A stretch of DNA of 64,000 nucleotides from Lichina pygmaea (taxonomy: Eukaryota > Ascomycota > Lichinomycetes > Lichinales > Lichinaceae): NCBI GenBank assembly GCA_963422465.1, contig OY730169.1:62001-126000 (forward strand). The letters are read 5' to 3'. Below, piece by piece: positions 1-64,000 of the stretch. The position numbers and the translations under genes were made by a program. Position 1 is the first letter of the stretch. Each line of letters opens with the position of its first letter. The notes beneath the pieces were generated by a model. That model made no database searches. It was not told the origin of the DNA and saw only the letters and a program-made list of their open reading frames with translations.

Positions 1-51
1 GTCAGCGACGACGGTCTCGAGCGGGATCGACGTTCCTGGCGACGGCGGCGC

Positions 52-434
52 TTACTCGGCGAGATCGGTGCGGTCGTGCAGCGCTCTCGGATGGGCCATC
101 CACATCGAGCACGGCGGCACCCACCCACCCTTGACCTTCTCCAGCTCCGCCTCGGCCGGGGACATGTTGAACGGCACTATATGGGCGAGTACGCCACCCC
201 GATCGTCGTGCAGGTGGTACGAGATCTTGCGACGGTCGCCGTCGACGGCGAGATGTCGCTTCCAAGTGTAGACCCGACCCCAGTATTCGCATTCGTATCG
301 CTTTGACCTGTGTGAGCCCCGACGCTTCACGTCCACGTGTGCGTAGTTCGAGAAGTCGAGCCGGATGGTGTTCGTGGACAGGGCGCGACGAGCATTCCTG
401 GCCCGCGCCGAAGACGGCCCGTTCGGGCCACCGC

Positions 435-476
<42 letters not shown>

Positions 477-1230
477 CATCGCGGTCGTGCCTCTCTTCGT
501 CGTCGAGCCCGTCGTCGCTGCGGTATCCGCTGTCTTGGCTCCGCAAGGAGCGCGGCGTGACCGGCCTCGAACTCGCTTTGCCCCGAAAACTCGCGAGCGC
601 GTTCGTCATAGATCTTTGCAGGCTCGGGCGCTGGTGGACCGGCGGAGGAACGCCCTTCCGGCTCGAGTGGCACAGCTCACGGCCGGAGTCTCGACAGTAC
701 CGACGCAGCGAGAATTCTCGATCCCTCAGGTCGTACATGCGAAGGTGGAAGAGAGTGAAGGCGCATCTGCGGCCGGAGCAGTCGCGATCCTCGGCATCGA
801 CGCGAACGTTCATGTTGCCGTCCTCGGTCGTATCGTCGTGCCGGATCAGCATGCGGCGGGGCGAGGGGAAGAGCTGGGCAAACTCGGGCGGCGTGCTCGG
901 AAATGGCTCCGCGCCGAAGGCCTCGCGCGGGAAGTCAGGCACGGCGAACTCGGGATCGTCGTCGCCATCAGGCAGGTCGTCGTCGGACGGCACCGTCGAC
1001 GCGTACGTCTCGGACGACGCGCGAGGGTCGAAGCCGTACGGTCCAAGGTCGGCGTCCGTCGAGCCAACCTCGTGATCGAAAGCATCGAAGGAGGGGCCGG
1101 ACCGACCACCGTACGACGACGTCGGGGCGACGCCGTGGGTCGTGTCGCTGGCATCGCTGGCGTCGGTGGCCAGCGAGCTCTGGGTGTTGCCACGAGCCAG
1201 GGCACCTACGCGCCGCAGTCGGCTTCCCAT
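52..1230 (-). CDS. Conserved fungal protein of unknown function, probably continuing off the left edge
   Basis: Frame of 392 codons read from the ATG at 1230-1228. A longer frame opens at 1467, but its first 79 residues look like translated 5' UTR, so I prefer the internal MGSRLRRV start. The N-terminal half is acidic and low in complexity and holds a run of about 13 Asp. Two blocks look conserved: one with TLFHLRMYDLRDREFSLRRY and a C-terminal one with YECEYWGRVYTWKRHL and GGWVPPCSMW. From memory these belong to a pezizomycotan family of unknown role; no enzyme motif is visible. The apparent stop (TAA, 54-52) overlaps a good donor, GA|GTAAGC at 57-50, and a branch-like GCTGAC lies at the window edge. 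Homologues, as I recall them, continue beyond this point, so I infer a further exon to the left. Confidence 0.65.
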
Positions 1231-3201
1231 CGCGACCTCGTCGAGCCTACCGTCCGTCGAGTTCGGGCACGGTGAGAGTCGGATCGAGCATCTGTTGCCT
1301 TCGGCGGCGTATTTTCGGGTCTCCTGATGGAGGCGCGCATCCACCGACGTACTACTGAAGGACGGGAACCGAAGGTGGGTCAGCGGACCGGTTTTGAGGT
1401 GGTGGGCGCCGGGAGCACCGTACGAGTACGTTCCGTACACTACCGCCACTAGGACGAGGCACACCACGCAACTCGATGCAAGGCGGTGCGAGGGCGAGGT
1501 GCATCCGCTACTTCGTACGTTCGTACCTTATGACATGCCACCCCGCCCGGCCTCCCCACGCTCTCGAGTCGTTATGGCCGACGCAGCATTGGATGAAACC
1601 CGACGGCGCAAGTAGTACAGTACCCTGCCACGGGGGGTGTTACCCCCCCCATGGCATGAGACGCCGTCCGGTACGTTACCTACGTTACCTACGTTACATA
1701 CAGTGTCACGACACAAGTCTGCGTACACCGGTACAACCCACAGCTGCTATCTTCTTAAGTAATGCGACAGAATCACGGTTACAGCCACAGCAGCAAGCGA
1801 TGATGTACTGATATTCCGGACTAACCCGAGGTAGACATTGTATGAAGATGCACACAGACTTGTGACGTGCCACTGTACATACTGTACGTACGTAGGCACG
1901 GCAGCGTACCCATACGTACGGAAGTACGGAGTACGGTCCGTACCGGTACGGCAATTACGTACGTGGGTACTTACGTACTAGGTGTACCGTACGCGGCGTC
2001 CTGTAATTATGCATCGGACGAGGCCTGATACAAGCATCTGTACTTCGGCGGTTGGAGGCCTACTCCGTACTGTATAGTACCAAACTGGCTGCCGGAACAA
2101 CGCTCCGATGCCTAGCCATGCCCCTTCGCGCCCTGCGCATGTCGTGTTGGCCTAAGACCCAGTACGTACGTACTGTACGTAACCTCACACGCCTTCCCCG
2201 ATGAGTCTCGAGCCTCGTTCCCCCTCCTTACCACGTCAGTGCAGGTCCACAAGGCCCGTACGGTATTTTGTTTGTCGGCAACACTGTACGGAGTACTGTA
2301 AACTCGAGTCAGTCTGGCGCGACTGGCGCAAGGTCTTTTAGCCGACAAGTTCGAGGCCGCCAAGATCAAAGAGGATTGGGAGCCACAACTTCAGTGTCCT
2401 GCTTTCCAAGCACATACGAAGTATGTCAGGGTACAAGAGGGGCCACAAGGTGTTACTGTGGAGTAGGTCAAAGGATCACCCAGTATACGAGTACTAGGCC
2501 GAGCCCGGTTCTCCTCGGCTGTTGGATTGTGCCTGACATGACACCTGGCTTCTCTGCTACTGATAGAAGATTAGCGAACCGAGGAAGACCTTTCAGTGGT
2601 AAGAAGATGGTCATCGTGGACCTGCAAGCACTGGCGTTGAAGCCTAAACGGCAAAGGTGACAGCTTGATGTTCTGTGTATCTTTCGCAAGGACAACGCTG
2701 GTTGTACGTACGTACCATGCCTACTGTACTTACGTACGATGCACGAGATGGTCTGTCCAGATCATTCCAGTCCAGACGCACCATGTGTGCCGGTCGCAAG
2801 ATCCGTGGAGCATCCCCGCTTGAGCAGGCCCGTAGCCAGTCGTGGGGGCCATCAGTGCCGGACCATGACAAAGTCAGTAGTGATCAAGACATTTGTGAGC
2901 AGGGGTGGTGCCTGGCCGTTGATGCGTTGGAAGCAGCTGCTAAGCTGGTGGCGTCAGCGTGCGTTGTTGGTCCGCCTCGAGGATGTTAATCCGCTCCGGT
3001 TACGGCCGGTTGGCGTTGACGTTGACGGCGCCCCGTAGGCACGGTCGTCCCAGCCCGCTGCCATCGAAAGAACTCGGATCAAAAATTTTGGACGAGGTAG
3101 AAGTAGCAGACGAAGTCAACAGCATCGTGCAGGACATGATGAGCGCGGTGAAGATCGTGATCATGATGGGAAGAACGGACATTCAAGGACGGAAACGGTC
3201 G
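1231..3201. other. Intergenic DNA between the first gene and HOS3
   Basis: No convincing gene. It holds short GTACGT/TACGTA palindromes, TACGGAGTAC-like motifs (about 1,925-1,945 and 2,283-2,292) and a small tandem of TACGTTACC units at about 1,674-1,700. A 60-codon frame at 3182-3000 (minus) with a hydrophobic start lies just downstream of HOS3 and is probably 3' UTR. Confidence 0.5.
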
Positions 3202-6200
3202 TCACTCTGCCATGCTCCGCCGCGCCTCGTACTCTTCCCGGCTGGGCACGTTCAACTTGATCCGGACCATGCCTTCGGCGAGACGATCCATTTCGCTCGC
3301 GTCGCCGCCGAAGCCGGTGCCAGCGTCGTCAGCGGCGGACGACGACCGAGGATTCGCTTGGGCCTGTTTGATCGTCGTTGACGTAGCCTGAAGCGCGGGA
3401 CCTCCGGCGTCGCCATGCACCCTGGAAGATGGATCGTCAGACCGGTGTGGGTCAGCCTGGGTCGCCGTCGTGCTGGGTAAGATCGGCTTGGCAGCTCGGG
3501 CCTTGGCCGCATCGAGACGGCTCTCGACAGACGACGCCGTCGCCGGTCTGGACGTGGAGGATCGTGCTTTCCTCGGCCTCGCGGCTCCTGTCGCGGCGGC
3601 GTTGATGGTTGGAGGCGCTCGTGGCCCCGAGGGGCCGACGACGCTGGAGCCGGCGCTCGATCGCCTTCGCCCTGGTCGAACGGGCCGAGAAGGGGCGCGG
3701 GCGGCTGTGGCGGCGGCGGCGACCGCGGCAGAGCCTCGGCCGGAAGGCTCTTGCGTGGTCGAGATCGGCGCCGCCACGGTCCTGCGCCGGTGAGCTCGCG
3801 ACACGGCCGACCGACTGTCGTTGTCGTCGTCGTCGTCGTTGTCGAAGACATAGCTCGGCGTCTTGCCTCGTCGGTCTCGCAAGATCATTTTTGGGGCGGT
3901 CGCCGAGTCGGTATCGGTCGGCAAGCCAATGCTCGAGTGCCGTACCTTGTGTCCACGGTGGGCGTCGGTCGAGAGCTCCTCGGCCCGGTAGCTGCGCGTC
4001 CACCGGTCGTCGGGCACCAGGAGCTTGCTGAGTTCGTCTGCTGCCGTTGTCCAGTCGACCCGCGGCGCGGGAGGCGGTGGTGACGGCGGCCGCGACGTCA
4101 AGGCCTCGTTGCTGCACCCGATGGGGCCCGAACCCGAAACGGTACGGTGAGGCTTTGGCGGCGAGACCACCTTGGCCTTGGAGGATTGCGTTGCGGCGGT
4201 GAACGTTGAAGGCGTGACCCTACGCGTCTTTCGGGCCGCCGGTGGGGCTACGGCCGGGCTGACGAGGGCCTCGAGGTCCTCCAGTCGCCGCGGGCTCCAC
4301 CAGTCCGGATCGAACGACGGTAGCCCCGCTGTTCTGCCGGTACCTTTGCCTCGCCGGTCTTGATGGTTGACCGTTCCGATCGGCTTCCTCGTCTCGTGGC
4401 CTAGCCCGGGCTCAGCCTTGACTGCATCGTCCGGAACCTCGCTCCGGTTCGCGGTCGCCATGCCAGCCAGGTGGCCGAGGACGCCGCTGTAGAGAGCCCG
4501 GTCGCTGTAGCCGCCCTCGAGCATGCTGACGATCCTGCCGTCGACCGCGAGATCTTCTTCGTGTGCCAGCTCGACAATGTCCCGCGTGAACCTGGCGTAG
4601 AAGTCTGTGGGCACGTTGATCTTGTGCCTCTGCATGCCGGCGCCCTCCCATTCGCTCGCATCGAACCCGGCCGAGAGGAAGATGGCCGCCTTCGGCTTGG
4701 GTTGGTTGACCGTGGCCAGCAATCGCCGGGTCTGTGTCAGGAGGAACGCTCGGGCCTTGTCCAGCACGACGCGATACCGCGTCTCATACTGCTCCCAGAA
4801 CTCGGCCTCGCTCTGCCACGGCTGCAGATGCACGTTCCAGATGTTCTGACCGTGCGCATTCTCGACGCAGATGCTCGCCTTCTGAACTTTCTCCTCGTCG
4901 CCCATCTCGCAGGGGTACGAGTTGATGTCGTGTAGGCTGAAGTATCCGATCGGGCATCGCTTCGAGCTGGGCGCCCTTTTCGGGAGTGACGACAGGCCCG
5001 CGTTGTGGGCCCAGGTGATCTCTTGGGACCCGTCGCCATGATGTAGGTCAAAGTCGATGATGGCGGCGTGGGTGAGGCCGTGCGTAGACGCCGCATAGCT
5101 GATGCCAACGTGAATGTTGTTCAGCCAGCAGAAACCCGATGGGTAGTCTGCCGAGCAATGATGGCCTGGCGGCCTTACGCCCACGAATGCCCTCTTTGGC
5201 GCATGCGAAGAAGTTTCTTGGAAGACGGCATCTACCCCGTCACAGACTGCTCCGAGCGCCCCTTCGAGGGCCTCTAGGGACTGCCCGCAGAGATAGAGAT
5301 CACCGTCGTGTAGTGCAGGCTTGCCGGTCGTGCGAGTTGGCGACTGGTCCCGGCGAAGCTCCTTGCCATTCGCGGATAGCTTCGTCTCTGCCGCCTCGCA
5401 CATGGATTTGAGCTCGTCCATCCACTTGCTGCCATGGACGCTGGTAACAACAGGTGAGCCTAGAGATAGCATGCGCTTCGATTTGTGAATACGAAACGGC
5501 AGATGAGATGACAAGTGGGTTTCGTGGCCTTGTCCGGGAGGAAAAGCCCCGTCCGAATGGCGCTCGCCCAGACGGACATATGCTAGAGCCACGCCCAAAG
5601 CAGCAGCTCGGAGCCTCTCCGGCCGTTCGACAATCGAGTTTAGAGTGCTCTTTGAAGATCGTGGACGGGAATAGCGATGACCATAGCAAGCGTCGTGCAG
5701 GACAACAACCATGTCAGCCTGAACTCCCGCCGAGGGCGCTTGGCCATGATGCGACTGCAACTCGCGCGAAAAATGGGATGCTGCGACAGCAGCTGCGCTG
5801 GGTGGAGCGCGCATCCTGGACAATGACGGGATGATGTTTGGCAGAGCGTGAGATGCTGATCCCGAGGGCGAGGATGCCTGACTGATGGTCGACGCTCGTC
5901 GCGACATCCGGGGAGATTGAGTGCCGCCCCGTCCACGTAAAGAAGGCATCGAGGTTTTGGCTTTCGGAGCTGTGGAGTCAGACTGCAGAGCCAACTTGAG
6001 TTTCTGCGGGCTTTCCTTGCTGGAGGTGCACGAGGGCGAGCTGTGTCGCGATGAGCGCGGGCCTTTCTTGGTTGACGGTGAATTGGGCAGCGGAGTCGCA
6101 ACAGCTGTTTCCAAGGTTAGCCGGCTTATAAGGTCTGTGGGAGCAGCTCTATCATGATTTGGTACTCCATGAGAAGATACTGGTAGCCTGTTGTGAAGTC

Positions 6201-6231
6201 CATCCAGCGCAGAAGCAGAATGCATCTCCAT
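3202..6231 (-). CDS. HOS3: Hos3-type histone deacetylase
   Basis: Intronless frame of 1,009 aa. It should remove acetyl groups from histone lysines by zinc-dependent hydrolysis, so its expected site is the nucleus or the septum/bud-neck region as described for yeast Hos3; location here is inferred. The deacetylase domain covers about residues 173-592. Visible motifs are GVRPPGHHC (351-359, the active His pair), DFDLHHGDG (393-401, zinc ligands Asp395 and His397), SAGFDA (520-525, Asp524) and EGGYS (572-576, the catalytic Tyr). The WWSPRRLEDLEALVSP stretch after the domain (about 644-659) is the Hos3-type extension. The N-terminal 170 residues and the C-terminal 350 are Ser/Pro/Arg-rich and probably disordered. 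The start is the first ATG of the frame. All key residues are present, so it looks functional. Confidence 0.93.
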   Translation of the reverse strand: MEMHSASALDGLHNRLPVSSHGVPNHDRAAPTDLISRLTLETAVATPLPNSPSTKKGPRSSRHSSPSCTSSKESPQKLKLALQSDSTAPKAKTSMPSLRGRGGTQSPRMSRRASTISQASSPSGSASHALPNIIPSLSRMRAPPSAAAVAASHFSRELQSHHGQAPSAGVQADMVVVLHDACYGHRYSRPRSSKSTLNSIVERPERLRAAALGVALAYVRLGERHSDGAFPPGQGHETHLSSHLPFRIHKSKRMLSLGSPVVTSVHGSKWMDELKSMCEAAETKLSANGKELRRDQSPTRTTGKPALHDGDLYLCGQSLEALEGALGAVCDGVDAVFQETSSHAPKRAFVGVRPPGHHCSADYPSGFCWLNNIHVGISYAASTHGLTHAAIIDFDLHHGDGSQEITWAHNAGLSSLPKRAPSSKRCPIGYFSLHDINSYPCEMGDEEKVQKASICVENAHGQNIWNVHLQPWQSEAEFWEQYETRYRVVLDKARAFLLTQTRRLLATVNQPKPKAAIFLSAGFDASEWEGAGMQRHKINVPTDFYARFTRDIVELAHEEDLAVDGRIVSMLEGGYSDRALYSGVLGHLAGMATANRSEVPDDAVKAEPGLGHETRKPIGTVNHQDRRGKGTGRTAGLPSFDPDWWSPRRLEDLEALVSPAVAPPAARKTRRVTPSTFTAATQSSKAKVVSPPKPHRTVSGSGPIGCSNEALTSRPPSPPPPAPRVDWTTAADELSKLLVPDDRWTRSYRAEELSTDAHRGHKVRHSSIGLPTDTDSATAPKMILRDRRGKTPSYVFDNDDDDDNDSRSAVSRAHRRRTVAAPISTTQEPSGRGSAAVAAAATAARAPSRPVRPGRRRSSAGSSVVGPSGPRAPPTINAAATGAARPRKARSSTSRPATASSVESRLDAAKARAAKPILPSTTATQADPHRSDDPSSRVHGDAGGPALQATSTTIKQAQANPRSSSAADDAGTGFGGDASEMDRLAEGMVRIKLNVPSREEYEARRSMAE

Positions 6232-7080
6232 CGTGGTAGAATCTTCTTTGCTACAAAGTGATTGTCATCAACAGCTCAACTAGAGTTCCACCGTAGTGTG
6301 ACAGTTCTAGGATTTGACGCTAGAGGGCCGTCACGCCCACTTAGCTGGCCAATCAGATCTTGATTACAATATTCAAATTTCTCGAAATTTTTTTTCATGC
6401 CCTTCAGTCCTGCTTGGAAAAAGATAGCGAGTTTCTACAGTGTTCACGGAAGTATCGTGAGCAATTTGTGTAGTCCCAAATTTGGCTCTCAATCTCCTAT
6501 CCGTTCCACAGGGGGTCGTGAAGCAGCAAAGTGCTGGCTGCGGGCGGAGGTGGATTCAGGTCACGTCACCAGGGATCAGCTTCCGCACGTATACTTTTTT
6601 TGTTCGACACATCTTCTCATTAGCTCCTTACCGTGAACTTTACTACTAGTAATAGGGGTTGCTAGTAGTAGGGGGTTTTTTTCCTCGCTTGCCCAAGGGA
6701 CAGGGCACATATGTATCGAGAGTAATTCCAGAAATCTGGAAGGAAAGCACAAGTCGTTGATGATGGCATGTCTCAGCTCATCGGAGTTGGCATGTCAAGC
6801 TGGACCGTCTTTGGAAACCCAGAAGGCTCTTGAATCGTTCAGTGATCTTGTGTGGGAGGAGCAAAACAACGAGGAGGAAAGTGGAACTAAACAGGAAAAC
6901 AGTATTGAATCCTGAAAGAGCGTGGCCTGTGTGTGCGAGGGACAACAGCACTGGTGGGAGCAGGATAGGAAGGCGCGAGCCACGACAATCCAGAGAGGGT
7001 AGGCTATGTTTTTCTGTTGTCGGTTTCTTCAGTCTTCTCAGTACACTTGCGTCGTTCCATAAAGCTGCCGGCACAGAACC
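6232..7080. other. Intergenic DNA between HOS3 and the coiled-coil gene
   Basis: Divergent upstream region of HOS3 (minus) and the gene at 7081 (plus). It is more AT-rich than the genes and has A/T runs at about 6,388-6,396 and 6,594-6,601. A small imperfect palindrome rich in TAGTAG/CTACTA lies at about 6,641-6,671. No gene seen. Confidence 0.5.
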
Positions 7081-8168
7081 ATGTCTGCAATGAACATGAT
7101 GAGTTTCTCCAGCATCGTCGTCGTCGTGATACTGTTGCTTGTTGCTACGGCGCAAGCCATTGAGCCTTTCTCAAGTCCTATGTCGGCCCGTCCTGGTCGC
7201 TTTGTGACCTCTAGCGGCACGAGCACCGCTTCGTCTTCGTCGCAGTCACCGCTGTTCCCTCCTCACCCGTCATTTAATATGGCACTCAACAGCACGTCAG
7301 TTCTCTCCCAGCTCTCAAGCGCGGGAGAGAAGTACTTCTGGTACATGGTGGCCCAGACCGTCCTGAGCATGGCTGTGATGGCAGTTGCGTACGATCACTT
7401 TTTTGGTTTTAGAATCTCCTCCTGCTTTATCCCAACGACTGTTTATCTACTTCAACTTGGCTATCTTCCTTCTACGTGATATGACTATATACTAAACAAG
7501 TCTTTGTGATTTACAGGGCTCGCTACCGTCAAAATGGCCTCACGGACATTCTTGCAGCCCTCGGAATCCGCTGGCTGGATAGAGAGGGGCATGACGAGGC
7601 TCTGACAAATCTCAGGAACGAGCACGACCAAGCCATGCGGACTCTGAGAGACGAGCATGATCAAGCCATGCGGGCTCAGAGAGACGAGCACGATCAAGCC
7701 ATGCGGCCTCTGAGAGACGAGCACGATCAAGCCATGCGGCCTCTGAGAGACGAGCACGATCAAGCCATGCGGGCTCAGAGAGACGAGCACGATCAAGCCA
7801 TGCGGGCTCGGAGAGACGAGCACGATCAAGCCATGCGGCCTCTGAGAGACGAGCACCAGGAGAACCTGCGGGCCCAGAGACTGCAGTACGAGCAAGACAT
7901 GACGGCCCAGAGAACACAGCACACGCTAGACATGTGTGCCCAGAGAACGGACCACGGGGAACTTGTGCGCCTGCTCAAGGAGGAGCACCAGCGGTTTGTC
8001 TGGAACCTCAAGCACAGCCATGCCAGCGCTCTCCAGAGTCTCGAGAGCAGCAGCGCAAGCGAGCTCGAAAAGCTCCGGGTTAAGCACGGGAAGGACAGAC
8101 GAGGTGACGAAAGGAGGCATAGCCAGGAGGTGAACCGGCTCAAGATGCGGCTCCAGAACGACCCTTGA
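7081..8168 (+). CDS. Membrane-anchored protein with a hendecad-repeat coiled coil
   Basis: Two exons: 7081-7388 and 7517-8168, 319 aa. The donor GTACGA at 7389 and acceptor TTACAG at 7511-7516 flank a perfect ACTAAAC branch site at 7491. A nearer donor at 7476 keeps the same phase but gives a 41-nt intron, shorter than usual. The protein starts with a likely signal peptide (hydrophobic residues 9-26, ending in ATAQA), then a short Ser-rich stretch with an NST glycosylation site, and one membrane segment (about YFWYMVAQTVLSMAVMAVA). The rest is one long charged coiled coil. Its core is seven 11-residue units beginning EHDQAMR (DNA 7620-7850, 33-bp period), followed by three or four decayed units. 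Period 11 is a hendecad, giving a nearly straight coiled coil. I do not recognise a family; a membrane tether or scaffold is only a guess. Confidence 0.6.
7620..7850 (+). repeat. 33-bp coding tandem repeat, seven units
   Basis: Seven units of 33 bp, each coding EHDQAMR followed by T/A/P, L/Q/R, R, D or E. They are nearly identical at the DNA level and differ mostly in the codons for residues 8 and 9. This suggests recent unit gain or homogenisation. Confidence 0.9.
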
Positions 8169-8198
8169 GCTAAGCTCGGGCCGAGCACGGACTCCCTC

Positions 8199-8269
8199 GT
8201 CGTCGGCCTGTCATACCGACGACCAAATTTCTCATCGCAGCAATGTCGTCGGCCCGCCATACCGACGAC
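8199..8269 (+). repeat. Two tandem copies of a 25-nt hairpin downstream of the coiled-coil gene
   Basis: GTCGTCGG and CCGACGAC arms enclose a 9-nt loop at 8199-8223 and again at 8245-8269, 46 nt apart. The loops differ slightly but the arms are identical. They start about 30 nt after the stop codon, so they may lie in the 3' UTR; the role is unknown. Confidence 0.7.
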
Positions 8270-8308
8270 TAGCTTTTCTCGTCGTCAGCGCTTTATGCCT
8301 GATTGACA

Positions 8309-8660
8309 GGCCTGCGACGACTCAAACCTCCACGCGGTGCAGGCTGGGAACCTTGGAGCAGCGATGGCAGGCAGTCTCCCAAGCTGCTTGTAGTCGCTGC
8401 ACCGAGAGCTAAATGAGTCACCGGTCGAGCTGCTGGTGTTGCGGAGCGACGGGCCACCGGAGGTGTCGCGCAGGCACCCTGGATGCCCCCGTGAAAACAA
8501 CTTCAGTGGAACAGAGGACTTGGGCCAAAATAGGTATGAAAACCACCCAACGGATATCTACCAAGTGCGCTACGGACTGAAGCCAGCCTCACAGCTGATG
8601 GATGCGAAGTTAGGTATCCGACGGGGCACTTCTGGGGCAGTCGTGAAGAGCTCTCACCGG
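8309..8660 (+). mobile_element. LINE family B, 5' UTR fragment (LINE-g)
   Basis: About 350 bp matching, in plus orientation, the 5' ends of the minus-strand elements at 19,776 and 42,028. All three copies begin at the same place (GGYCTGCRA), so this is the true 5' terminus of the family. The copy stops about a third of the way into the 5' UTR. No coding part is left. Confidence 0.8.
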
Positions 8661-9522
8661 AAGGAGTCAATACCATGGCTGCAGGGAGAGCTACGCAGGC
8701 AAGGCCACGGCAGAGACAGGAAAGCGGAGTACTGTCGATGTTCTCGAGGACCAGTACCACGACAATTACGGCGGAGGCTCGGACGATGCCTCGGAGGCAA
8801 AAGGACATCGAGTCCACGGCCACAGCACGGACTGGCCAGCCGAAAGTGACTACGTCGGTCACGACCGAGAAAACGATGGCGACAACGATTACGGAGGCAA
8901 CTGTGACTCGTACGATGACCTGAAAGGCAAAGGACACCGAGTTCGTGGCCATCACGAGAAGGCGGCCCGACCGCCAATCAACGCCGCTGTCAGACACCCC
9001 GAGAGCTAGTACCATCACGCTTGCGGCGGAGAGAAGGAGACTCCATCTACGAGAGGTCTCACCGACCATTCTAACCAGCATGGCAAGTACGAGGATGACG
9101 CTGACGACAGCTCGGGCGATGCCAAGAAGGCTCACGGAGGACGTCGAATCCACGGAGGCCATGCAGAGCCGCACTAGAGCCAGCTCTACGACCATGCCAG
9201 AGGCCGATCAAGTGATGGTGACGAGGGCTACGGCAGCTACCCGGACGATGTGGACGTGGCCACACCCGAGGCGGTAGACCGAGTCCTGCTATTCAACAAG
9301 GTCGTGAAGTCAAACCGACGGCCAAACATCAACACCACCTGGCGGATCCAGGAGTCGCACTACGATCCAACGGCTGAGTACTGGACTGGCTATCTGGACA
9401 ACGTGGGCACGAGGATACCTGAGGCAGCAGACCTAGTCTTGCCATTCAACAAGACAATCAAGTCAAACCGACGCCCGCCCAAGGGGATGGTACGACGAAA
9501 CCACGGTGAGTGCTGCGGTTGA
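8647..9522 (+). pseudogene. Decayed frame for a D/G/H/Y-rich repetitive protein
   Basis: One frame stays open from 8647 to the TGA at 9520-9522 apart from two TAG codons, at 9007-9009 and 9175-9177. The translation is polar, rich in Asp, Gly, His and Tyr, with three related blocks (KGHRVHGH, KGHRVRGH and a GGRRIHGGH variant). Near the C terminus two related segments of about 20 residues (PEAVDRVLLFNKVVKSNRRP and PEAADLVLPFNKTIKSNRRP) lie 55 residues apart. There is no ATG in this frame that clearly starts it, and its 5' part merges into the LINE 5' UTR fragment. I do not recognise the family. An old cell-wall or secreted repeat protein that lost its 5' end is one possibility. Confidence 0.4.
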
Positions 9523-10607
9523 AAGCAAACCCGACTGCCTACAAGGAACCCTTACTGCTGTTTGTAAGAACCCTTACAAAGTCGGGCATGCAAGGGGGTT
9601 GCAAAGGTAGGTCACGTGCGATCCCACGTCCCGCCAACCCGCAAGCGGCCTAGGCCGGGGCCAGGCCAGCCCTCGTACGGGCGGCACCGCAGCGTCTTGG
9701 CACCTGACCGGCTTGCCTGAGTGGGATGATGCACGTGACTGTCGTGATCTTCCTAAAATAGATGCAGAGCTGATCACGTAGAGAGACCTGTATCACAATG
9801 TCGAACCGATCCTTGCTACTGTACTCCCACATTTCATCTGCCGCCTTCTGAATCCAGTTGGCAAATCTGGATGCGGGATGGGCAGATAGGTCTTCGTCGT
9901 GCATTGTCGCGTCCTTGACCACGTGGGGGACATAGACAATATAAGGGTTTCTCCGGTGGTAGTCACCTTCCTGGGTGGATATGGTGGTTTAGCCTAAGCT
10001 CAGGAACGTGATCAAGACTCAGGGAGCCCACGAGCAGCATGAGCCTGTGGACATTTCACACTTTCGCAGTGTGGCGTTGATGAGAGCTCCGGCGGCTAGC
10101 TTGATATCCAGGTCTCTAGCGGCTCCCGGGTCCTCGGCGGGTCGAGGGTGCCGAGGCCCGTCATGGCCACAATGAGCTTGTCAGCGCGTTGCTCGTTCGT
10201 GCTGAGTCACGTCGGCTTCTCCCCATCCGTCCATTGATCGACACAGAAACATCCCTACTCGGATTTGAAGCCTGCAACTTTGTACATGTCATTGGCTGGC
10301 CGAGGAGTGAACGGGTAGTCCACCAGGCCCAAGGAAGGAGATCAGGTACGGATGCCATGGTCAGTTCTAGCAGGGAGAGGAAGCTTACGATTGTATCTTC
10401 CCTGGTGAACATAAGGGGGCTTGCATGGAATACTCGATCAGACGTTCGTGTCCAAGCCTGTTAGACTCTTCTCTGGCCAAGTTCGCAGACGATCTCTCGC
10501 CAAGCTGAGGCCATGCTGGCTGGATCCGTGGACTCTCGTACCTTGCTCATCAATCGCAGCTGTCTTCTTGTTTCGGGAGTGTATCCCTTCCACCTTGGTC
10601 CAAGACG
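9523..10607. other. Intergenic DNA upstream of the desaturase
   Basis: No supported gene. A 90-codon minus-strand frame (9922-9650) with a possible splice site at its middle has no recognisable domain. Nothing else stands out. Confidence 0.4.
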
Positions 10608-12001
10608 ATGGACATCCCTCGGCCTGATCCTCAGTTGCTCCCGGCCGACCTCATTGTTCTACACAATCTCATCGTCGACATTCAAACCCACCAAGCTCGT
10701 GCCAAATGCCAAGACGGGGAGTGCGGCACCGGCGAATTCAATGACCAATCCACGTTGCGACGGCTGGACGCGCTCAAGGATGAACCTTCGGTTTTCTGTT
10801 CGTGGGATCTGAACGACATACCCTTCTCCAAGGGACTGACAGGCAGCCTGTTGCGTGTGTACATCGCCTGGGCACAGGCGGTGATGCGCAACCCGGTCGA
10901 CGTCGTCTTTCTCTCCCACATCCTCCTCTACCTCGGCACGTCACTACCCAGCGCCATCTACCTATACCATCGGTTCTGTTACCTCCACGGTATGTGCCAC
11001 TGGATCATGCAGCTCTACTACTGCGGCTCTTTCACCTTGATGCTACATAACCATATCCACAATCGTGGTCTCTTGGCCAAAAAATACGCCTGGTTCGACC
11101 ATGTCTGGCCCTACGTCCTCGAGCCGCTGATGGGCCACACCTGGGATTCCTACTACTACCACCACGTAAAGCATCATCACGTCGAGAACAACGGGCCGGA
11201 AGACCTTTCCTCGACCCTCCGCTACCAACGCGACTCGCTGTGCCACCTTTTGCTCTATGTCGGTCGTTTCCTTGCCTTCATCTGGATCGAGTTGCCCATG
11301 TACTTTGTCCGTAAGGGCAAGTACCGTCTTGCGTCCAAGGCTGCGTTGTCGGAGCTTCTGAATTACGCTTTCATATACTTCATGGCTCAACGCAATTTTC
11401 CAGCCACCCTTTTCGTGCTTGTCATTCCCCTCGTGCAAATGCGTGTTGCTCTCATGGTCGGGAACTTTGGGCAGCATGCACTCGTTGATGCGAACGATCC
11501 GGCCTCTGATCTATGTTCCAGCATTACGTTGATCGACGTCCCAGTAAGTTTATGCTTCTTGCCCCCTCCAAAAATCCGCCCAAGCCTCCGCTCCTATGCC
11601 TTGACTGCTAAGTTCTTTTCGGTCGAGTGAAGAGCAATCGTTACTGCTTCAATGATGGCTGGCATACCTCGCACCACCTCAACCCTCTCCGCCACTGGCG
11701 CGACCACCCGCGCGCTTTTCTTGCTTCGAAACCTGCCTATTCTTCCGGCCAGGCCCTTGTCTTTCAGCACATAGACTACCTCATGATGACCTATCGCCTG
11801 ATGCGAAAGGACTACGACTATCTTGCGGGCTGCCTCGTGCCCATAGGGGATCAAATGGGCATGAGCAAGAAGGAGCTAGCGGACATGCTCAGGAAGAAGA
11901 CGAGAAAGTTTACGGAGGAAGAAATCGAGAGAAATTTCTACCGCAAAGACAAACAGCGCCACGTCGGTGTCTCCCAAGCGGCTCATGTCAGTTGCAATTA
12001 A
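10608..12001 (+). CDS. Membrane fatty acid desaturase
   Basis: Exons 10608-11543 and 11633-12001, 434 aa. The intron has a GTAAGT donor, a GCTAAG-like branch site and a GAAG acceptor, phase 0. The three histidine boxes of membrane di-iron desaturases are all present: HNHIH (147-151), HHVKHHH (185-191) and HTSHH (323-327). Between them are hydrophobic segments (about 97-120, 128-147, 215-232, 250-285), as expected of an ER membrane protein that puts a double bond into an acyl chain using O2 and reduced cytochrome b5 or a similar donor. No fused cytochrome b5 domain is seen. The regiospecificity and substrate (acyl-CoA, lipid-bound or sphingoid) cannot be told from sequence alone. The ending is Lys/Arg-rich and cytosolic. 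Confidence 0.85.
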
Positions 12002-13402
12002 TGCTCCAGCCAAGTTCAGGTGATGCATTGCGGATTGGCCTTCGAAACACCCATGGCTGCTCGCCGTCACGAACCGATTTTGATTTTTGTCGACGATCTT
12101 GATGCCACTTGTCCTCGGAAGTGCCGGAGTCAACACGCTTCAGCGTGCAAAGCTGACGGAAAAGCTCGGGCGTAAAATTTCTCCCTGTTGCGACTCGTAC
12201 CAGACGTCCTTCTTCGGGTCTACGGATTAGACTGCCACGTGGACTGGAATGTTGGCCTCTGCCAAGAGCTTGTGCTCTCAGATGCTGTCTGCGGCTGTTC
12301 CTGGCGTCTTTGCCAGCTCGACATTGCTTGGCGCGGTGATGATCCATGCACCACCATCACCAGGACTGAAAGCCGAGGACATGAGAGCATGTACATAGGT
12401 CGGACCTCTTGAGACTAGTGGTTGGCCAGCCCAAGCCAGATTTCTGCGGGCCCCCTGATCCCGTTGTGTCATCATCTGCCAGAATATGTTCTTTGGTTCT
12501 CAGTGTTTGCTTTCCAGGGCTCCAAAAATAATCAATGATAGACTTGCAACTGTCAGCGAGTGTGGCTTTGGTGGCAACACACTATCAATGGAATGAGTAG
12601 CACTGCAAACGTCATGACTGCAGTACGTACTCGGAATCAATACTATGATTGGGTCGCCTCAATCATCTTTCTACAACATCGACTTGCTGGCACCTGCCTC
12701 TGACAAAGCCGAGAGTATCACGAGGAACTTATAGTCCAGGGCTCGAGAGTAATTTCCGAGCACTCTTCATGACGTGGTCAATTTCAGAAATGACGACGCG
12801 GTTTGGGGACAAGGGCCCTCATACGTACTAGAATAGGTAGGGACACCAATGACAATACCAGCCATACTTGAAGGCAACCGAACTGAACAAGGGGAAGATG
12901 TTGCAGGCACATCCGTCTTGGTGCAGTAGATCAAGATGTCGCCAGAGCCTCGACATTACGATGACGTGCAAGCATCAGTAGCCCTGTCGAAAGCGAAAAC
13001 CGAGCAGCAGGCTCCGCCGAGGCAGTTGAAGAGGTACCGCCACGCTCGTTATTAAGTGACAGCAGTGTCCAGCCCTAACGGCTCTGTAGGATCGAACAAT
13101 AACCACCCTTGCGCCAGCGGTATACGAAATCGGGACAAGACTCACCAAATCTATGGGGGTGAGCAGACGAATGAACACAAGCGATCCGCTCTACTCCCAT
13201 CTGGACCTTGGCATATACAGCTAGGCCTGGTGACAGATGTTCCGCGGACGAGTTGTGGCGCGAGTCCGTGCCACGAGCAAGAAAAGGGAGAGATGAGAAG
13301 AAGCCACTCGATTTTCTTAGGAAAGTGGTGCGTCAACGGCTGCGGATCTACGAACCCCTGCCAATATCGTGGCACGTGCAGGCATCAGCCAACCTGTTCC
13401 GA
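12002..13402. other. Intergenic DNA, no gene seen
   Basis: Only short frames without domains on either strand. No repeat shared with the rest of the window was noticed. Confidence 0.4.
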
Positions 13403-13948
13403 TCACATCGGAACCAAGCCGGGCTTCCCGAATTGACCCGGTTGCAATCTGTGCCCGTTGACCCGGGTCTGGTCGTCCAAAGCGGGATTTTTGAAGTATC
13501 TGAGCCACGGCTCCCCGATCATATCCCGCCCCATGTTTCTGAAGGGGTTCACCAGTCCGAATGCACGGCTTTGTCTTGGCCGCCGGGCAGATTGAAGTTT
13601 ACGGTTGGGGTCGCGATCCATCGTCGTGGCGCAGATTTCAGCGCAATGTGCGGTCCACGACGACCGCGTGAAGCCCGTCTGTGGCTTGAACTGATGGGAA
13701 GACCTAGCCATCAGCAACCAATTCTCGACATGATATCGTGGGCTTTGACGGGGGCCACCAACCCTTTGGCGGCATTTGATCATACACCCAGCGAAGATCG
13801 ATGACGGTCGTTTATTGGCCGACGAGATACCGTCGCCGCTGTCGACAGGCTGAAGAGGATTGTGGTTCCTCGTGTGCAGTTGGTGCAGTGGTCCCGCCAA
13901 GGTCGTCACGGCCCATAGCAGGAACGTCAGCACCATGGCCGTCTTCAT
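13403..13948 (-). CDS. Small secreted protein candidate
   Basis: Intronless frame of 181 aa with a typical signal peptide: MKTAMVLTFLLWAVTTLAGP, cleavage likely near residues 18-20. The mature part is basic, with four Cys in two close pairs (CMIKC and CAEIC), and has no membrane segment or recognised domain. Size and composition fit a secreted effector-like protein, but this is inference. An overlapping 198-codon frame on the plus strand has no signal peptide or motif and is probably a shadow. The gene stands alone in a gene-poor stretch. Confidence 0.5.
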   Translation of the reverse strand: MKTAMVLTFLLWAVTTLAGPLHQLHTRNHNPLQPVDSGDGISSANKRPSSIFAGCMIKCRQRVGGPRQSPRYHVENWLLMARSSHQFKPQTGFTRSSWTAHCAEICATTMDRDPNRKLQSARRPRQSRAFGLVNPFRNMGRDMIGEPWLRYFKNPALDDQTRVNGHRLQPGQFGKPGLVPM

Positions 13949-15495
13949 GTTGTTGTTATTGCTCCTTCTGCTACTTCTGCTGAGCTTTTGAGGATATTGT
14001 GACCGGAGCTCGATCGGCAGAAAAGAGACTCAGACTGCTGGATATCAAACATGAGAGCTGCCCTTTGTACTGGGGGTGAAAGTCGTACTTATGTCCTGCT
14101 ACGCCCACCTAATGCCGCAGAAGTGAGAGACACCATGCCGACATCGGCACCGTCATACAGCGCCTACCGAAGTTGGACATGGATGGAGATAGCCTCGATA
14201 CGATTCTTCTGCTGGTACGATGCGGCCACGCAGATGCACTCGAAGGTGAAAGCATGTAGGGAACCCCACGAGTGGAGGCTACTCGCATCGACATCCGCAG
14301 GAGGAGTCCCGGCCACTTGATCTCTGAGGCACGGGTGTAAGATCTCGGATCGATGGGCGTCTGAAACAGTCCTCCGTTGCTTCTGACGAGGTGAGGTCCG
14401 TCAACCGTTGCCAACGCCACGATGTCAGTCTCATCACTGGCTGCTTATCAACAAGCCTTAAGCTGGGAGCGCACGGTACGAGAGGGACGCTAGTGATACG
14501 GTACGTACATAGTCGTACGAGAGGTGATATAACGTTACGGTACTACCGGTACAAGTTAAAGTTAATTGCGGAGCCGCATTATCACAATTCCCAAGACGTT
14601 TAGATACACTTCAACACTCAGTGGTACGCACAGCTAGAGTGAGCGACTTTGCCGTAAAAAGCCCCGAGTCCTCAGACCACAGCCTATGCCGTTGGAGAGT
14701 TCTGGCTTCGCCGGGTTTTTGGTCAACCGGGTGCCATGTTGCCATCAATGACTGCTTGGTGCTGAGCACGCAGACACTTGTCTCAATTTATCTACTGTCA
14801 CTTTGAGGCTGCTGGAGGGTTGAGAAACTCAGGGACCTGATCCATACTTGGCTGACAAGAGGACTTTGACTGCTGTGCTCACGGTGAGTGGCTGCCTCAG
14901 GTTTTTGACTCGGTTGCTGCGATTCAGCTTACTAATAGTACTTATGTGCATATGTACAGTGGCACAACAGAAGTCTGCGTACCCCTCCATGCAGAATCTA
15001 CCTCGGGCTGCGCTGGAGAATCAATATATAGCTGCTTCTTGTGACTGGAGGAGCCCCTCAATCTAGTCGCATCACTTATGAAAGTAGCAGCTGATAGTTC
15101 GTACTGGTGTGCGCAGACTTGTGTCGTGACACTTTACGTACGTACCTCACAGTGGGAAAGCTTTACAACTTCAGGAAAATCTAGGCCCTGCACCGCCGTG
15201 GTGGCCAAGCGGAGCGTTACGTACGTACGTATGTAGTGATAAGCACCTTACAGGGTACATCGCGGCGTACCGTACGGCATCGGTATAGGCAAGTGCGGTG
15301 GTGGAGCCGTTGGTTTGCCGACAGCAACATCTGATCGGTGTACTGAGAGAGAGCGACAGGCTACGGAAAGCGACAACGAGAGATCTACATTCCTCGTATA
15401 GACTTCAACGCGCAGAGAACGCTGGGAGCGGTGGAGCGGTGGAGCGGTGGGAGCCCGGGCCATTGGTGGCTGTCCGGCCCTTCCCCATCAGCAAC
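13949..15495. other. Intergenic DNA upstream of MRP51
   Basis: No gene supported. GTACGT-type palindromes are frequent, for example at about 14,500-14,525, 15,137-15,148 and 15,220-15,234. The frame of MRP51 is open upstream to 15,298, but those codons look like leader sequence. Confidence 0.45.
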
Positions 15496-16995
15496 ATGTC
15501 GACCAAGCTCCATTCTCCGGCGGCGAACCTGCTCAGGAAGTCGCGGCTCTTCTCCCTGCCGCCGCCGTTGCCCAGGCCGGCCGAACAGGCTCAGCGAGCT
15601 CCCCAGACGGCCACGCTCCCGTATCCTACCGTTGCCGCCATCACGACGCCGACGTCGTCTTTGGTACGCGGTGACTGGGGATTGAAGAGACCGCTCCCGC
15701 TGAAGTCGACCACGGCGACGACGACACCGGTGATCCGCATCGGTCCGGTGGACAACATCGTGCACATCACCGAGTTCGCTTCGGCGGCCGATACGGCGAT
15801 CACGTTGAAGAAATGGCAGGAGCTCGCCGTGCCCATGTCGAACGCGGCCAGCACGGCGCGCGGCGCGCGCTCCTTCTCCGACGTCCACGATCCGTTCCGG
15901 TGGGATCTGGATCGCACCGCCGCTCCGCCAAAGGGGACGGCACCGACGGCGAAGGCGCATCGATGGAGGTTCGGCAGCCCGTGGATCGCAGGCATGAGCG
16001 GGGCCGAGTTCGCACAGCATCTTGCCACCACGATAAGGCGGCGCAAGGACGAGTTCCGGGAGTACCTACGATCCAAGGCCCGGACCGAGCGGGCCCAGAG
16101 CCGGCACACCTACATGACCGAGCAAGGCCTGCACGACGACTCCACCTCCACCGCCTCCCAAGACGGCCGCGCGTCTGGCGCAGACGAAGAAGTGACGGAC
16201 CAAGAGCTCGATGACTACATCCGTCGTCTGCGCGACCGCGACCAAACTCTACGGAGCTCGATCGCCACCTTCCTCGACCTTCCCGAGGCCGCCTCCGACG
16301 GCCGCCGCTCGACGGATGCTGACGGGGCAGATCTCGACCGGGGCTACGCCGAGACGGGTCCGCCACGCACCCATCCGTCGGCCGGTCTCTCCTACCTGCG
16401 GACCGGCGCCGTCCTGACCAACGATCCCCTGCGAGGGCCCCTCGAGGGACCACCGCCGGTCGAGGCGCGCGTCATCCAGCCCATGCACACGATGTCGGGT
16501 CAGAAGATCACGCAGTTCCTCGGCGTCGCCGGCGTCGTCAGCGACAACATAATGTCGTCCGTGGGCTCGAGATCGAAGACCTCGCCTATCGACCCTGACG
16601 TGCCGGGCGGCCGAAAGATGTGGGTACGGCCGACCCGGGTGAGCGTCGACTCGAAGGGGAGGATCAAGGTCCGCGTCGAGCCCGCCGAACCGGGCGCGTC
16701 GTCCGTCTCCTCCTCTCCCTCCTCTTCTTCCGCCATGGACAGCTCCTACCGATCCCGTGGCGCACTCACGCCGGCCTGGCTCAGCGGGCGCTCGGTCCAA
16801 CCACCACCGTCTCTGCGCGGTCCGAACCCTCACCTGTACGGTCTCTCAGGGCGGCGGGGAACGGGAGGGCGAGAAGCAGCAGCAACTACAGGGGGAGGGG
16901 AAGGGTCGAAGAGCGGATCACGCGCGTCTTCGGGACGGCCGGGCTCCCCAGTCGGCTTGAGCCCGGAGAGTCTCAGGAGCATCGTCGACCTGTGA
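15496..16995 (+). CDS. MRP51: Mitochondrial small-subunit ribosomal protein Mrp51
   Basis: 499 aa from the ATG at 15496. That Met is followed by the family's typical start: LLRKSRLFSLPPPLP, then RGDWGLKRPLPLKSTT and a VDNIVHITEFASAADT block. This matches the fungal Mrp51 family, a component of the mitochondrial 37S subunit (counterpart of bacterial bS1) that in yeast also acts in translation of mitochondrial mRNAs through their 5' leaders. The basic, Ser/Leu-rich N terminus fits a matrix-targeting peptide. The central part (about 215-285) is charged and helical; the C-terminal 100 residues are Ser/Gly-rich. The frame is open 66 codons further upstream, but the extra residues do not look conserved. 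Intronless as far as I can see. Confidence 0.85.
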   Translation: MSTKLHSPAANLLRKSRLFSLPPPLPRPAEQAQRAPQTATLPYPTVAAITTPTSSLVRGDWGLKRPLPLKSTTATTTPVIRIGPVDNIVHITEFASAADTAITLKKWQELAVPMSNAASTARGARSFSDVHDPFRWDLDRTAAPPKGTAPTAKAHRWRFGSPWIAGMSGAEFAQHLATTIRRRKDEFREYLRSKARTERAQSRHTYMTEQGLHDDSTSTASQDGRASGADEEVTDQELDDYIRRLRDRDQTLRSSIATFLDLPEAASDGRRSTDADGADLDRGYAETGPPRTHPSAGLSYLRTGAVLTNDPLRGPLEGPPPVEARVIQPMHTMSGQKITQFLGVAGVVSDNIMSSVGSRSKTSPIDPDVPGGRKMWVRPTRVSVDSKGRIKVRVEPAEPGASSVSSSPSSSSAMDSSYRSRGALTPAWLSGRSVQPPPSLRGPNPHLYGLSGRRGTGGREAAATTGGGEGSKSGSRASSGRPGSPVGLSPESLRSIVDL

Positions 16996-17215
16996 ATGCC
17001 GGCCTCTGTCTATTTCAATGCCATCCCCGCCACGAAGTGGGAGCGCGTGTTAAAGTTGATGAGAATCTCTGTGTAGGTTCCACTCCACCGTAAGCTCAAC
17101 ATTGTACGAGGATCATGGACGTCGAAACCTCTGTGGGTCCTTGATATCACTTAATCTTGAGCGCACGAGGTACTGTATCGTACGGAGTACTCACTCCGTA
17201 CTGTACCGTGCCGAT

Positions 17216-19776
17216 TGATTGATTGATTGAAGTCTTCCACCGTTCTAAAACTAGCTGACTAGATTATGCCGGGAGTAGCAATAGTAATTTGAAAGGATAA
17301 AACCGTCTTCGGGGCAAACCCTTCCTTCTCCTCCATTCCGGGATCTCTTACCGTGGATGTCGTGCTTGCGCGTACGTGTGTTGTAGATCTCGTAGTCGCT
17401 GACGCGACTACTCTGCTCCTGTCTCCCCCCTACCCTCTGCACCCCTTCCACGGGCTGTGGCATCCAAAGTAGTCTGCCCCTGGAGTTGCCTCCGGGGCCA
17501 GCCCTTCTTTGCCGTAGGCTGTGGGAGGGCTACAGTGGGAGCCCTTGGTCGTTTCTCCCCCGCCACCGGAGAATGCTGCGGGGGTGGAGTATCCAGCTCC
17601 ATTAGCTCTGCCTCCGCGTCAACGCTCGGTGCCGGCCGTGGCTGCGTGGGCTTCCTTGGCTCCGTAGGGGTCTGCACCACAAAGCGAAGAGGAAGGACAT
17701 CCCGTAGCTGCCGGATTCTCTGTAAGGCCCCTGCCCGTGCCCGGCACTCTGAGGACCACGCCTTGTGGGCCTCCCTGCACACTGCACACTTCTGTCACTG
17801 CTGTACCTTGCAGGCTTTAGTGTCATGGGCCCCTGCGCAGTGGGCGTAGCACACTTGAGCTTTGCACTGTTTTGCCATGTGGCTGTACTGCTGGCAGTGA
17901 AAGCACTGAGTGAGACAGAGTGCTTGATGGAAGGTGTTGCAGGTATGAAACTGCAAGCCAACCAAAAAGCCCTTGTCTATCAGTGTGTTCGCTGCCCGCA
18001 CATCAGCAAGCTCCAAGATCAGGGAGGACCTGGTCTTAGAATGTGCTGACTTTGGCCAGTGGGCTCCAACCAGCTTCAGCTCGGGGTGCAGGACCCTATT
18101 CTCCTTCTGCAGTGTTTTGACAATGCTGCCCTGGTTGCTGGTGTCCACATCCTTTGTACGAACTCTGTGGACTAGCACCCAGTAACATCGCTGGACTATC
18201 TGTGCTGATGGTGCAAAGCAGGTCAACCAGCCGCTGTCCTCTTCCAGCCTCCAGCGCCCGGCCTCCGTCTCCACCAGAATCAACACATCCCCACTGGGGT
18301 GCTGGTACAGCGAGAGCATACAGCTCCCATCTCCCTCTGTGAAGTGGCCAGTTTGCTCCAGCCACTGCTTGAGTTGCTGGGGGGGGGGACAACCCAGAAG
18401 CCTGAAGCCTCCACCAGGTCTTCCACTCTGGCCACAACCTCCCGGAGGTGACATGCCTCCAGACAAGAGGCCTCTTGCTTGTGTCGCCTGGCAAGGACTT
18501 CAGTGGGCATGGTGTTGGTGTGAGTACACAGGCATGGGCCCGGGGCCTCCTGCACTGCCTGTGCATATGTCTTCTTTTGCTGGACTGTTGATTCAATGTT
18601 CTTTAGTTGTTGGTCAACATCACCAAGAGCCTTTATCATCATTCGGTGGGTGCCCTCCGCCACAGTCATACTATACCAGAACATAGTGTAGAGTTGGCAC
18701 CCCCCCACAGGGTCTCTACCACACTTTCCCACAGTCCTGAGGTCTCTTGCACTCCACCATACGTGCTCACCCCTGGGATCCTGCTTTGGAGCACTGGGTC
18801 ACCAGCCCAGAGCCCACGCTCCAACTGTAGTTTGCTCCCTGAGCTTGTTGTTTGCAGCCTAAGCCTGCACTCTGTACGAACTGGCATGCGCATCCGTCCT
18901 CTCAGGCCATATAGACAGTCTTGTAGTAGGCCCAGGCCCTACCTCTGTCACTGCCATTATATGCCACACCTCACAGTTGTTAACTGTTTCACATTACCTT
19001 TGCAGATCTCTTGTACAAAGGCCGACCATGCCTCGCAGGCCTTACAGACCCTGCAGGCCGTGCCAGCACCTGCAGGGCCGCCTTTCCAGCCCACTAACCA
19101 AGTAGGGAGGAGTTCTCCTTGGTCCGCTGTCACCTGTGGGGCCCCGGTTGCACCTGTTGGCCCACTAGATAACCCAGTCCCCTGGCCCCAGATTGTGGAT
19201 TGTACGAAGAGACTTTGTGGCAAGGCCTTAGGCAAAACCATCAAGCCAGCACTTTGGCTATCACACAGCCCTTAGGCACTGGAGTGGTGATGTCTCCTTG
19301 TACGACCACTCTCCTTCTTTAACAGGTGGTCCCTGTTTGATTAACAACACCGCGGTGCCAAGGCCACTCCCCCCCTAGCAGATCCTCACACGTTAGCTGG
19401 AGACTCTGCTAGGAGGGTGACGTGACAAGAACTCCTCTCGACTACTCCAGAGGTGCCCTATCAGACACCTAGACTTCACATCCACCAGCTGTGGGGCTGG
19501 CTTCGGGCTGTAGCGTACATGGTAGTTGTCTGTCGGGTGGTTTTCATCTCCCAAGCTTGGTCGCAGTCCTCTGTTCTGCTGTAGCTGTTTCACGGGGGTG
19601 TCCAGGGTGCCTGCGCGACACCTCCAGTGGCCCGTCGCTCCGCAACACCAGCAGCTCGACCGGTGACTCAATTAGCTCTCGGTGCAGCGACTACGAGCAG
19701 CCTGGGAAGCCGCCCGCCATCGACTGCCCCGAGGTTCCCAGCCTGCACCACGTGGAGGTTCGAGTCGTTGCAGGCC
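17216..19776 (-). mobile_element. LINE family B, ORF1-only half-LINE (LINE-f)
   Basis: A 2.56-kb insertion bounded by a 13-bp target duplication, GTACYGTGCCGAT (17,203-17,215 and 19,777-19,789, one mismatch). On the minus strand it runs from a 5' UTR of about 1 kb into ORF1, then about 190 nt of 3' region, and ends in a short AATC-repeat tail (17,216-17,231). The endonuclease/reverse transcriptase ORF2 is missing. The same 5' terminus is seen at 42,028 and 8,309. It is unlike its neighbours in that coding and non-coding parts are present in order with only ORF2 gone. Confidence 0.8.
17408..18732 (-). pseudogene. Gag-like ORF1 of LINE-f, frame-broken
   Basis: Spread over at least three frames on the minus strand. 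The first part has IKALGDVDQQLKNIE and TYAQAVQ, parallel to the ORF1 of LINE-b (YAQAVQ). The middle part (18,466-17,795) carries the RNA-binding region and a zinc knuckle CFHCQQYSHMAKQC (C-x2-C-x4-H-x4-C), followed by CYAHCAGAHDTKAC. The last part is Pro/Arg-rich. Family knowledge: such ORF1 proteins bind the element RNA. The frame changes mean this copy is not functional. Confidence 0.75.
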
Positions 19777-19789
19777 GTACTGTGCCGAT

Positions 19790-20161
19790 ACGTACTTGCA
19801 CACGTGGGGAGCACAAGAAACACATACTCGTACATAGATGTACCATACCGTAGCACTATGTACAAGTAGTAGTACGGAGTGTATGAGCAGTAGTCTTCTG
19901 CGATCTAGTAATCGCTGACTAATATACAAAGCTGACTAAGAGAACTGGCCAATAAGATCCACGGACGGAAGTACGTACGTATGTACATACATGAAGAAAA
20001 CGAGTCACTCCCGTCATTAGTAATACGGAAAGAAGTCATGTCACGTGCACTTAGGGCTCCTAGCTCATCCCACAGCGACCACTACGGTTGATTTCACTCC
20101 ACTTCGCCATTTCAGACCCACTTTCTTGTGACCCTGCTTTCGAAGTGTGACGACAGACATC
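19790..20161. other. Upstream region of RPS17
   Basis: About 370 bp with GTACGTACGTATGTAC palindromic runs at about 19,971-19,987 and pyrimidine-rich stretches just before the ATG, as is usual for ribosomal protein genes. No gene. Confidence 0.4.
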
Positions 20162-20806
20162 ATGGGTCGAGTTCGAACAAAGGTAAGTGGTGATGGAGCT
20201 ATTCTCTGCAGTTGGACGGAAAGCTGATGGCACGGGTTAGACGGTCAAGAAGTCAGCCAAGGTCATCATCGAGCGATACTATCCGAAGCTCACGCTCGAC
20301 TTCGAGACCAACAAACGGATATGCGATGAGATCGCCATCATTGCATCGAAACGTTTGCGAAACAAGGTCAGTGGATCCTGGGGTCGGTGCTGATGTCGGC
20401 GTCCGGCCTTGGCTTACGCATTGTCTCGACATAGATCGCTGGATACACCACTCATCTGATGAAGCGGATCCAACGGGGCCCGGTGCGCGGAATCTCGTTC
20501 AAGCTCCAGGAAGAAGAGCGAGAACGGAAGGATCAATACGTGCCCGAGATCTCGGCGCTCGACTTCACTCAGAACTCCGAGACGGGACAGCTGGAGGTCG
20601 ATGGCGAAACGAAGGACCTGTTGAAGAGCCTCGGGGTACGGCCCCCACCCCGCCGCAACGTGTGCCGGTCATGCATCGGTGCCAAGCTTACCTTCCTCGC
20701 GTTCTCGCAGTTCGACTCTATTCCGGTCAACGTTGTGGCCGTCGCCCAGCAACAGGTCACCGAGCGTCCGAGGCGATTTGGTGATCGACCGCCGCGACGA
20801 GACTAG
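20162..20806 (+). CDS. RPS17: Cytosolic 40S ribosomal protein eS17
   Basis: Four exons: 20162-20182, 20241-20366, 20435-20635 and 20711-20806, 147 aa. All three introns are phase 0 with GT...AG ends (donors GTAAGT, GTCAGT, GTACGG). The product begins MGRVRTKTVKKSAK and contains [36 protein letters not shown] and [13 protein letters not shown], the eS17 signatures, at the usual family length of about 146. It is part of the head of the small subunit of cytosolic ribosomes. The first exon codes only seven residues, a common layout in ribosomal protein genes. Everything looks intact. Confidence 0.97.
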
Positions 20807-21740
20807 CGGGACCAATGGACGTTTTGTGGGGGGGGGCGGCAGCGGAGCTCGACAAGGACTGGCGCTAGGACAGAGGCCAAGGTCCTATCCTGTCTCTCTA
20901 GATTTCAGCTGCCGGTTCTAATCGACTGTTCGCGATAACGCGCGGTGCGACATCCAGACTGCATCGTGCTTGTCCTACGAAGGGTGCTCCATGCCCGTTA
21001 GCAGCCCCCACCGTGAATACTCGGCGCCGATCCTCTGCGTACAGGGGGCTCCGTTTCTAACCTTGACCGATCCTCGATCCTAGTGCTCCCTCGTTCTCCG
21101 ATTCAAATTTGCAGAATGCAGCATTGCAGCAGCTACAACCTTGAGGGTGTGTAATTAGCTGACGCCGAGAGATGCAGAAGAGAAATTCTACCGGACTGTG
21201 CCTGCCATCACCACAGTGGCCATGAGGATCTAGCACACACCAGCCCAGTAGATCTATCACTAAAGTAGACTACCAAAATCTTCACGGCCGGCAGCTTGGA
21301 TTGCGTTAGCGCTCCGCGCACTGCTTCTCGAAGTCATGCGGAAATGGTGAAACTACCTACCACAAATGTGATTGGAGACGAACGGGCACGCTTGAGCCTC
21401 CCCTTTACGACCGAACCTGCAAGTAGTGATCTGGCGAAGATTGCCCCCTAAAGCTTAGGCAGCTGGGGTCGCTAGCTAGGCAGTTGCTGTAGGCTTAGAC
21501 AACGCCAGAAGACTATCTTCTGTTCCGTTGTTTTGCCAGAGTCAATGCCGGCCTGGCCTGTTTGTGTCGTTACGGGGCCCCACATTAGAAGCCCTTGCAT
21601 CAGCTTTAGAGGGTAAGGTGTGACACCTAGACTAGGGCCACTTTGACAGCTGTTGTAGTGATAATTAGACTGAAAGTACCTACATATGTATGTATGTGCT
21701 CCAACACCACCTCTGATGAACCAACAGACAAGACTCTTGT
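20807..21740. other. Intergenic DNA left of the transposon nest
   Basis: No gene seen. Its last bases, GACAAGACTCTTG at 21,728-21,740, are the left target-site duplication of LINE-e and recur with one change at 48,308-48,320. Confidence 0.5.
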
Positions 21741-21793
21741 TTTTATTTATTTATTTATTTATTTATTTACTTATTTATTTATTTATTTATTTA

Positions 21794-22001
21794 TGTTGAC
21801 CAGGGACTCTCTGGAAGAGTTGCCTGGGGATTTGCAGAGGTGTCAAGATCAGCCTCCCTCTGAGTGACAGCTAAATTGTTGTCTTGCCTACATGTGACAG
21901 TGTGCAGAGTTTTTCTTCTCCTTCTCTTTTGTTGTCACTCCTAGATTCTTAGTTAGAGAGAGATAGAATGAACACACTTATTCTCTGGCCAGCTGCCAGT
22001 T
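21794..22001 (+). repeat. Copia 5' LTR
   Basis: Starts TGTTGACC and matches the copy at 35,483 over its length apart from about nine substitutions and one 3-nt length difference. The 3' boundary is set by where the two copies stop matching. Confidence 0.8.
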
Positions 22002-22831
22002 CACAGTTATAAGCCTGGAGCTGTTTCCTACCTGCTGCTAAGACACCTGTAACCAGCTTTAAGTTATATTTTCATATAGTATAGGATCTCTGACTGATCA
22101 GAGAGATGTCTCAAAGCTTTTTGACCACAATAATAACCAAAGTCACAACTGTCCTGACTGGAACTGCAGACTGGGATTCTTGGTACACTGTCATCAAGGG
22201 AGTTACTGAAGGAAAGTTGATCTGGGAGTACATTAACCCAGAGACATCTCAGGAACTTTGTCCAACACTCATCCAGTCTGTAAAGCTGGTGCTTGCAGAT
22301 GTTAATACTGATGCACAGGCTTATACTGATCTGACTGTGGCAGAGTGTGATGTGTACAAGTTTCTGACACAGGAGTACAAGTCAGAGAACAACAAGTACA
22401 AAGTTCTGAACACAGCTATCACTGGATACAAGGTAGATATCCTTAGGTTGCTGTCACTGTCAATTCTCTTATACATTCAAAACTGCAAGGGTACATACAA
22501 CACACTTGTCAAGCTACATACATAGTTTGCACCTACAGACAAGACATGGGAGCAGATGGTGCTTGCACAGTATCAGAAAATCAAGAAGGCACCAAGGACA
22601 AAGAATCTTGAGTTGTGGCTGCACAGCTGGGAGAAGATATACCAGGATGCACTGGATATTAGTCTGCCTGATGTTCAGGGCAACTGACCAGTCAAAGATT
22701 TTGTACAAAGCCTGCAGGATACTGACTCTAGATTTCACACATATTGGATACACTATCTTTGTTGTGTCAAGGAGTACCCCTCACTGAAAGAGGTGATCTA
22801 CAAGTTTTGTACACACCTACAAGAGAACCCC

Positions 22832-23275
22832 CCCGGGGCGGCATGGTGTAGCGGGAAGCTGGTGAGAGTTTCCCACTACGTGGCACCCATGACCCGGAAC
22901 TAGTGGTGTCAGGCCTGGAGAACCTGACTAAACTAGTCGTCAGTTCGAATCTGACCCACCCCACATTCTGCCACAAAAACCCCCGAGATTCATAGAACTT
23001 GTCTAAGATGTACTCCTCGCAAGATGTATGAAAACCCTCAAGAAATAGCTCACCCAATATCCGTCAAGATCCACAAAACCCTCATTACTGTGGTTTTCCT
23101 ATTTCCCTACGGGGTTTGGGGTTTTCCCACAGTACGTACACTACAAACCACGGGGTGTACGGTAAATGCGTGAGGTCCCCGAGTCAAGTCTACCAGAGAC
23201 AAAAATCCTTCAAGAAGTTCTGCATGGCTTAACAGCCGAATCAGTGTAAGAATCAAATCAAATCAAATCAAAAAA
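22832..23275 (+). mobile_element. tRNA-derived SINE with a LINE-like 3' tail
   Basis: A 444-bp insertion flanked by ACAAGAGRACCCC (22,819-22,831 and 23,276-23,288, one mismatch). The head is tRNA-like. Acceptor arms GGGGCGG (22,835-22,841) and CCACCCC (22,956-22,962) pair in six of seven positions. A perfect T arm, GTCAG/CTGAC around TTCGAAT, lies at 22,939-22,955. Box A is TGGTGTAGCGGG (22,844) and box B is GTTCGAATC (22,943). The spacing of the boxes is long, so the head holds extra sequence or an intron relic. The body (about 22,965-23,205) is unrelated to anything else here. The last 45 bp before the tail match the 3' end of the family A LINEs, followed by an AAATC repeat tail. It would have been transcribed by RNA polymerase III and moved by LINE enzymes. 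Confidence 0.8.
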
Positions 23276-25086
23276 ACAAGAGGACCCCACATCACAGACT
23301 ACTACACACAGAGTGTTTGCTGCAATGTTCCAGGACCAGACTGCCAGACTGTCTGAAAAGTAATCTGAGAAGAAGGTTGAGAAGCTAGATGTTCCTGCAA
23401 ATGTTCACACAAGTAGTGGTCTGGGCTGTGGCAGAAGAGATCACTGTTCTGAGTGTGTGTGTGGCAAGACATATTGTTTTGTGGACTGTCTGTATGTTGT
23501 CAAGTCAAAACAAGAACACAATTAGGTTCTGAATGAAGAGATTGTTTGTATGTTCTGTGAGAGAGCAGAGCAGAACCCAAAGTTTGTGTACACTATTAAG
23601 AAGGCCTGGAATAGAGGTGGACAGAGTGTGCAACCCTCCTGAGAGCTAAGCAGGAAACACACCAATCATACAGAGGAACCAGCAGATGTCCCTGCATTAT
23701 TTACAGCAGACATCATAGGTGGAGTAGTGTACTTAACAGACATCTCAGGTTATACAGACTACACATTACATGATAGCTTTATCCTTGACTGTGGAGCTAC
23801 AACACATGTCTGCAACAATTGTCAACACTTTTGTACAATCACACCAGCAATTGACCAGCATCTTTACACTGGAGACCAGACTGTCAACATTGTTGGATTT
23901 GGAGCTGTTGACATCACAGTCCAGCTCCCCCAGAGTTGTACAAAGACTGTAACTCTTGGGGACACTGCATATGTCCTGTTATTCCAGACTAACACTGTTT
24001 TGTACAAGCAGTTTGAGAAGGCTGGAGATTATTAGGACACACAGAGTTGTCCCCAGATGCTGATGTACAAGACAACTCTGTACACTATTACAGAGATGTT
24101 GTACAGACAGTACATGGTTGAGCACAACCAGCTAGAAGAATCAACAGATGTTGTATTGTTTGCAACATGATCTGCAGGACTCTGATCACCTGCAATAGCT
24201 CTGTTGAACACCTGGCACCTCTGTGTTGGCCACCTGTATCATGACACACTGGAGAAGCTCCCTCTTATGACTAAGGGGGTGCAGTTCTCTTGTATAAACA
24301 TGCTGCACTGTGAGATATGCAGCCTCACCAAGGCATATCAAATTGTTTCCTGTTGACCAGCAGAGTGTGCTACAGAACCACTTGTGTATGTACACCTGGA
24401 TCTTATCCAGGTTACACCTGTGTACAACAACTATTGTTGGGTGCTGCATTTCCTTGATGATTTTTCCAGGATGAACTTTGTGTATACTCTAGCCACAAAG
24501 TCAGAACTTACAGATGTAGTCAAGCAATTTACAGTGTATGTTAAGAGGTAATACTCTGTACAAGTCTGGAAAATGTGTTGTGATGGAGAACAGAGTCTTG
24601 GGAACAACTTTGTATGATGGGTTGTAGATGAAGGAATTAAGTTTCAGATATCTGCACTGTACACTCCAGAGCAAAACAGAGCTACTGAACAGGGTGATCA
24701 TGGTTAAGGCCTGCACAATTTGGATTGAAGCCAAGCTCCCCAAAGACCTCTGGCCTGAGATTGTACAAACCACTGGCTACCTCACCAACAGATCACCCAG
24801 CAAGAACTTGAACTGGATGACACTGTACAAGAAGCTGCACACTGCACAGCCTGACCTGACATATCTGAAAGTTTTCAGATGTTGTGTATATCTGTACATC
24901 CCAAAAGAGTGTCACCTATGAATAGAGAAGCTGAAGCCTCAAGCCCATATTGGGTATCTTGTAGACTACAACTCCACAAACATTTACCAGGTCTGGATTC
25001 CATCTACAGGTATTGTTATTATTGTATAAGATGTGACTTTTGACAAGAGTACCTGATACAATCTGAACAATGTTCTTACAGACAAC

Positions 25087-28048
25087 TATCCCAACTCTAC
25101 TCTGAACTAGCTACTAAGTTCAAAGAACTCACAGATGATCAAGGACTAGAGCTGGCAATAGCACCTTTCACACCAACAAGAGCAAGAACACTGGCAGAGC
25201 CTCCCTCCTCTACTATTGACTCATCTTTTATTTCTATGTCACTTCTTAATTCCTTTATTTCTTCCCAGATTAACCTAGACTTCCACACAGGTTCAGACCA
25301 CAGACCAGTTCAGACAATCCTAAGTCTGGAAACACCAAAGAAAGCCAGAACCCACCAAAGAAACTGGAGAACACTAGATCTGGACCAAGTCAAGAAAGAA
25401 GCTAAGAATCTTCCCCCTATTCCACCACTACTTAACAGAGAGGAAGTGGACAACTATCTGGAGAACCTGGACAAAGCTCTTCAAGAACTGGCTGACAAGA
25501 CAACAAGACCTCTGAGAGACTCAAAGTACACTGTTCCCTGGTGGAACCAAGAGATTAAAGAGAAAATTAAAGAGGAAAGAAAACTAAGAAGAAAAGTCTT
25601 CCAAAACCAAGAACCAGTCTACAAACTTGAAAAGGTAATAAAGGAAAAGAAACACCTGATCAAGAATACTAAAAGAAAGATATTCAGAGAACAACTCCAG
25701 AACCTGGCTGAAACACAAAAGCACTGGAAAATAGCCAAGTGGGGTAAAGAAAAAGCTGGCAAACCACCAGAACTTCCAATTGTTCCAGAGCTCACAAAGC
25801 AAGATGGAGAAACTGCCAGAACTTTCACAGAAAAGGTAGAAGTATTCAAAACCCAGTTCTTCCCTCTACCTCTCCAGCCAGTACCAGAATCCCAGGACCA
25901 GCCAGCCAACCACCAACAACACCAGCTATCTCAGGAAATCTCCAAAGAAGATATACACAATATTTTGAAAAAGAAAAAACCTTTTACAGCTCCTGGGAAA
26001 GACACTCTACCCAACGGATTTCTAAAGGTATTAGAAGACTCTTTCAATGAAAAGATAGCCAAAGTTCTGGAAGCCTGCTGGAAGCTAGAATATTTCCCTG
26101 ACAGATACAAAGCAGCCAGAACAATATACTTGAGAAAGCCTAGCAAAGGATCCTATTGCTATGCCAAAGCTTGGAGGCCAATAGCACTTCTCAACACAAT
26201 TGGGAAGCTGATGGAAGCTCTGGCAGCCACAAAGCTAAGTGAACTGGCTGAGAAAGAAAACCTGCTACCAGAAATCCAGATGGGCTTCAGAAAAGAAAGA
26301 TCAACTGAGTCTGCACTATTTCTACTCACTTCCCAAGTTGAAAAAGTCTGGAAGGAAGGAATGGTAGCCAGTCTTCTTTCTCTGGATATCTCAGGAGCTT
26401 ATGATAGAGTTCTGCCAGAAATTCTCAAGAAAATCCTGGAGAGAAAAGGAATCCCCAGCTGGTTTGTTAACTGGATCTTTTCTTTCACTACTCAAAGAAA
26501 AACCTCTCTTGTTTTTGATGATTCAGAGTCTTCTTTGTTTCCAGTACACTGTGGAGTCTCTCAAGGTTCACCTCTCTCTCCTATTTTATTTCTTTTCTAT
26601 ATTTCAGATCTTCATAATATTGTTCATACACCAGAGAAAGGTGTATCAGCTCTGGGCTTTGCAGATGACACAAACCTTCTGGCATTTTCCCCTTCTCTTA
26701 AAAGCAATCTCCTGAAGCTAAAGTCTACTCACTCCAAGTGTTTAGACTGGGCAAGAAAACATGGAATGAAGTTTGCACCTGAAAAGTATGAACTTCTCTA
26801 TTTTTCTAGAAGAAGAACAGATAATCTTCAGCTCAGTCTAAGACTTGGAGAAGTGGTACTACAGTCTAAGAAAGAAGTGCGTATTCTGGGACTACACTAT
26901 GATTCCAAGCTTCTCTGGAAAAAACACCAGAAAATCATGTTACAGAAAGCTTCCAAGTTTTTCTCAGCACTTTCCAGAACTACTTTTTCTACATGGGGTC
27001 TACCTGTTCTCTCTGCTAGACTTGTCTACACTGCAATACTGAGATCACTTCTCAGCTATGCAGTAGGAGTCTGGTTCAATCCCCACAAAAAACCTTCTAA
27101 TATTTCTTCTCTAAATCTTTTCCAGACTAAATGTCTAAAAACTATAGGAGGTGTCTTCAAAGCTACTCCTACATTTCTTATTGAAGGAGAACTATTCCTA
27201 CCACCTCTTGATCTTTATTTCAAATTCAGAACAGCAACTTTCCTACAATCTTTCTATTTTTCTAATACTTCTTCTAATCCTCTCTCCTCACTTCTCTATA
27301 AGCTCTTTTCCCAGATCACTGTTTTTGTTTCTACTCTGAGAACACCTCCAAAGTCTGTCTACTGTCACACCTAACTGGAAAGCAAGATGGCTAGAAGAAC
27401 TAATCACTAACCAAGATTACTCTAAGAAACAATTTCAAGAAGTGTTTCAGAAAGAGTGGGAAGCCAGATGGCAGGCAAACAGACAGAAGTGTTCTCCAGT
27501 CTGGGAGCTATTTTGCAGACTACCCCAAAGGAAAAATCTCAAAGTTTTCAAAGACTTGAGAAAAGCTGAAGCTAGTCTTTACTTGCAGATTCTATCAGCA
27601 AGGATAGGACTAGCCAGCTTTCTTTTCAGAGCAAATGTTCCAGACTTCCAATCCCCTCTATGTTCCTGTGGTTTTGGAGAAGAGACTACTCAACATATCA
27701 CTTTCTCTTGTAACAAGTTTCTTACTCAAAGACAGCAAGCCACTTTTCTTTCCTACAATTTCTCTACTTTACTTCAAAAGTCTAAAGTGCTTAAAGAATT
27801 TCTTCTCTGGTTTATGTCTTTGAAAAGACTAGACCAGTTTAACTTAGCACACCAACTCTTACCAGAAAACCTATCATCTCTGTGATTTTATTTTCTCCAG
27901 ACACTGCATATTCTCCCAGATAATTCCCTAGTCTTACCCAAGTCTCAGTTTTTATTCCTCCCAAGGTTTTCTGGGAAAAAAAAGTATGTATCTAGAAGTT
28001 CTGCATGGCTCACCAGCCAAATCAGAGTAAGAATAAAATAAAATAAAA
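25087..28048 (+). mobile_element. LINE family A, 5'-truncated copy (LINE-a)
   Basis: Flanked by TACAGACAAC (25,077-25,086 and 28,049-28,058). It begins inside the endonuclease domain and runs to the family 3' end and an AAATA repeat tail. It keeps the linker, the reverse transcriptase and the C-terminal Cys/His motif. The protein is clearly diverged from LINE-b, so this is an older or separate lineage of the same family. Confidence 0.88.
25236..27885 (+). pseudogene. ORF2 remnant of LINE-a (reverse transcriptase)
   Basis: The main frame runs 25236-27374 and a second frame 27442-27885 continues the protein, so there is one frameshift near 27,365-27,375 besides the 5' truncation. Reverse transcriptase motifs are clear: FRKERSTESALFLL, LSLDISGAYDRV, SQGSPLSPILFLFY and the catalytic GFADDTNLLAF. 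The end has the C-x-C-x8-H-x4-C motif (CSCGFGEETTQHITFSC), usual at the C terminus of Tad/I-type LINE proteins. No RNase H domain is recognisable between the two. Confidence 0.88.
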
Positions 28049-29810
28049 TACAGACAACCAGCTCTGTGAGCACATGGAGAACATTGTGTAATCTATCAGA
28101 ATTAAGCTGACAGACCCCCAGCTTTGTACAACTTTGTCAGGAACAGAGTTTCTTGACACTATGACAGATAAACCTTCTGATGACATGCATGGTGGGGTAG
28201 CCCCACCAACAGCAGAAGGAAATAACAACAGTGTGTACAAAACAGAATCAGTGGATGCACCAACCCCACCATCCAGAGAACCAATGTACCCAGTCTTTCC
28301 AACACTGTCTCCAACCCCTGAGTCTTGTACAAAGTACAACAGAGGACAAGCAGTCATGTACAAAGTCCAGGAGCCTGAACCTGAGATAGCTCCAACACAG
28401 AAGGCCTGCACAACCACAGTGGGTGCAGATCTGGATCTACTCAATATCCTTACCTCTCATACACACTCCAGGTGGTCTGTGTATCTGGCAGACATTAAGA
28501 AACCTCTGCAGATAAATAGTGTTCATGCTGTATTTGCTGCAGGCCAGCAACAGGCATGTCAGAAGCTTCACTGTGATAAGCTTCCACCAGTCCCAAGTAA
28601 TTGGACTAACATACAATCTCACCCTCTTTGTGCAGACTTCATGGATACAGCCACAAAGAAGTATAAGGCTCTTGTATGTTGGGGGGTGTTTCAACCAGTC
28701 AATCACTGGACTACAAGCAGCAAGCCTCTTTCTCTGAAGTGGGTGTTCACATACAAGTTTGATACAGACAGATTCTTGCAGAAGTTCAAGGCATGGATCT
28801 GTGTCTGTGGAGATCTGCAAAGAAAGTTGTTGTATAAAGACAACTATGCAGTGACACTTGCAGCCAAGATGTTTCAGATGCTTATGGCTATCACAGCTGT
28901 GTTTGATCTTGAAGCACACTAATTTGATGTAGTCAGTGCCTTCACAAACAGCAAGTTGGATGAGATAGTGTACTGTGAGTACCCCAAGAGTTTTCACCAA
29001 CCTGGGAAGTGTCTCCTTCTTTTGAGTGTTGTATAGTCTCTGACAATCCCCCCTGCTTTGGCTGCAGGAGTTTTCAGCAATATTGCAGAAGCTACAGCTC
29101 TGTATAGTCCCTGAAGTTGAATGCTTGTTCATGAGCAAGTAGCTTGTGATTTTCTTTTTTGTGGATGATATTGTGGCACTGTTCAAGCCACAGCATCAGA
29201 CAAAATTTGCAGATTTCACAGCCAAGCTGAAGGACAGGTATAAGCTACAGGACCTTGGAGAATTGAAGTGGTTTCTAGGTATCTGTGTTGTCAGGGATTA
29301 TACAGAGAAGAAGAAAAACTCTTCCCAGAACCACGTTCTTCAAGGACCATCATTTTTGACAAACACCACAATTTGTCATATGTTCTGGAAAACAGCCGAG
29401 TTCCTCTCTGAAACCACCCAAACCTTAAGGTGAAACCCCATCACCTTTGAGAATCACACCTGTTTGTCAAAAGTTGTGATCTTGAATCCACGATCTTCTT
29501 CTTCAACAACCAGCAATCTACCCACAACCAGAGAGAGTCTCAGGATAAGAGGAATGGTTAGAGTCTGACTGACTCTGGAGCTAGCAGAGTCTTTGGCTCA
29601 AGGAAAGTCTAGATAGGGGGTCTGGTCCCTAGTCTAGGTTAATACTTCTAGCTTTGCCCAGAGCTTAGTTGGAAAAAGCTGCCCAGGAAAGTCTAGTCTT
29701 GGGGATTGGTCCCAGGACTAGATTATTACTGCTGGGAAACCAGGTGACTCTTCTTTCTGGCAGTACTCTGCAGACAGGAAACACCCAACCAGTGCCAAAC
29801 AATCTCTAAC

Positions 29811-31202
29811 ATGGCTCCCAAGAAGAAAAAACCCACCTTTTCAGAAAGTAACACCAGAGCTACACCAGCTATACTCTCCCAACCAGCTCCCAGTCTGGCT
29901 AGCACCCAGTCCAGCTCTCCTACCCCCCAACCAGCTCCCCAGAGTGACTACAAACTAGTAGACTCCTGGATCAAAACTCAACCAGTCCCAGAATCCATTC
30001 TGAAAAGCTGGGAAAATATCAAAAAGAACTCCTTCCCTACAGAAGCCCAGTCTAGCTCCACTGGCCTCACCAACAGAATCTTCCAGAAGCTGGAGAATAT
30101 CAACAAGCGGCTGGACAAACAAGAAGCCAAGCCATCATATGCCCAGGCTGTCCAAAAATCTATTCCAGCACAAATCCCTCTACCTGCAAGAATTCTCAAA
30201 GAAGTTCTTGTACATCCTGGTATCCAGCCACCTGACATGGCTAATAGAACTCACATCCAGCTTTTCCAGACTCTTCAAGACAGACTACCCAGCCTCTACA
30301 ACAAGCAGGTCAGAGCAGTAAGGAAACTTCCTTCAGGGGATATCCTTATTAACACAGAAAGCCAAGAGACTAAAGTCTTCCTAGAGAAAAACCCTGCCTG
30401 GGTATCAGCTATCTTCACAAAGAAAGCAACCATCCAGCCCAAGAGATTTCCAGTTCTGATCCATGGAGTCAGAACAGAAGATATCCAACCTGAAGACCTG
30501 GAGAAAACCCGCCAGATAATCCAGAACAGCAACCCATCTCTGAGCAAGCAAATCACCATCCTGAGAGCCTACTGGTCTAAGAAAGCTATAGCTCAAAAGA
30601 AGCCAGTTACCTCTCTCCACCTGGATCTGGCTACCCCTGAACAAGCCAATCTTTTGATTGAGAGTGGGCTAGTGCTGGGGCACAGGATGCATGAAGCAGA
30701 ACCTTTTCTGGCAGACACAGTTATTGCACAATGTTTCAAGTGCTTTGGCTATGGGCACCAAGCACACTTCTGCAAGAACAAAGCTGTGTGTGGTGCCTGT
30801 GGAGGCCAGCATGAAAGGAGAGCCTGCCAAGTTCCTGAACAGCTTCTCAAGCCAAAATGCTGCAACTGCAGAGAAGCTCACCCAGCCTGGGCCAGTGTCT
30901 GTCCAGTACGCCAGGAAGCAGCCAAGAAGGCAAGAGAAGCATGGAACACACGCCCAGGAAAATATGAGATCCCAACAGCTACCTCTGTTCCAGCTCTACA
31001 ACCCCCCCCAGTTATGTCTTTCCCTCTCTCTCAGTCTCTACCAGGGGGGAAAAAACATAAAACAGCTGAGCCAAGCAGAAGCTCAGAGAGACTCAGAGGT
31101 GCACTCCCAGAAGTGCAAATTCTTTCTTCAAGATCAGCCAACTCTGGAGGAAAGCTACCAGCTAACTCCTTCAAGATCTTTGATGCTGAGATGTCTGCAT
31201 GA
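29811..31202 (+). CDS. LINE-b ORF1, Gag-like RNA-binding protein
   Basis: 463 aa, uninterrupted. The N terminus is Lys-rich (MAPKKKKP), followed by a Pro/Ser-rich region, a short coiled-coil stretch (IFQKLENINKRLDKQEAK) and an RNA-recognition-like middle. Three Cys/His clusters follow at about residues 307-366: CFKCFGYGHQAHFC, CGACGGQHERRAC and CCNCREAHPAWASVC. These are the retroviral-type knuckles found in LINE ORF1 proteins, which coat the element RNA. Its TGA stop overlaps the ATG of ORF2 in ATGA (31,199-31,202), so ORF2 translation may depend on termination-reinitiation; this is inference from the layout. Confidence 0.9.
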   Translation: MAPKKKKPTFSESNTRATPAILSQPAPSLASTQSSSPTPQPAPQSDYKLVDSWIKTQPVPESILKSWENIKKNSFPTEAQSSSTGLTNRIFQKLENINKRLDKQEAKPSYAQAVQKSIPAQIPLPARILKEVLVHPGIQPPDMANRTHIQLFQTLQDRLPSLYNKQVRAVRKLPSGDILINTESQETKVFLEKNPAWVSAIFTKKATIQPKRFPVLIHGVRTEDIQPEDLEKTRQIIQNSNPSLSKQITILRAYWSKKAIAQKKPVTSLHLDLATPEQANLLIESGLVLGHRMHEAEPFLADTVIAQCFKCFGYGHQAHFCKNKAVCGACGGQHERRACQVPEQLLKPKCCNCREAHPAWASVCPVRQEAAKKAREAWNTRPGKYEIPTATSVPALQPPPVMSFPLSQSLPGGKKHKTAEPSRSSERLRGALPEVQILSSRSANSGGKLPANSFKIFDAEMSA

Positions 31203-34200
31203 AAGACACAAAGCTGACACTTCTCCAGTATAATGTGCAAAAAAGCCAATCAGTCCAAGAGCTACTGCTAGCAACCTCAGCTCTCCAAGAGGTGGACATT
31301 ATTGCACTTCAAGAGCCCTGGAAAAACCCTCACCTAGAAACAAGCACTTCAACTGTTTTCTCTTCCTTTCTTCCTCTCTACTGTTCAGAGATTGGCAGAA
31401 CACTTTTTCTTATTAATAAAAATCTGAAACTCTCTTCTCTTCATCCTACCTTCTGGAATAAAGACTTTGTTTCTCTTGAAATCTACTTGGAAAACTCTTC
31501 TACTTCTCTTTGGGTACATAATCTCTACTTCACCCCATCAAGTCAAGAAAACTACACAGAGGCATCAGAAGCTCTTCTCTGTTTACTCCAAAATACTTTA
31601 CAAGAACAAGGACAACATATTCTTCTCACAGACTCAAATCTTCACCACCCAGACTGGTCAAAGAAAAGAAGACTGTACTCTGAGACTGCAAACAAGTTTC
31701 AAGACCTAATGAAAGATTTAAATCTGGATTTAGCTATTGCACCTTTCACCCCTACCAGAGCAAGATCTCTTTCTGAAAAACCATGTTCTGCTATTGATCT
31801 GTCTTTTATTTCTTCTTCTCTTTCTAACTCTCTGATTTTCTCTAAAGTGGCTCTTCAGTTCTTTCATGGGTCTGACCACAGACCTGTACTAACCTGCCTG
31901 GACCTGGATCCTCCAAGGAAAATCTAGAAACCAGAAAGAAACTGGAGAACACTGGACTCAAACCTTGCAAGAGTAGAGTGTGAGAAGCTACACCTGCCCT
32001 TCCACTTCCAAGACAAATATGAAGTGGATGAGTACTTGGAGTATCTTGACAACTTTCTCCAAGAAATAGCAAGCAAATCCACACAGCTCCAGAAGCAATC
32101 TGGCCACTCAGTTCCCTGGTGGAATCAAGAGATCCAAAACAAGGTTAAAGAGGAAAGAAGAATAAGAAGAAAAGTGCAAAAAAGGCAAGCAAGTCAAGAG
32201 GAACTTGAGCAAGCAACTAAGCTCAAGAAAAAGGCAGTCAGAGATGGAAAACAGAACACTTTCAGACACCAAATCCATGAGCTGGCCAGCTCTTCAAAGT
32301 TCTGGAAGCTTGCAAAGTGGGGAAAGTCCAAAGCCAACAAGACTCCTGATCTTCCTCTGGTTCCTGACCTGGAAACACAAGAAGGAATAGCCAAAACCTT
32401 TGAGGAAAAGACTAAAGCCTTCTCACAGCAGTTCTTTCCAAAAGCTCTAGTTCCAGAACCAGGCTCAGAAAGCTCCCAGACTATCTCTGAGATACAGCTC
32501 TCCCAGGAGGTAACATGTGAAGAAGTGGAGCAAATTCTGGCCAAGAAGAAACCTTTCACAGCAGGAGGGAGAGATAAGCTGCCAAATGGATTTCTGAGAG
32601 CTCTGGGGTCTAGGTTCTGCCAAGCTCTAGCTATTCTGACTTCAACATGCTGGAAACTAGAGTACTTCCCTGAAAGATTTAAGAGTGCAAAAACAGTCTG
32701 CTTGAGGAAACCTGGCAAGGGAACCTACAATCAAGCTAAAGCCTGGCGCCCTATAGCTCTGCTAAACACAACAGGCAAGCTGATGGAAGCTATTGCTGCA
32801 GCCAGACTAAGCAAGATAGCAGAAGAAGCTGGACTATTGCCAGATATCCAGATGGGCTTTAGGAAAGGAAGATCCACAGAAGCAGCACTTTTCCTTCTAA
32901 CCTCCCAAGTGGAAAAAGTCTGGAAGGAAGGCATGGTTGCATCCCTACTCTCACTGGATATCTCAGGAGCCTATGACAGAGTTCTCCCCAAGATACTACA
33001 GCAAATTCTGAAAAGAAAAGGAATACCTGCCTGGCTAGCTTCCTGGATCTACTCCTTCTGTGATAAGTGCTCTACCACTCTTGTCTTTGATGATTCTGAG
33101 TCTTATTCTATTCCTATTCATTGTGGAGTTCCTCAAGGTTCTCCATTATCCCCTATTCTTTTTCTATTCTACATTTCTGAATTGCATGAGACTGTGCATA
33201 CTCCCTCTTCTGGTGTATCTGCCCTGGGGTTTGCAGATGATACAAATCTGCTTGCTTTTGGTCACTCCTTGGAAAGTAACCTTCTGAAGTTAAAGAACAC
33301 ACACCACAAATGTCTATCCTGGGCTGCAAGACATGGAATGGTCTTCTCACCTGAGAAATATGAAATACTTCATTTTTCCAGAAGAAGATCAGACAATCTT
33401 CAGCTCAAGCTCAGACTGGGGAATGTGATTCTCAAACCAAAAGAAGAAGTGCGAGTACTTGGAGTGTACCTAGATGCAAAGCTCCACTGGCACAAACACC
33501 AGAGTATTATTCTTCAAAAAGCACAGAAAGCACTCTCTTCTCTTTCTAGAACTTCCTATTCTACTTGGGGCTTTCCAGTTCACACATCATGTCTGGTGTA
33601 CACTGCTATACTGAGATCTCTACTGAGCTATGCAGTGGGGATCTGGTTTAACCCTCTAAGAAAATCTTCTAATATCTCTTCTCTTGTTTCATTTCAAAAC
33701 AGATGCCTAAGACTTATTGGGGGTGCCTTCAAAGCCACTCCTTCTTTTCTATTAGAGAGTGAGCTTTTTCTTCTACCTCTAGACCTATACTTTAAATTTC
33801 GCACTGCCTGTTTTCTTTCTTCTATTCAAAACTCCCCTCTCAAATACTTTCTTGACAGTATCTTTTCCACTATTTCCAGCTATGCCTCTCTCTTGAAGAA
33901 ACCTTTAAAGGAATCCTCAACTATCTCTCCTAAGTGGAAATTCACTTGGTTAAGTCAAATAACTACTAACCAGGCTAGTTCAAAGAAAGAACTACAAAAG
34001 CTCTTTACTAAAGAGTGGGAAGACCAATGGGAAGAGAAGAAAAGAAGAAGCTATCCAGGCTGGCAGACTTTCTGTCAAAAGCCACACAAAAACAATCTGA
34101 AGCTCTACAAAGAGTTACAGAAAGCTGAGGCAAGTCTGCTACTGCAAATCAGGACTGGAAGAATTGGTCTGGCAAGTTTTCTTTTCAGAGCTGGAGCTCC

Positions 34201-34441
34201 TGACTTCCCTACCCCACTATGTGTGTGTGGCCAAGCAGAAGAAACTGCAAAACATATCACCTCTTCATGCTCTCTTTATTCAAGACAAAGACAACAAGTC
34301 TCTTTTAATCCCCAAGACTTCACCACTATTATTTCAAACCCAGAGCTACTACAGAAGTTCTTGTACTGGTTTATGTCTTTGAAAAGACTAAACCAGTTTA
34401 ATCTAGCTTTCAAACTCCACTATTCCCAATCCAATACCTAG
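31199..34441 (+). pseudogene. LINE-b ORF2: endonuclease and reverse transcriptase with one nonsense codon
   Basis: One frame of 1,080 codons from the ATG overlapping ORF1, broken only by TAG at 31,925-31,927. The endonuclease part (about residues 1-240) shows the APE motifs QYNVQKS, ALQEPW, TDSNLHHPDW and GSDHRPV. The reverse transcriptase (about 440-720) has FRKGRSTEAALF, LSLDISGAYDRV, PQGSPLSPILF and GFADDTNLLAF. The C terminus has CVCGQAEETAKHITSSC. In LINE-c the codon matching the stop is TGG (Trp; seen on the minus strand near 43,170), so the TAG is a private, probably recent, change in this copy. LINE proteins of this kind nick the target and prime cDNA synthesis there. Confidence 0.9.
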
Positions 34442-35482
34442 ATTCTCTTCTCTTACCAGAAACTTCAAGATTCCTTTTGTTACATTCCCTAGTCACACCC
34501 TGCCTTCAGTTTTTATCTCTTCAAAGGTTTTCTGAAGGAGTTCACTATTAGCTAGAAGATCTGCATGGCTGTAAAGCTACTACCAGTGTAAGAATCAAAT
34601 AAATAAAAAAAAATACAGAGAAGAAGCTCTGGTTGAGCCAGGATTCCTATGTGGAGAAGATCACAGCTTTGTTCCATGTAGATGACCAGTCACAGTACCC
34701 CACTACCCTGATAGTGACTGAAAAGCTTGCTGTGTATGACAGGCAAGCTACCAAGACACAAATCTACAAGTATCTGAGGAAGGTTAGATCTCTGCTTTAC
34801 ACAACAATAATCACCAGGCCTGATGTTGCTTGTACAGCAAACAAGCTTGCTGAATCTCTCCTAAACCTGGGGCCACAACATCAAGAAGTAGTCATGCAAG
34901 CTCTTGTGTATATGTACACAACACAGTACTACACAATTGAATTCAGACTGACTGCAGAGTCTCTTCAGACCTTCACCTGCACCAGTGACACAGCTTTCAC
35001 AGACAATATTGAAACACACAAGAGCACAGAGAGATACCTCTTCCAGCTATTCAGTGGTGCAGTTGATTGGTGGTCTACAAAGCAGAAGACTGTCACAACA
35101 TCAAGCACAGAGGCAGAGCTCCTGGCTCTCACAAATATCACAAAGGAATTGTACAGCTGGATACAACTCTTCAAGGCAATCACCTTTGATACTGGGCACC
35201 AGGCCATGATTGATTGTGATAATCAGCAGACCCTTCATCTGCTGATCAAGAACACCCTGCAGCTGAAGACTTGACTTCACCACATCAACATCCATGATAT
35301 GTGGCTCTGTCAGGAAGTGTAAGAGGGATGTCTGTATGTTAATTGGATTCCCACAGACAAGATGCCTGCTGACAGATTAATGAAGGTACTTCCACAGCAG
35401 AAGTATAAGGCCTTTGTCTGGCAGCTAGGATTGGTGGACATCAGGAAGCTTGTCAAGAGCTCAGTGGGACACTGAGAGAGTG

Positions 35483-35685
35483 TGTTGACCAGAGACTCTC
35501 TGGAAGAGTTGCCTGGGGATTTGCAGGGGTGTTGAGATCAGCCTCCCTCTGAGTGACAGCTAAATTGTTGTCTTGCCTGCATGTGACAGTGTGCAGAGTT
35601 TTTCTCCTCCTCTTTTGTTGTCACTTCTAGATTCTTAGTTAGAGAGAGATAGAATGAACACACTCATTCCCTGGCCAGCTGCCAG

Positions 35686-35687
<2 letters not shown>
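35483..35687 (+). repeat. Copia 3' LTR
   Basis: Second LTR of the copia element. It follows a purine-rich tract and ends directly at the TTTA repeat of LINE-e. Confidence 0.8.
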
Positions 35688-35756
<69 letters not shown>

Positions 35757-35806
35757 TTTCTTTCTTTCTTTCTTTCTTTCTTTCTTTATTTCTTTATTTC
35801 TTTATT

Positions 35807-35842
<36 letters not shown>

Positions 35843-36191
35843 ACACTGATAGTAGCTTTACAGCTATGCAGATCTTCTAGCTAATAGTAAAGTCTTTCAG
35901 AAAACCTTTAAAGAAATAAAAACTGAGAGCAGAGTGTGACTAGAAATTGTAACAAAAGAGATCTTGAAGTATCTGGTAGAGAGAAAAGATCTAGGTGTTG
36001 GAGTGGGAATAGTGGAGTTTGAAAGCTAGATTAGACTGATTCAGTTTTTTCAAAAACATAAACCAGTGTAGAAACTTCTGTAGAAGCTCTGGACTTGAAA
36101 TAATCATAGTGAAGTCTTGGGGATTAAAGGAAGCTTGTTGTCTTTGTCTTGAATATAGAGAACATGAAGAGGTAATGTGCTTTGCAGTTTC
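35688..36191 (-). mobile_element. LINE-e, 3' part with an expanded tail
   Basis: About 155 bp of TTTA and TTTC repeats (35,688-35,842) followed, on the minus strand, by the family A 3' UTR and the last part of ORF2. The body is interrupted by the gypsy element at 36,192. The same tail also occurs left of the copia element (21,741-21,793), so the copia went into the tail of this LINE. Confidence 0.85.
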
Positions 36192-36504
36192 TGTCACAGT
36201 TCTGGCCCAGTTGCATATCTGACACAAGTCACACACCTTGCCGGGAAGTTCCATCTGCACTGTTGCCTGTTTGCTAGTCACGCACCTTGCTGGGAAGTTC
36301 CATCTGCACTGTTGCCTGTTTGCTCTGCTGTATCCCCTGCCTATAAGAACTTCTCCTGCTCCCCCAGCTTCTCTTCTTCTTTTCTCTTTTCCTTCCTTGT
36401 CTTTCGTCTTGTACATCAATCCAAGTCTCAAGTCTCAAGCCAAGTCAGGTCAAGGTTACTGAATCAGTTAGACTTGAGTTCTGCTCTGCCATTGCCTTGT
36501 CACA
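36192..36504 (+). repeat. Gypsy 5' LTR
   Basis: Begins TGTCAC and ends GTCACA. It contains a direct repeat of about 46 bp (TCACRCACCTTG...TTGCCTGTTTGCT, twice) that is also in the 3' LTR, and a pyrimidine-rich stretch. Confidence 0.9.
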
Positions 36505-37788
36505 CTACGAAAGACCAACCCAACCATAACACACTTCACCAAGCTACGTTCACGTCCTTGTCATGTCTCAACAACCAGACCAAGCCATGCCAGTTGCTGG
36601 AAATAACAAGTTCCTTCGCAACATGTTTGCAGAGTTCATGTGAATTCAAGCTACTAACACTACTCCCAAGTCCAAGTCTGAACACACTGCTGACCCAGAG
36701 ATCTTCAGTGGCGATGGTGGAAACACAGAAATCATGTATGAGAAGCTTGAGAGCTTCATCATGTCACTGTCACTCAAGATGACACTCAACACTGACTGGT
36801 ACCCCACGGAAACATCACAGATTGCGTACGTCTTTTCACGCACGACTGGCACTGCGCAGTCCTACATCTCAGCTAAGATCACGGCTGGCCAGTACATTGA
36901 CTGGCACAACATTGTCCAAGATCTCCGGAACACCTTCTCTGACCCAGACCCAGAGTTCCTAGCTCAGAGGAAGCTCATCACCTTGTGTCAGGCCAACTGT
37001 TCCTTTGCCAAGTTCTTCACAGAGTTCAATCAGTATACTCCACACACAGGCTTCAACAACAAGGCCTTGAAGTCCCATCTTCAATGTACTGTCTCTGAAG
37101 AGCTTGCCAAGCAGCTTGTCAACATCAACCTCAAGGACATCAGCTATCAGAAGCTTGTTGAGGAATGCCAGCTGCAGGACAACCAGTTGCGTGCCACTTC
37201 TACCAACTCTCACTATCCACATCAAGCACCTCCCACCCAAGCCTCAGTTCCACAGTCAGAGTTCATCAAGCCAGCCTTCACGCCACAACCACCAAGTCCT
37301 ACCATGGATCTCAGCTGCTCTAAGCTGATGCCAGAAGAGCGAGAACATTGCCAAAGTAAAGGCCTCTGCTTCTACTGTGGGAACCAAGGTCATGTCTCAA
37401 CCTTCTGTCCAGTGAAAAGCATGCCTATTGTTACCACCACCACAACCACCACCAAGTCTGCCACTGTTGAGACTACTCCAGAGTCGGAAAACAAGTAGTC
37501 CTTGGTCATCATCGCGCCCAAGGACATGAAAAGGATCTCCATGTTGGCTATCTGTCTCCAGACCAGCAATTAGACAGTAAGTGCTTGTTTCTTCCTTGTA
37601 TCCTAGATGGGAAATTCAAGTGCAATACTCCTATTGACTCTGGCTGTTCAGCATTTGGCTGCATTGGTGCTTTCTTTACATAATCTCTTCACCAAGAACC
37701 TCTCCCCTACCCACGCATATTGCGATTGTTTGATGGCAAGATGTCACAAACCACGCATCTCGCCAAGACAATCATGACCACAGCACAT

Positions 37789-40700
37789 TTTTTATTTTTA
37801 TTTTTATTTTTATTTGATTCTTACACTGGTAGTAGCTTTACAGCCATGCAGATCTTCTAGCTAATAGTGAACTCCTTCAGAAAACCTTTGAAGAGATAAA
37901 AACTGAAGGCAGGGTGTGACTAGGGAATGTAACAAAAGAAATCTTGAAGTTTCTGGTAAGAGAAGAGAATCTAGGTATTGGATTGGGAATAGTGGAGTTT
38001 GAAAGCTAGATTAAACTGGTTTAGTCTTTTCAAAAACATAAACCAGTACAAGAACTTCTGTAGTAGCTCTGGGTTTGAAATAATAGTGGTGAAGTCTTGG
38101 GGATTAAAGGAGACTTGTTGTCTTTGTCTTGAATAAAGAGAGCATGAAGAGGTGATATGTTTTGCAGTTTCTTCTGCTTGGCCACACACACATAGTGGGG
38201 TAGGGAAGTCAGGAACTCCAGCTCTGAAAAGAAAACTTGCCAGACCAATTCTTCCAGTCCTGATTTGCAGTAGCAGACTTACCTCAGCTTTCTGTAACTT
38301 TTTGTAGAGCTTCAGATTGTTTTTATGTGGCTTTTGACAGAAAGTCTGCCAGCCTGGATAGCTCCTTCTTTTCTTCTCTTCCCATTGGTCTTCCCACTCT
38401 TTAGTAAAGAGCTTTTGTAGTTCTTTCTTTGAACTAGCCTGGTTAGTAGTTATTTGACTTAACCAAGTGAATTTCCACTTAGGAGAGATAGTTGAGGATT
38501 CCTTTAAAGGTTTCTTCAAGAGAGAGGCATAGCTGGAAATAGTGGAAAAGATACTGTCAAGAAAGTATTTGAGAGGGGAGTTTTGAATAGAAGAAAGAAA
38601 ACAGGCAGTGCGAAATTTAAAGTAGAGGTCTAGAGGTAGAAGAAAAAGCTCACTCTCTAATAGAAAAGAAGGAGTGGCTTTGAAAGCACCCCCAATAAGT
38701 CTTAGGCATCTGTTTTGAAATGAAACAAGAGAAGAGATATTGGAGGATTTTCTTAGAGGGTTAAACCAGATTCCCACTGCATAGCTCAGTAGAGATCTCA
38801 GTATAGCAGTGTACACCAGACATGATGTGTGAACTGGAAAGCCCCAAGTAGAATAGGAAGTTCTAGAAAGAGAAGAGAGTGCTTTCTGTGCTTTTTGAAG
38901 AATAATACTCTGGTGTTTGTGCCAGTGGAGCTTTGCATCTAGGTACACTCCAAGTACTCGCACTTCTTCTTTTGGTTTGAGAATCACATTCCCCAGTCTG
39001 AGCTTGAGCTGAAGATTGTCTGATCTTCTTCTGGAAAAATGAAGTATTTCATATTTCTCAGGTGAGAAGACCATTCCATGTCTTGCAGCCCAGGATAGAC
39101 ATTTGTGGTGTGTGTTCTTTAACTTCAGAAGGTTACTTTCCAAGGAGTGACCAAAAGCAAGCAGATTTGTATCATCTGCAAACCCCAGGGCAGATACACC
39201 AGAAGAGGGAGTATGCACAGTCTTATGCAATTCAGAAATGTAGAATAGAAAAAGAATAGGGGATAATGGAGAACCTTGAGAAACTCCACAATGAATAGGA
39301 ATAGAACAAGACTCAGAATCATCAAAGACAAGAGTGGTAGAGTGCTTATCACAGAAGGAGTTTTTGATTTGATTCTTACACTGTTTGTAGCTTTACAGCC
39401 ATGCAGATCTTCCAGCTAATAGTGAACTTCTTCAGAAAACCTTTAAAGGAATAAAAACTGAAGACAGGGAGGTGACTAGAAAGTGTAGCAAAAGGAAATC
39501 TTGTAGTGTCTGGTAGGAAAAGCTTCTAGATGTTGGAGTGTGAATAGTGAAGTTTGAAAGCCAGATTAAATTGGTTTAGTCTTTTCAAAGACATAAACCA
39601 GTACAGAAACTTCTGTAGAAGCTCTGGGTTTGAAATAATAGTAGTGAAATCTTGGGGGTTAAAGAGAGCATGTTGTCTTTGACTTGAGTAGAGAGAGCAT
39701 GAAGAGGTGATATACTTTACTGTCTCTTCTGCTTGACCACACATGCATAGGGGGGTAGGAAAGTCAGGGACTCCAGCTCTGAAAAGAAAACTTGCTAGAC
39801 CAATTCTCCCAGTTCTGGTTTGCAGTAGTAGACTTGCCTCAGCTTTCTGTAGCTTTTTGTAGAGCTTTAGGTTGTTGTAGTGAGGTTTTTGGCAAAACAC
39901 CTGCCATCCAGCATAGCCTTTTCTTTTCTTCTCCTCCCATTGGTTTTCCCACTCTTTAGTAAAGAGTATTTGTAGTTCTTTCTTTGAACTAGCCTGGTTA
40001 GTAGTTATTTGACTTAACCAAGTGAACTTCCAATTAGGAGAGATAGTTGAGCATTTCTTTAAAGGTTTCCTCAGTGAAGAAGCATAGGAAGAAATAGTAG
40101 AAAAGGTACTGTCAAGAAAGTCTTTCAGAGAGAAGGTTTGGATAGAAGATAGAAAACAAGCTGTGCGAAATTTAAAATAGAGATCTAGAGGTAAAAGAAA
40201 AAGCTCACTCTCTAATAGAAAAGAAGAAGTGGCTTTGAAAGCACCCCCAATAAGTCTCAGACATTTGTTTTGGAATATGATAAGAGAGGAAATATTAGAG
40301 GATTTTCTGAGTGGGTTGAACCAAATTCCCACTGCATAGCTCAGTACAGATCTGAGTATTGCAGTGTACACAAGGCGTGCTGTGAGAACTGGAAAGCCCC
40401 AGGTGGAGTAAGAGGTTCTAGAAAGAGAAGATAGTGCTTTTTGTGCTTTTTGAAGAATAATTCTCTGGTGTTTGTGCCAGTGGAGTTTGGCATCCAGGTA
40501 CACTCCCAATACTCGCACTTCTTCTTTTGGTTTTAGAATCACATTCCCAAGTCTAAGCTTGAGCTGCAGATTGTCTGATCTTCTTCTGGAAAAATGAAGT
40601 ATTTCATATTTCTCAGGAGAGAAGACTATTCCATGTCTTGCAGCCCAAGATAGATATTTAAGATGTGTATTCTTCAACTTCAGAAGGTTGCTTTTAAGAG

Positions 40701-43196
40701 AGTGTCCAAATGCAAGCAGATTTGTATCATCTGCAAATCCCAGAGCAGAAACACCAGTAGTAGGAGAATGTACAGTCTCATGAAGTTCAGAAATATAGAA
40801 TAGAAAAAGAATAGGAGACAAAGGGGAACCTTGGGGAACTCCACAGTGAATAGGAATAGAAGAGGACTCAGAGTCATCAAAAACTAGGGTGGTGGTACGT
40901 CTGGCCACAGTTGAGCTATGCCGAGGCATAGCGCAGAGTCGACATCCCGTGCAGGGTCTCTGCCACGCTTCCCCGCAGTCCTGAGGTCTTTTGCGCTCCG
41001 CCGTGTACGCTCACCCCTAGGTCCTGCTTCGGAGTGCCGGGTTGCCAGCCCGGAGCCCACGCTCCAACTGCAGTTTGCTCCTTGAGCCCGTCATTTGCAG
41101 CCTGAGCCTGCACTCTGTACGGACCGGCATGCGCTTCCGTCCTCTCGGGCTATATAGACAGTCTCGTAGTAGGCCCAGACCCTACTGCCATCACTGCCAT
41201 TATATGCCATGCCCCGCAGCTCTCGCTGTTTTGTGTTATCTCTGTAGATCTCTCGTACAGAGGCCGACCATGCCTCGCAGACTCTACAGACCCTGCAGGC
41301 CATGCCAGCACCTGCAGGACTGCCTTTCCAGCCCACTAACCAAGTAGGGAGAAGTCTCCGTCTGCCCGCTGTCGCCTGTGGGACCCCAGATGTACGTGGT
41401 GGCCCACTGGAGAACCTCCAGTGCCCTAGCCCCAGTCCGTAGGTAGCCCGAAGAGAATCTGTGGCAAGACCTTAGGCAAAACCATCAAGCCAGCACTTTG
41501 ACTATCACACAGCCCTTAGGTACTGGAGCAGCGGAAACCCTTCATGCCACCTGCTCGCCTTCTTTAACACGTAGTCCCTGTTCGATTAACAACACCGCAG
41601 TACAGACATCACTCCCCTCCTAGAACAAGATCCTCGATGCATCAGCTACTGGAGACTCTGCCAGAAGGGGGGTGTGCGATAGGAACTCCTCTTGTCTACT
41701 CCAGAGGTGCCCTGTCAGATGTCTAGACTTCACCTCCACCAGTTGCAAGGCTGGCTTCAGGCTGTAGCGTACACGGTAGACATCTGTCGGGTGGTTTTCA
41801 TAACCAGTTTGGTTGAAGTCCTCTGTTCTGCTGATGTCACTTCACAGGGGTGTCCAGGGTGCCTGCACGACACCTCCGGTGGCCCGTCACTCCACGGGCA
41901 CCAGCAGCTCGACCGGTGACTCAATTAGCTCTCGGTGCAGCGACTACAAGCAGCTTGGGAGACTGCCTGCCATCGCTGCCCCGAGGTTCCCAGCCTGCAC
42001 CGCGTGGAGGTTTGAGTCTTCGCAGACCATCACAGAAGGAGTAGATCCAGGAAGCTAGCCAGGCAGGTATTCCTTTTCTTTTCAGAATTTGCTGTAGTAT
42101 CTTGGGGAGAGCTCTGTCATAGGCTCCTGAGATATCCAGTGAGAGTAGGGATGCAACTATGCCTTCCTTCCAGACTTTTTCCACTTGGGAGGTTAGGAGG
42201 AAAAGTGCTGCTTCTGTGGATCTTCCTTTCCTAAAGCCCATCTGGATATCTGGCAATAGTCCAGCTTCTTCTGCTATCTTGCTTAGTCTGGCTGCAGCAA
42301 TAGCTTCCATCAGCTTGCCTGTTGTGTTTAGCAGAGCTATAGGGCGCCAGGCTTTAGCTTGATTGTAGGTTCCCTTGCCAGGTTTCCTCAAGCAGACTGT
42401 TTTTGCACTCTTAAATCTTTCAGGGAAGTACTCTAGTTTCCAGCATGTTGAAGTCAGAATAGCTAGAGCTTGGCAGAACCTAGACCCCAGAGCTCTCAGA
42501 AATCCATTTGGCAGCTTATCTCTCCCTCCTGCTGTGAAAGGTTTCTTCTTGGCCAGAATTTGCTCCACTTCTTCACATGTTACCTCCTGGGAGAGCTGTA
42601 TCTCAGAGATAGTCTGGGAGCTTTCTGAGCCTGGTTCTGGAACTAGAGCTTTTGGAAAGAACTACTGTGAGAAGGCTTTAGTCTTTTCCTCAAAGGTTTT
42701 GGCTATTCCTTCTTGTGTTTCCAGGTCAGGAACCAGAGGAAGATCAGGAGTCTTGTTGGCTTTGGACTTTCCCCACTTTGCAAGCTTCCAGAACTTTGAA
42801 GAGCTGGCCAGCTCATGGATTTGGTGTCTGAAAGTGTTCTGTTTTCCATCTCTGACTGCCTTTTTCTTGAGCTTAGTTGCTTGCTCAAGTTCCTCTTGAC
42901 TTGCTTGCCTTTTTTGCACTTTTCTTCTTATTCTTCTTTCCTCTTTAACCTTGTTTTGGATCTCTTGATTCCACCAGGGAACTGAGTGGCCAGATTGCTT
43001 CTGGAGCTGTGTGGATTTGCTTGCTATTTCTTGGAGAAAGTTGTCAAGATACTCCAAGTACTCATCCACTTCATATTTGTCTTGGAAGTGGAAGGGCAGG
43101 TGTAGCTTCTCACACTCTACTCTTGCAAGGTTTGAGTCCAGTGTTCTCCAGTTTCTTTCTGGTTTCCAGATTTTCCTTGGAGGATCCAGGTCCAGG
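37789..43196 (-). mobile_element. LINE family A, 5'-truncated copy (LINE-c), split by LINE-d
   Basis: Flanked by GACYACRGCACAT (37,776-37,788 and 43,197-43,209, two mismatches) in gypsy DNA. On the minus strand it runs from the linker between endonuclease and reverse transcriptase (43,196) to the 3' tail (37,789). LINE-d lies inside it at 39,361-42,028. The ORF2 pieces are 43,069-42,662, 42,568-42,029 and 39,360-37,971. One in-frame TAG near 42,661 replaces a Gln codon that LINE-b keeps. It is very close to LINE-b in sequence, so it belongs to the same young lineage. Confidence 0.88.
39361..42028 (-). mobile_element. Chimeric LINE: family B 5' UTR joined to family A 3' half (LINE-d)
   Basis: Flanked by the identical 13-mer ATCACAGAAGGAG (39,348-39,360 and 42,029-42,041) inside LINE-c, so it inserted as one unit. 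From 42,028 down to about 40,912 it matches the 5' UTR of LINE-f from its exact 5' end. From about 40,905 to 39,361 it is family A: reverse transcriptase from the TTLVFDDSES region on, C-terminal motif, 3' UTR and tail. ORF1, the endonuclease and half of the reverse transcriptase are absent. The remaining frame, 40,929-39,526, is open for 467 codons, including codons from the junction. Confidence 0.85.
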
Positions 43197-46100
43197 GACT
43201 ACGGCACATGGCGTGCACCAGGAAGAAGTCTCTCTCTTTGTGTCTCCTGGTCTTCACTATAATGTGATTCTGGGGATGCCATGGCTCCAGAAGCACAGAC
43301 CACACATTGATTGGATAAACACCTCAATCATGTTCAAGTCAGATCACTGCCAATCCGCATGCCTCAAGTCAAACAATGGCTATCCAATCTCTTTGGATCT
43401 TGAAGCCAAGATGTCTGCTGGAAAGCCTCAGGATCCCAAGCCTCTTTCTGCCACGCCATCCCCCATCAATACTGCCGTATTTTCTCTCCTTGCTGCCAAG
43501 CCAGATCACCAGGTGTTCAGTGTTTCTCTGAGAGACATTGAGCAGGTGTTGAAGCTAAAGAAGTGTGTGGATCCTGCCACACTTCTCCCTGCTCAGTACC
43601 ACAAGTTCCTGGACGTCTTCAGTAAGGATGACGCTGACAAGCTTCCTCCTCTACACCCAGGAGTTGACCACAAGATCAAGATGGAACCAGGAACCCAGGC
43701 ACCCTCTGGACCTCTGTACAGCATGAGCAGAGAAGAACTTGAAGTTCTCAAGAAGTACCTGACAGAGAACCTGAACAAGGACTTTATTCAAGCATCTTCA
43801 TCACCTGCTGCTGCACCAGTCCTTTTTGTCAAGAAGCCAGGAGGTGGATTGTGTTTCTGTGTAGACTACAGAGTACTCAACACCATCACCATCAAGAACT
43901 GTTACCCCCTGCCACTGATCCGGGAGATGTTGGACCAGCTTTGCAAAGTTGTGTGGTACACCAAGCTTGATATTGTTAGTGCCTTCAACTGTATCTGGAT
44001 GAAGGAAGGTGAAGAATGGAAGACTGTGTTCTGCACATGCTCAGGCCTCTACAAATACCTTGTCATGCCCTTTAGTCTTGCCAATACTCCAAGCATGTTC
44101 CAGAACTACATCAATGATGTTTTGGGACCTGATATCCTTGATGTCTTTGGCACTGCCTATGTGGATGACATCCTTGTCTACAGTCAGACACTCAAGGAAC
44201 ACCAGAAGTACGTCAAGCTTGTTCTCAGTCAACTACAAGATGCAAGCCTGCAAGTTGACATCTCCAAGTACAACTTTGAAGTCTATCAAGTCAAGTACCT
44301 TGGCCTCATTATTCAGTCTGCCACTGAAGACAGCTGACCTAGATCTGTGAGTATGGACCCAGCCAAGACTGACACTATCAAGGAGTGGAAGCCTTCTGCC
44401 AGTCTCAAGGAAGTGCAGAGCTTCATTGCCTTTGCAAACTTCTACCACCAGTTCATCAAAGACTTTGCCAAGTTTGCATCTCTGCTCACAGCTCTGACCA
44501 AGAAGAATGTTGCCTTCAAGTGGAAAACCCCAGAGCAGTGCTTATTTGAAAGCATCAAGAAGGTGTTCAGCACTGCATCCATCCTGCAGCACTTTGATCT
44601 GGAGAAGGAGTGTGTTGTTGAGACTGACACTTCTGACTACGTCTCTGGTGCTGTCCTGTCACAGCCAGATTATGAAGGAGTTCTACACCCTGTTGCCTTC
44701 TTGTTACGCCACCACCTGCCAGCAGAATGCAACTACAAGATCTACAACAAAGAGTTGCTGGCAATTGTCTGTGTCTTTGAAGAATGGTGAGCAGAGCTTG
44801 AAGAATCTCCAGAACCTGTCAAAGTGATCTCTGATCACAAGAACTTGGAGTACTTCATGTTGTCAAAGTGCCTTTCCTGCTGTCAAGCCTGTTGGAGTGA
44901 GTTCTTGTCACACTTCAATTTCAAGATCAGCTACTGTCCAGGCAGTCAGTGCAAGGCTGACACCCTCACTCAACATTCCCAAGACCTCCTGTCAGACAGT
45001 GATCCCTGTCAAGACTTCATGGAGCAAGTTGTCCTCAAGCCCAAGAATCTTGCACATTCAGAGGTTTAAGTCAAGCCCATCCAGATCCTGAGATATTCAG
45101 AAGCTGCACCAGTTGACACTGAACCTGATGCTGCACCTCTTTCAGACGTCATCCAAGCTGCCTATAACAACCTTGCTGAAGGTGATCCAGTGGCAACAGT
45201 GTCACAGATACTAAGGGATAGTGTCAGGCACAGTCAAGAAGTGTCTCTCTCAGACTGCAGCTTGGAAAATGACTGTCTCTTCTACAAGAACTGACTCTGG
45301 ATCCCTGAGAACAATAAGCTACACCTACACCTGTTCCAAGAAGCCTATGACCAAGCAATAGCTGGCCACACTGGGATTGCCAAGACCCACAATCTCCTGT
45401 CTTGTTGGTACTATTGGCCAAAGATGGTGAACATCATACAGTAGTATATCAGGAATTGTCATGTCTGCTCTCAAGCAAAGCCTGCCTGTGATTGCCAAGG
45501 AGAGCTGCTGTCTCTTCCCATGCCTCAGCAACATTGGCAGGATCTGGCTATGGATTTCATTACTGACTTGCCCAAGTCAAGAGATGCCTGCTTCCCTGGT
45601 GCCAAGCACATCTGGGTTATCACTGACTGTCTCACCAAAGAACACCACTTTGTGCTATGTGCTGAGATGACAACCTCGCATCTTGTCCAGATGTTCATCC
45701 AGTTTGTTGTCTGTACCCATGGCTTACCCAGGAGTATTGTCTCAGACAGAGGAAGTCAGTTTGTCAGCTTATTCTGGAAAGCACTCTGTGCCCATCTTGA
45801 CATCATGCTATGACTATCCTCAGGACACCACCCAGAGACAGATGGTCAGACAGAATAAGATAATCAGGAGCTTGAACACTACCTGAGATCCTATGTCAAC
45901 TATCTCCAAGATGACTGGGTTCAATGGCTTCCTCTGGCAGAGTTCACGCAGAACAACTCCCAGTCTGATTCCTCTGGCATGTCACTATTCTTTGCCAACA
46001 AAGGGTTCCATCCACAGCTCAGCATCACACCCACAAGTGAAGCCTGCAACCAAGATGCTATGGAAATCTCTGGAGAAATGACACAGATTCTGGAACAGTT

Positions 46101-46680
46101 GCAAGCTGAACTCTGACTATCCTAGGAAGCTCAAGCTCACACCGCCAATTTGCATCAAGTCCCGTCACTGTCCTATCAAACTGGAGATCTTGTTTGGCTG
46201 AATACCAAGAACATCAGGACACACCGCCTATGCAAAAAGCTTGACGACAAGTGGATTGGACTATTCAAGGTGTTGAAGACAGTCGGAAGCTGTGCCTGCT
46301 ATCTGGAGCTTCCACACACTCTCAAGATCCACCCTGTCTTTCACGTTTCCCTTCTACGTCTGACACCTGCTAATCCTATCCCTGGCCAATCAAATGAACA
46401 CCCTGGCCCTGTCATTGGTCAAGACACAGATGAAGAGTTCCAGGTTGAAGAAATCCTTGACTCTAAGCCAGCAACGTCTTGACAGAAGTTCAAGTACCTG
46501 GTCAAATAGTCTGGATGGCCAATTGAAGATGCCACTGAAAAGCCTATTGAGCATCTTGACAACGCCAAAGACGCCATCTACAACTTCCATAAGAAATACC
46601 CAAGGAAACCACGGCCACGGAACTACGCCCACGAGCGGCCTGAGGCTCACAGGAGTTCGCCATGTGAAGGAGGGGGGTAA

Positions 46681-46993
46681 TGTCACGGTTCTGGCCCAGT
46701 TGCATATCTGGCACAAGTCACGCACCTTGCCGGGAAGTTCCATCTGCACTGTTGCCTGTTTGCTAGTCACGCACCTTGCCGGGAAGTTCCATCTGCACTG
46801 TTGCCTGTTTGCTCCGCCGTATCCTCTGCCTACAAGAACTTCTCCTGCTCCCCCAGCTTCTCTTCTTCTTTTCTCTTTTCCTTCCTTGTCTTTCGTCTTG
46901 TACATCAATCCAAGTCTCAAGTCTCAAGCCAAGTCAGGTCAAGGTTACCGAATCAGTTAGGCTCGAGTTCTGCTCTGCCATTGCCTCGTCACA
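46681..46993 (+). repeat. Gypsy 3' LTR
   Basis: Second 313-bp LTR, the same length as the first, directly after a G-rich purine tract (GGAGGGGGG). It has more C and G than the 5' LTR at nearly all sites where the two differ. Confidence 0.9.
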
Positions 46994-48308
46994 GTTTCTT
47001 CTGCTTGGCCACACATGTATAAAGGGGTAGCAAAATCAGGAACTCCAGCTCTGAATAGAAAACTTGCCAGACCAATTCTCCCAGTCCTGATTTGTAGTAG
47101 CAGACTTGCCTCAGCTTTCTGTAGCTTTTTGTAGAGCTTCAGACTATCTTTGTGTGGCTTTGGGCAGAAAGTCTACCAACCTGGGTAGCTTCTTCTTTTT
47201 TTCTTCTCCTATTAGTCTTCCCACTCTTTAGTAAAGAGTTCTTGTAGTTCTTTCTTTGAACTAGCCTGGTTAGTAGTTATTTAGCTTAACCAAGTGAATT
47301 TCCAATTAGGAGAGATAGTTGAAGATTTCTTTAAAAGTTTCTTCAGTGAAGAAGTATAGAAAGAAATAGTAGAAAAGATACTGTCAACAAAATCTTTCAG
47401 AGAGGAGGTTTGGATAGAAGAAAGGAAACAGGCTGTGTGAAATTTGAAATAGAGATCTAGAGGTAAAAGAAAAGACTCACTCTCCAATAGAAAAGAAGAA
47501 GTGGCTTTGAAAGCACCCCCAATAAGTCTCAGACATTTGTTTTGGAATATGATGAGAGGAAATATTAGAGGATTTTCTGAGAGGGTTGAACCAAATCCCC
47601 ACTGCATAGCTCAGGAGGGATCTGAGTATGGCAGTGTACACAAGATGTGATGTGAGAACTGGGAAGCCCCAAGTTGAATAAGAGGTTCTAGAAAGAGAGG
47701 AAAGTGCTTTCTGTGCTTTTTGAAGAATAATCCTCTGGTGTTTATGCCAGTGGAGCTTTGTATCCAGATACACTCCTAGTACTCGCACTTCTTCTTTTGG
47801 TTTTAGAACCACATCCCCTAGTCATAGCTGGAGCTGAAGATTGTCTGATCTTCTTCTGGAAAAATGAAGTATTTTATATTTCTCAGGGGAGAAGACTATC
47901 CCACACATGTCTTGCGGCCCAGGATAGACATTTGAGATATATGTTCTTCAACTTCAGAAGGTTGCTTTTCAGAGAGTGACTAAAAGCAAGCAGATTTGTG
48001 TCATCTGCAAACCCCAGAGCAGAAACACCAGAAGAAGGGGTATGCACTGTTTCATGCAGTTCAGAAATATAAAATAGAAAAAGAATAGGGGATAGAGGAG
48101 AACCTTGGGGAGCTCCACAGTGAATAGAAATAGGGAAAGACTCAGAGTCATCAAAAACAAGAGTAGGGGAGCGCTTGGTGCAGAAGCTGAAGACCCAAGA
48201 AGTTAGCCAGGAAGGAATGCCTTTTCTCTCTAGAATTTGCTGTAGGATCTCAGGTAGAACTCTGTCATAGGCTCCTGAGATATCCAGAGAGAGGAGAGAT
48301 GCAACCAT
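46994..48308 (-). mobile_element. LINE-e, 5' remainder
   Basis: Minus-strand family A reverse transcriptase, truncated at its 5' end at 48,308 in the SLLSLDISGAYDRV region. It joins the piece at 35,688-36,191 across the gypsy insertion. The frame is broken in several places, as in an older copy. The right target duplication GACGAGACTCTTG follows at 48,308-48,320. Confidence 0.85.
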
Positions 48309-48320
48309 GACGAGACTCTT

Positions 48321-49055
48321 GTAGTGATATCAAGTCTCGGACAGCATCGCAAAGGGCGAGGTACTATTTTGCCATGGTATGTGTAACTTTCTGTCATTTG
48401 TGTTGTAGTCTTACAAAGCGTTTGGAACATCTACAATTAACTAATCAATGGTGACCGATGTCGAATGGCGACGAGACCATCTTTTTGCCGCCTGCCACGC
48501 GGCTCGGATCACTACGTACAAGTACAGTATGAACCTACCGGGTACAGGTGTTCGTTCGGCGCTGCACGTGTGCTTGGCCCATCTACCTAACATCCTTTAA
48601 TCTTAAGCCTTTCATCTTCTTTACGAGAGCTCGGTGTTTTTCTCGGGGTCGGCCGAGTCACATGAAGCTGTTGCGGTCGACATCTTACGGCCTGGCGACA
48701 AACCGTTGGCACCTCGTCCTACCGGTACGTCGGCCGTGGCCGCAATGTTCCTGACCTCCTCGCTGACCCCGCCTGGGTTATCAAGCAGCGTCGACCACTC
48801 GAGCCCAAGGCGCTCTACATACGTTCTGAACTTCGAAAATCGCAAACGTGCCAGCCAGGGACTGGATCTGGCGCGATCGACCTTGCGTGGCTGGGACCAA
48901 GCGCCTCGGCTCGCTCACTTGATGCACGTCCTCCCACGGCCGCGCCGAGACCACGTCGGCATCGTTGATCTCTACGCAACGCTGGACTGAGACAGATTCG
49001 ACTAGTCTCTACCTACGCTCTCCCCGCCGGTATCGATCGCTTGTCGAAGTTCGAG
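48321..49055. other. Upstream region of BBC1
   Basis: Unique, more GC-rich DNA to the right of the transposon nest. A 118-codon plus-strand frame (48,634-48,990) has no recognisable domain and may be leader sequence of BBC1. Confidence 0.4.
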
Positions 49056-51385
49056 ATGCCGGAGCCACCCTTCAAAGTCCGCGCGGTCTTCGAGTACAGC
49101 TCGCCTCATGAGGACGATCTGAATTTTCCGAACGGACAGGTCATCACGGTGACGGAGGAAGAAGACAACGACTGGTTCTACGGCGAATACGTGGACGGCG
49201 AAGGGAGAAAGAAAGCAGGTATCTTCCCCCGGAACTTTGTGGAGCGCTACGAGCCCGAAGCTCCACCGCGGCCGGCCAGGAGTCACCGCGTTCGGAAGAG
49301 CGAGCCGGGCACGACAGAAGGCCAGGGGAACGGCGACGTTCCGGCCGATCCGGATGCGCGAGAAGCTGCATTCGAAAGGCCGGTCGTCGTCTCCGCGGCG
49401 GGCGAGCCCGCCTCGCCGGTTCGGGATCTGGAGCAGCAGCACCGCCAGCAGACGGGACGCGACCAAGATGTTGCCAAGCCAGAGGCAACGGTCCCGCTGT
49501 CGCCGAAACCTTCGGCGCCCGCACCGCCGGCGTCGACCGCCAGAGAAGGGTCTGGCCGGTCCGCCGTCGACGAGAAGCCGGTTCCTAGCTCCTTCAAGGA
49601 TCGAATCGCGGCGTTCAACAAGTCCTCCGCTCCTCCGCCGGCGCCCATGAAGCCCACGGGTCTCAGTGCCGGTGGCTCGTCCTTCGTGAAGAAACCCTTT
49701 GTGGCGCCGCCGCCGAGCAGGGACGCCTACGTCCCCGTCCCTCGGGAGGTGTCCCGTACGGTCCATCGAAGGGATGACGAGCCCGAGAGGGAAGGAGCAC
49801 CCCAACCGCATGCGCAGCCTCTGCCGGAAGCCGGGCCCATTCCGGAGCCATCGGCTCGTCGACCCGAAGATGCGGACATCAGCAAGGGGGAGCCCGAGTC
49901 GAAACCGACCAGTCTCAAGGAGAGAATCGCTCTGCTTCAAAAGCAGCAGTTGGAGACTGCGAGGCGTCATGGCGAGTCTGCCCAGAAGCGTGAGCAGCCC
50001 AAGAAGCCGGCGAAGACCCGGCCGGCGCCGGTTGAGGCGGCGGATGCGCAGCAGGGCACGACCGACGACCGGGACCAAGGCGGAGCTACCGTGTCTACTG
50101 GCGATCGGCCGGCCGAACGCCCGGCGCCAAGGCCAGCGGGAGCGTCGACTCTGCCAGCGCCCGGCGACGCCAATGACGCCGATCGGTCCGGGGCCGATGA
50201 GCCAACCGAGGATCCGGAGGATATTTCGATCGAGCAAGACGGCGTCGAACGGAGGGCGAAGGACGCAACCGCGCGTCTCCCTCACGGATCGGCAGCTCGT
50301 TCGGGGCACGCAGGAGCGGAATCGGGCGACGCGGCGCAAGAGGACGAAGGCGATGGTCGGGAGGAGGCGGATGAGGAGGAAGAGGAGGAAGAAATCGACC
50401 CGGAGCTCAAGAGACGCATGGAGATTCGTGATCGCATGGCAAAGATGAGCGGTGGCATGGGCATGCATGGCATTCTCGGTATCCCCGGGCCGCTGCCTCG
50501 AGCCGCCCCTGTTTCCCAGGGCGCAAGGAGGGAAAAGACGCAGAGCGATCGAAGACAGGATACGCCGACGCTTGACTCGCCACATCCGGTCGACGCCGAG
50601 GCGCGATCTCAACCCACCCAGATCTTACCGGTGCCTCTGCCTCCCAGAGAGTCACGGCCCTCCCCTCGTCCGGCGTCGCCGCTATCTCCTTCGGAGCCCA
50701 TGCTGCTGTCACGTGACCCGCCCTCGCAGCCAGAGACTCCGGGCGCGCGGCAAGACGGTTCAGCCAGCCAAGACGTTGATTGGCAGATGCCCGTCCAAGG
50801 CGCTGATATGGTGCCCCAGTCAAGTACGCTCGCCCCAGTTGAGACCGTCGACGTTCGTCTACTTACCGTTGGCAAGGGCCGCCCGTCTCCCGCGAGTCAT
50901 CCTTCGCCAACCCCCGACCTCTTTCGACACCGGAAACGACGCAAAATGCACCCGTCGTGTCGTCACCCCTGCCATGTGAGTCCGGTCTTCATTCGCGCTG
51001 GCCGGATACGTGATGGTTCTGACAATGATCGCCAGCTCGAAAGACGCCTGCGGCTGAGCCTCCAAGGGTCCTGTCGCCAAGTGCCGGCTCTGAATCGGAC
51101 GACGAGACGTCCATCCACAAAGACGCGGACATCACCTCTCGAGCATCGATGCCGGTGTCGGAGCATGAGCCGAGCATGTCAGGCTCGCGACCGCCGCCGC
51201 CACCTCCACCAGGGCCAGCGTCCCCGAAGACAACGGTCAAGCGCCGCTCGCTGGATCGTCCGGGCCTCGGCATCGACGTGCCCCAAGTTCCTGCGGCCAC
51301 CGGCGTCGACCCAGACGACCACGTATCGCCTTCCTGGGTCGGCGTGGGCGAGCCAAAGGCTCTGGCTTCGCCAGCGCGAGGACGC

Positions 51386-51420
<35 letters not shown>

Positions 51421-52966
51421 GCCACCATCGGCGGCGGCCGTGTCCAGCCCTCAGCAAAGTCGGAAGTCGACGGCCGACGCCCGATCGTCCAGAGTTTTTC
51501 AGCCGGCCGATCAGCTCGTGAACGAAGACGAAGCGACGGCGTACGAAGGCGATTACGATACGGACATCGCATCTGGTGCAACCCACAAGGCTGCGCTCAA
51601 GTCCCAAGCTCCCGATGCTATTGCCACCCATGGGCAGACGTCCGGAGTGAACGCTCCTGGCGCGCTCAAGTCGCAACCACCGGCTGGACCTCCCCCGATA
51701 CCGCGAAGGTCCATGTCGTCCGAACGACCCTCCGATGGTGGTCGAGACCGGCCAAGGGCCCCGCCGCCGCCCATTCCCAGCCTGCGATCGGAGACGCTCC
51801 AGACGGCCGACGATTTCGATCCCTATCGCTACGACTCTCCTCCCGCTCGTCCGTCACAAGAGCCGCCGGCACCGCCGGCCAACGTGGCGCCTCCTCCTCC
51901 TCCTTTGCCTCCACATCACGAGCCGGCCGACGAGGAACCTCCAAGGATGTCGTCTTCCCGACCCCAGGCTTCATTGCCGCCGCGTCCAGCCGCGGACGAC
52001 CAAGGACCTTCCATCTTCGAGCCTGCAACCGGATATTTCGATGGTGGCAATCAGCATCCACCGCCGCAGCAACCGCAGCAGGCAGCGACCACGTCGACGC
52101 GATTTCCGCAATCGGAACAACAGCACACCGCGCCGAGAGCTTCTGGGCTGTCCCGACGGTCCACCGACCTTCCTCGATCGTCTATCGATTCCGGCTTCGT
52201 CGCGGCTGATGTCGACCTCGGAGGGCCCGGTCGATGGTGGATCCATCCGAACCAGCCGCCACCGGTTTTCCAGGCCCGTCCGGATATCCTTTATGAGGTC
52301 GAAGAGGCCCGGACAGCGAAGCGCGGGGCCAGGGCGACCGTATCGAAGGACGTCTACGTCCTCTTTCATGACTACTCGCAAACCGTCGTGTCTGCGCGCT
52401 TCGATCCCTGCGACCCGGAAGAGGTGGTCATGGAGCAGCGTCACGAGGCGCCGCCTCCGAGGCCACGGCAGGATCAGTTGGAGGCCTTTCACACGCAGTA
52501 CGGGCGCCAGATTGCGGAAGCAGCAGCGTCAAAGGTCAACAACGTCGTCGGTGACGGCTCCCCGCTGGCTCTGGTGCACGATCTGATGGAGGCGCTGCCG
52601 GGAGCGCTGTCGCCCATCGGCACTCGCGCCTACGGCGCGCTTGTGTACATGAACCTCGCAAATGCATCGGTGCAGCAGCACGACGAGATCCGGCCCGGCG
52701 ACATCATCTCGTTCCGCAATTCGCGCTTTCAGGGCCATAAGGGCACGATGCATCAGAAGTACAACATGGACGTGGGCAAACCGGACCATGTCGGCATCGT
52801 TGTCGATTGGGATGGGACCAAGAAGAAGGTGCGCGTCTGGGAGCAGGGGCGAGACGGCAGGAAGGTCAAGGTCGAGAGCTTCAGGCTCGGAGACCTACGG
52901 AGCGGCGAAGTGAAGACCTGGAGGGTCGTCGGCCGAGACTGGGTCAAGTGGGAAGGCGACGGATGA
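49056..52966 (+). CDS. BBC1: SH3-domain actin-patch protein Bbc1/Mti1
   Basis: Exons 49056-50823, 50877-50975 and 51036-52966, 1,265 aa. The second intron has a GTGAGT donor and a CTGAC branch site; the first (GTACGC...AAG, 53 nt) is weaker but restores the frame. Residues 3-68 are an SH3 domain (ALYDY-type AVFEYSSPHEDDLNF, DWFYGEY, GIFPRNFVE). The middle is long, charged and Pro-rich, with KDRIAAFNK and KERIALLQKQQ repeats and poly-Pro tracts (about residues 673-680 and 739-751). The last 245 residues (about 1,019-1,265, from GRWWIHPNQPP) match the AIM3/BBC1 C-terminal domain. In yeast Bbc1 binds type I myosin tails and Las17 and limits Arp2/3 activity at endocytic sites; I infer the same here. 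The start is the ATG giving MPEPPFKVRAVF. Confidence 0.88.
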
Positions 52967-53264
52967 ATCTTGCTTCTCTGGTGCTGCATAATGGTGGTGT
53001 TGTGCGTGGAACTCTCGCTACGTGATGCTAGTTGCAGATTGACGTTTGCGGCCTACATTCGAGACATCCATGGGATTCTGGTCAACAGCTTCGAAGGCAT
53101 CAGGCCCATCGTGCTGCGCGCACGGTACAATGAGGGGCCTCGAACGGCCGAGAGGGTAAAGGCCTCCCATGCACAAGGCAGTCCAGCGGTACGAGGGGGT
53201 TGAAAGCTTCGCAGAACGAATGTCAATTCGTGAAGATTCTACCCGTCTCCAGGTCGAGCTCGTT

Positions 53265-53960
53265 CTACACAGCGAAAATGGTCTGTTCCATTGGTTCCCT
53301 CGCCTTTTCCCACGCCAGCCAATCCGACCTCGTATTTCTTTGTAGCCCAGGGTCAGCCTCGAGGTTATCGTTTGCCTGAGTTTCGTACGGACAGGATCAA
53401 CTTACGGTAGCAGTCCCATGGCGTTTACCTTCCACAGACCCAGCGCCAGCGCCAACACCTGCATCAGTACGTAGACGACCTTGACGCCGAGCAACCTGCC
53501 CTTTGTGCCCTCGCTCTCGAATCGACTGAAGGCCTGAGAGGTCCCCACGATGCCCTTGATCGGATTTGTGAAGAGCATCCACACCATCATGATGCTGAAG
53601 ATCTGCAGCGAGTTGCCGGACATGTACATCATGATGGCATTCATCGGCAGCTGCTTGGCCGGGGCAAGCGCCAGTTCCCAGGCCTTTTTTAGTTTCAGCG
53701 TGTCTGTCTCTTCGGCAGACGGTCTCGCGCGCGGTGGGCGTTTCTGCGTCGATCGCTGCCGGCGTCGCGAGGTCATCAGCCACGTACGCGGCGAGTTACC
53801 TCGGGCTAGAGGACCGGCTCACCTTGCTGTTACCCGACCCCGAGGAATGCGTGTACCCCGGTGGGTCTGGGACGCCACCGGACTTCGACCTTGCCGGTGG
53901 GGGATCGTTGAGATCCTGCACCCAGGAAGGCTGACTGCTCTGCGAACACGACCCAGCCAT
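53265..53960 (-). CDS. EMC4: ER membrane protein complex subunit 4
   Basis: Three exons on the minus strand: 53960-53823, 53755-53406 and 53337-53265, 186 aa. Donors are GTGAGC and GTAAGT, and the second intron has a GCTGAC branch site. The second exon could also start 12 nt later at an alternative AG. The N terminus has WVQDLNDPP and GVPDPPGYT, the core has KKAWELALAPAKQLPMNAIM and FTNPIKGIVGTSQAFSRFE, and the short last exon gives NTRSDWLAWEKARE after MGLLP. These are EMC4 (DUF1077) signatures. Two membrane segments lie in the core. The EMC inserts tail-anchored and multi-pass proteins into the ER membrane. The gene diverges from the beta-adaptin gene with 384 bp between the starts. Confidence 0.93.
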
Positions 53961-54344
53961 GGTCACCGCTTGGATACGTAGGACCACGAGGGGCTTAGAA
54001 ATAGAAGCTCAAGTTACCAGGAGGACCTATCAGTAGTGGTACAGTAAGCTTAGGTAAGGCTCCCATACCGTACGCGTCAAGTGCAGTTATACCGCGCATC
54101 TTGCGCTTGTTTTACGATGGCCAGCGGGCCGGCTCGGAGAAACTTGGATCCGGAAAGCCGTTGATCTTCGGGACCGACGATGACATTGATCGAAGTCGGT
54201 ACGTATGTACTTCCGTACTTCCTCCACCCTCCCGTGCCTCCCTACAAGGACTCGGAAAGCTAATTTGAGAAGGACGTTTTCACCGGTCATCGCCAACAGG
54301 CTCAGTGATTGATCGGCAGCCCGGCGCTCTCTGGTTCCTCGAAA
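53961..54344. promoter_or_regulatory. Divergent promoter region between EMC4 and the beta-adaptin gene
   Basis: 384 bp between two head-to-head start codons. It must hold both promoters. It contains GTACGTATGTAC and CCGTAC-type motifs but no TATA box that I can place with confidence. Confidence 0.5.
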
Positions 54345-56619
54345 ATGGCCTCTCAAGGCGACGCGAAGCTCTTCGCCCGGGTACGTCTTCTTCGATAGAG
54401 CACCCAGCTTCCTGATTCTTGCTGATTCGCCGTATTGTCTGCAGGGTAAGGTTGCTGAACTGCAAATGGAATTGAACGGCGGAGCCAGGAAGGACAAGAA
54501 CTTCACCGTCAAGAAGACCGCACTCAAGAAGATCGTTGCCAACATGACCATGAGCAACAACGACATGGTGGCTTTGTTCCCGGACATAATTGGCTGCATG
54601 CACATTCAGAGCCTGGAGATCAAGAAGATGTGCGTCGTCGTGGATTCATGAGCTCAATGCTCTTTCGGATTACGGGGCTAAGACCACCGCCCAGGTGTTT
54701 CCTGTACCTGGTCAACTACTCCCGAATGAAACCCGACATCGCAGTGAAAGCTCTGCCCATGCTCGTCAATGTCGGTCGCCCTGCCTTCGGCTGACTTCAT
54801 GATGCTACGACCGCGGCCTAACACGCCTCGTCAGGATATGGACGACGGCAACCCCCTCATCCGCGCTCTGGCCCTGCGAACCATGTCATATGTCCACGTG
54901 CGAGACTTTGACGAGGCGATCGTGAAACCTCTGAAGTCGCTGTTGAACGACCCAGATCCCTACGTGCGAAAGACCGCGGCGTTCTGCGTCGCCAAGCTGT
55001 ACGACCACGACAGACGACTTGTCGAGAACGCGAAGTTGATCGATCGGCTCAACGGAATGTTGCGGGACGATAACTCGACCGTCGTTGCGAGCGCCCTCGC
55101 GAGCCTGGTCGATATCTGGGAGAGGAGTGACACGATCAAGCTGACCATCGATTACTCCAACGCATCGAAGATTGTCCAGATCCTACCAGACTGCTCGGAG
55201 TATGGGTCCCGCCATTTCTGCCCCCTTGACGGTCGATCCGTCATATCGGCTCTCGTCCGCAAGAGCAACCGGTGCTGATCCACCTACAGATGGGGCCAGA
55301 CGTACATCCTCGAGGCTTTGATGTCGTACGTCCCCCATGATACAGCAGACGCAGCCATACTCGCGGAACGAATCTCACCTCGACTCTCGCACTCCAACTC
55401 CGCCGTGGTCCTCACTTGCATGCGAGTGATCCTGTATCTGATGAACTACATGTCCGATCAGAAGCAGATCGACGCACTGTGCCGCAAGCTGTCGCCGCCG
55501 CTGGTGACCCTTCTCGCCAAGGGCGCGGAGGTGCAGTACCTCGCGCTCCGAAACGCGTTGCTGATACTACAGCGACGGCCAGAGGTCTTGAGGGACGAGA
55601 TCCGCGTCTTCTTCTGCAAATACAATGACCCGATCTACGTCAAGGTGACCAAGCTAGAGCTGATCTTCATGCTTGCGACGGAGAGGAACATCGAGGAGGT
55701 GTTGACGGAGCTGAGAGAGTACGCGACCGAGATCGACGTGCATTTCGTTCGCAAGGCCGTACGAGCCATCGGCAAGCTCGCCATCAAGATCGAACCGGCG
55801 GCGCAGCTCTGCATCCGGACCTTGTTGGACCTCGTCGCCACGAAAGTGTCCTACATCGTCCAAGAAGCGACGGTCGTGATCCGAAACATCTTCCGCAAGT
55901 ACCCAAACCGGTACGAGTCCATCATCTCGGCCTTGTGCGAGAACCTAGACTCGCTGGACGAACCGGAGGCGAAGGCGGCGATGATCTGGGTCATCGGACA
56001 GTACGCCGACCGGATCGAGAACTCGGACGTTCTCCTCGAGGACTTTCTGGACACGTTCGCGGACGAACCGGTCGAGGTACAGTTGGCGCTGCTGACCGCC
56101 ACCGTCAAGCTCTTCATCCAGCGACCGACAAAGGGCCAGACGCTGGTGCCCAAGGTACTCGGCTGGGCGACCGGCGAGACGGACAATCCCGATCTGCGCG
56201 ATCGCGGCTACATGTACTGGCGGCTCCTGTCGTCCGATCCGGCCACGGCCAGGGAGGTGGTGATGGGCGAGAAGCCTCCCATCACCGCCGAGTCGGAGAA
56301 GCTCGATCCGGCCACTCTCGAGGAGCTGTGCCTCAACGTCGGCACGCTCGCCACCGTGTATCTGAAACCCGTGCAGCACATCTTCCGCACGGCGAGGCCG
56401 CGGCTTCTGACCGACAGTCCGGCGCTGCAAAGACACAGCGTGCCCCCGTCCGTTGCTCAGGGCTTCGAAACTCAGAAGTCTCTCCCAGGGTTGGGGTTTG
56501 AGGGACGGGCGGTCTCACAGGGTCAGATCTACGCTGATGGGCGGGGAAGTCAGAACCGCGGGCCTCCGATGACGCGGGGCATGGAGGCGATGACGATCTA
56601 CGATGACGACTACAGATAG
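54345..56619 (+). CDS. APL2: Beta-adaptin large subunit, probably of AP-1
   Basis: Five exons: 54345-54380, 54445-54629, 54695-54770, 54835-55199 and 55290-56619, 663 aa. The introns are 64, 65, 64 and 90 nt with good branch sites (CTAAG, CTAAC, CTGAT). The donor after exon 3 (GTCGGT) is unusual, but the protein reads smoothly through it. The product is the adaptin trunk: ALKKIVANMTMSNNDMVALFPD, SLEIKKMCFLYLVNYSRMKPD, NPLIRALALRTMSYV, DPYVRKTAAFCVAKLY, NPDLRDRGYMYWRLL and EKPPITAESEKLDP. It ends about 60 residues after the trunk, with no ear domain, as in fungal AP-1 beta chains. Expected role: clathrin coat assembly and cargo sorting at the trans-Golgi and endosomes. AP-2 beta is the alternative; the choice rests on similarity recalled from memory. 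Confidence 0.88.
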
Positions 56620-58088
56620 ACTTGTCGCTGTCTGAGCCGTTGTCACCACACACACTCGTTTCCTAGAACTGATTGTACGATCGTTCATCCGTAGCGCTTT
56701 GAAGTGATGGGCTGATGATTGTCTCGAAGAGATGACGTCCAGTCTGATCCTCCCCGGTTTCGGATTCAGTTCTCATCTACAATCTGTCGACTTGAGAAGT
56801 GAGTATCAACTGTCTATACAGGATTTCTTATGTACAGACCTTCCAGGCAATACAAACATCTTAACGATAGCCCTGAGCACCTTGTGCTGAGAAACTTCCT
56901 AGGAACACCGGGCGAAGAAGATTGAAGGGCGCATCTATGCTGGTGGTGCTGTCTAACTGGCTTGCGTGGCATGTAGGGAATGCAGCTCCGCACTCCAAGG
57001 GCGTACGGTCATGGGACGTACTGATGTGTGCTTGGAGATTCTACCTGGCGTGCATGACTTATTTCTTTATTCGATTGGACTACTTCTAGCTTCGCTGTGG
57101 TATGGAGAGCAGTATTTGACAGTCTGATCTGAGACCAGAAGGCATACTGTACCAAAGCACTGAGAAAGTCCATGGTAGGCATGCAATATTACTCTGCGGC
57201 ATTTTTCCATCATCACAGCTTCTGTTTGTTGTACCGTACCAGACTTCACAGCACTGCTTACTGTACACATGTTGACAGGGAGCTGCTGGACAGCACAACA
57301 TGAGGAGTAATTGGTTGGGACCTGATCAGAAGATACTTCTCGATTCATCACACGGACATCTCCAAGTCCAAGCGGCAGCCGTTCTTGACGGCGGAAGAAC
57401 CACCGGAGCCTTGTATGGTGATCTGACCCAGTCATGCCAGTCAAGGAGAGCTGCTGAAGACATCTCCAGGCACAGTCGCCCCTACCGGGCTACAGATAAT
57501 ATTGCTCCATCCGTCTTTTCCGAGCTGCATGTCGTTTGAGGGTCTGTTGGCGTTTTCGCCGTCTGCCTGAACATCGTACGAGGTCACGGAGGTGTCACAG
57601 CGTGGCACAAGGGTACGTATTGTACAACCCTGTTCGAAAGGAGAAGGAGCCGCCAGCTTCGTTGCTTGTCGGGTGGATTCACTCGGACCTCAACAACACA
57701 GCTCACCCTACTCCCGCCTCGAGCTCGGCTGAGCCGCTGAGCCGCTGAGCCGAGCCCAAGGCCTTGCAGTTTACCGGTACGCGACAATGGGAATTCCAGC
57801 TCGCAGGCAGCAGCGCCTTGGCATATTGTAATTATAGCCACTGTTGGACGCAGGTATAAAATGAGGTACCTCGTACAGATGTTACTCGTAGATGTCCAGG
57901 TTCTCTGTAGAAGATTCGATGTGACTGGAGCTGGCCTGATCAAAATTTTGACAGATCACCGCACGGTCTGGTGGGATGGAGCCTTCTGGACTTGTGACAA
58001 GCTGTGGCAGTCTTCAGAAGATCAATTCTTCAGGTGACCAGCGCTAAGCCGTGAGTGACTAGAGCCTTGACGTATTTACATACGGTAC
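56620..58088. other. Intergenic DNA, no gene seen
   Basis: No supported gene. Scattered GTAC motifs, and a short GAGCCGCTGAGCCGCTGAGCC tandem at about 57,730-57,750. Confidence 0.4.
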
Positions 58089-59072
58089 TTGGTCAAACCA
58101 CTAGGGGAACACAATGCCGTAGACGTGGCCGACTTTCAAATCTCTACCTCACTCCACCACGATCCACTACTGCTAGAGAGCGCAGAGAATGCCGAGCTAT
58201 CAGAAAGCAGGGATGTCTCATGCTCGCTGTACATGCTCTGCTACCACCGCGATAGATTGCTTGACGCTGCTAGGACTGCTGTGGCTTCTCGGCTCAGTGG
58301 ATCAAACAGCCTGTTCTGGCTGCAAGATGAAGTTCTCAGACAGCGTGACGCAGATCAGCATCGCGCTGACCCATCAAAGGTAGGCATCCCATCACACTTT
58401 CCTTGGAATCACATCCGAGGGACAGGACTGAACCCAAGCCCACATAGGTGCGAATGTTGCTTGATCAAAGTGGACGAATAGAGGTCCAGACAAGTTTCAC
58501 TCCACCCGTGTCTCTGCATAGTCTGTTTCCGTCAGAGATGCCAGAGCCGCAGCTTATAGATGCATCTTCCAAGGCAGGAGGAGTTTGGTGCCCGGGGGTT
58601 GACGACCGCAGTCTCGCAAATCGGTTGCCGACTGGTACCAGTGAATCTTGGATTGTTATTCCGGACACCAACCCGACCTAAAGTGTCTGCCTTCACCTGT
58701 TTCAAGACAACGCAACGGGACGTCTACTTGGCAGCGCGCCACCGAGTCGGACTGATATCCCACCAAGACTCACATGAGGTTGTCCTCATCAACCCTGATG
58801 GACATGTTATGGAGGGCAGCCTCACCAATATCTATCTGTTCCGCAAAGGGCGCTGGGTCACTCCTCCTATGGCTTCAGGCTGCCTGCCCGGGACTGTACG
58901 AAGGTGGTTGTTGGAAAGAGGATTGTGCCATGAGGAAGATATAGCGGCTTCGAGTCTTGTGGATGAAGAGAATTGCTACTTGAGTAATGGTGTGAGAGGG
59001 CTCTTCCGAGGTCGTATCAGTCACACAGGAACCTCGAAACCATCGAGCGTTGTCGATTCTTCATCATGGTAA
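58089..59072 (+). pseudogene. Class IV aminotransferase, aminodeoxychorismate lyase-like, apparently broken
   Basis: Exons about 58089-58379 and 58448-59072, with a GTAGGC...ATAG intron in phase 0. The family is visible in order: DFQISTSLHHDP, LCYHRDRLLDAA, VQTSFTPPVSL, then CFKTTQRDVYLAARHRVG with the PLP-binding Lys, LINPDGHVMEGSLTNIYL, GRWVTPPMASGCLPGTVRRWLLERGL and NGVRGL. Working members split 4-amino-4-deoxychorismate into p-aminobenzoate and pyruvate for folate. Two faults are visible. No ATG opens the frame before DFQISTS, and one extra base at about 58,679-58,681 shifts the frame between DTNPT and KVSAF, with a stop in the first frame. An intron there (49 nt, 58,635-58,684) would delete conserved residues. 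GC content is lower than in the neighbouring genes. It is either a recent pseudogene or a sequence error. Confidence 0.65.
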
Positions 59073-60216
59073 TGATTCAAAGCAGTTGCGCTTCCAGAGA
59101 TCTTGATTGGCTTGAGGTTGGTCGACGGCTCCAGGATTGAGACGGTCGACAGCTGCCTCTTGCTCTATCTTCCAGTCAAGGGTACGTCCGACGGAGACCA
59201 ATTCATCTTGCTCCCGATGTACGGAGTACAGGGGCGACAGACCATCCGCTAGTACTGGCTTCCCACGAAGGACGACAGCGCCCGAAGTCAGGCGTTGGGG
59301 CCAGTCAACGGGCCGAGATGGAGGACCCCGAGGACTGTCAAGTGGAGTTTTGGCACAGCATCGATCCAAGCCCGTTGCCTGCAGAAGTACTTCGTCGTGA
59401 CGTCGATCTGGTGTCGTCATATCCACGCTTCCGGATGGGAACGGGCGTGGACTGAACCGTAGAGCAGGAGCTCGTGGCTGCCGTGCATTGCATGTGTTGA
59501 TGATAAAGGTACTTGTACAAGCCTGCTTGGGTAGCATGGTGGAGGAAGTTGGCCGCCATTGAGCGGTTCAGCATCAACCCCGGGTCGAGAGCGAAAGAAC
59601 CAAAGGAACGAGATTGGACACTTGTGTACCAAGCTGCTAAAAATCACTTCTGTTGCTAGCAACGATGATGATGAGGATGATGAAGACACCCACAAGACAA
59701 CGCAAGAGGTGGGCATGAACATGACAGCAGGAAAGTCCTATCGAGAAAACAGACAGAATCACCAGAATGTTCCTTCCCGTTGCCACCATTTCAGATACTA
59801 CTTGACCTATACATCTCGGTCCCGTGGGAGCTGCCAACAAGATCTCCCTCTCCTTGTCGACATTTGTTTTAGTCGATGGTAGGAACACATCTCTCAAGTA
59901 TCGGTTGAGATGAAAGCGAGAACACAGTATGATAGTTAACAGTTTTGGTGACAAATTTTTTCCTTGGAGTCCTCAATACAAATTGACAACTGAAACAGTC
60001 CAAGCAATTGGAGCCCCTTCTTACCATTGTCACAAAAACCAAGATGGTGATAGGAGGTGGTTTGCTTGGGTGCAAGTCTCCTACCCGGTGCTTGCTATTT
60101 TCTTCATCGATCCCAAGGAGTAACGGTACGGAGAGAAGGAGAGTTGTCTAAAATCTCTGACAGAACTACGTACCCAAACTTGGACGACTGTAGATGTCCC
60201 TCTGTCAACCGATCTT
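59073..60216. other. Intergenic DNA with weak open frames
   Basis: A 157-codon minus-strand frame (59,537-59,064) overlaps the end of the lyase-like gene, but I recognise no domain in it. A short GATGATGATGAGGATGATGA tract lies at about 59,664. Nothing else seen. Confidence 0.35.
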
Positions 60217-60675
60217 TCAACCTGAGGTCCTCACCGAGACATTGTACGATATCCTACAAGGAAAAACTTCAAACTCAGTGCGTACTCCCGGTGCTGTACT
60301 ACGTAAGTGACTCTTTGCCATCACCCTTTCCCCCAAAGTTTGAGGTGATGGGCGCGCTCTCCGGGTCCTCCTATTCGCGAACCACTTCGCAGCGTGATCA
60401 GGACCATCGAAGTGGACTCGTTGGCCCGCCATTTCCGTGCGCACGGCGTAGGCCAAGATGTCTGTCTCTTGGGTCGAGACAAAGTTGACGGGGGCCTCCT
60501 TTCCAAGCTGCACGTTCACATGGTACCCTTTGCTCGTGGTGCAGCTGTGCCAGCCTGTGCCGTTGACGGTAACGGCTCTGTTCACAGAGTCGAAGTCGTC
60601 GCGGATAGTAAGCGATTCCCCGGTCTGGAAGATGCGTCCCCGGAACCCGGTCTTGGCCGTGGCACTGGGGTCGAT
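60217..60675 (-). CDS. Hypothetical protein, uncertain gene model
   Basis: A minus-strand exon of about 152 codons with even amino-acid composition (GFRGRIFQTGESLTIRDDFD, NGTGWHSC, NVQLGKEAPVNFVSTQETD). It is preceded by ATGGCCAG, a possible acceptor. A frame upstream (to about 60,926) could join it in phase through an intron at 60,772-60,676 (donor GTACAA, branch-like CTTAAC). Read without splicing, the same stretch codes a strong hydrophobic segment (LLSVSFIISLLTTALLAILY) in the other frame, so it is either a membrane anchor followed by a frameshift or a pyrimidine-rich intron. No start codon fits well. I know no homologue. Confidence 0.3.
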   Translation of the reverse strand: MDPSATAKTGFRGRIFQTGESLTIRDDFDSVNRAVTVNGTGWHSCTTSKGYHVNVQLGKEAPVNFVSTQETDILAYAVRTEMAGQRVHFDGPDHAAKWFANRRTRRARPSPQTLGERVMAKSHLRSTAPGVRTEFEVFPCRISYNVSVRTSG

Positions 60676-61636
60676 CTGGCCATAGGTAGAGGATTGCCAA
60701 CAGGGCCGTGGTTAAGAGTGAAATGATGAAGGAGACAGAAAGGAGTCGTATCGGAGGGGGCTTCTTTTGTACAGGCGGGACGCGAACCGAGTCGATGCGG
60801 TGCGGTGCACCTGAGCCACAGGGTGGACCTGCCTCAAGCCATTCCTCGGCGTGAGGTTGTAGTGTAGCGAATTTCCTCCTGCGCAGCCATGCTGGAGTTA
60901 CTAGGAGGACAAGCTCAAGCGCTCATGCAGACCAGTGTACGTACGTATGTACGTACGTACTTCTGTAGGACAACTGCCGATCAAGCCAACCAAGGTGAAG
61001 TCCTAAATTGTCTTGCTCTGGGGGGCGGGGAAGGGGACTGGAACTCCGTTCATCACGATATCAGAGCAAGGCCGTCGCTCGCTTTTCCAGGGAAGATTGC
61101 CTCGTTGACCGGCGCAGAGCCGCACCAGGCTGCTGTGCCTTTCCACAAGGCTGCGAATTGCTGCAGCTGGGTCCTTTCTGGAGTTTGATACAAGCCGACG
61201 ATCCGAGCTCCACATTTCTAAAACGGGACGCCAGCCGACTCGAAAGCGGGGAACTGGGCAGGGGCACCGAGGGGTCAGATAATCGCACCGTCGTGTCGCC
61301 TCGGAACCTTGACGAGGTGACTATTTCGATCAATGATACCGTACGTTACGTACGTTACGTACCAGCATGTTTATCATACCAGTAGTAGCTGTCAACTACT
61401 ACGAGCACATCTTCTCCTCCCCTTACACTCCATCTTCGATCACTCCGACCAATCCACAGAACGTGATGCTGGTGTCAAAGCCTGATCCCTGTCAACAAAC
61501 ATCCGATTCACACCAAACGGCAACGCGCCAGTCAAGGAGCTCATCCTTGTCTCTCATCCACAACTCACCTTGAAAAGAAGCAAAACCATCTCATGCATCC
61601 CTGCTACGAAGAGTGGTGCTATTTCCTTGGCGTCGC

Positions 61637-61654
61637 GGGGGGGGGGGGGGGGGG
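61637..61654 (+). repeat. Poly-G tract of 18
   Basis: Eighteen G in a row. Such runs can form G-quadruplexes and are also prone to sequencing error. Confidence 0.9.
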
Positions 61655-61947
61655 ACTGCTGAGAGAAAACAGGTGCATCAGCCGTACTGTCTACGTACAG
61701 TACGGAGGTACGGCAGGGTCAAGAGAAGGGCAGCCTTCTCCCCTCACCGCAGACGGTGTCTTCTCGATCGTGCTCTAGCCTCGTATTCACCTTCCTCGTT
61801 GGTAGCACCCCCCCCGGGAGCGCAGTGGACCATCCTCGTCCCGCTGCCAGTCTGTCCCGATCAGAACTCCGGTCGCGCGCGTTGCCAGCCGGATGCGGGT
61901 GGGGATAGCGACAAGCAGTGGTCCCGGCTGGCCCATTGGGTGGTGAT

Positions 61948-61972
61948 GGGGGGGGGGGGGGGGGGGGGGGGG
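61948..61972 (+). repeat. Poly-G tract of 25
   Basis: Twenty-five G in a row, about 300 bp from the first tract on the same strand. The true length may differ. Confidence 0.85.
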
Positions 61973-63305
61973 CGCATTGGTCGGACGAGCGATTTTCCCC
62001 AGCGGGGCCATTGTCGAACCTAGCGCTTGGAGCTGAGGCTTGCTCGGCGAAAGGCGGACGGGGTCCAAGACACCCACGACGCGCTTCGACCCACGTTCCG
62101 TGCAGGAGGTGGCTCGACATGGACGATACCAACAGGGCGAGATTGCGCGAGGCTAGCGCTCTGCGGGTCTAGCAGGCCATGTCGGTCCCGGACCTGCTGG
62201 CAGAAGGTCTAATTGACGACTTCTCGTCCACGGCGAGGGCAATGGCGCAAGGCCAACTCGGCTACGCACGGGGATGACTCTATCGGACCTTATCCCGAGC
62301 TACGATAGCTCCGTGCTTTCGTACAAGCATCATCGCTCGACGCCTTCTTATTTGCATTATCTTGATGTGGGAGGGTACGATAGCAGTCCAACAGCCGGCG
62401 AGGGGGCAAGCCGACGACGGTCTCACTGCACCTCGTACGTAAGTGCATGCGTATAGGATTCGCCAGAGGGGGATCAGGGGTTGTCGGCAGGACGGCCTGC
62501 ATTAGCACCTGGCCAACCCCGACGTCAACATCTACTAAGCCCAACCAATCTGCATGTTGGCGTCAACCGGCGGGAATCACGGCCGTCTATCTATGGAGAC
62601 GCAGTGGCATCTGACCGAGATACAAGCTGCAGCACTTGCACTTGCACGAGACAGCCTTGGGATAAGATGCAGATGTACGTACGTACAGTACTTCAGGTGA
62701 GTACAGTAGGTGCTGATGGGTTTGTCCAGCGTTCGTGAAACCGGTACGTATCTACATACGGACGCAGCATCGGTTAGGGTGCCGTTGCCCTGAAAATAGT
62801 GGAGTGTAGGCCGATGCCACGGACGAAGGGTGCTGTTACGGGCAGGTGACGCACCCGCGTCCTCATCCAGGAACAGGCCGACCTCTGGTCGCTCTGCGCG
62901 CCAGCATCGGACTGATTCTAGCGCGACTTCCAATGACCCGGCGGCCCTGACTAGGGCCCGAACGATGCTAGCGGCCCGCTGGGCACGTTGTGTCTCTTTC
63001 ACAAGTGCTGGAGTCTAGCGTTTCGGGATCGGTCCTCCTCGACAACGACCTTTCCGCCGTGGACGAAGAGCGACGAAGAGTAGCTTCGAAGCGAAGACGT
63101 GCGACGCGGTACCTCTCCGGTACCAAGGCCCTTCCGTGCCCTCGTTGCTCATCCCGCTTGCCGCTTCTAACTTGGGTGTTGCCGAAGTTAAATACAGCAG
63201 CAACGCAGCGGTCGTACAGTACGTAACGTACGGTAACACCAGCACCCCAGGCTCAGGCCTAGCGCTTGTACGACGGGAACTGGGGCATTCAGCCCCTAAC
63301 GGTCC

Positions 63306-63346
63306 CCCGTAGGGGCCCGTAGGGGCCCGTAGGGGCCCGTAGGGGC
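63306..63346 (+). repeat. 10-bp tandem repeat, about four units
   Basis: Units of CCCGTAGGGG, each containing the GGGGCCC/GGGCCCC palindrome across the junction. It is in a gene-poor stretch next to TACGTACGTA motifs. Confidence 0.85.
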
Positions 63347-64000
63347 AGCAGCGAGCGAACGGCGTGCCGTACGTACGTAGTGGCTGGTACGCCTTTAGTG
63401 GCCTCCGGCGGCCTCGTACGAGTACGTACCACCGTTAATTTGGCCGGAATCGACCCAGGGCTCGACCAGCCTTCGTACCGCGAAATTGAACCGGACCCGC
63501 CAGCGCCCGTCCAGCCGCTTCGACCTCCAATCTTTTACACTTTTGGACGGCCCAGCCATTTTCTTTTTTGAATTCGACTTTTTTTTTTTTTTCCCGCTCC
63601 TCGTGCCCCTCTCCCAATTTCTGGTCGGCGCTGGTCTTCCCTTGCGAAATTGGCGCAACGTGAGAGAAGATTAGTCATCGGCGGCGTGAACCGGGGGGTC
63701 GGCCAGGCCTGAAAGAGATCGAAAAGGCCTGGAGAGCAGGCCGAGGCCCGAAAGGTACCGCACGGCCGGTCGCATGGCAGGCTGTTGCGACGGTACTCGT
63801 GATCCTGGGCTGTCCCCCGAACTGCTGTGCTCGCCTTCAGCGCCGGCCACTCCGACACAGGCGATTCCTGTCTCGGCCCGGTCTCGACTCTCGACGCTCT
63901 CTCTCGCTCTCTCTTTCTCTCTCTCCCTCTCGTCTCTCCGCGCCCGCTCCACCCTCACCTTTCGACAACGCCGATCCCGCGACCAGCACGTCGCCCTCTC

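What the first reader, a model, noticed from the sequence alone, without database searches (positions are those of the whole stretch)
22832..23275. A tRNA-derived SINE whose 3' end matches the resident LINE family
Seen: a 444-bp insertion with a 13-bp target duplication, a tRNA-like head (perfect T arm, six of seven acceptor pairs, boxes A and B) and a last segment of about 40 bp that agrees with the 3' end of LINE-a at roughly 35 positions, including the TTCTGCATGGCT and TAAGAAT blocks and the AAATC-type tail. Known: tail-sharing SINE-LINE pairs, as in eel and some plants, are moved by the LINE's enzyme. Inference: this is a fungal pair of that kind, with a Tad-like LINE as the donor. Fungal SINEs are little described, and such stringent tail recognition in this clade would be new to me.
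Basis: partly seen in the sequence, partly recalled or inferred. Interest (0 to 1): 0.82.

Follow-up and report, generated by a model that had tools for sequence, protein, structure and literature searches.

The report
Fungal SINE sharing its LINE's tail
A short non-coding jumping gene in a lichen-type fungus ends in nearly the same ~45 letters as the fungus's long jumping genes, which most likely copy it; the finding is real, but pairs of this kind were already known from a few other fungi.

Summary
Window 22,835-23,275 is one copy of a large, recently active SINE family. The 40 copies scored (of 680 first-look candidates) are 97-100% identical, and its 3' segment has 144 exact matches. Of 37 distinct insertions held, 35 have exact target duplications of 11-17 bp and begin with the head. 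The last ~45 nt match the 3' ends of resident endonuclease/reverse-transcriptase LINEs: 39 of 44 positions in the window, far above shuffles. The tail is thus part of the SINE, not a separate LINE fragment. Best explanation: transcription from the tRNA-like head, then copying by a LINE enzyme through the shared tail. SINE insertions have a T|A nick context; only four LINE insertions could be compared.

The novelty claim fails: tail-sharing SINE/LINE pairs are on record for Magnaporthe, Blumeria and Aspergillus (Tad LINEs in the last two), and so is a stem-loop in fungal Tad pairs. The hairpin here can always pair but is not supported by energy or covariation. Tad membership was not tested by phylogeny. 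The host is close to Lichina (Lichinomycetes); the paper listings I saw held no such pair there. Verdict: a clean new member of a known kind.

The parts
22819..22831 (+). 5' target site duplication (12 of 13 equal to the 3' copy)
22835..23275 (+). SINE copy (441 bp), preceded by three extra C at 22832-22834
   Evidence: 40 scored copies 97-100% identical in own genome; boundaries from copies
22835..22841 (+). acceptor-like 5' arm (pairs 6 of 7 with 22956-22962)
22844..22855 (+). A box, TGGTGTAGCGGG
22939..22955 (+). T arm, 5 of 5 pairs, holding the B box GTTCGAATC at 22943
22963..23209 (+). SINE body; outside the best local alignment with the LINE-a 3' end
23210..23257 (+). tail segment shared with LINE 3' ends
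   Evidence: 39 of 44 positions equal to LINE-a; 0 of 500 shuffles reach the score
23251..23275 (+). terminal AATC/AAATC repeats and A run
23276..23288 (+). 3' target site duplication
25087..28048 (+). LINE-a, probably 5'-truncated copy; 10-bp duplication 25077-25086 / 28049-28058; shared tail 27999-28034; reverse transcriptase
29314..34612 (+). LINE-b copy between 14-bp exact duplications 29300-29313 / 34613-34626; endonuclease ORF 31190-31924 and RT ORF 31928-34438 separated by one in-frame stop; tail 34559-34596
   Evidence: 40 scored genomic matches of its 5' end all begin within 12 nt of its first base
37801..39361 (-). LINE-b-type 3' fragment with shared tail
39362..40893 (-). LINE-b2-type 3' fragment with shared tail, abutting the previous one
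35809..36192 (-). LINE-b-type 3' fragment, terminal repeats drifted to AAAG/AAAT

Best explanation
This is a tRNA-like SINE that lives on resident LINEs by carrying their 3' end. Inferred steps: RNA polymerase III starts at the A/B-box head and reads through the body, which holds no long T run. The last ~45 nt of the RNA (TTCTGCATGGCT, a 4-nt loop, AGCY, CAG and GTAAGAAT, plus short A-rich repeats) are bound by the LINE protein as if they were LINE RNA. The LINE endonuclease nicks the bottom strand at a site reading (C)T|A on the top strand. Reverse transcription is primed there, adds tail repeats, and leaves an 11-17 bp duplication. Shown by sequence: family, duplications, nick context, shared tail, co-resident LINEs with endonuclease and RT. 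Not shown: transcription, binding, mobilisation.
For: 40 of 40 scored copies (of 680 candidates) at 97-100%, each reaching at least position 431 of 444, so through the tail core; they are the best-scoring ones. 144 exact SINE 3' patterns, 0 in the reversed control. 35 of 37 distinct insertions with exact duplications of 11-17 bp; 35 of those 35 begin with the head. Of 105 distinct tails in held loci, 37 of 37 SINE tails follow SINE sequence and 68 of 68 LINE tails follow LINE sequence. Tail identity 39 of 44, score 57 against a maximum of 32 in 500 shuffles. The SINE form with A is equal to LINE-a and LINE-a2 at 41 of 45, to LINE-b at 38 and LINE-c at 40 of 46. T at -1 in 32 of 35 and A at +1 in 29 of 35 SINE insertions. 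Four LINE insertions (window a and b, L017, L089) have T at -1 in 4 and A at +1 in 3 (read). LINE-b holds PF14529 and PF00078. 2 of 35 SINE copies equal the majority sequence up to the end of the tail core.
Against: The SINE tail equals no LINE subfamily exactly: its loop TAAC is not that of any LINE type compared, and its AAATC ending is not that of LINE-a. The common hairpin pairs in 49 of 49 cells, but 6 of 7 pairs never vary and none changes on both sides; fold z-scores run from -1.64 to +0.36. LINE duplications were found in few copies: 2 of 68 LINE tails and 1 of 25 testable ones, which did not recover that of L017; most loci hold only about 1.5 kb upstream. The LINE-a duplication is only 10 bp. 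tRNA finders do not call the head at default. No expression data.
Confidence: 0.9

Rival explanations
1. The partner is not LINE-a but LINE-b/c, or any LINE with this 3' end: several LINE subfamilies share one recognisable tail and the SINE uses whichever is active.
For: All seven tail types compared keep TCTGCATGGCT, AGC, CAG and GTAAGAAT. The GTAAGAATCAAAT ending of the SINE is that of LINE-b/c, not LINE-a. A pattern taking in LINE-b/c tails has 455 exact matches against 200 for LINE-a/a2 (the two patterns differ in strictness).
Against: The AAATCAG segment and the T of GTTCTGC are of LINE-a/a2 type; overall 41 of 45 against 38 and 40 of 46, a small margin.
Confidence: 0.4
2. The tail is a relic: the SINE arose by template switching between a tRNA-like RNA and a LINE RNA, and is now recognised only by its A-rich end (relaxed recognition).
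For: Template-switch chimeras are described for Magnaporthe LINEs (PMC2104539, passages). The hairpin is not supported by energy or covariation.
Against: 35 alignment columns are invariant over the seven tail types. LINE-a and LINE-b agree at 35 of 46 tail positions, against 67% over 3 kb, only a modest excess. The 40 scored SINE copies all keep the tail, but they are the best-scoring ones; the 37 copies were found by the tail and say nothing here.
Confidence: 0.15
3. Not a SINE: an unrelated insertion followed by an independent truncated LINE insertion, or a chance resemblance.
For: Only the 2 of 37 insertions without an exact duplication (L058 and the window copy itself), the latter having one with a single mismatch.
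Against: 35 of 37 insertions have one duplication around head, body and tail. Loop variants do not mix between SINE and LINE-a/a2 among the first places listed (parts of 200 and 144). Shuffles stay far below the observed score.
Confidence: 0.01

Closest known systems
Mg-SINE with the LINE MGL/MGR583 (Magnaporthe); PMC3747384 Table 1 and PMC2104539, passages seen
   Same: tRNA-promoter SINE in a filamentous ascomycete, 3' end like that of a resident LINE, mobilisation by mimicry proposed.
   Different: Different host; sequences were not compared here (no copy of Mg-SINE was fetched).
SINE2-1_BG with Tad1-24_BG (Blumeria); PMC3747384 Table 1, row seen
   Same: tRNA-promoter SINE with a Tad1 LINE tail in an ascomycete.
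   Different: Sequences not compared.
AfuSINE2-1a with the Tad LINE I-1_AF (Aspergillus fumigatus); PMC5063351, passages seen
   Same: tRNA-related head, 3' part like the 3' UTR of a Tad LINE, target duplications in the family, short terminal repeats.
   Different: Low copy number and a shared part of about 125 nt there; here 144 exact 3' matches and about 45 nt.
Stringent-type SINE/LINE pairs in general (eel, tobacco TS); PMC3747384 section 1.4 read
   Same: Common tail thought to recruit the LINE enzyme.
   Different: That paper cites experiments for eel; I have none for this pair.

Membership tests
tRNA-derived SINE | short, dispersed element in many copies | tested here: met
   40 scored copies of 680 candidates, 97-100% identical; 35 measured copies 432-457 bp
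tRNA-derived SINE | target site duplications around the whole unit | tested here: met
   35 of 37 distinct insertions, 11-17 bp
tRNA-derived SINE | A and B boxes and tRNA-like arms in the head | tested here: met
   A box, T arm 5/5, acceptor 6/7; 0 of 20,000 shuffles; criteria set after seeing the element
tRNA-derived SINE | head recognised as, or traceable to, a particular tRNA | tested here: inconclusive
   ARAGORN default and Rfam negative; no convincing parent among 20 of the 37 tRNA hits
tRNA-derived SINE | polymerase III transcription | not testable with these tools
   no RNA data
tail-sharing (stringent-type) SINE/LINE pair | 3' end of the SINE homologous to that of a resident LINE | tested here: met
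   39 of 44; score 57 against a maximum of 32 in 500 shuffles
tail-sharing (stringent-type) SINE/LINE pair | same insertion signature for SINE and LINE | tested here: inconclusive
   strong T|A context in 35 SINEs; only four LINE insertions measured; 24 of 25 testable LINE copies gave none
tail-sharing (stringent-type) SINE/LINE pair | conserved 3' stem-loop | tested here: inconclusive
   49 of 49 cells pair, but 6 of 7 pairs never vary and no compensatory change; z -1.64 to +0.36
tail-sharing (stringent-type) SINE/LINE pair | LINE protein needs the tail for retrotransposition | not testable with these tools
   needs an assay
Tad-clade LINE | APE-type endonuclease plus RT | tested here: met
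   PF14529 and PF00078 in LINE-b
Tad-clade LINE | groups with Tad elements in an RT tree | not tested
   no reference labelled Tad at hand; most hits unnamed, a few from Histoplasma, Lachnellula, Podosphaera

The most novel reading that the evidence does not exclude
The SINE head descends from an unspliced, intron-bearing pre-tRNA. In this genome 30 of 37 tRNA hits span at least 89 nt (coordinates), and the A-to-B-box distance of the SINE (99 nt) falls within the 61-116 nt of 18 measurable tRNAs (the fetched ones were mostly picked for length). One shared 3' tail would then make the SINE a common parasite of several LINE subfamilies at once.
Probability: 0.2. Interest if true: 0.5.

Novelty: new member of a known kind. 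Interest (0 to 1): 0.3.

Why it matters
It adds a clean, high-copy and recently active SINE/LINE tail-sharing pair in a fungus near Lichina. The only search naming Lichinomycetes found four papers, none about transposable elements of that class by title and abstract start. With hundreds of LINE tails of several subfamilies and a SINE with its own tail variant in one 32.5-Mb genome, it is a good natural data set for what a fungal LINE protein needs to see in an RNA 3' end.

Tried and rejected
Separate truncated LINE insertion at the 3' end: rejected. Chance resemblance: rejected. Third tail-bearing family: none among 105 distinct tails in held loci, but the loci were brought in by these families, so the sample is biased. 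Parent tRNA: alignments of the head with 20 fetched tRNAs gave no convincing parent; the other 17 hits were not fetched; an ARAGORN run with lowered threshold on the 20 gave thousands of spurious calls and was not used. On the head itself the lowered threshold proposes a serine tRNA with a 48-nt intron in another acceptor register, and one on the opposite strand, so it was not used. Stem changes: a search for tails whose first stem letter is not G gave 85 places, letters shown for 48; nearly all are a G>A change, which still pairs where the partner is U and is broken where it is C; none is a clear two-sided change. More LINE duplications: BLAST-guided search of 25 testable copies gave one, L089, already.

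Full report
What was checked. The window lies in a 32.5-Mb genome of eight contigs, seven of them 3.2-5.8 Mb. A mitochondrial ribosomal protein gene in the window is 85% identical to that of Lichina confinis, the next named hit being 45%, so the host is an ascomycete close to Lichina (Lichinomycetes). No related genome is held, so other species could not be searched.

The element. Window 22,835-23,275 (441 bp) starts GGGGCGGCATGG and ends in AATC/AAATC repeats and an A run. It is preceded by three extra C and flanked by 13-bp repeats equal at 12 positions. In the same genome 40 copies were scored out of 680 first-look candidates, 97-100% identical and reaching at least position 431 of the 444-base query. 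A SINE-specific 35-letter 3' pattern has 144 exact matches and none in the reversed control. Among 37 distinct SINE insertions in the loci held, found by their tail, 35 have exact target duplications of 11-17 bp, and those 35 begin with the head. The two without are L058 and the window copy, which has its single mismatch. One copy, L014, measures 440 bases to the end of the tail core instead of 414-422. Two of the 35 copies equal the majority sequence up to the end of the tail core and the most diverged differs by 4.8%. 29 of the 35 were brought in as best matches; the six others differ by 1.9-4.8%. The family was therefore active recently.

The nick context is strong: T before the duplication in 32 of 35 and A as its first base in 29 of 35, with CT at the last two places in 20.

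The head. A perfect A box, a T arm with five pairs and an acceptor with six of seven pairs occur together once in both strands of the 64-kb window and in none of 20,000 shuffles of the element; the criteria were fixed after seeing the element. Against this, ARAGORN at default threshold and Rfam see no tRNA. The best RNA fold, better than 200 of 200 shuffles, keeps acceptor and T arm but replaces the D and anticodon arms by a long hairpin. The distance from A to B box is 99 nt. In this genome 30 of 37 tRNA hits span at least 89 nt (coordinates). Twenty were fetched, mostly the longer ones; in 18 of them the A-to-B distance could be measured and is 61-116 nt. The head could thus come from an intron-bearing pre-tRNA, but no parent was found among the 20. 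Runs of T reach 4 in 33 of 35 copies and 5 in 2. From recall, fungal polymerase III usually needs longer runs to stop, so read-through to the tail is plausible.

The tail. The last ~45 nt agree with the 3' end of the LINE at 25,087-28,048 (LINE-a) at 39 of 44 positions; further upstream agreement falls to 8 of 17. The local alignment score is 57, against a maximum of 32 in 500 shuffles. In the genome, 200 exact LINE-a/a2-type tails and 455 exact matches to a pattern that takes in LINE-b and LINE-c were counted; at least one listed match of the latter is a SINE with an extra A. Among the first places listed, SINE tails have the loop TAAC or one-letter variants and LINE-a/a2 tails have CACC, CTAC or CTAT; they do not mix. 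In held loci 37 of 37 SINE tails follow SINE sequence and 68 of 68 LINE tails follow LINE sequence. Together with the duplications around head and tail this refutes a separate truncated LINE.

The LINEs. LINE-b in the window, 29,314-34,612, lies between exact 14-bp duplications, and 40 scored genomic matches of its 5' end, of 348 candidates, begin within 12 nt of its first base. It codes for an APE-type endonuclease and an RT in one frame broken by a stop. LINE-a is a probably 5'-truncated copy with a 10-bp duplication. The two are about 67% identical over 3 kb; their tails agree at 35 of 46 positions, and 35 columns are invariant over seven tail types. Four LINE insertions could be measured (window a and b, L017, L089). 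All have T before the duplication and three have A as first base, like the SINE. Four is few: one search found only 2 among 68 LINE tails (the window copies fell there under fetched loci with less upstream sequence, as duplicates), and one search found 1 of 25 testable copies and missed that of L017, since most loci hold only about 1.5 kb upstream. Protein searches list mostly unnamed relatives, the named ones including Histoplasma, Lachnellula and Podosphaera. Tad membership was not tested by a tree.

Structure. A hairpin CUG...GGCU-4 nt-AGCY...CAG can form in all seven tail types (49 of 49 cells). But six of its seven pairs never vary, one varies on one side only, and no pair changes on both sides. 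Fold z-scores run from -1.64 to +0.36. The stem-loop is possible, not shown.

Mechanism. The best-supported reading is retropositional parasitism: polymerase III transcript, recognition of the common tail by a LINE protein, nick at (C)T|A, target-primed reverse transcription, tail repeats and target duplication. Sequence shows the family, the duplications, the nick context and the shared tail. Transcription, recognition and mobilisation are inferred. Which LINE subfamily is the partner is open: the SINE tail is closest to LINE-a and LINE-a2 (41 of 45) by a small margin over LINE-c (40 of 46), and its last letters are those of LINE-b/c.

Novelty. PMC3747384 (section 1.4 and Table 1 rows seen) reports 58 such SINEs; the rows seen under Fungi are two (Magnaporthe, Blumeria). 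PMC2104539 (passages) and PMC5063351 (passages) describe fungal cases. PMC5135761 (passages) states that stem-loops were found for Tad1 pairs in fungi. The finding is therefore a new member of a known kind. Listings seen: 10 of 10 papers, 9 of 9, 2 of 2, 18 of 18, 15 of 26, 12 of 2,824, 12 of 100 (lichen), 8 of 19 and 4 of 4 (Lichinomycetes). No listed title or abstract start describes a SINE/LINE pair in Lichinomycetes. Subscription journals and Repbase were not searched, so an unpublished or database entry for this family is possible.

Noticed in passing
G000 tRNA hits, L091-L110: 30 of 37 RF00005 hits span at least 89 nt, as if most nuclear tRNA genes carried introns; 62 of 631 candidates were scored, so 37 is a lower bound.
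   Followed up: partly
SINE copies in L002-L087: 132 of 177 differences from the majority are C>T or G>A; of 131 with known neighbour 78 are in CpG and 17 in CpA, although CpA sites are about twice as many (58 against 30): unlike RIP at CpA as I recall it.
   Followed up: partly
37801-40893: Two LINE-b-type 3' fragments lie head to tail, the second starting right behind the tail of the first, perhaps a tandem or template-switch product.
   Followed up: no
22400-25080: The sequence around the SINE looks like a decayed LTR retrotransposon, Copia-like from recall (Pol_BBD above cut-off at 23643-24032; SH3_retrovirus at 24628-24918 below cut-off), so the SINE seems nested in it.
   Followed up: partly
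42949-44334 and 36734-37495: Other retroelement pieces in the same island of lower G+C (22-48 kb): an RT on the + strand and a gag-like ORF below cut-off.
   Followed up: no
7548-7976: Tandem array with 33-bp spacing, nine overlapping 165-nt copies in register.
   Followed up: no
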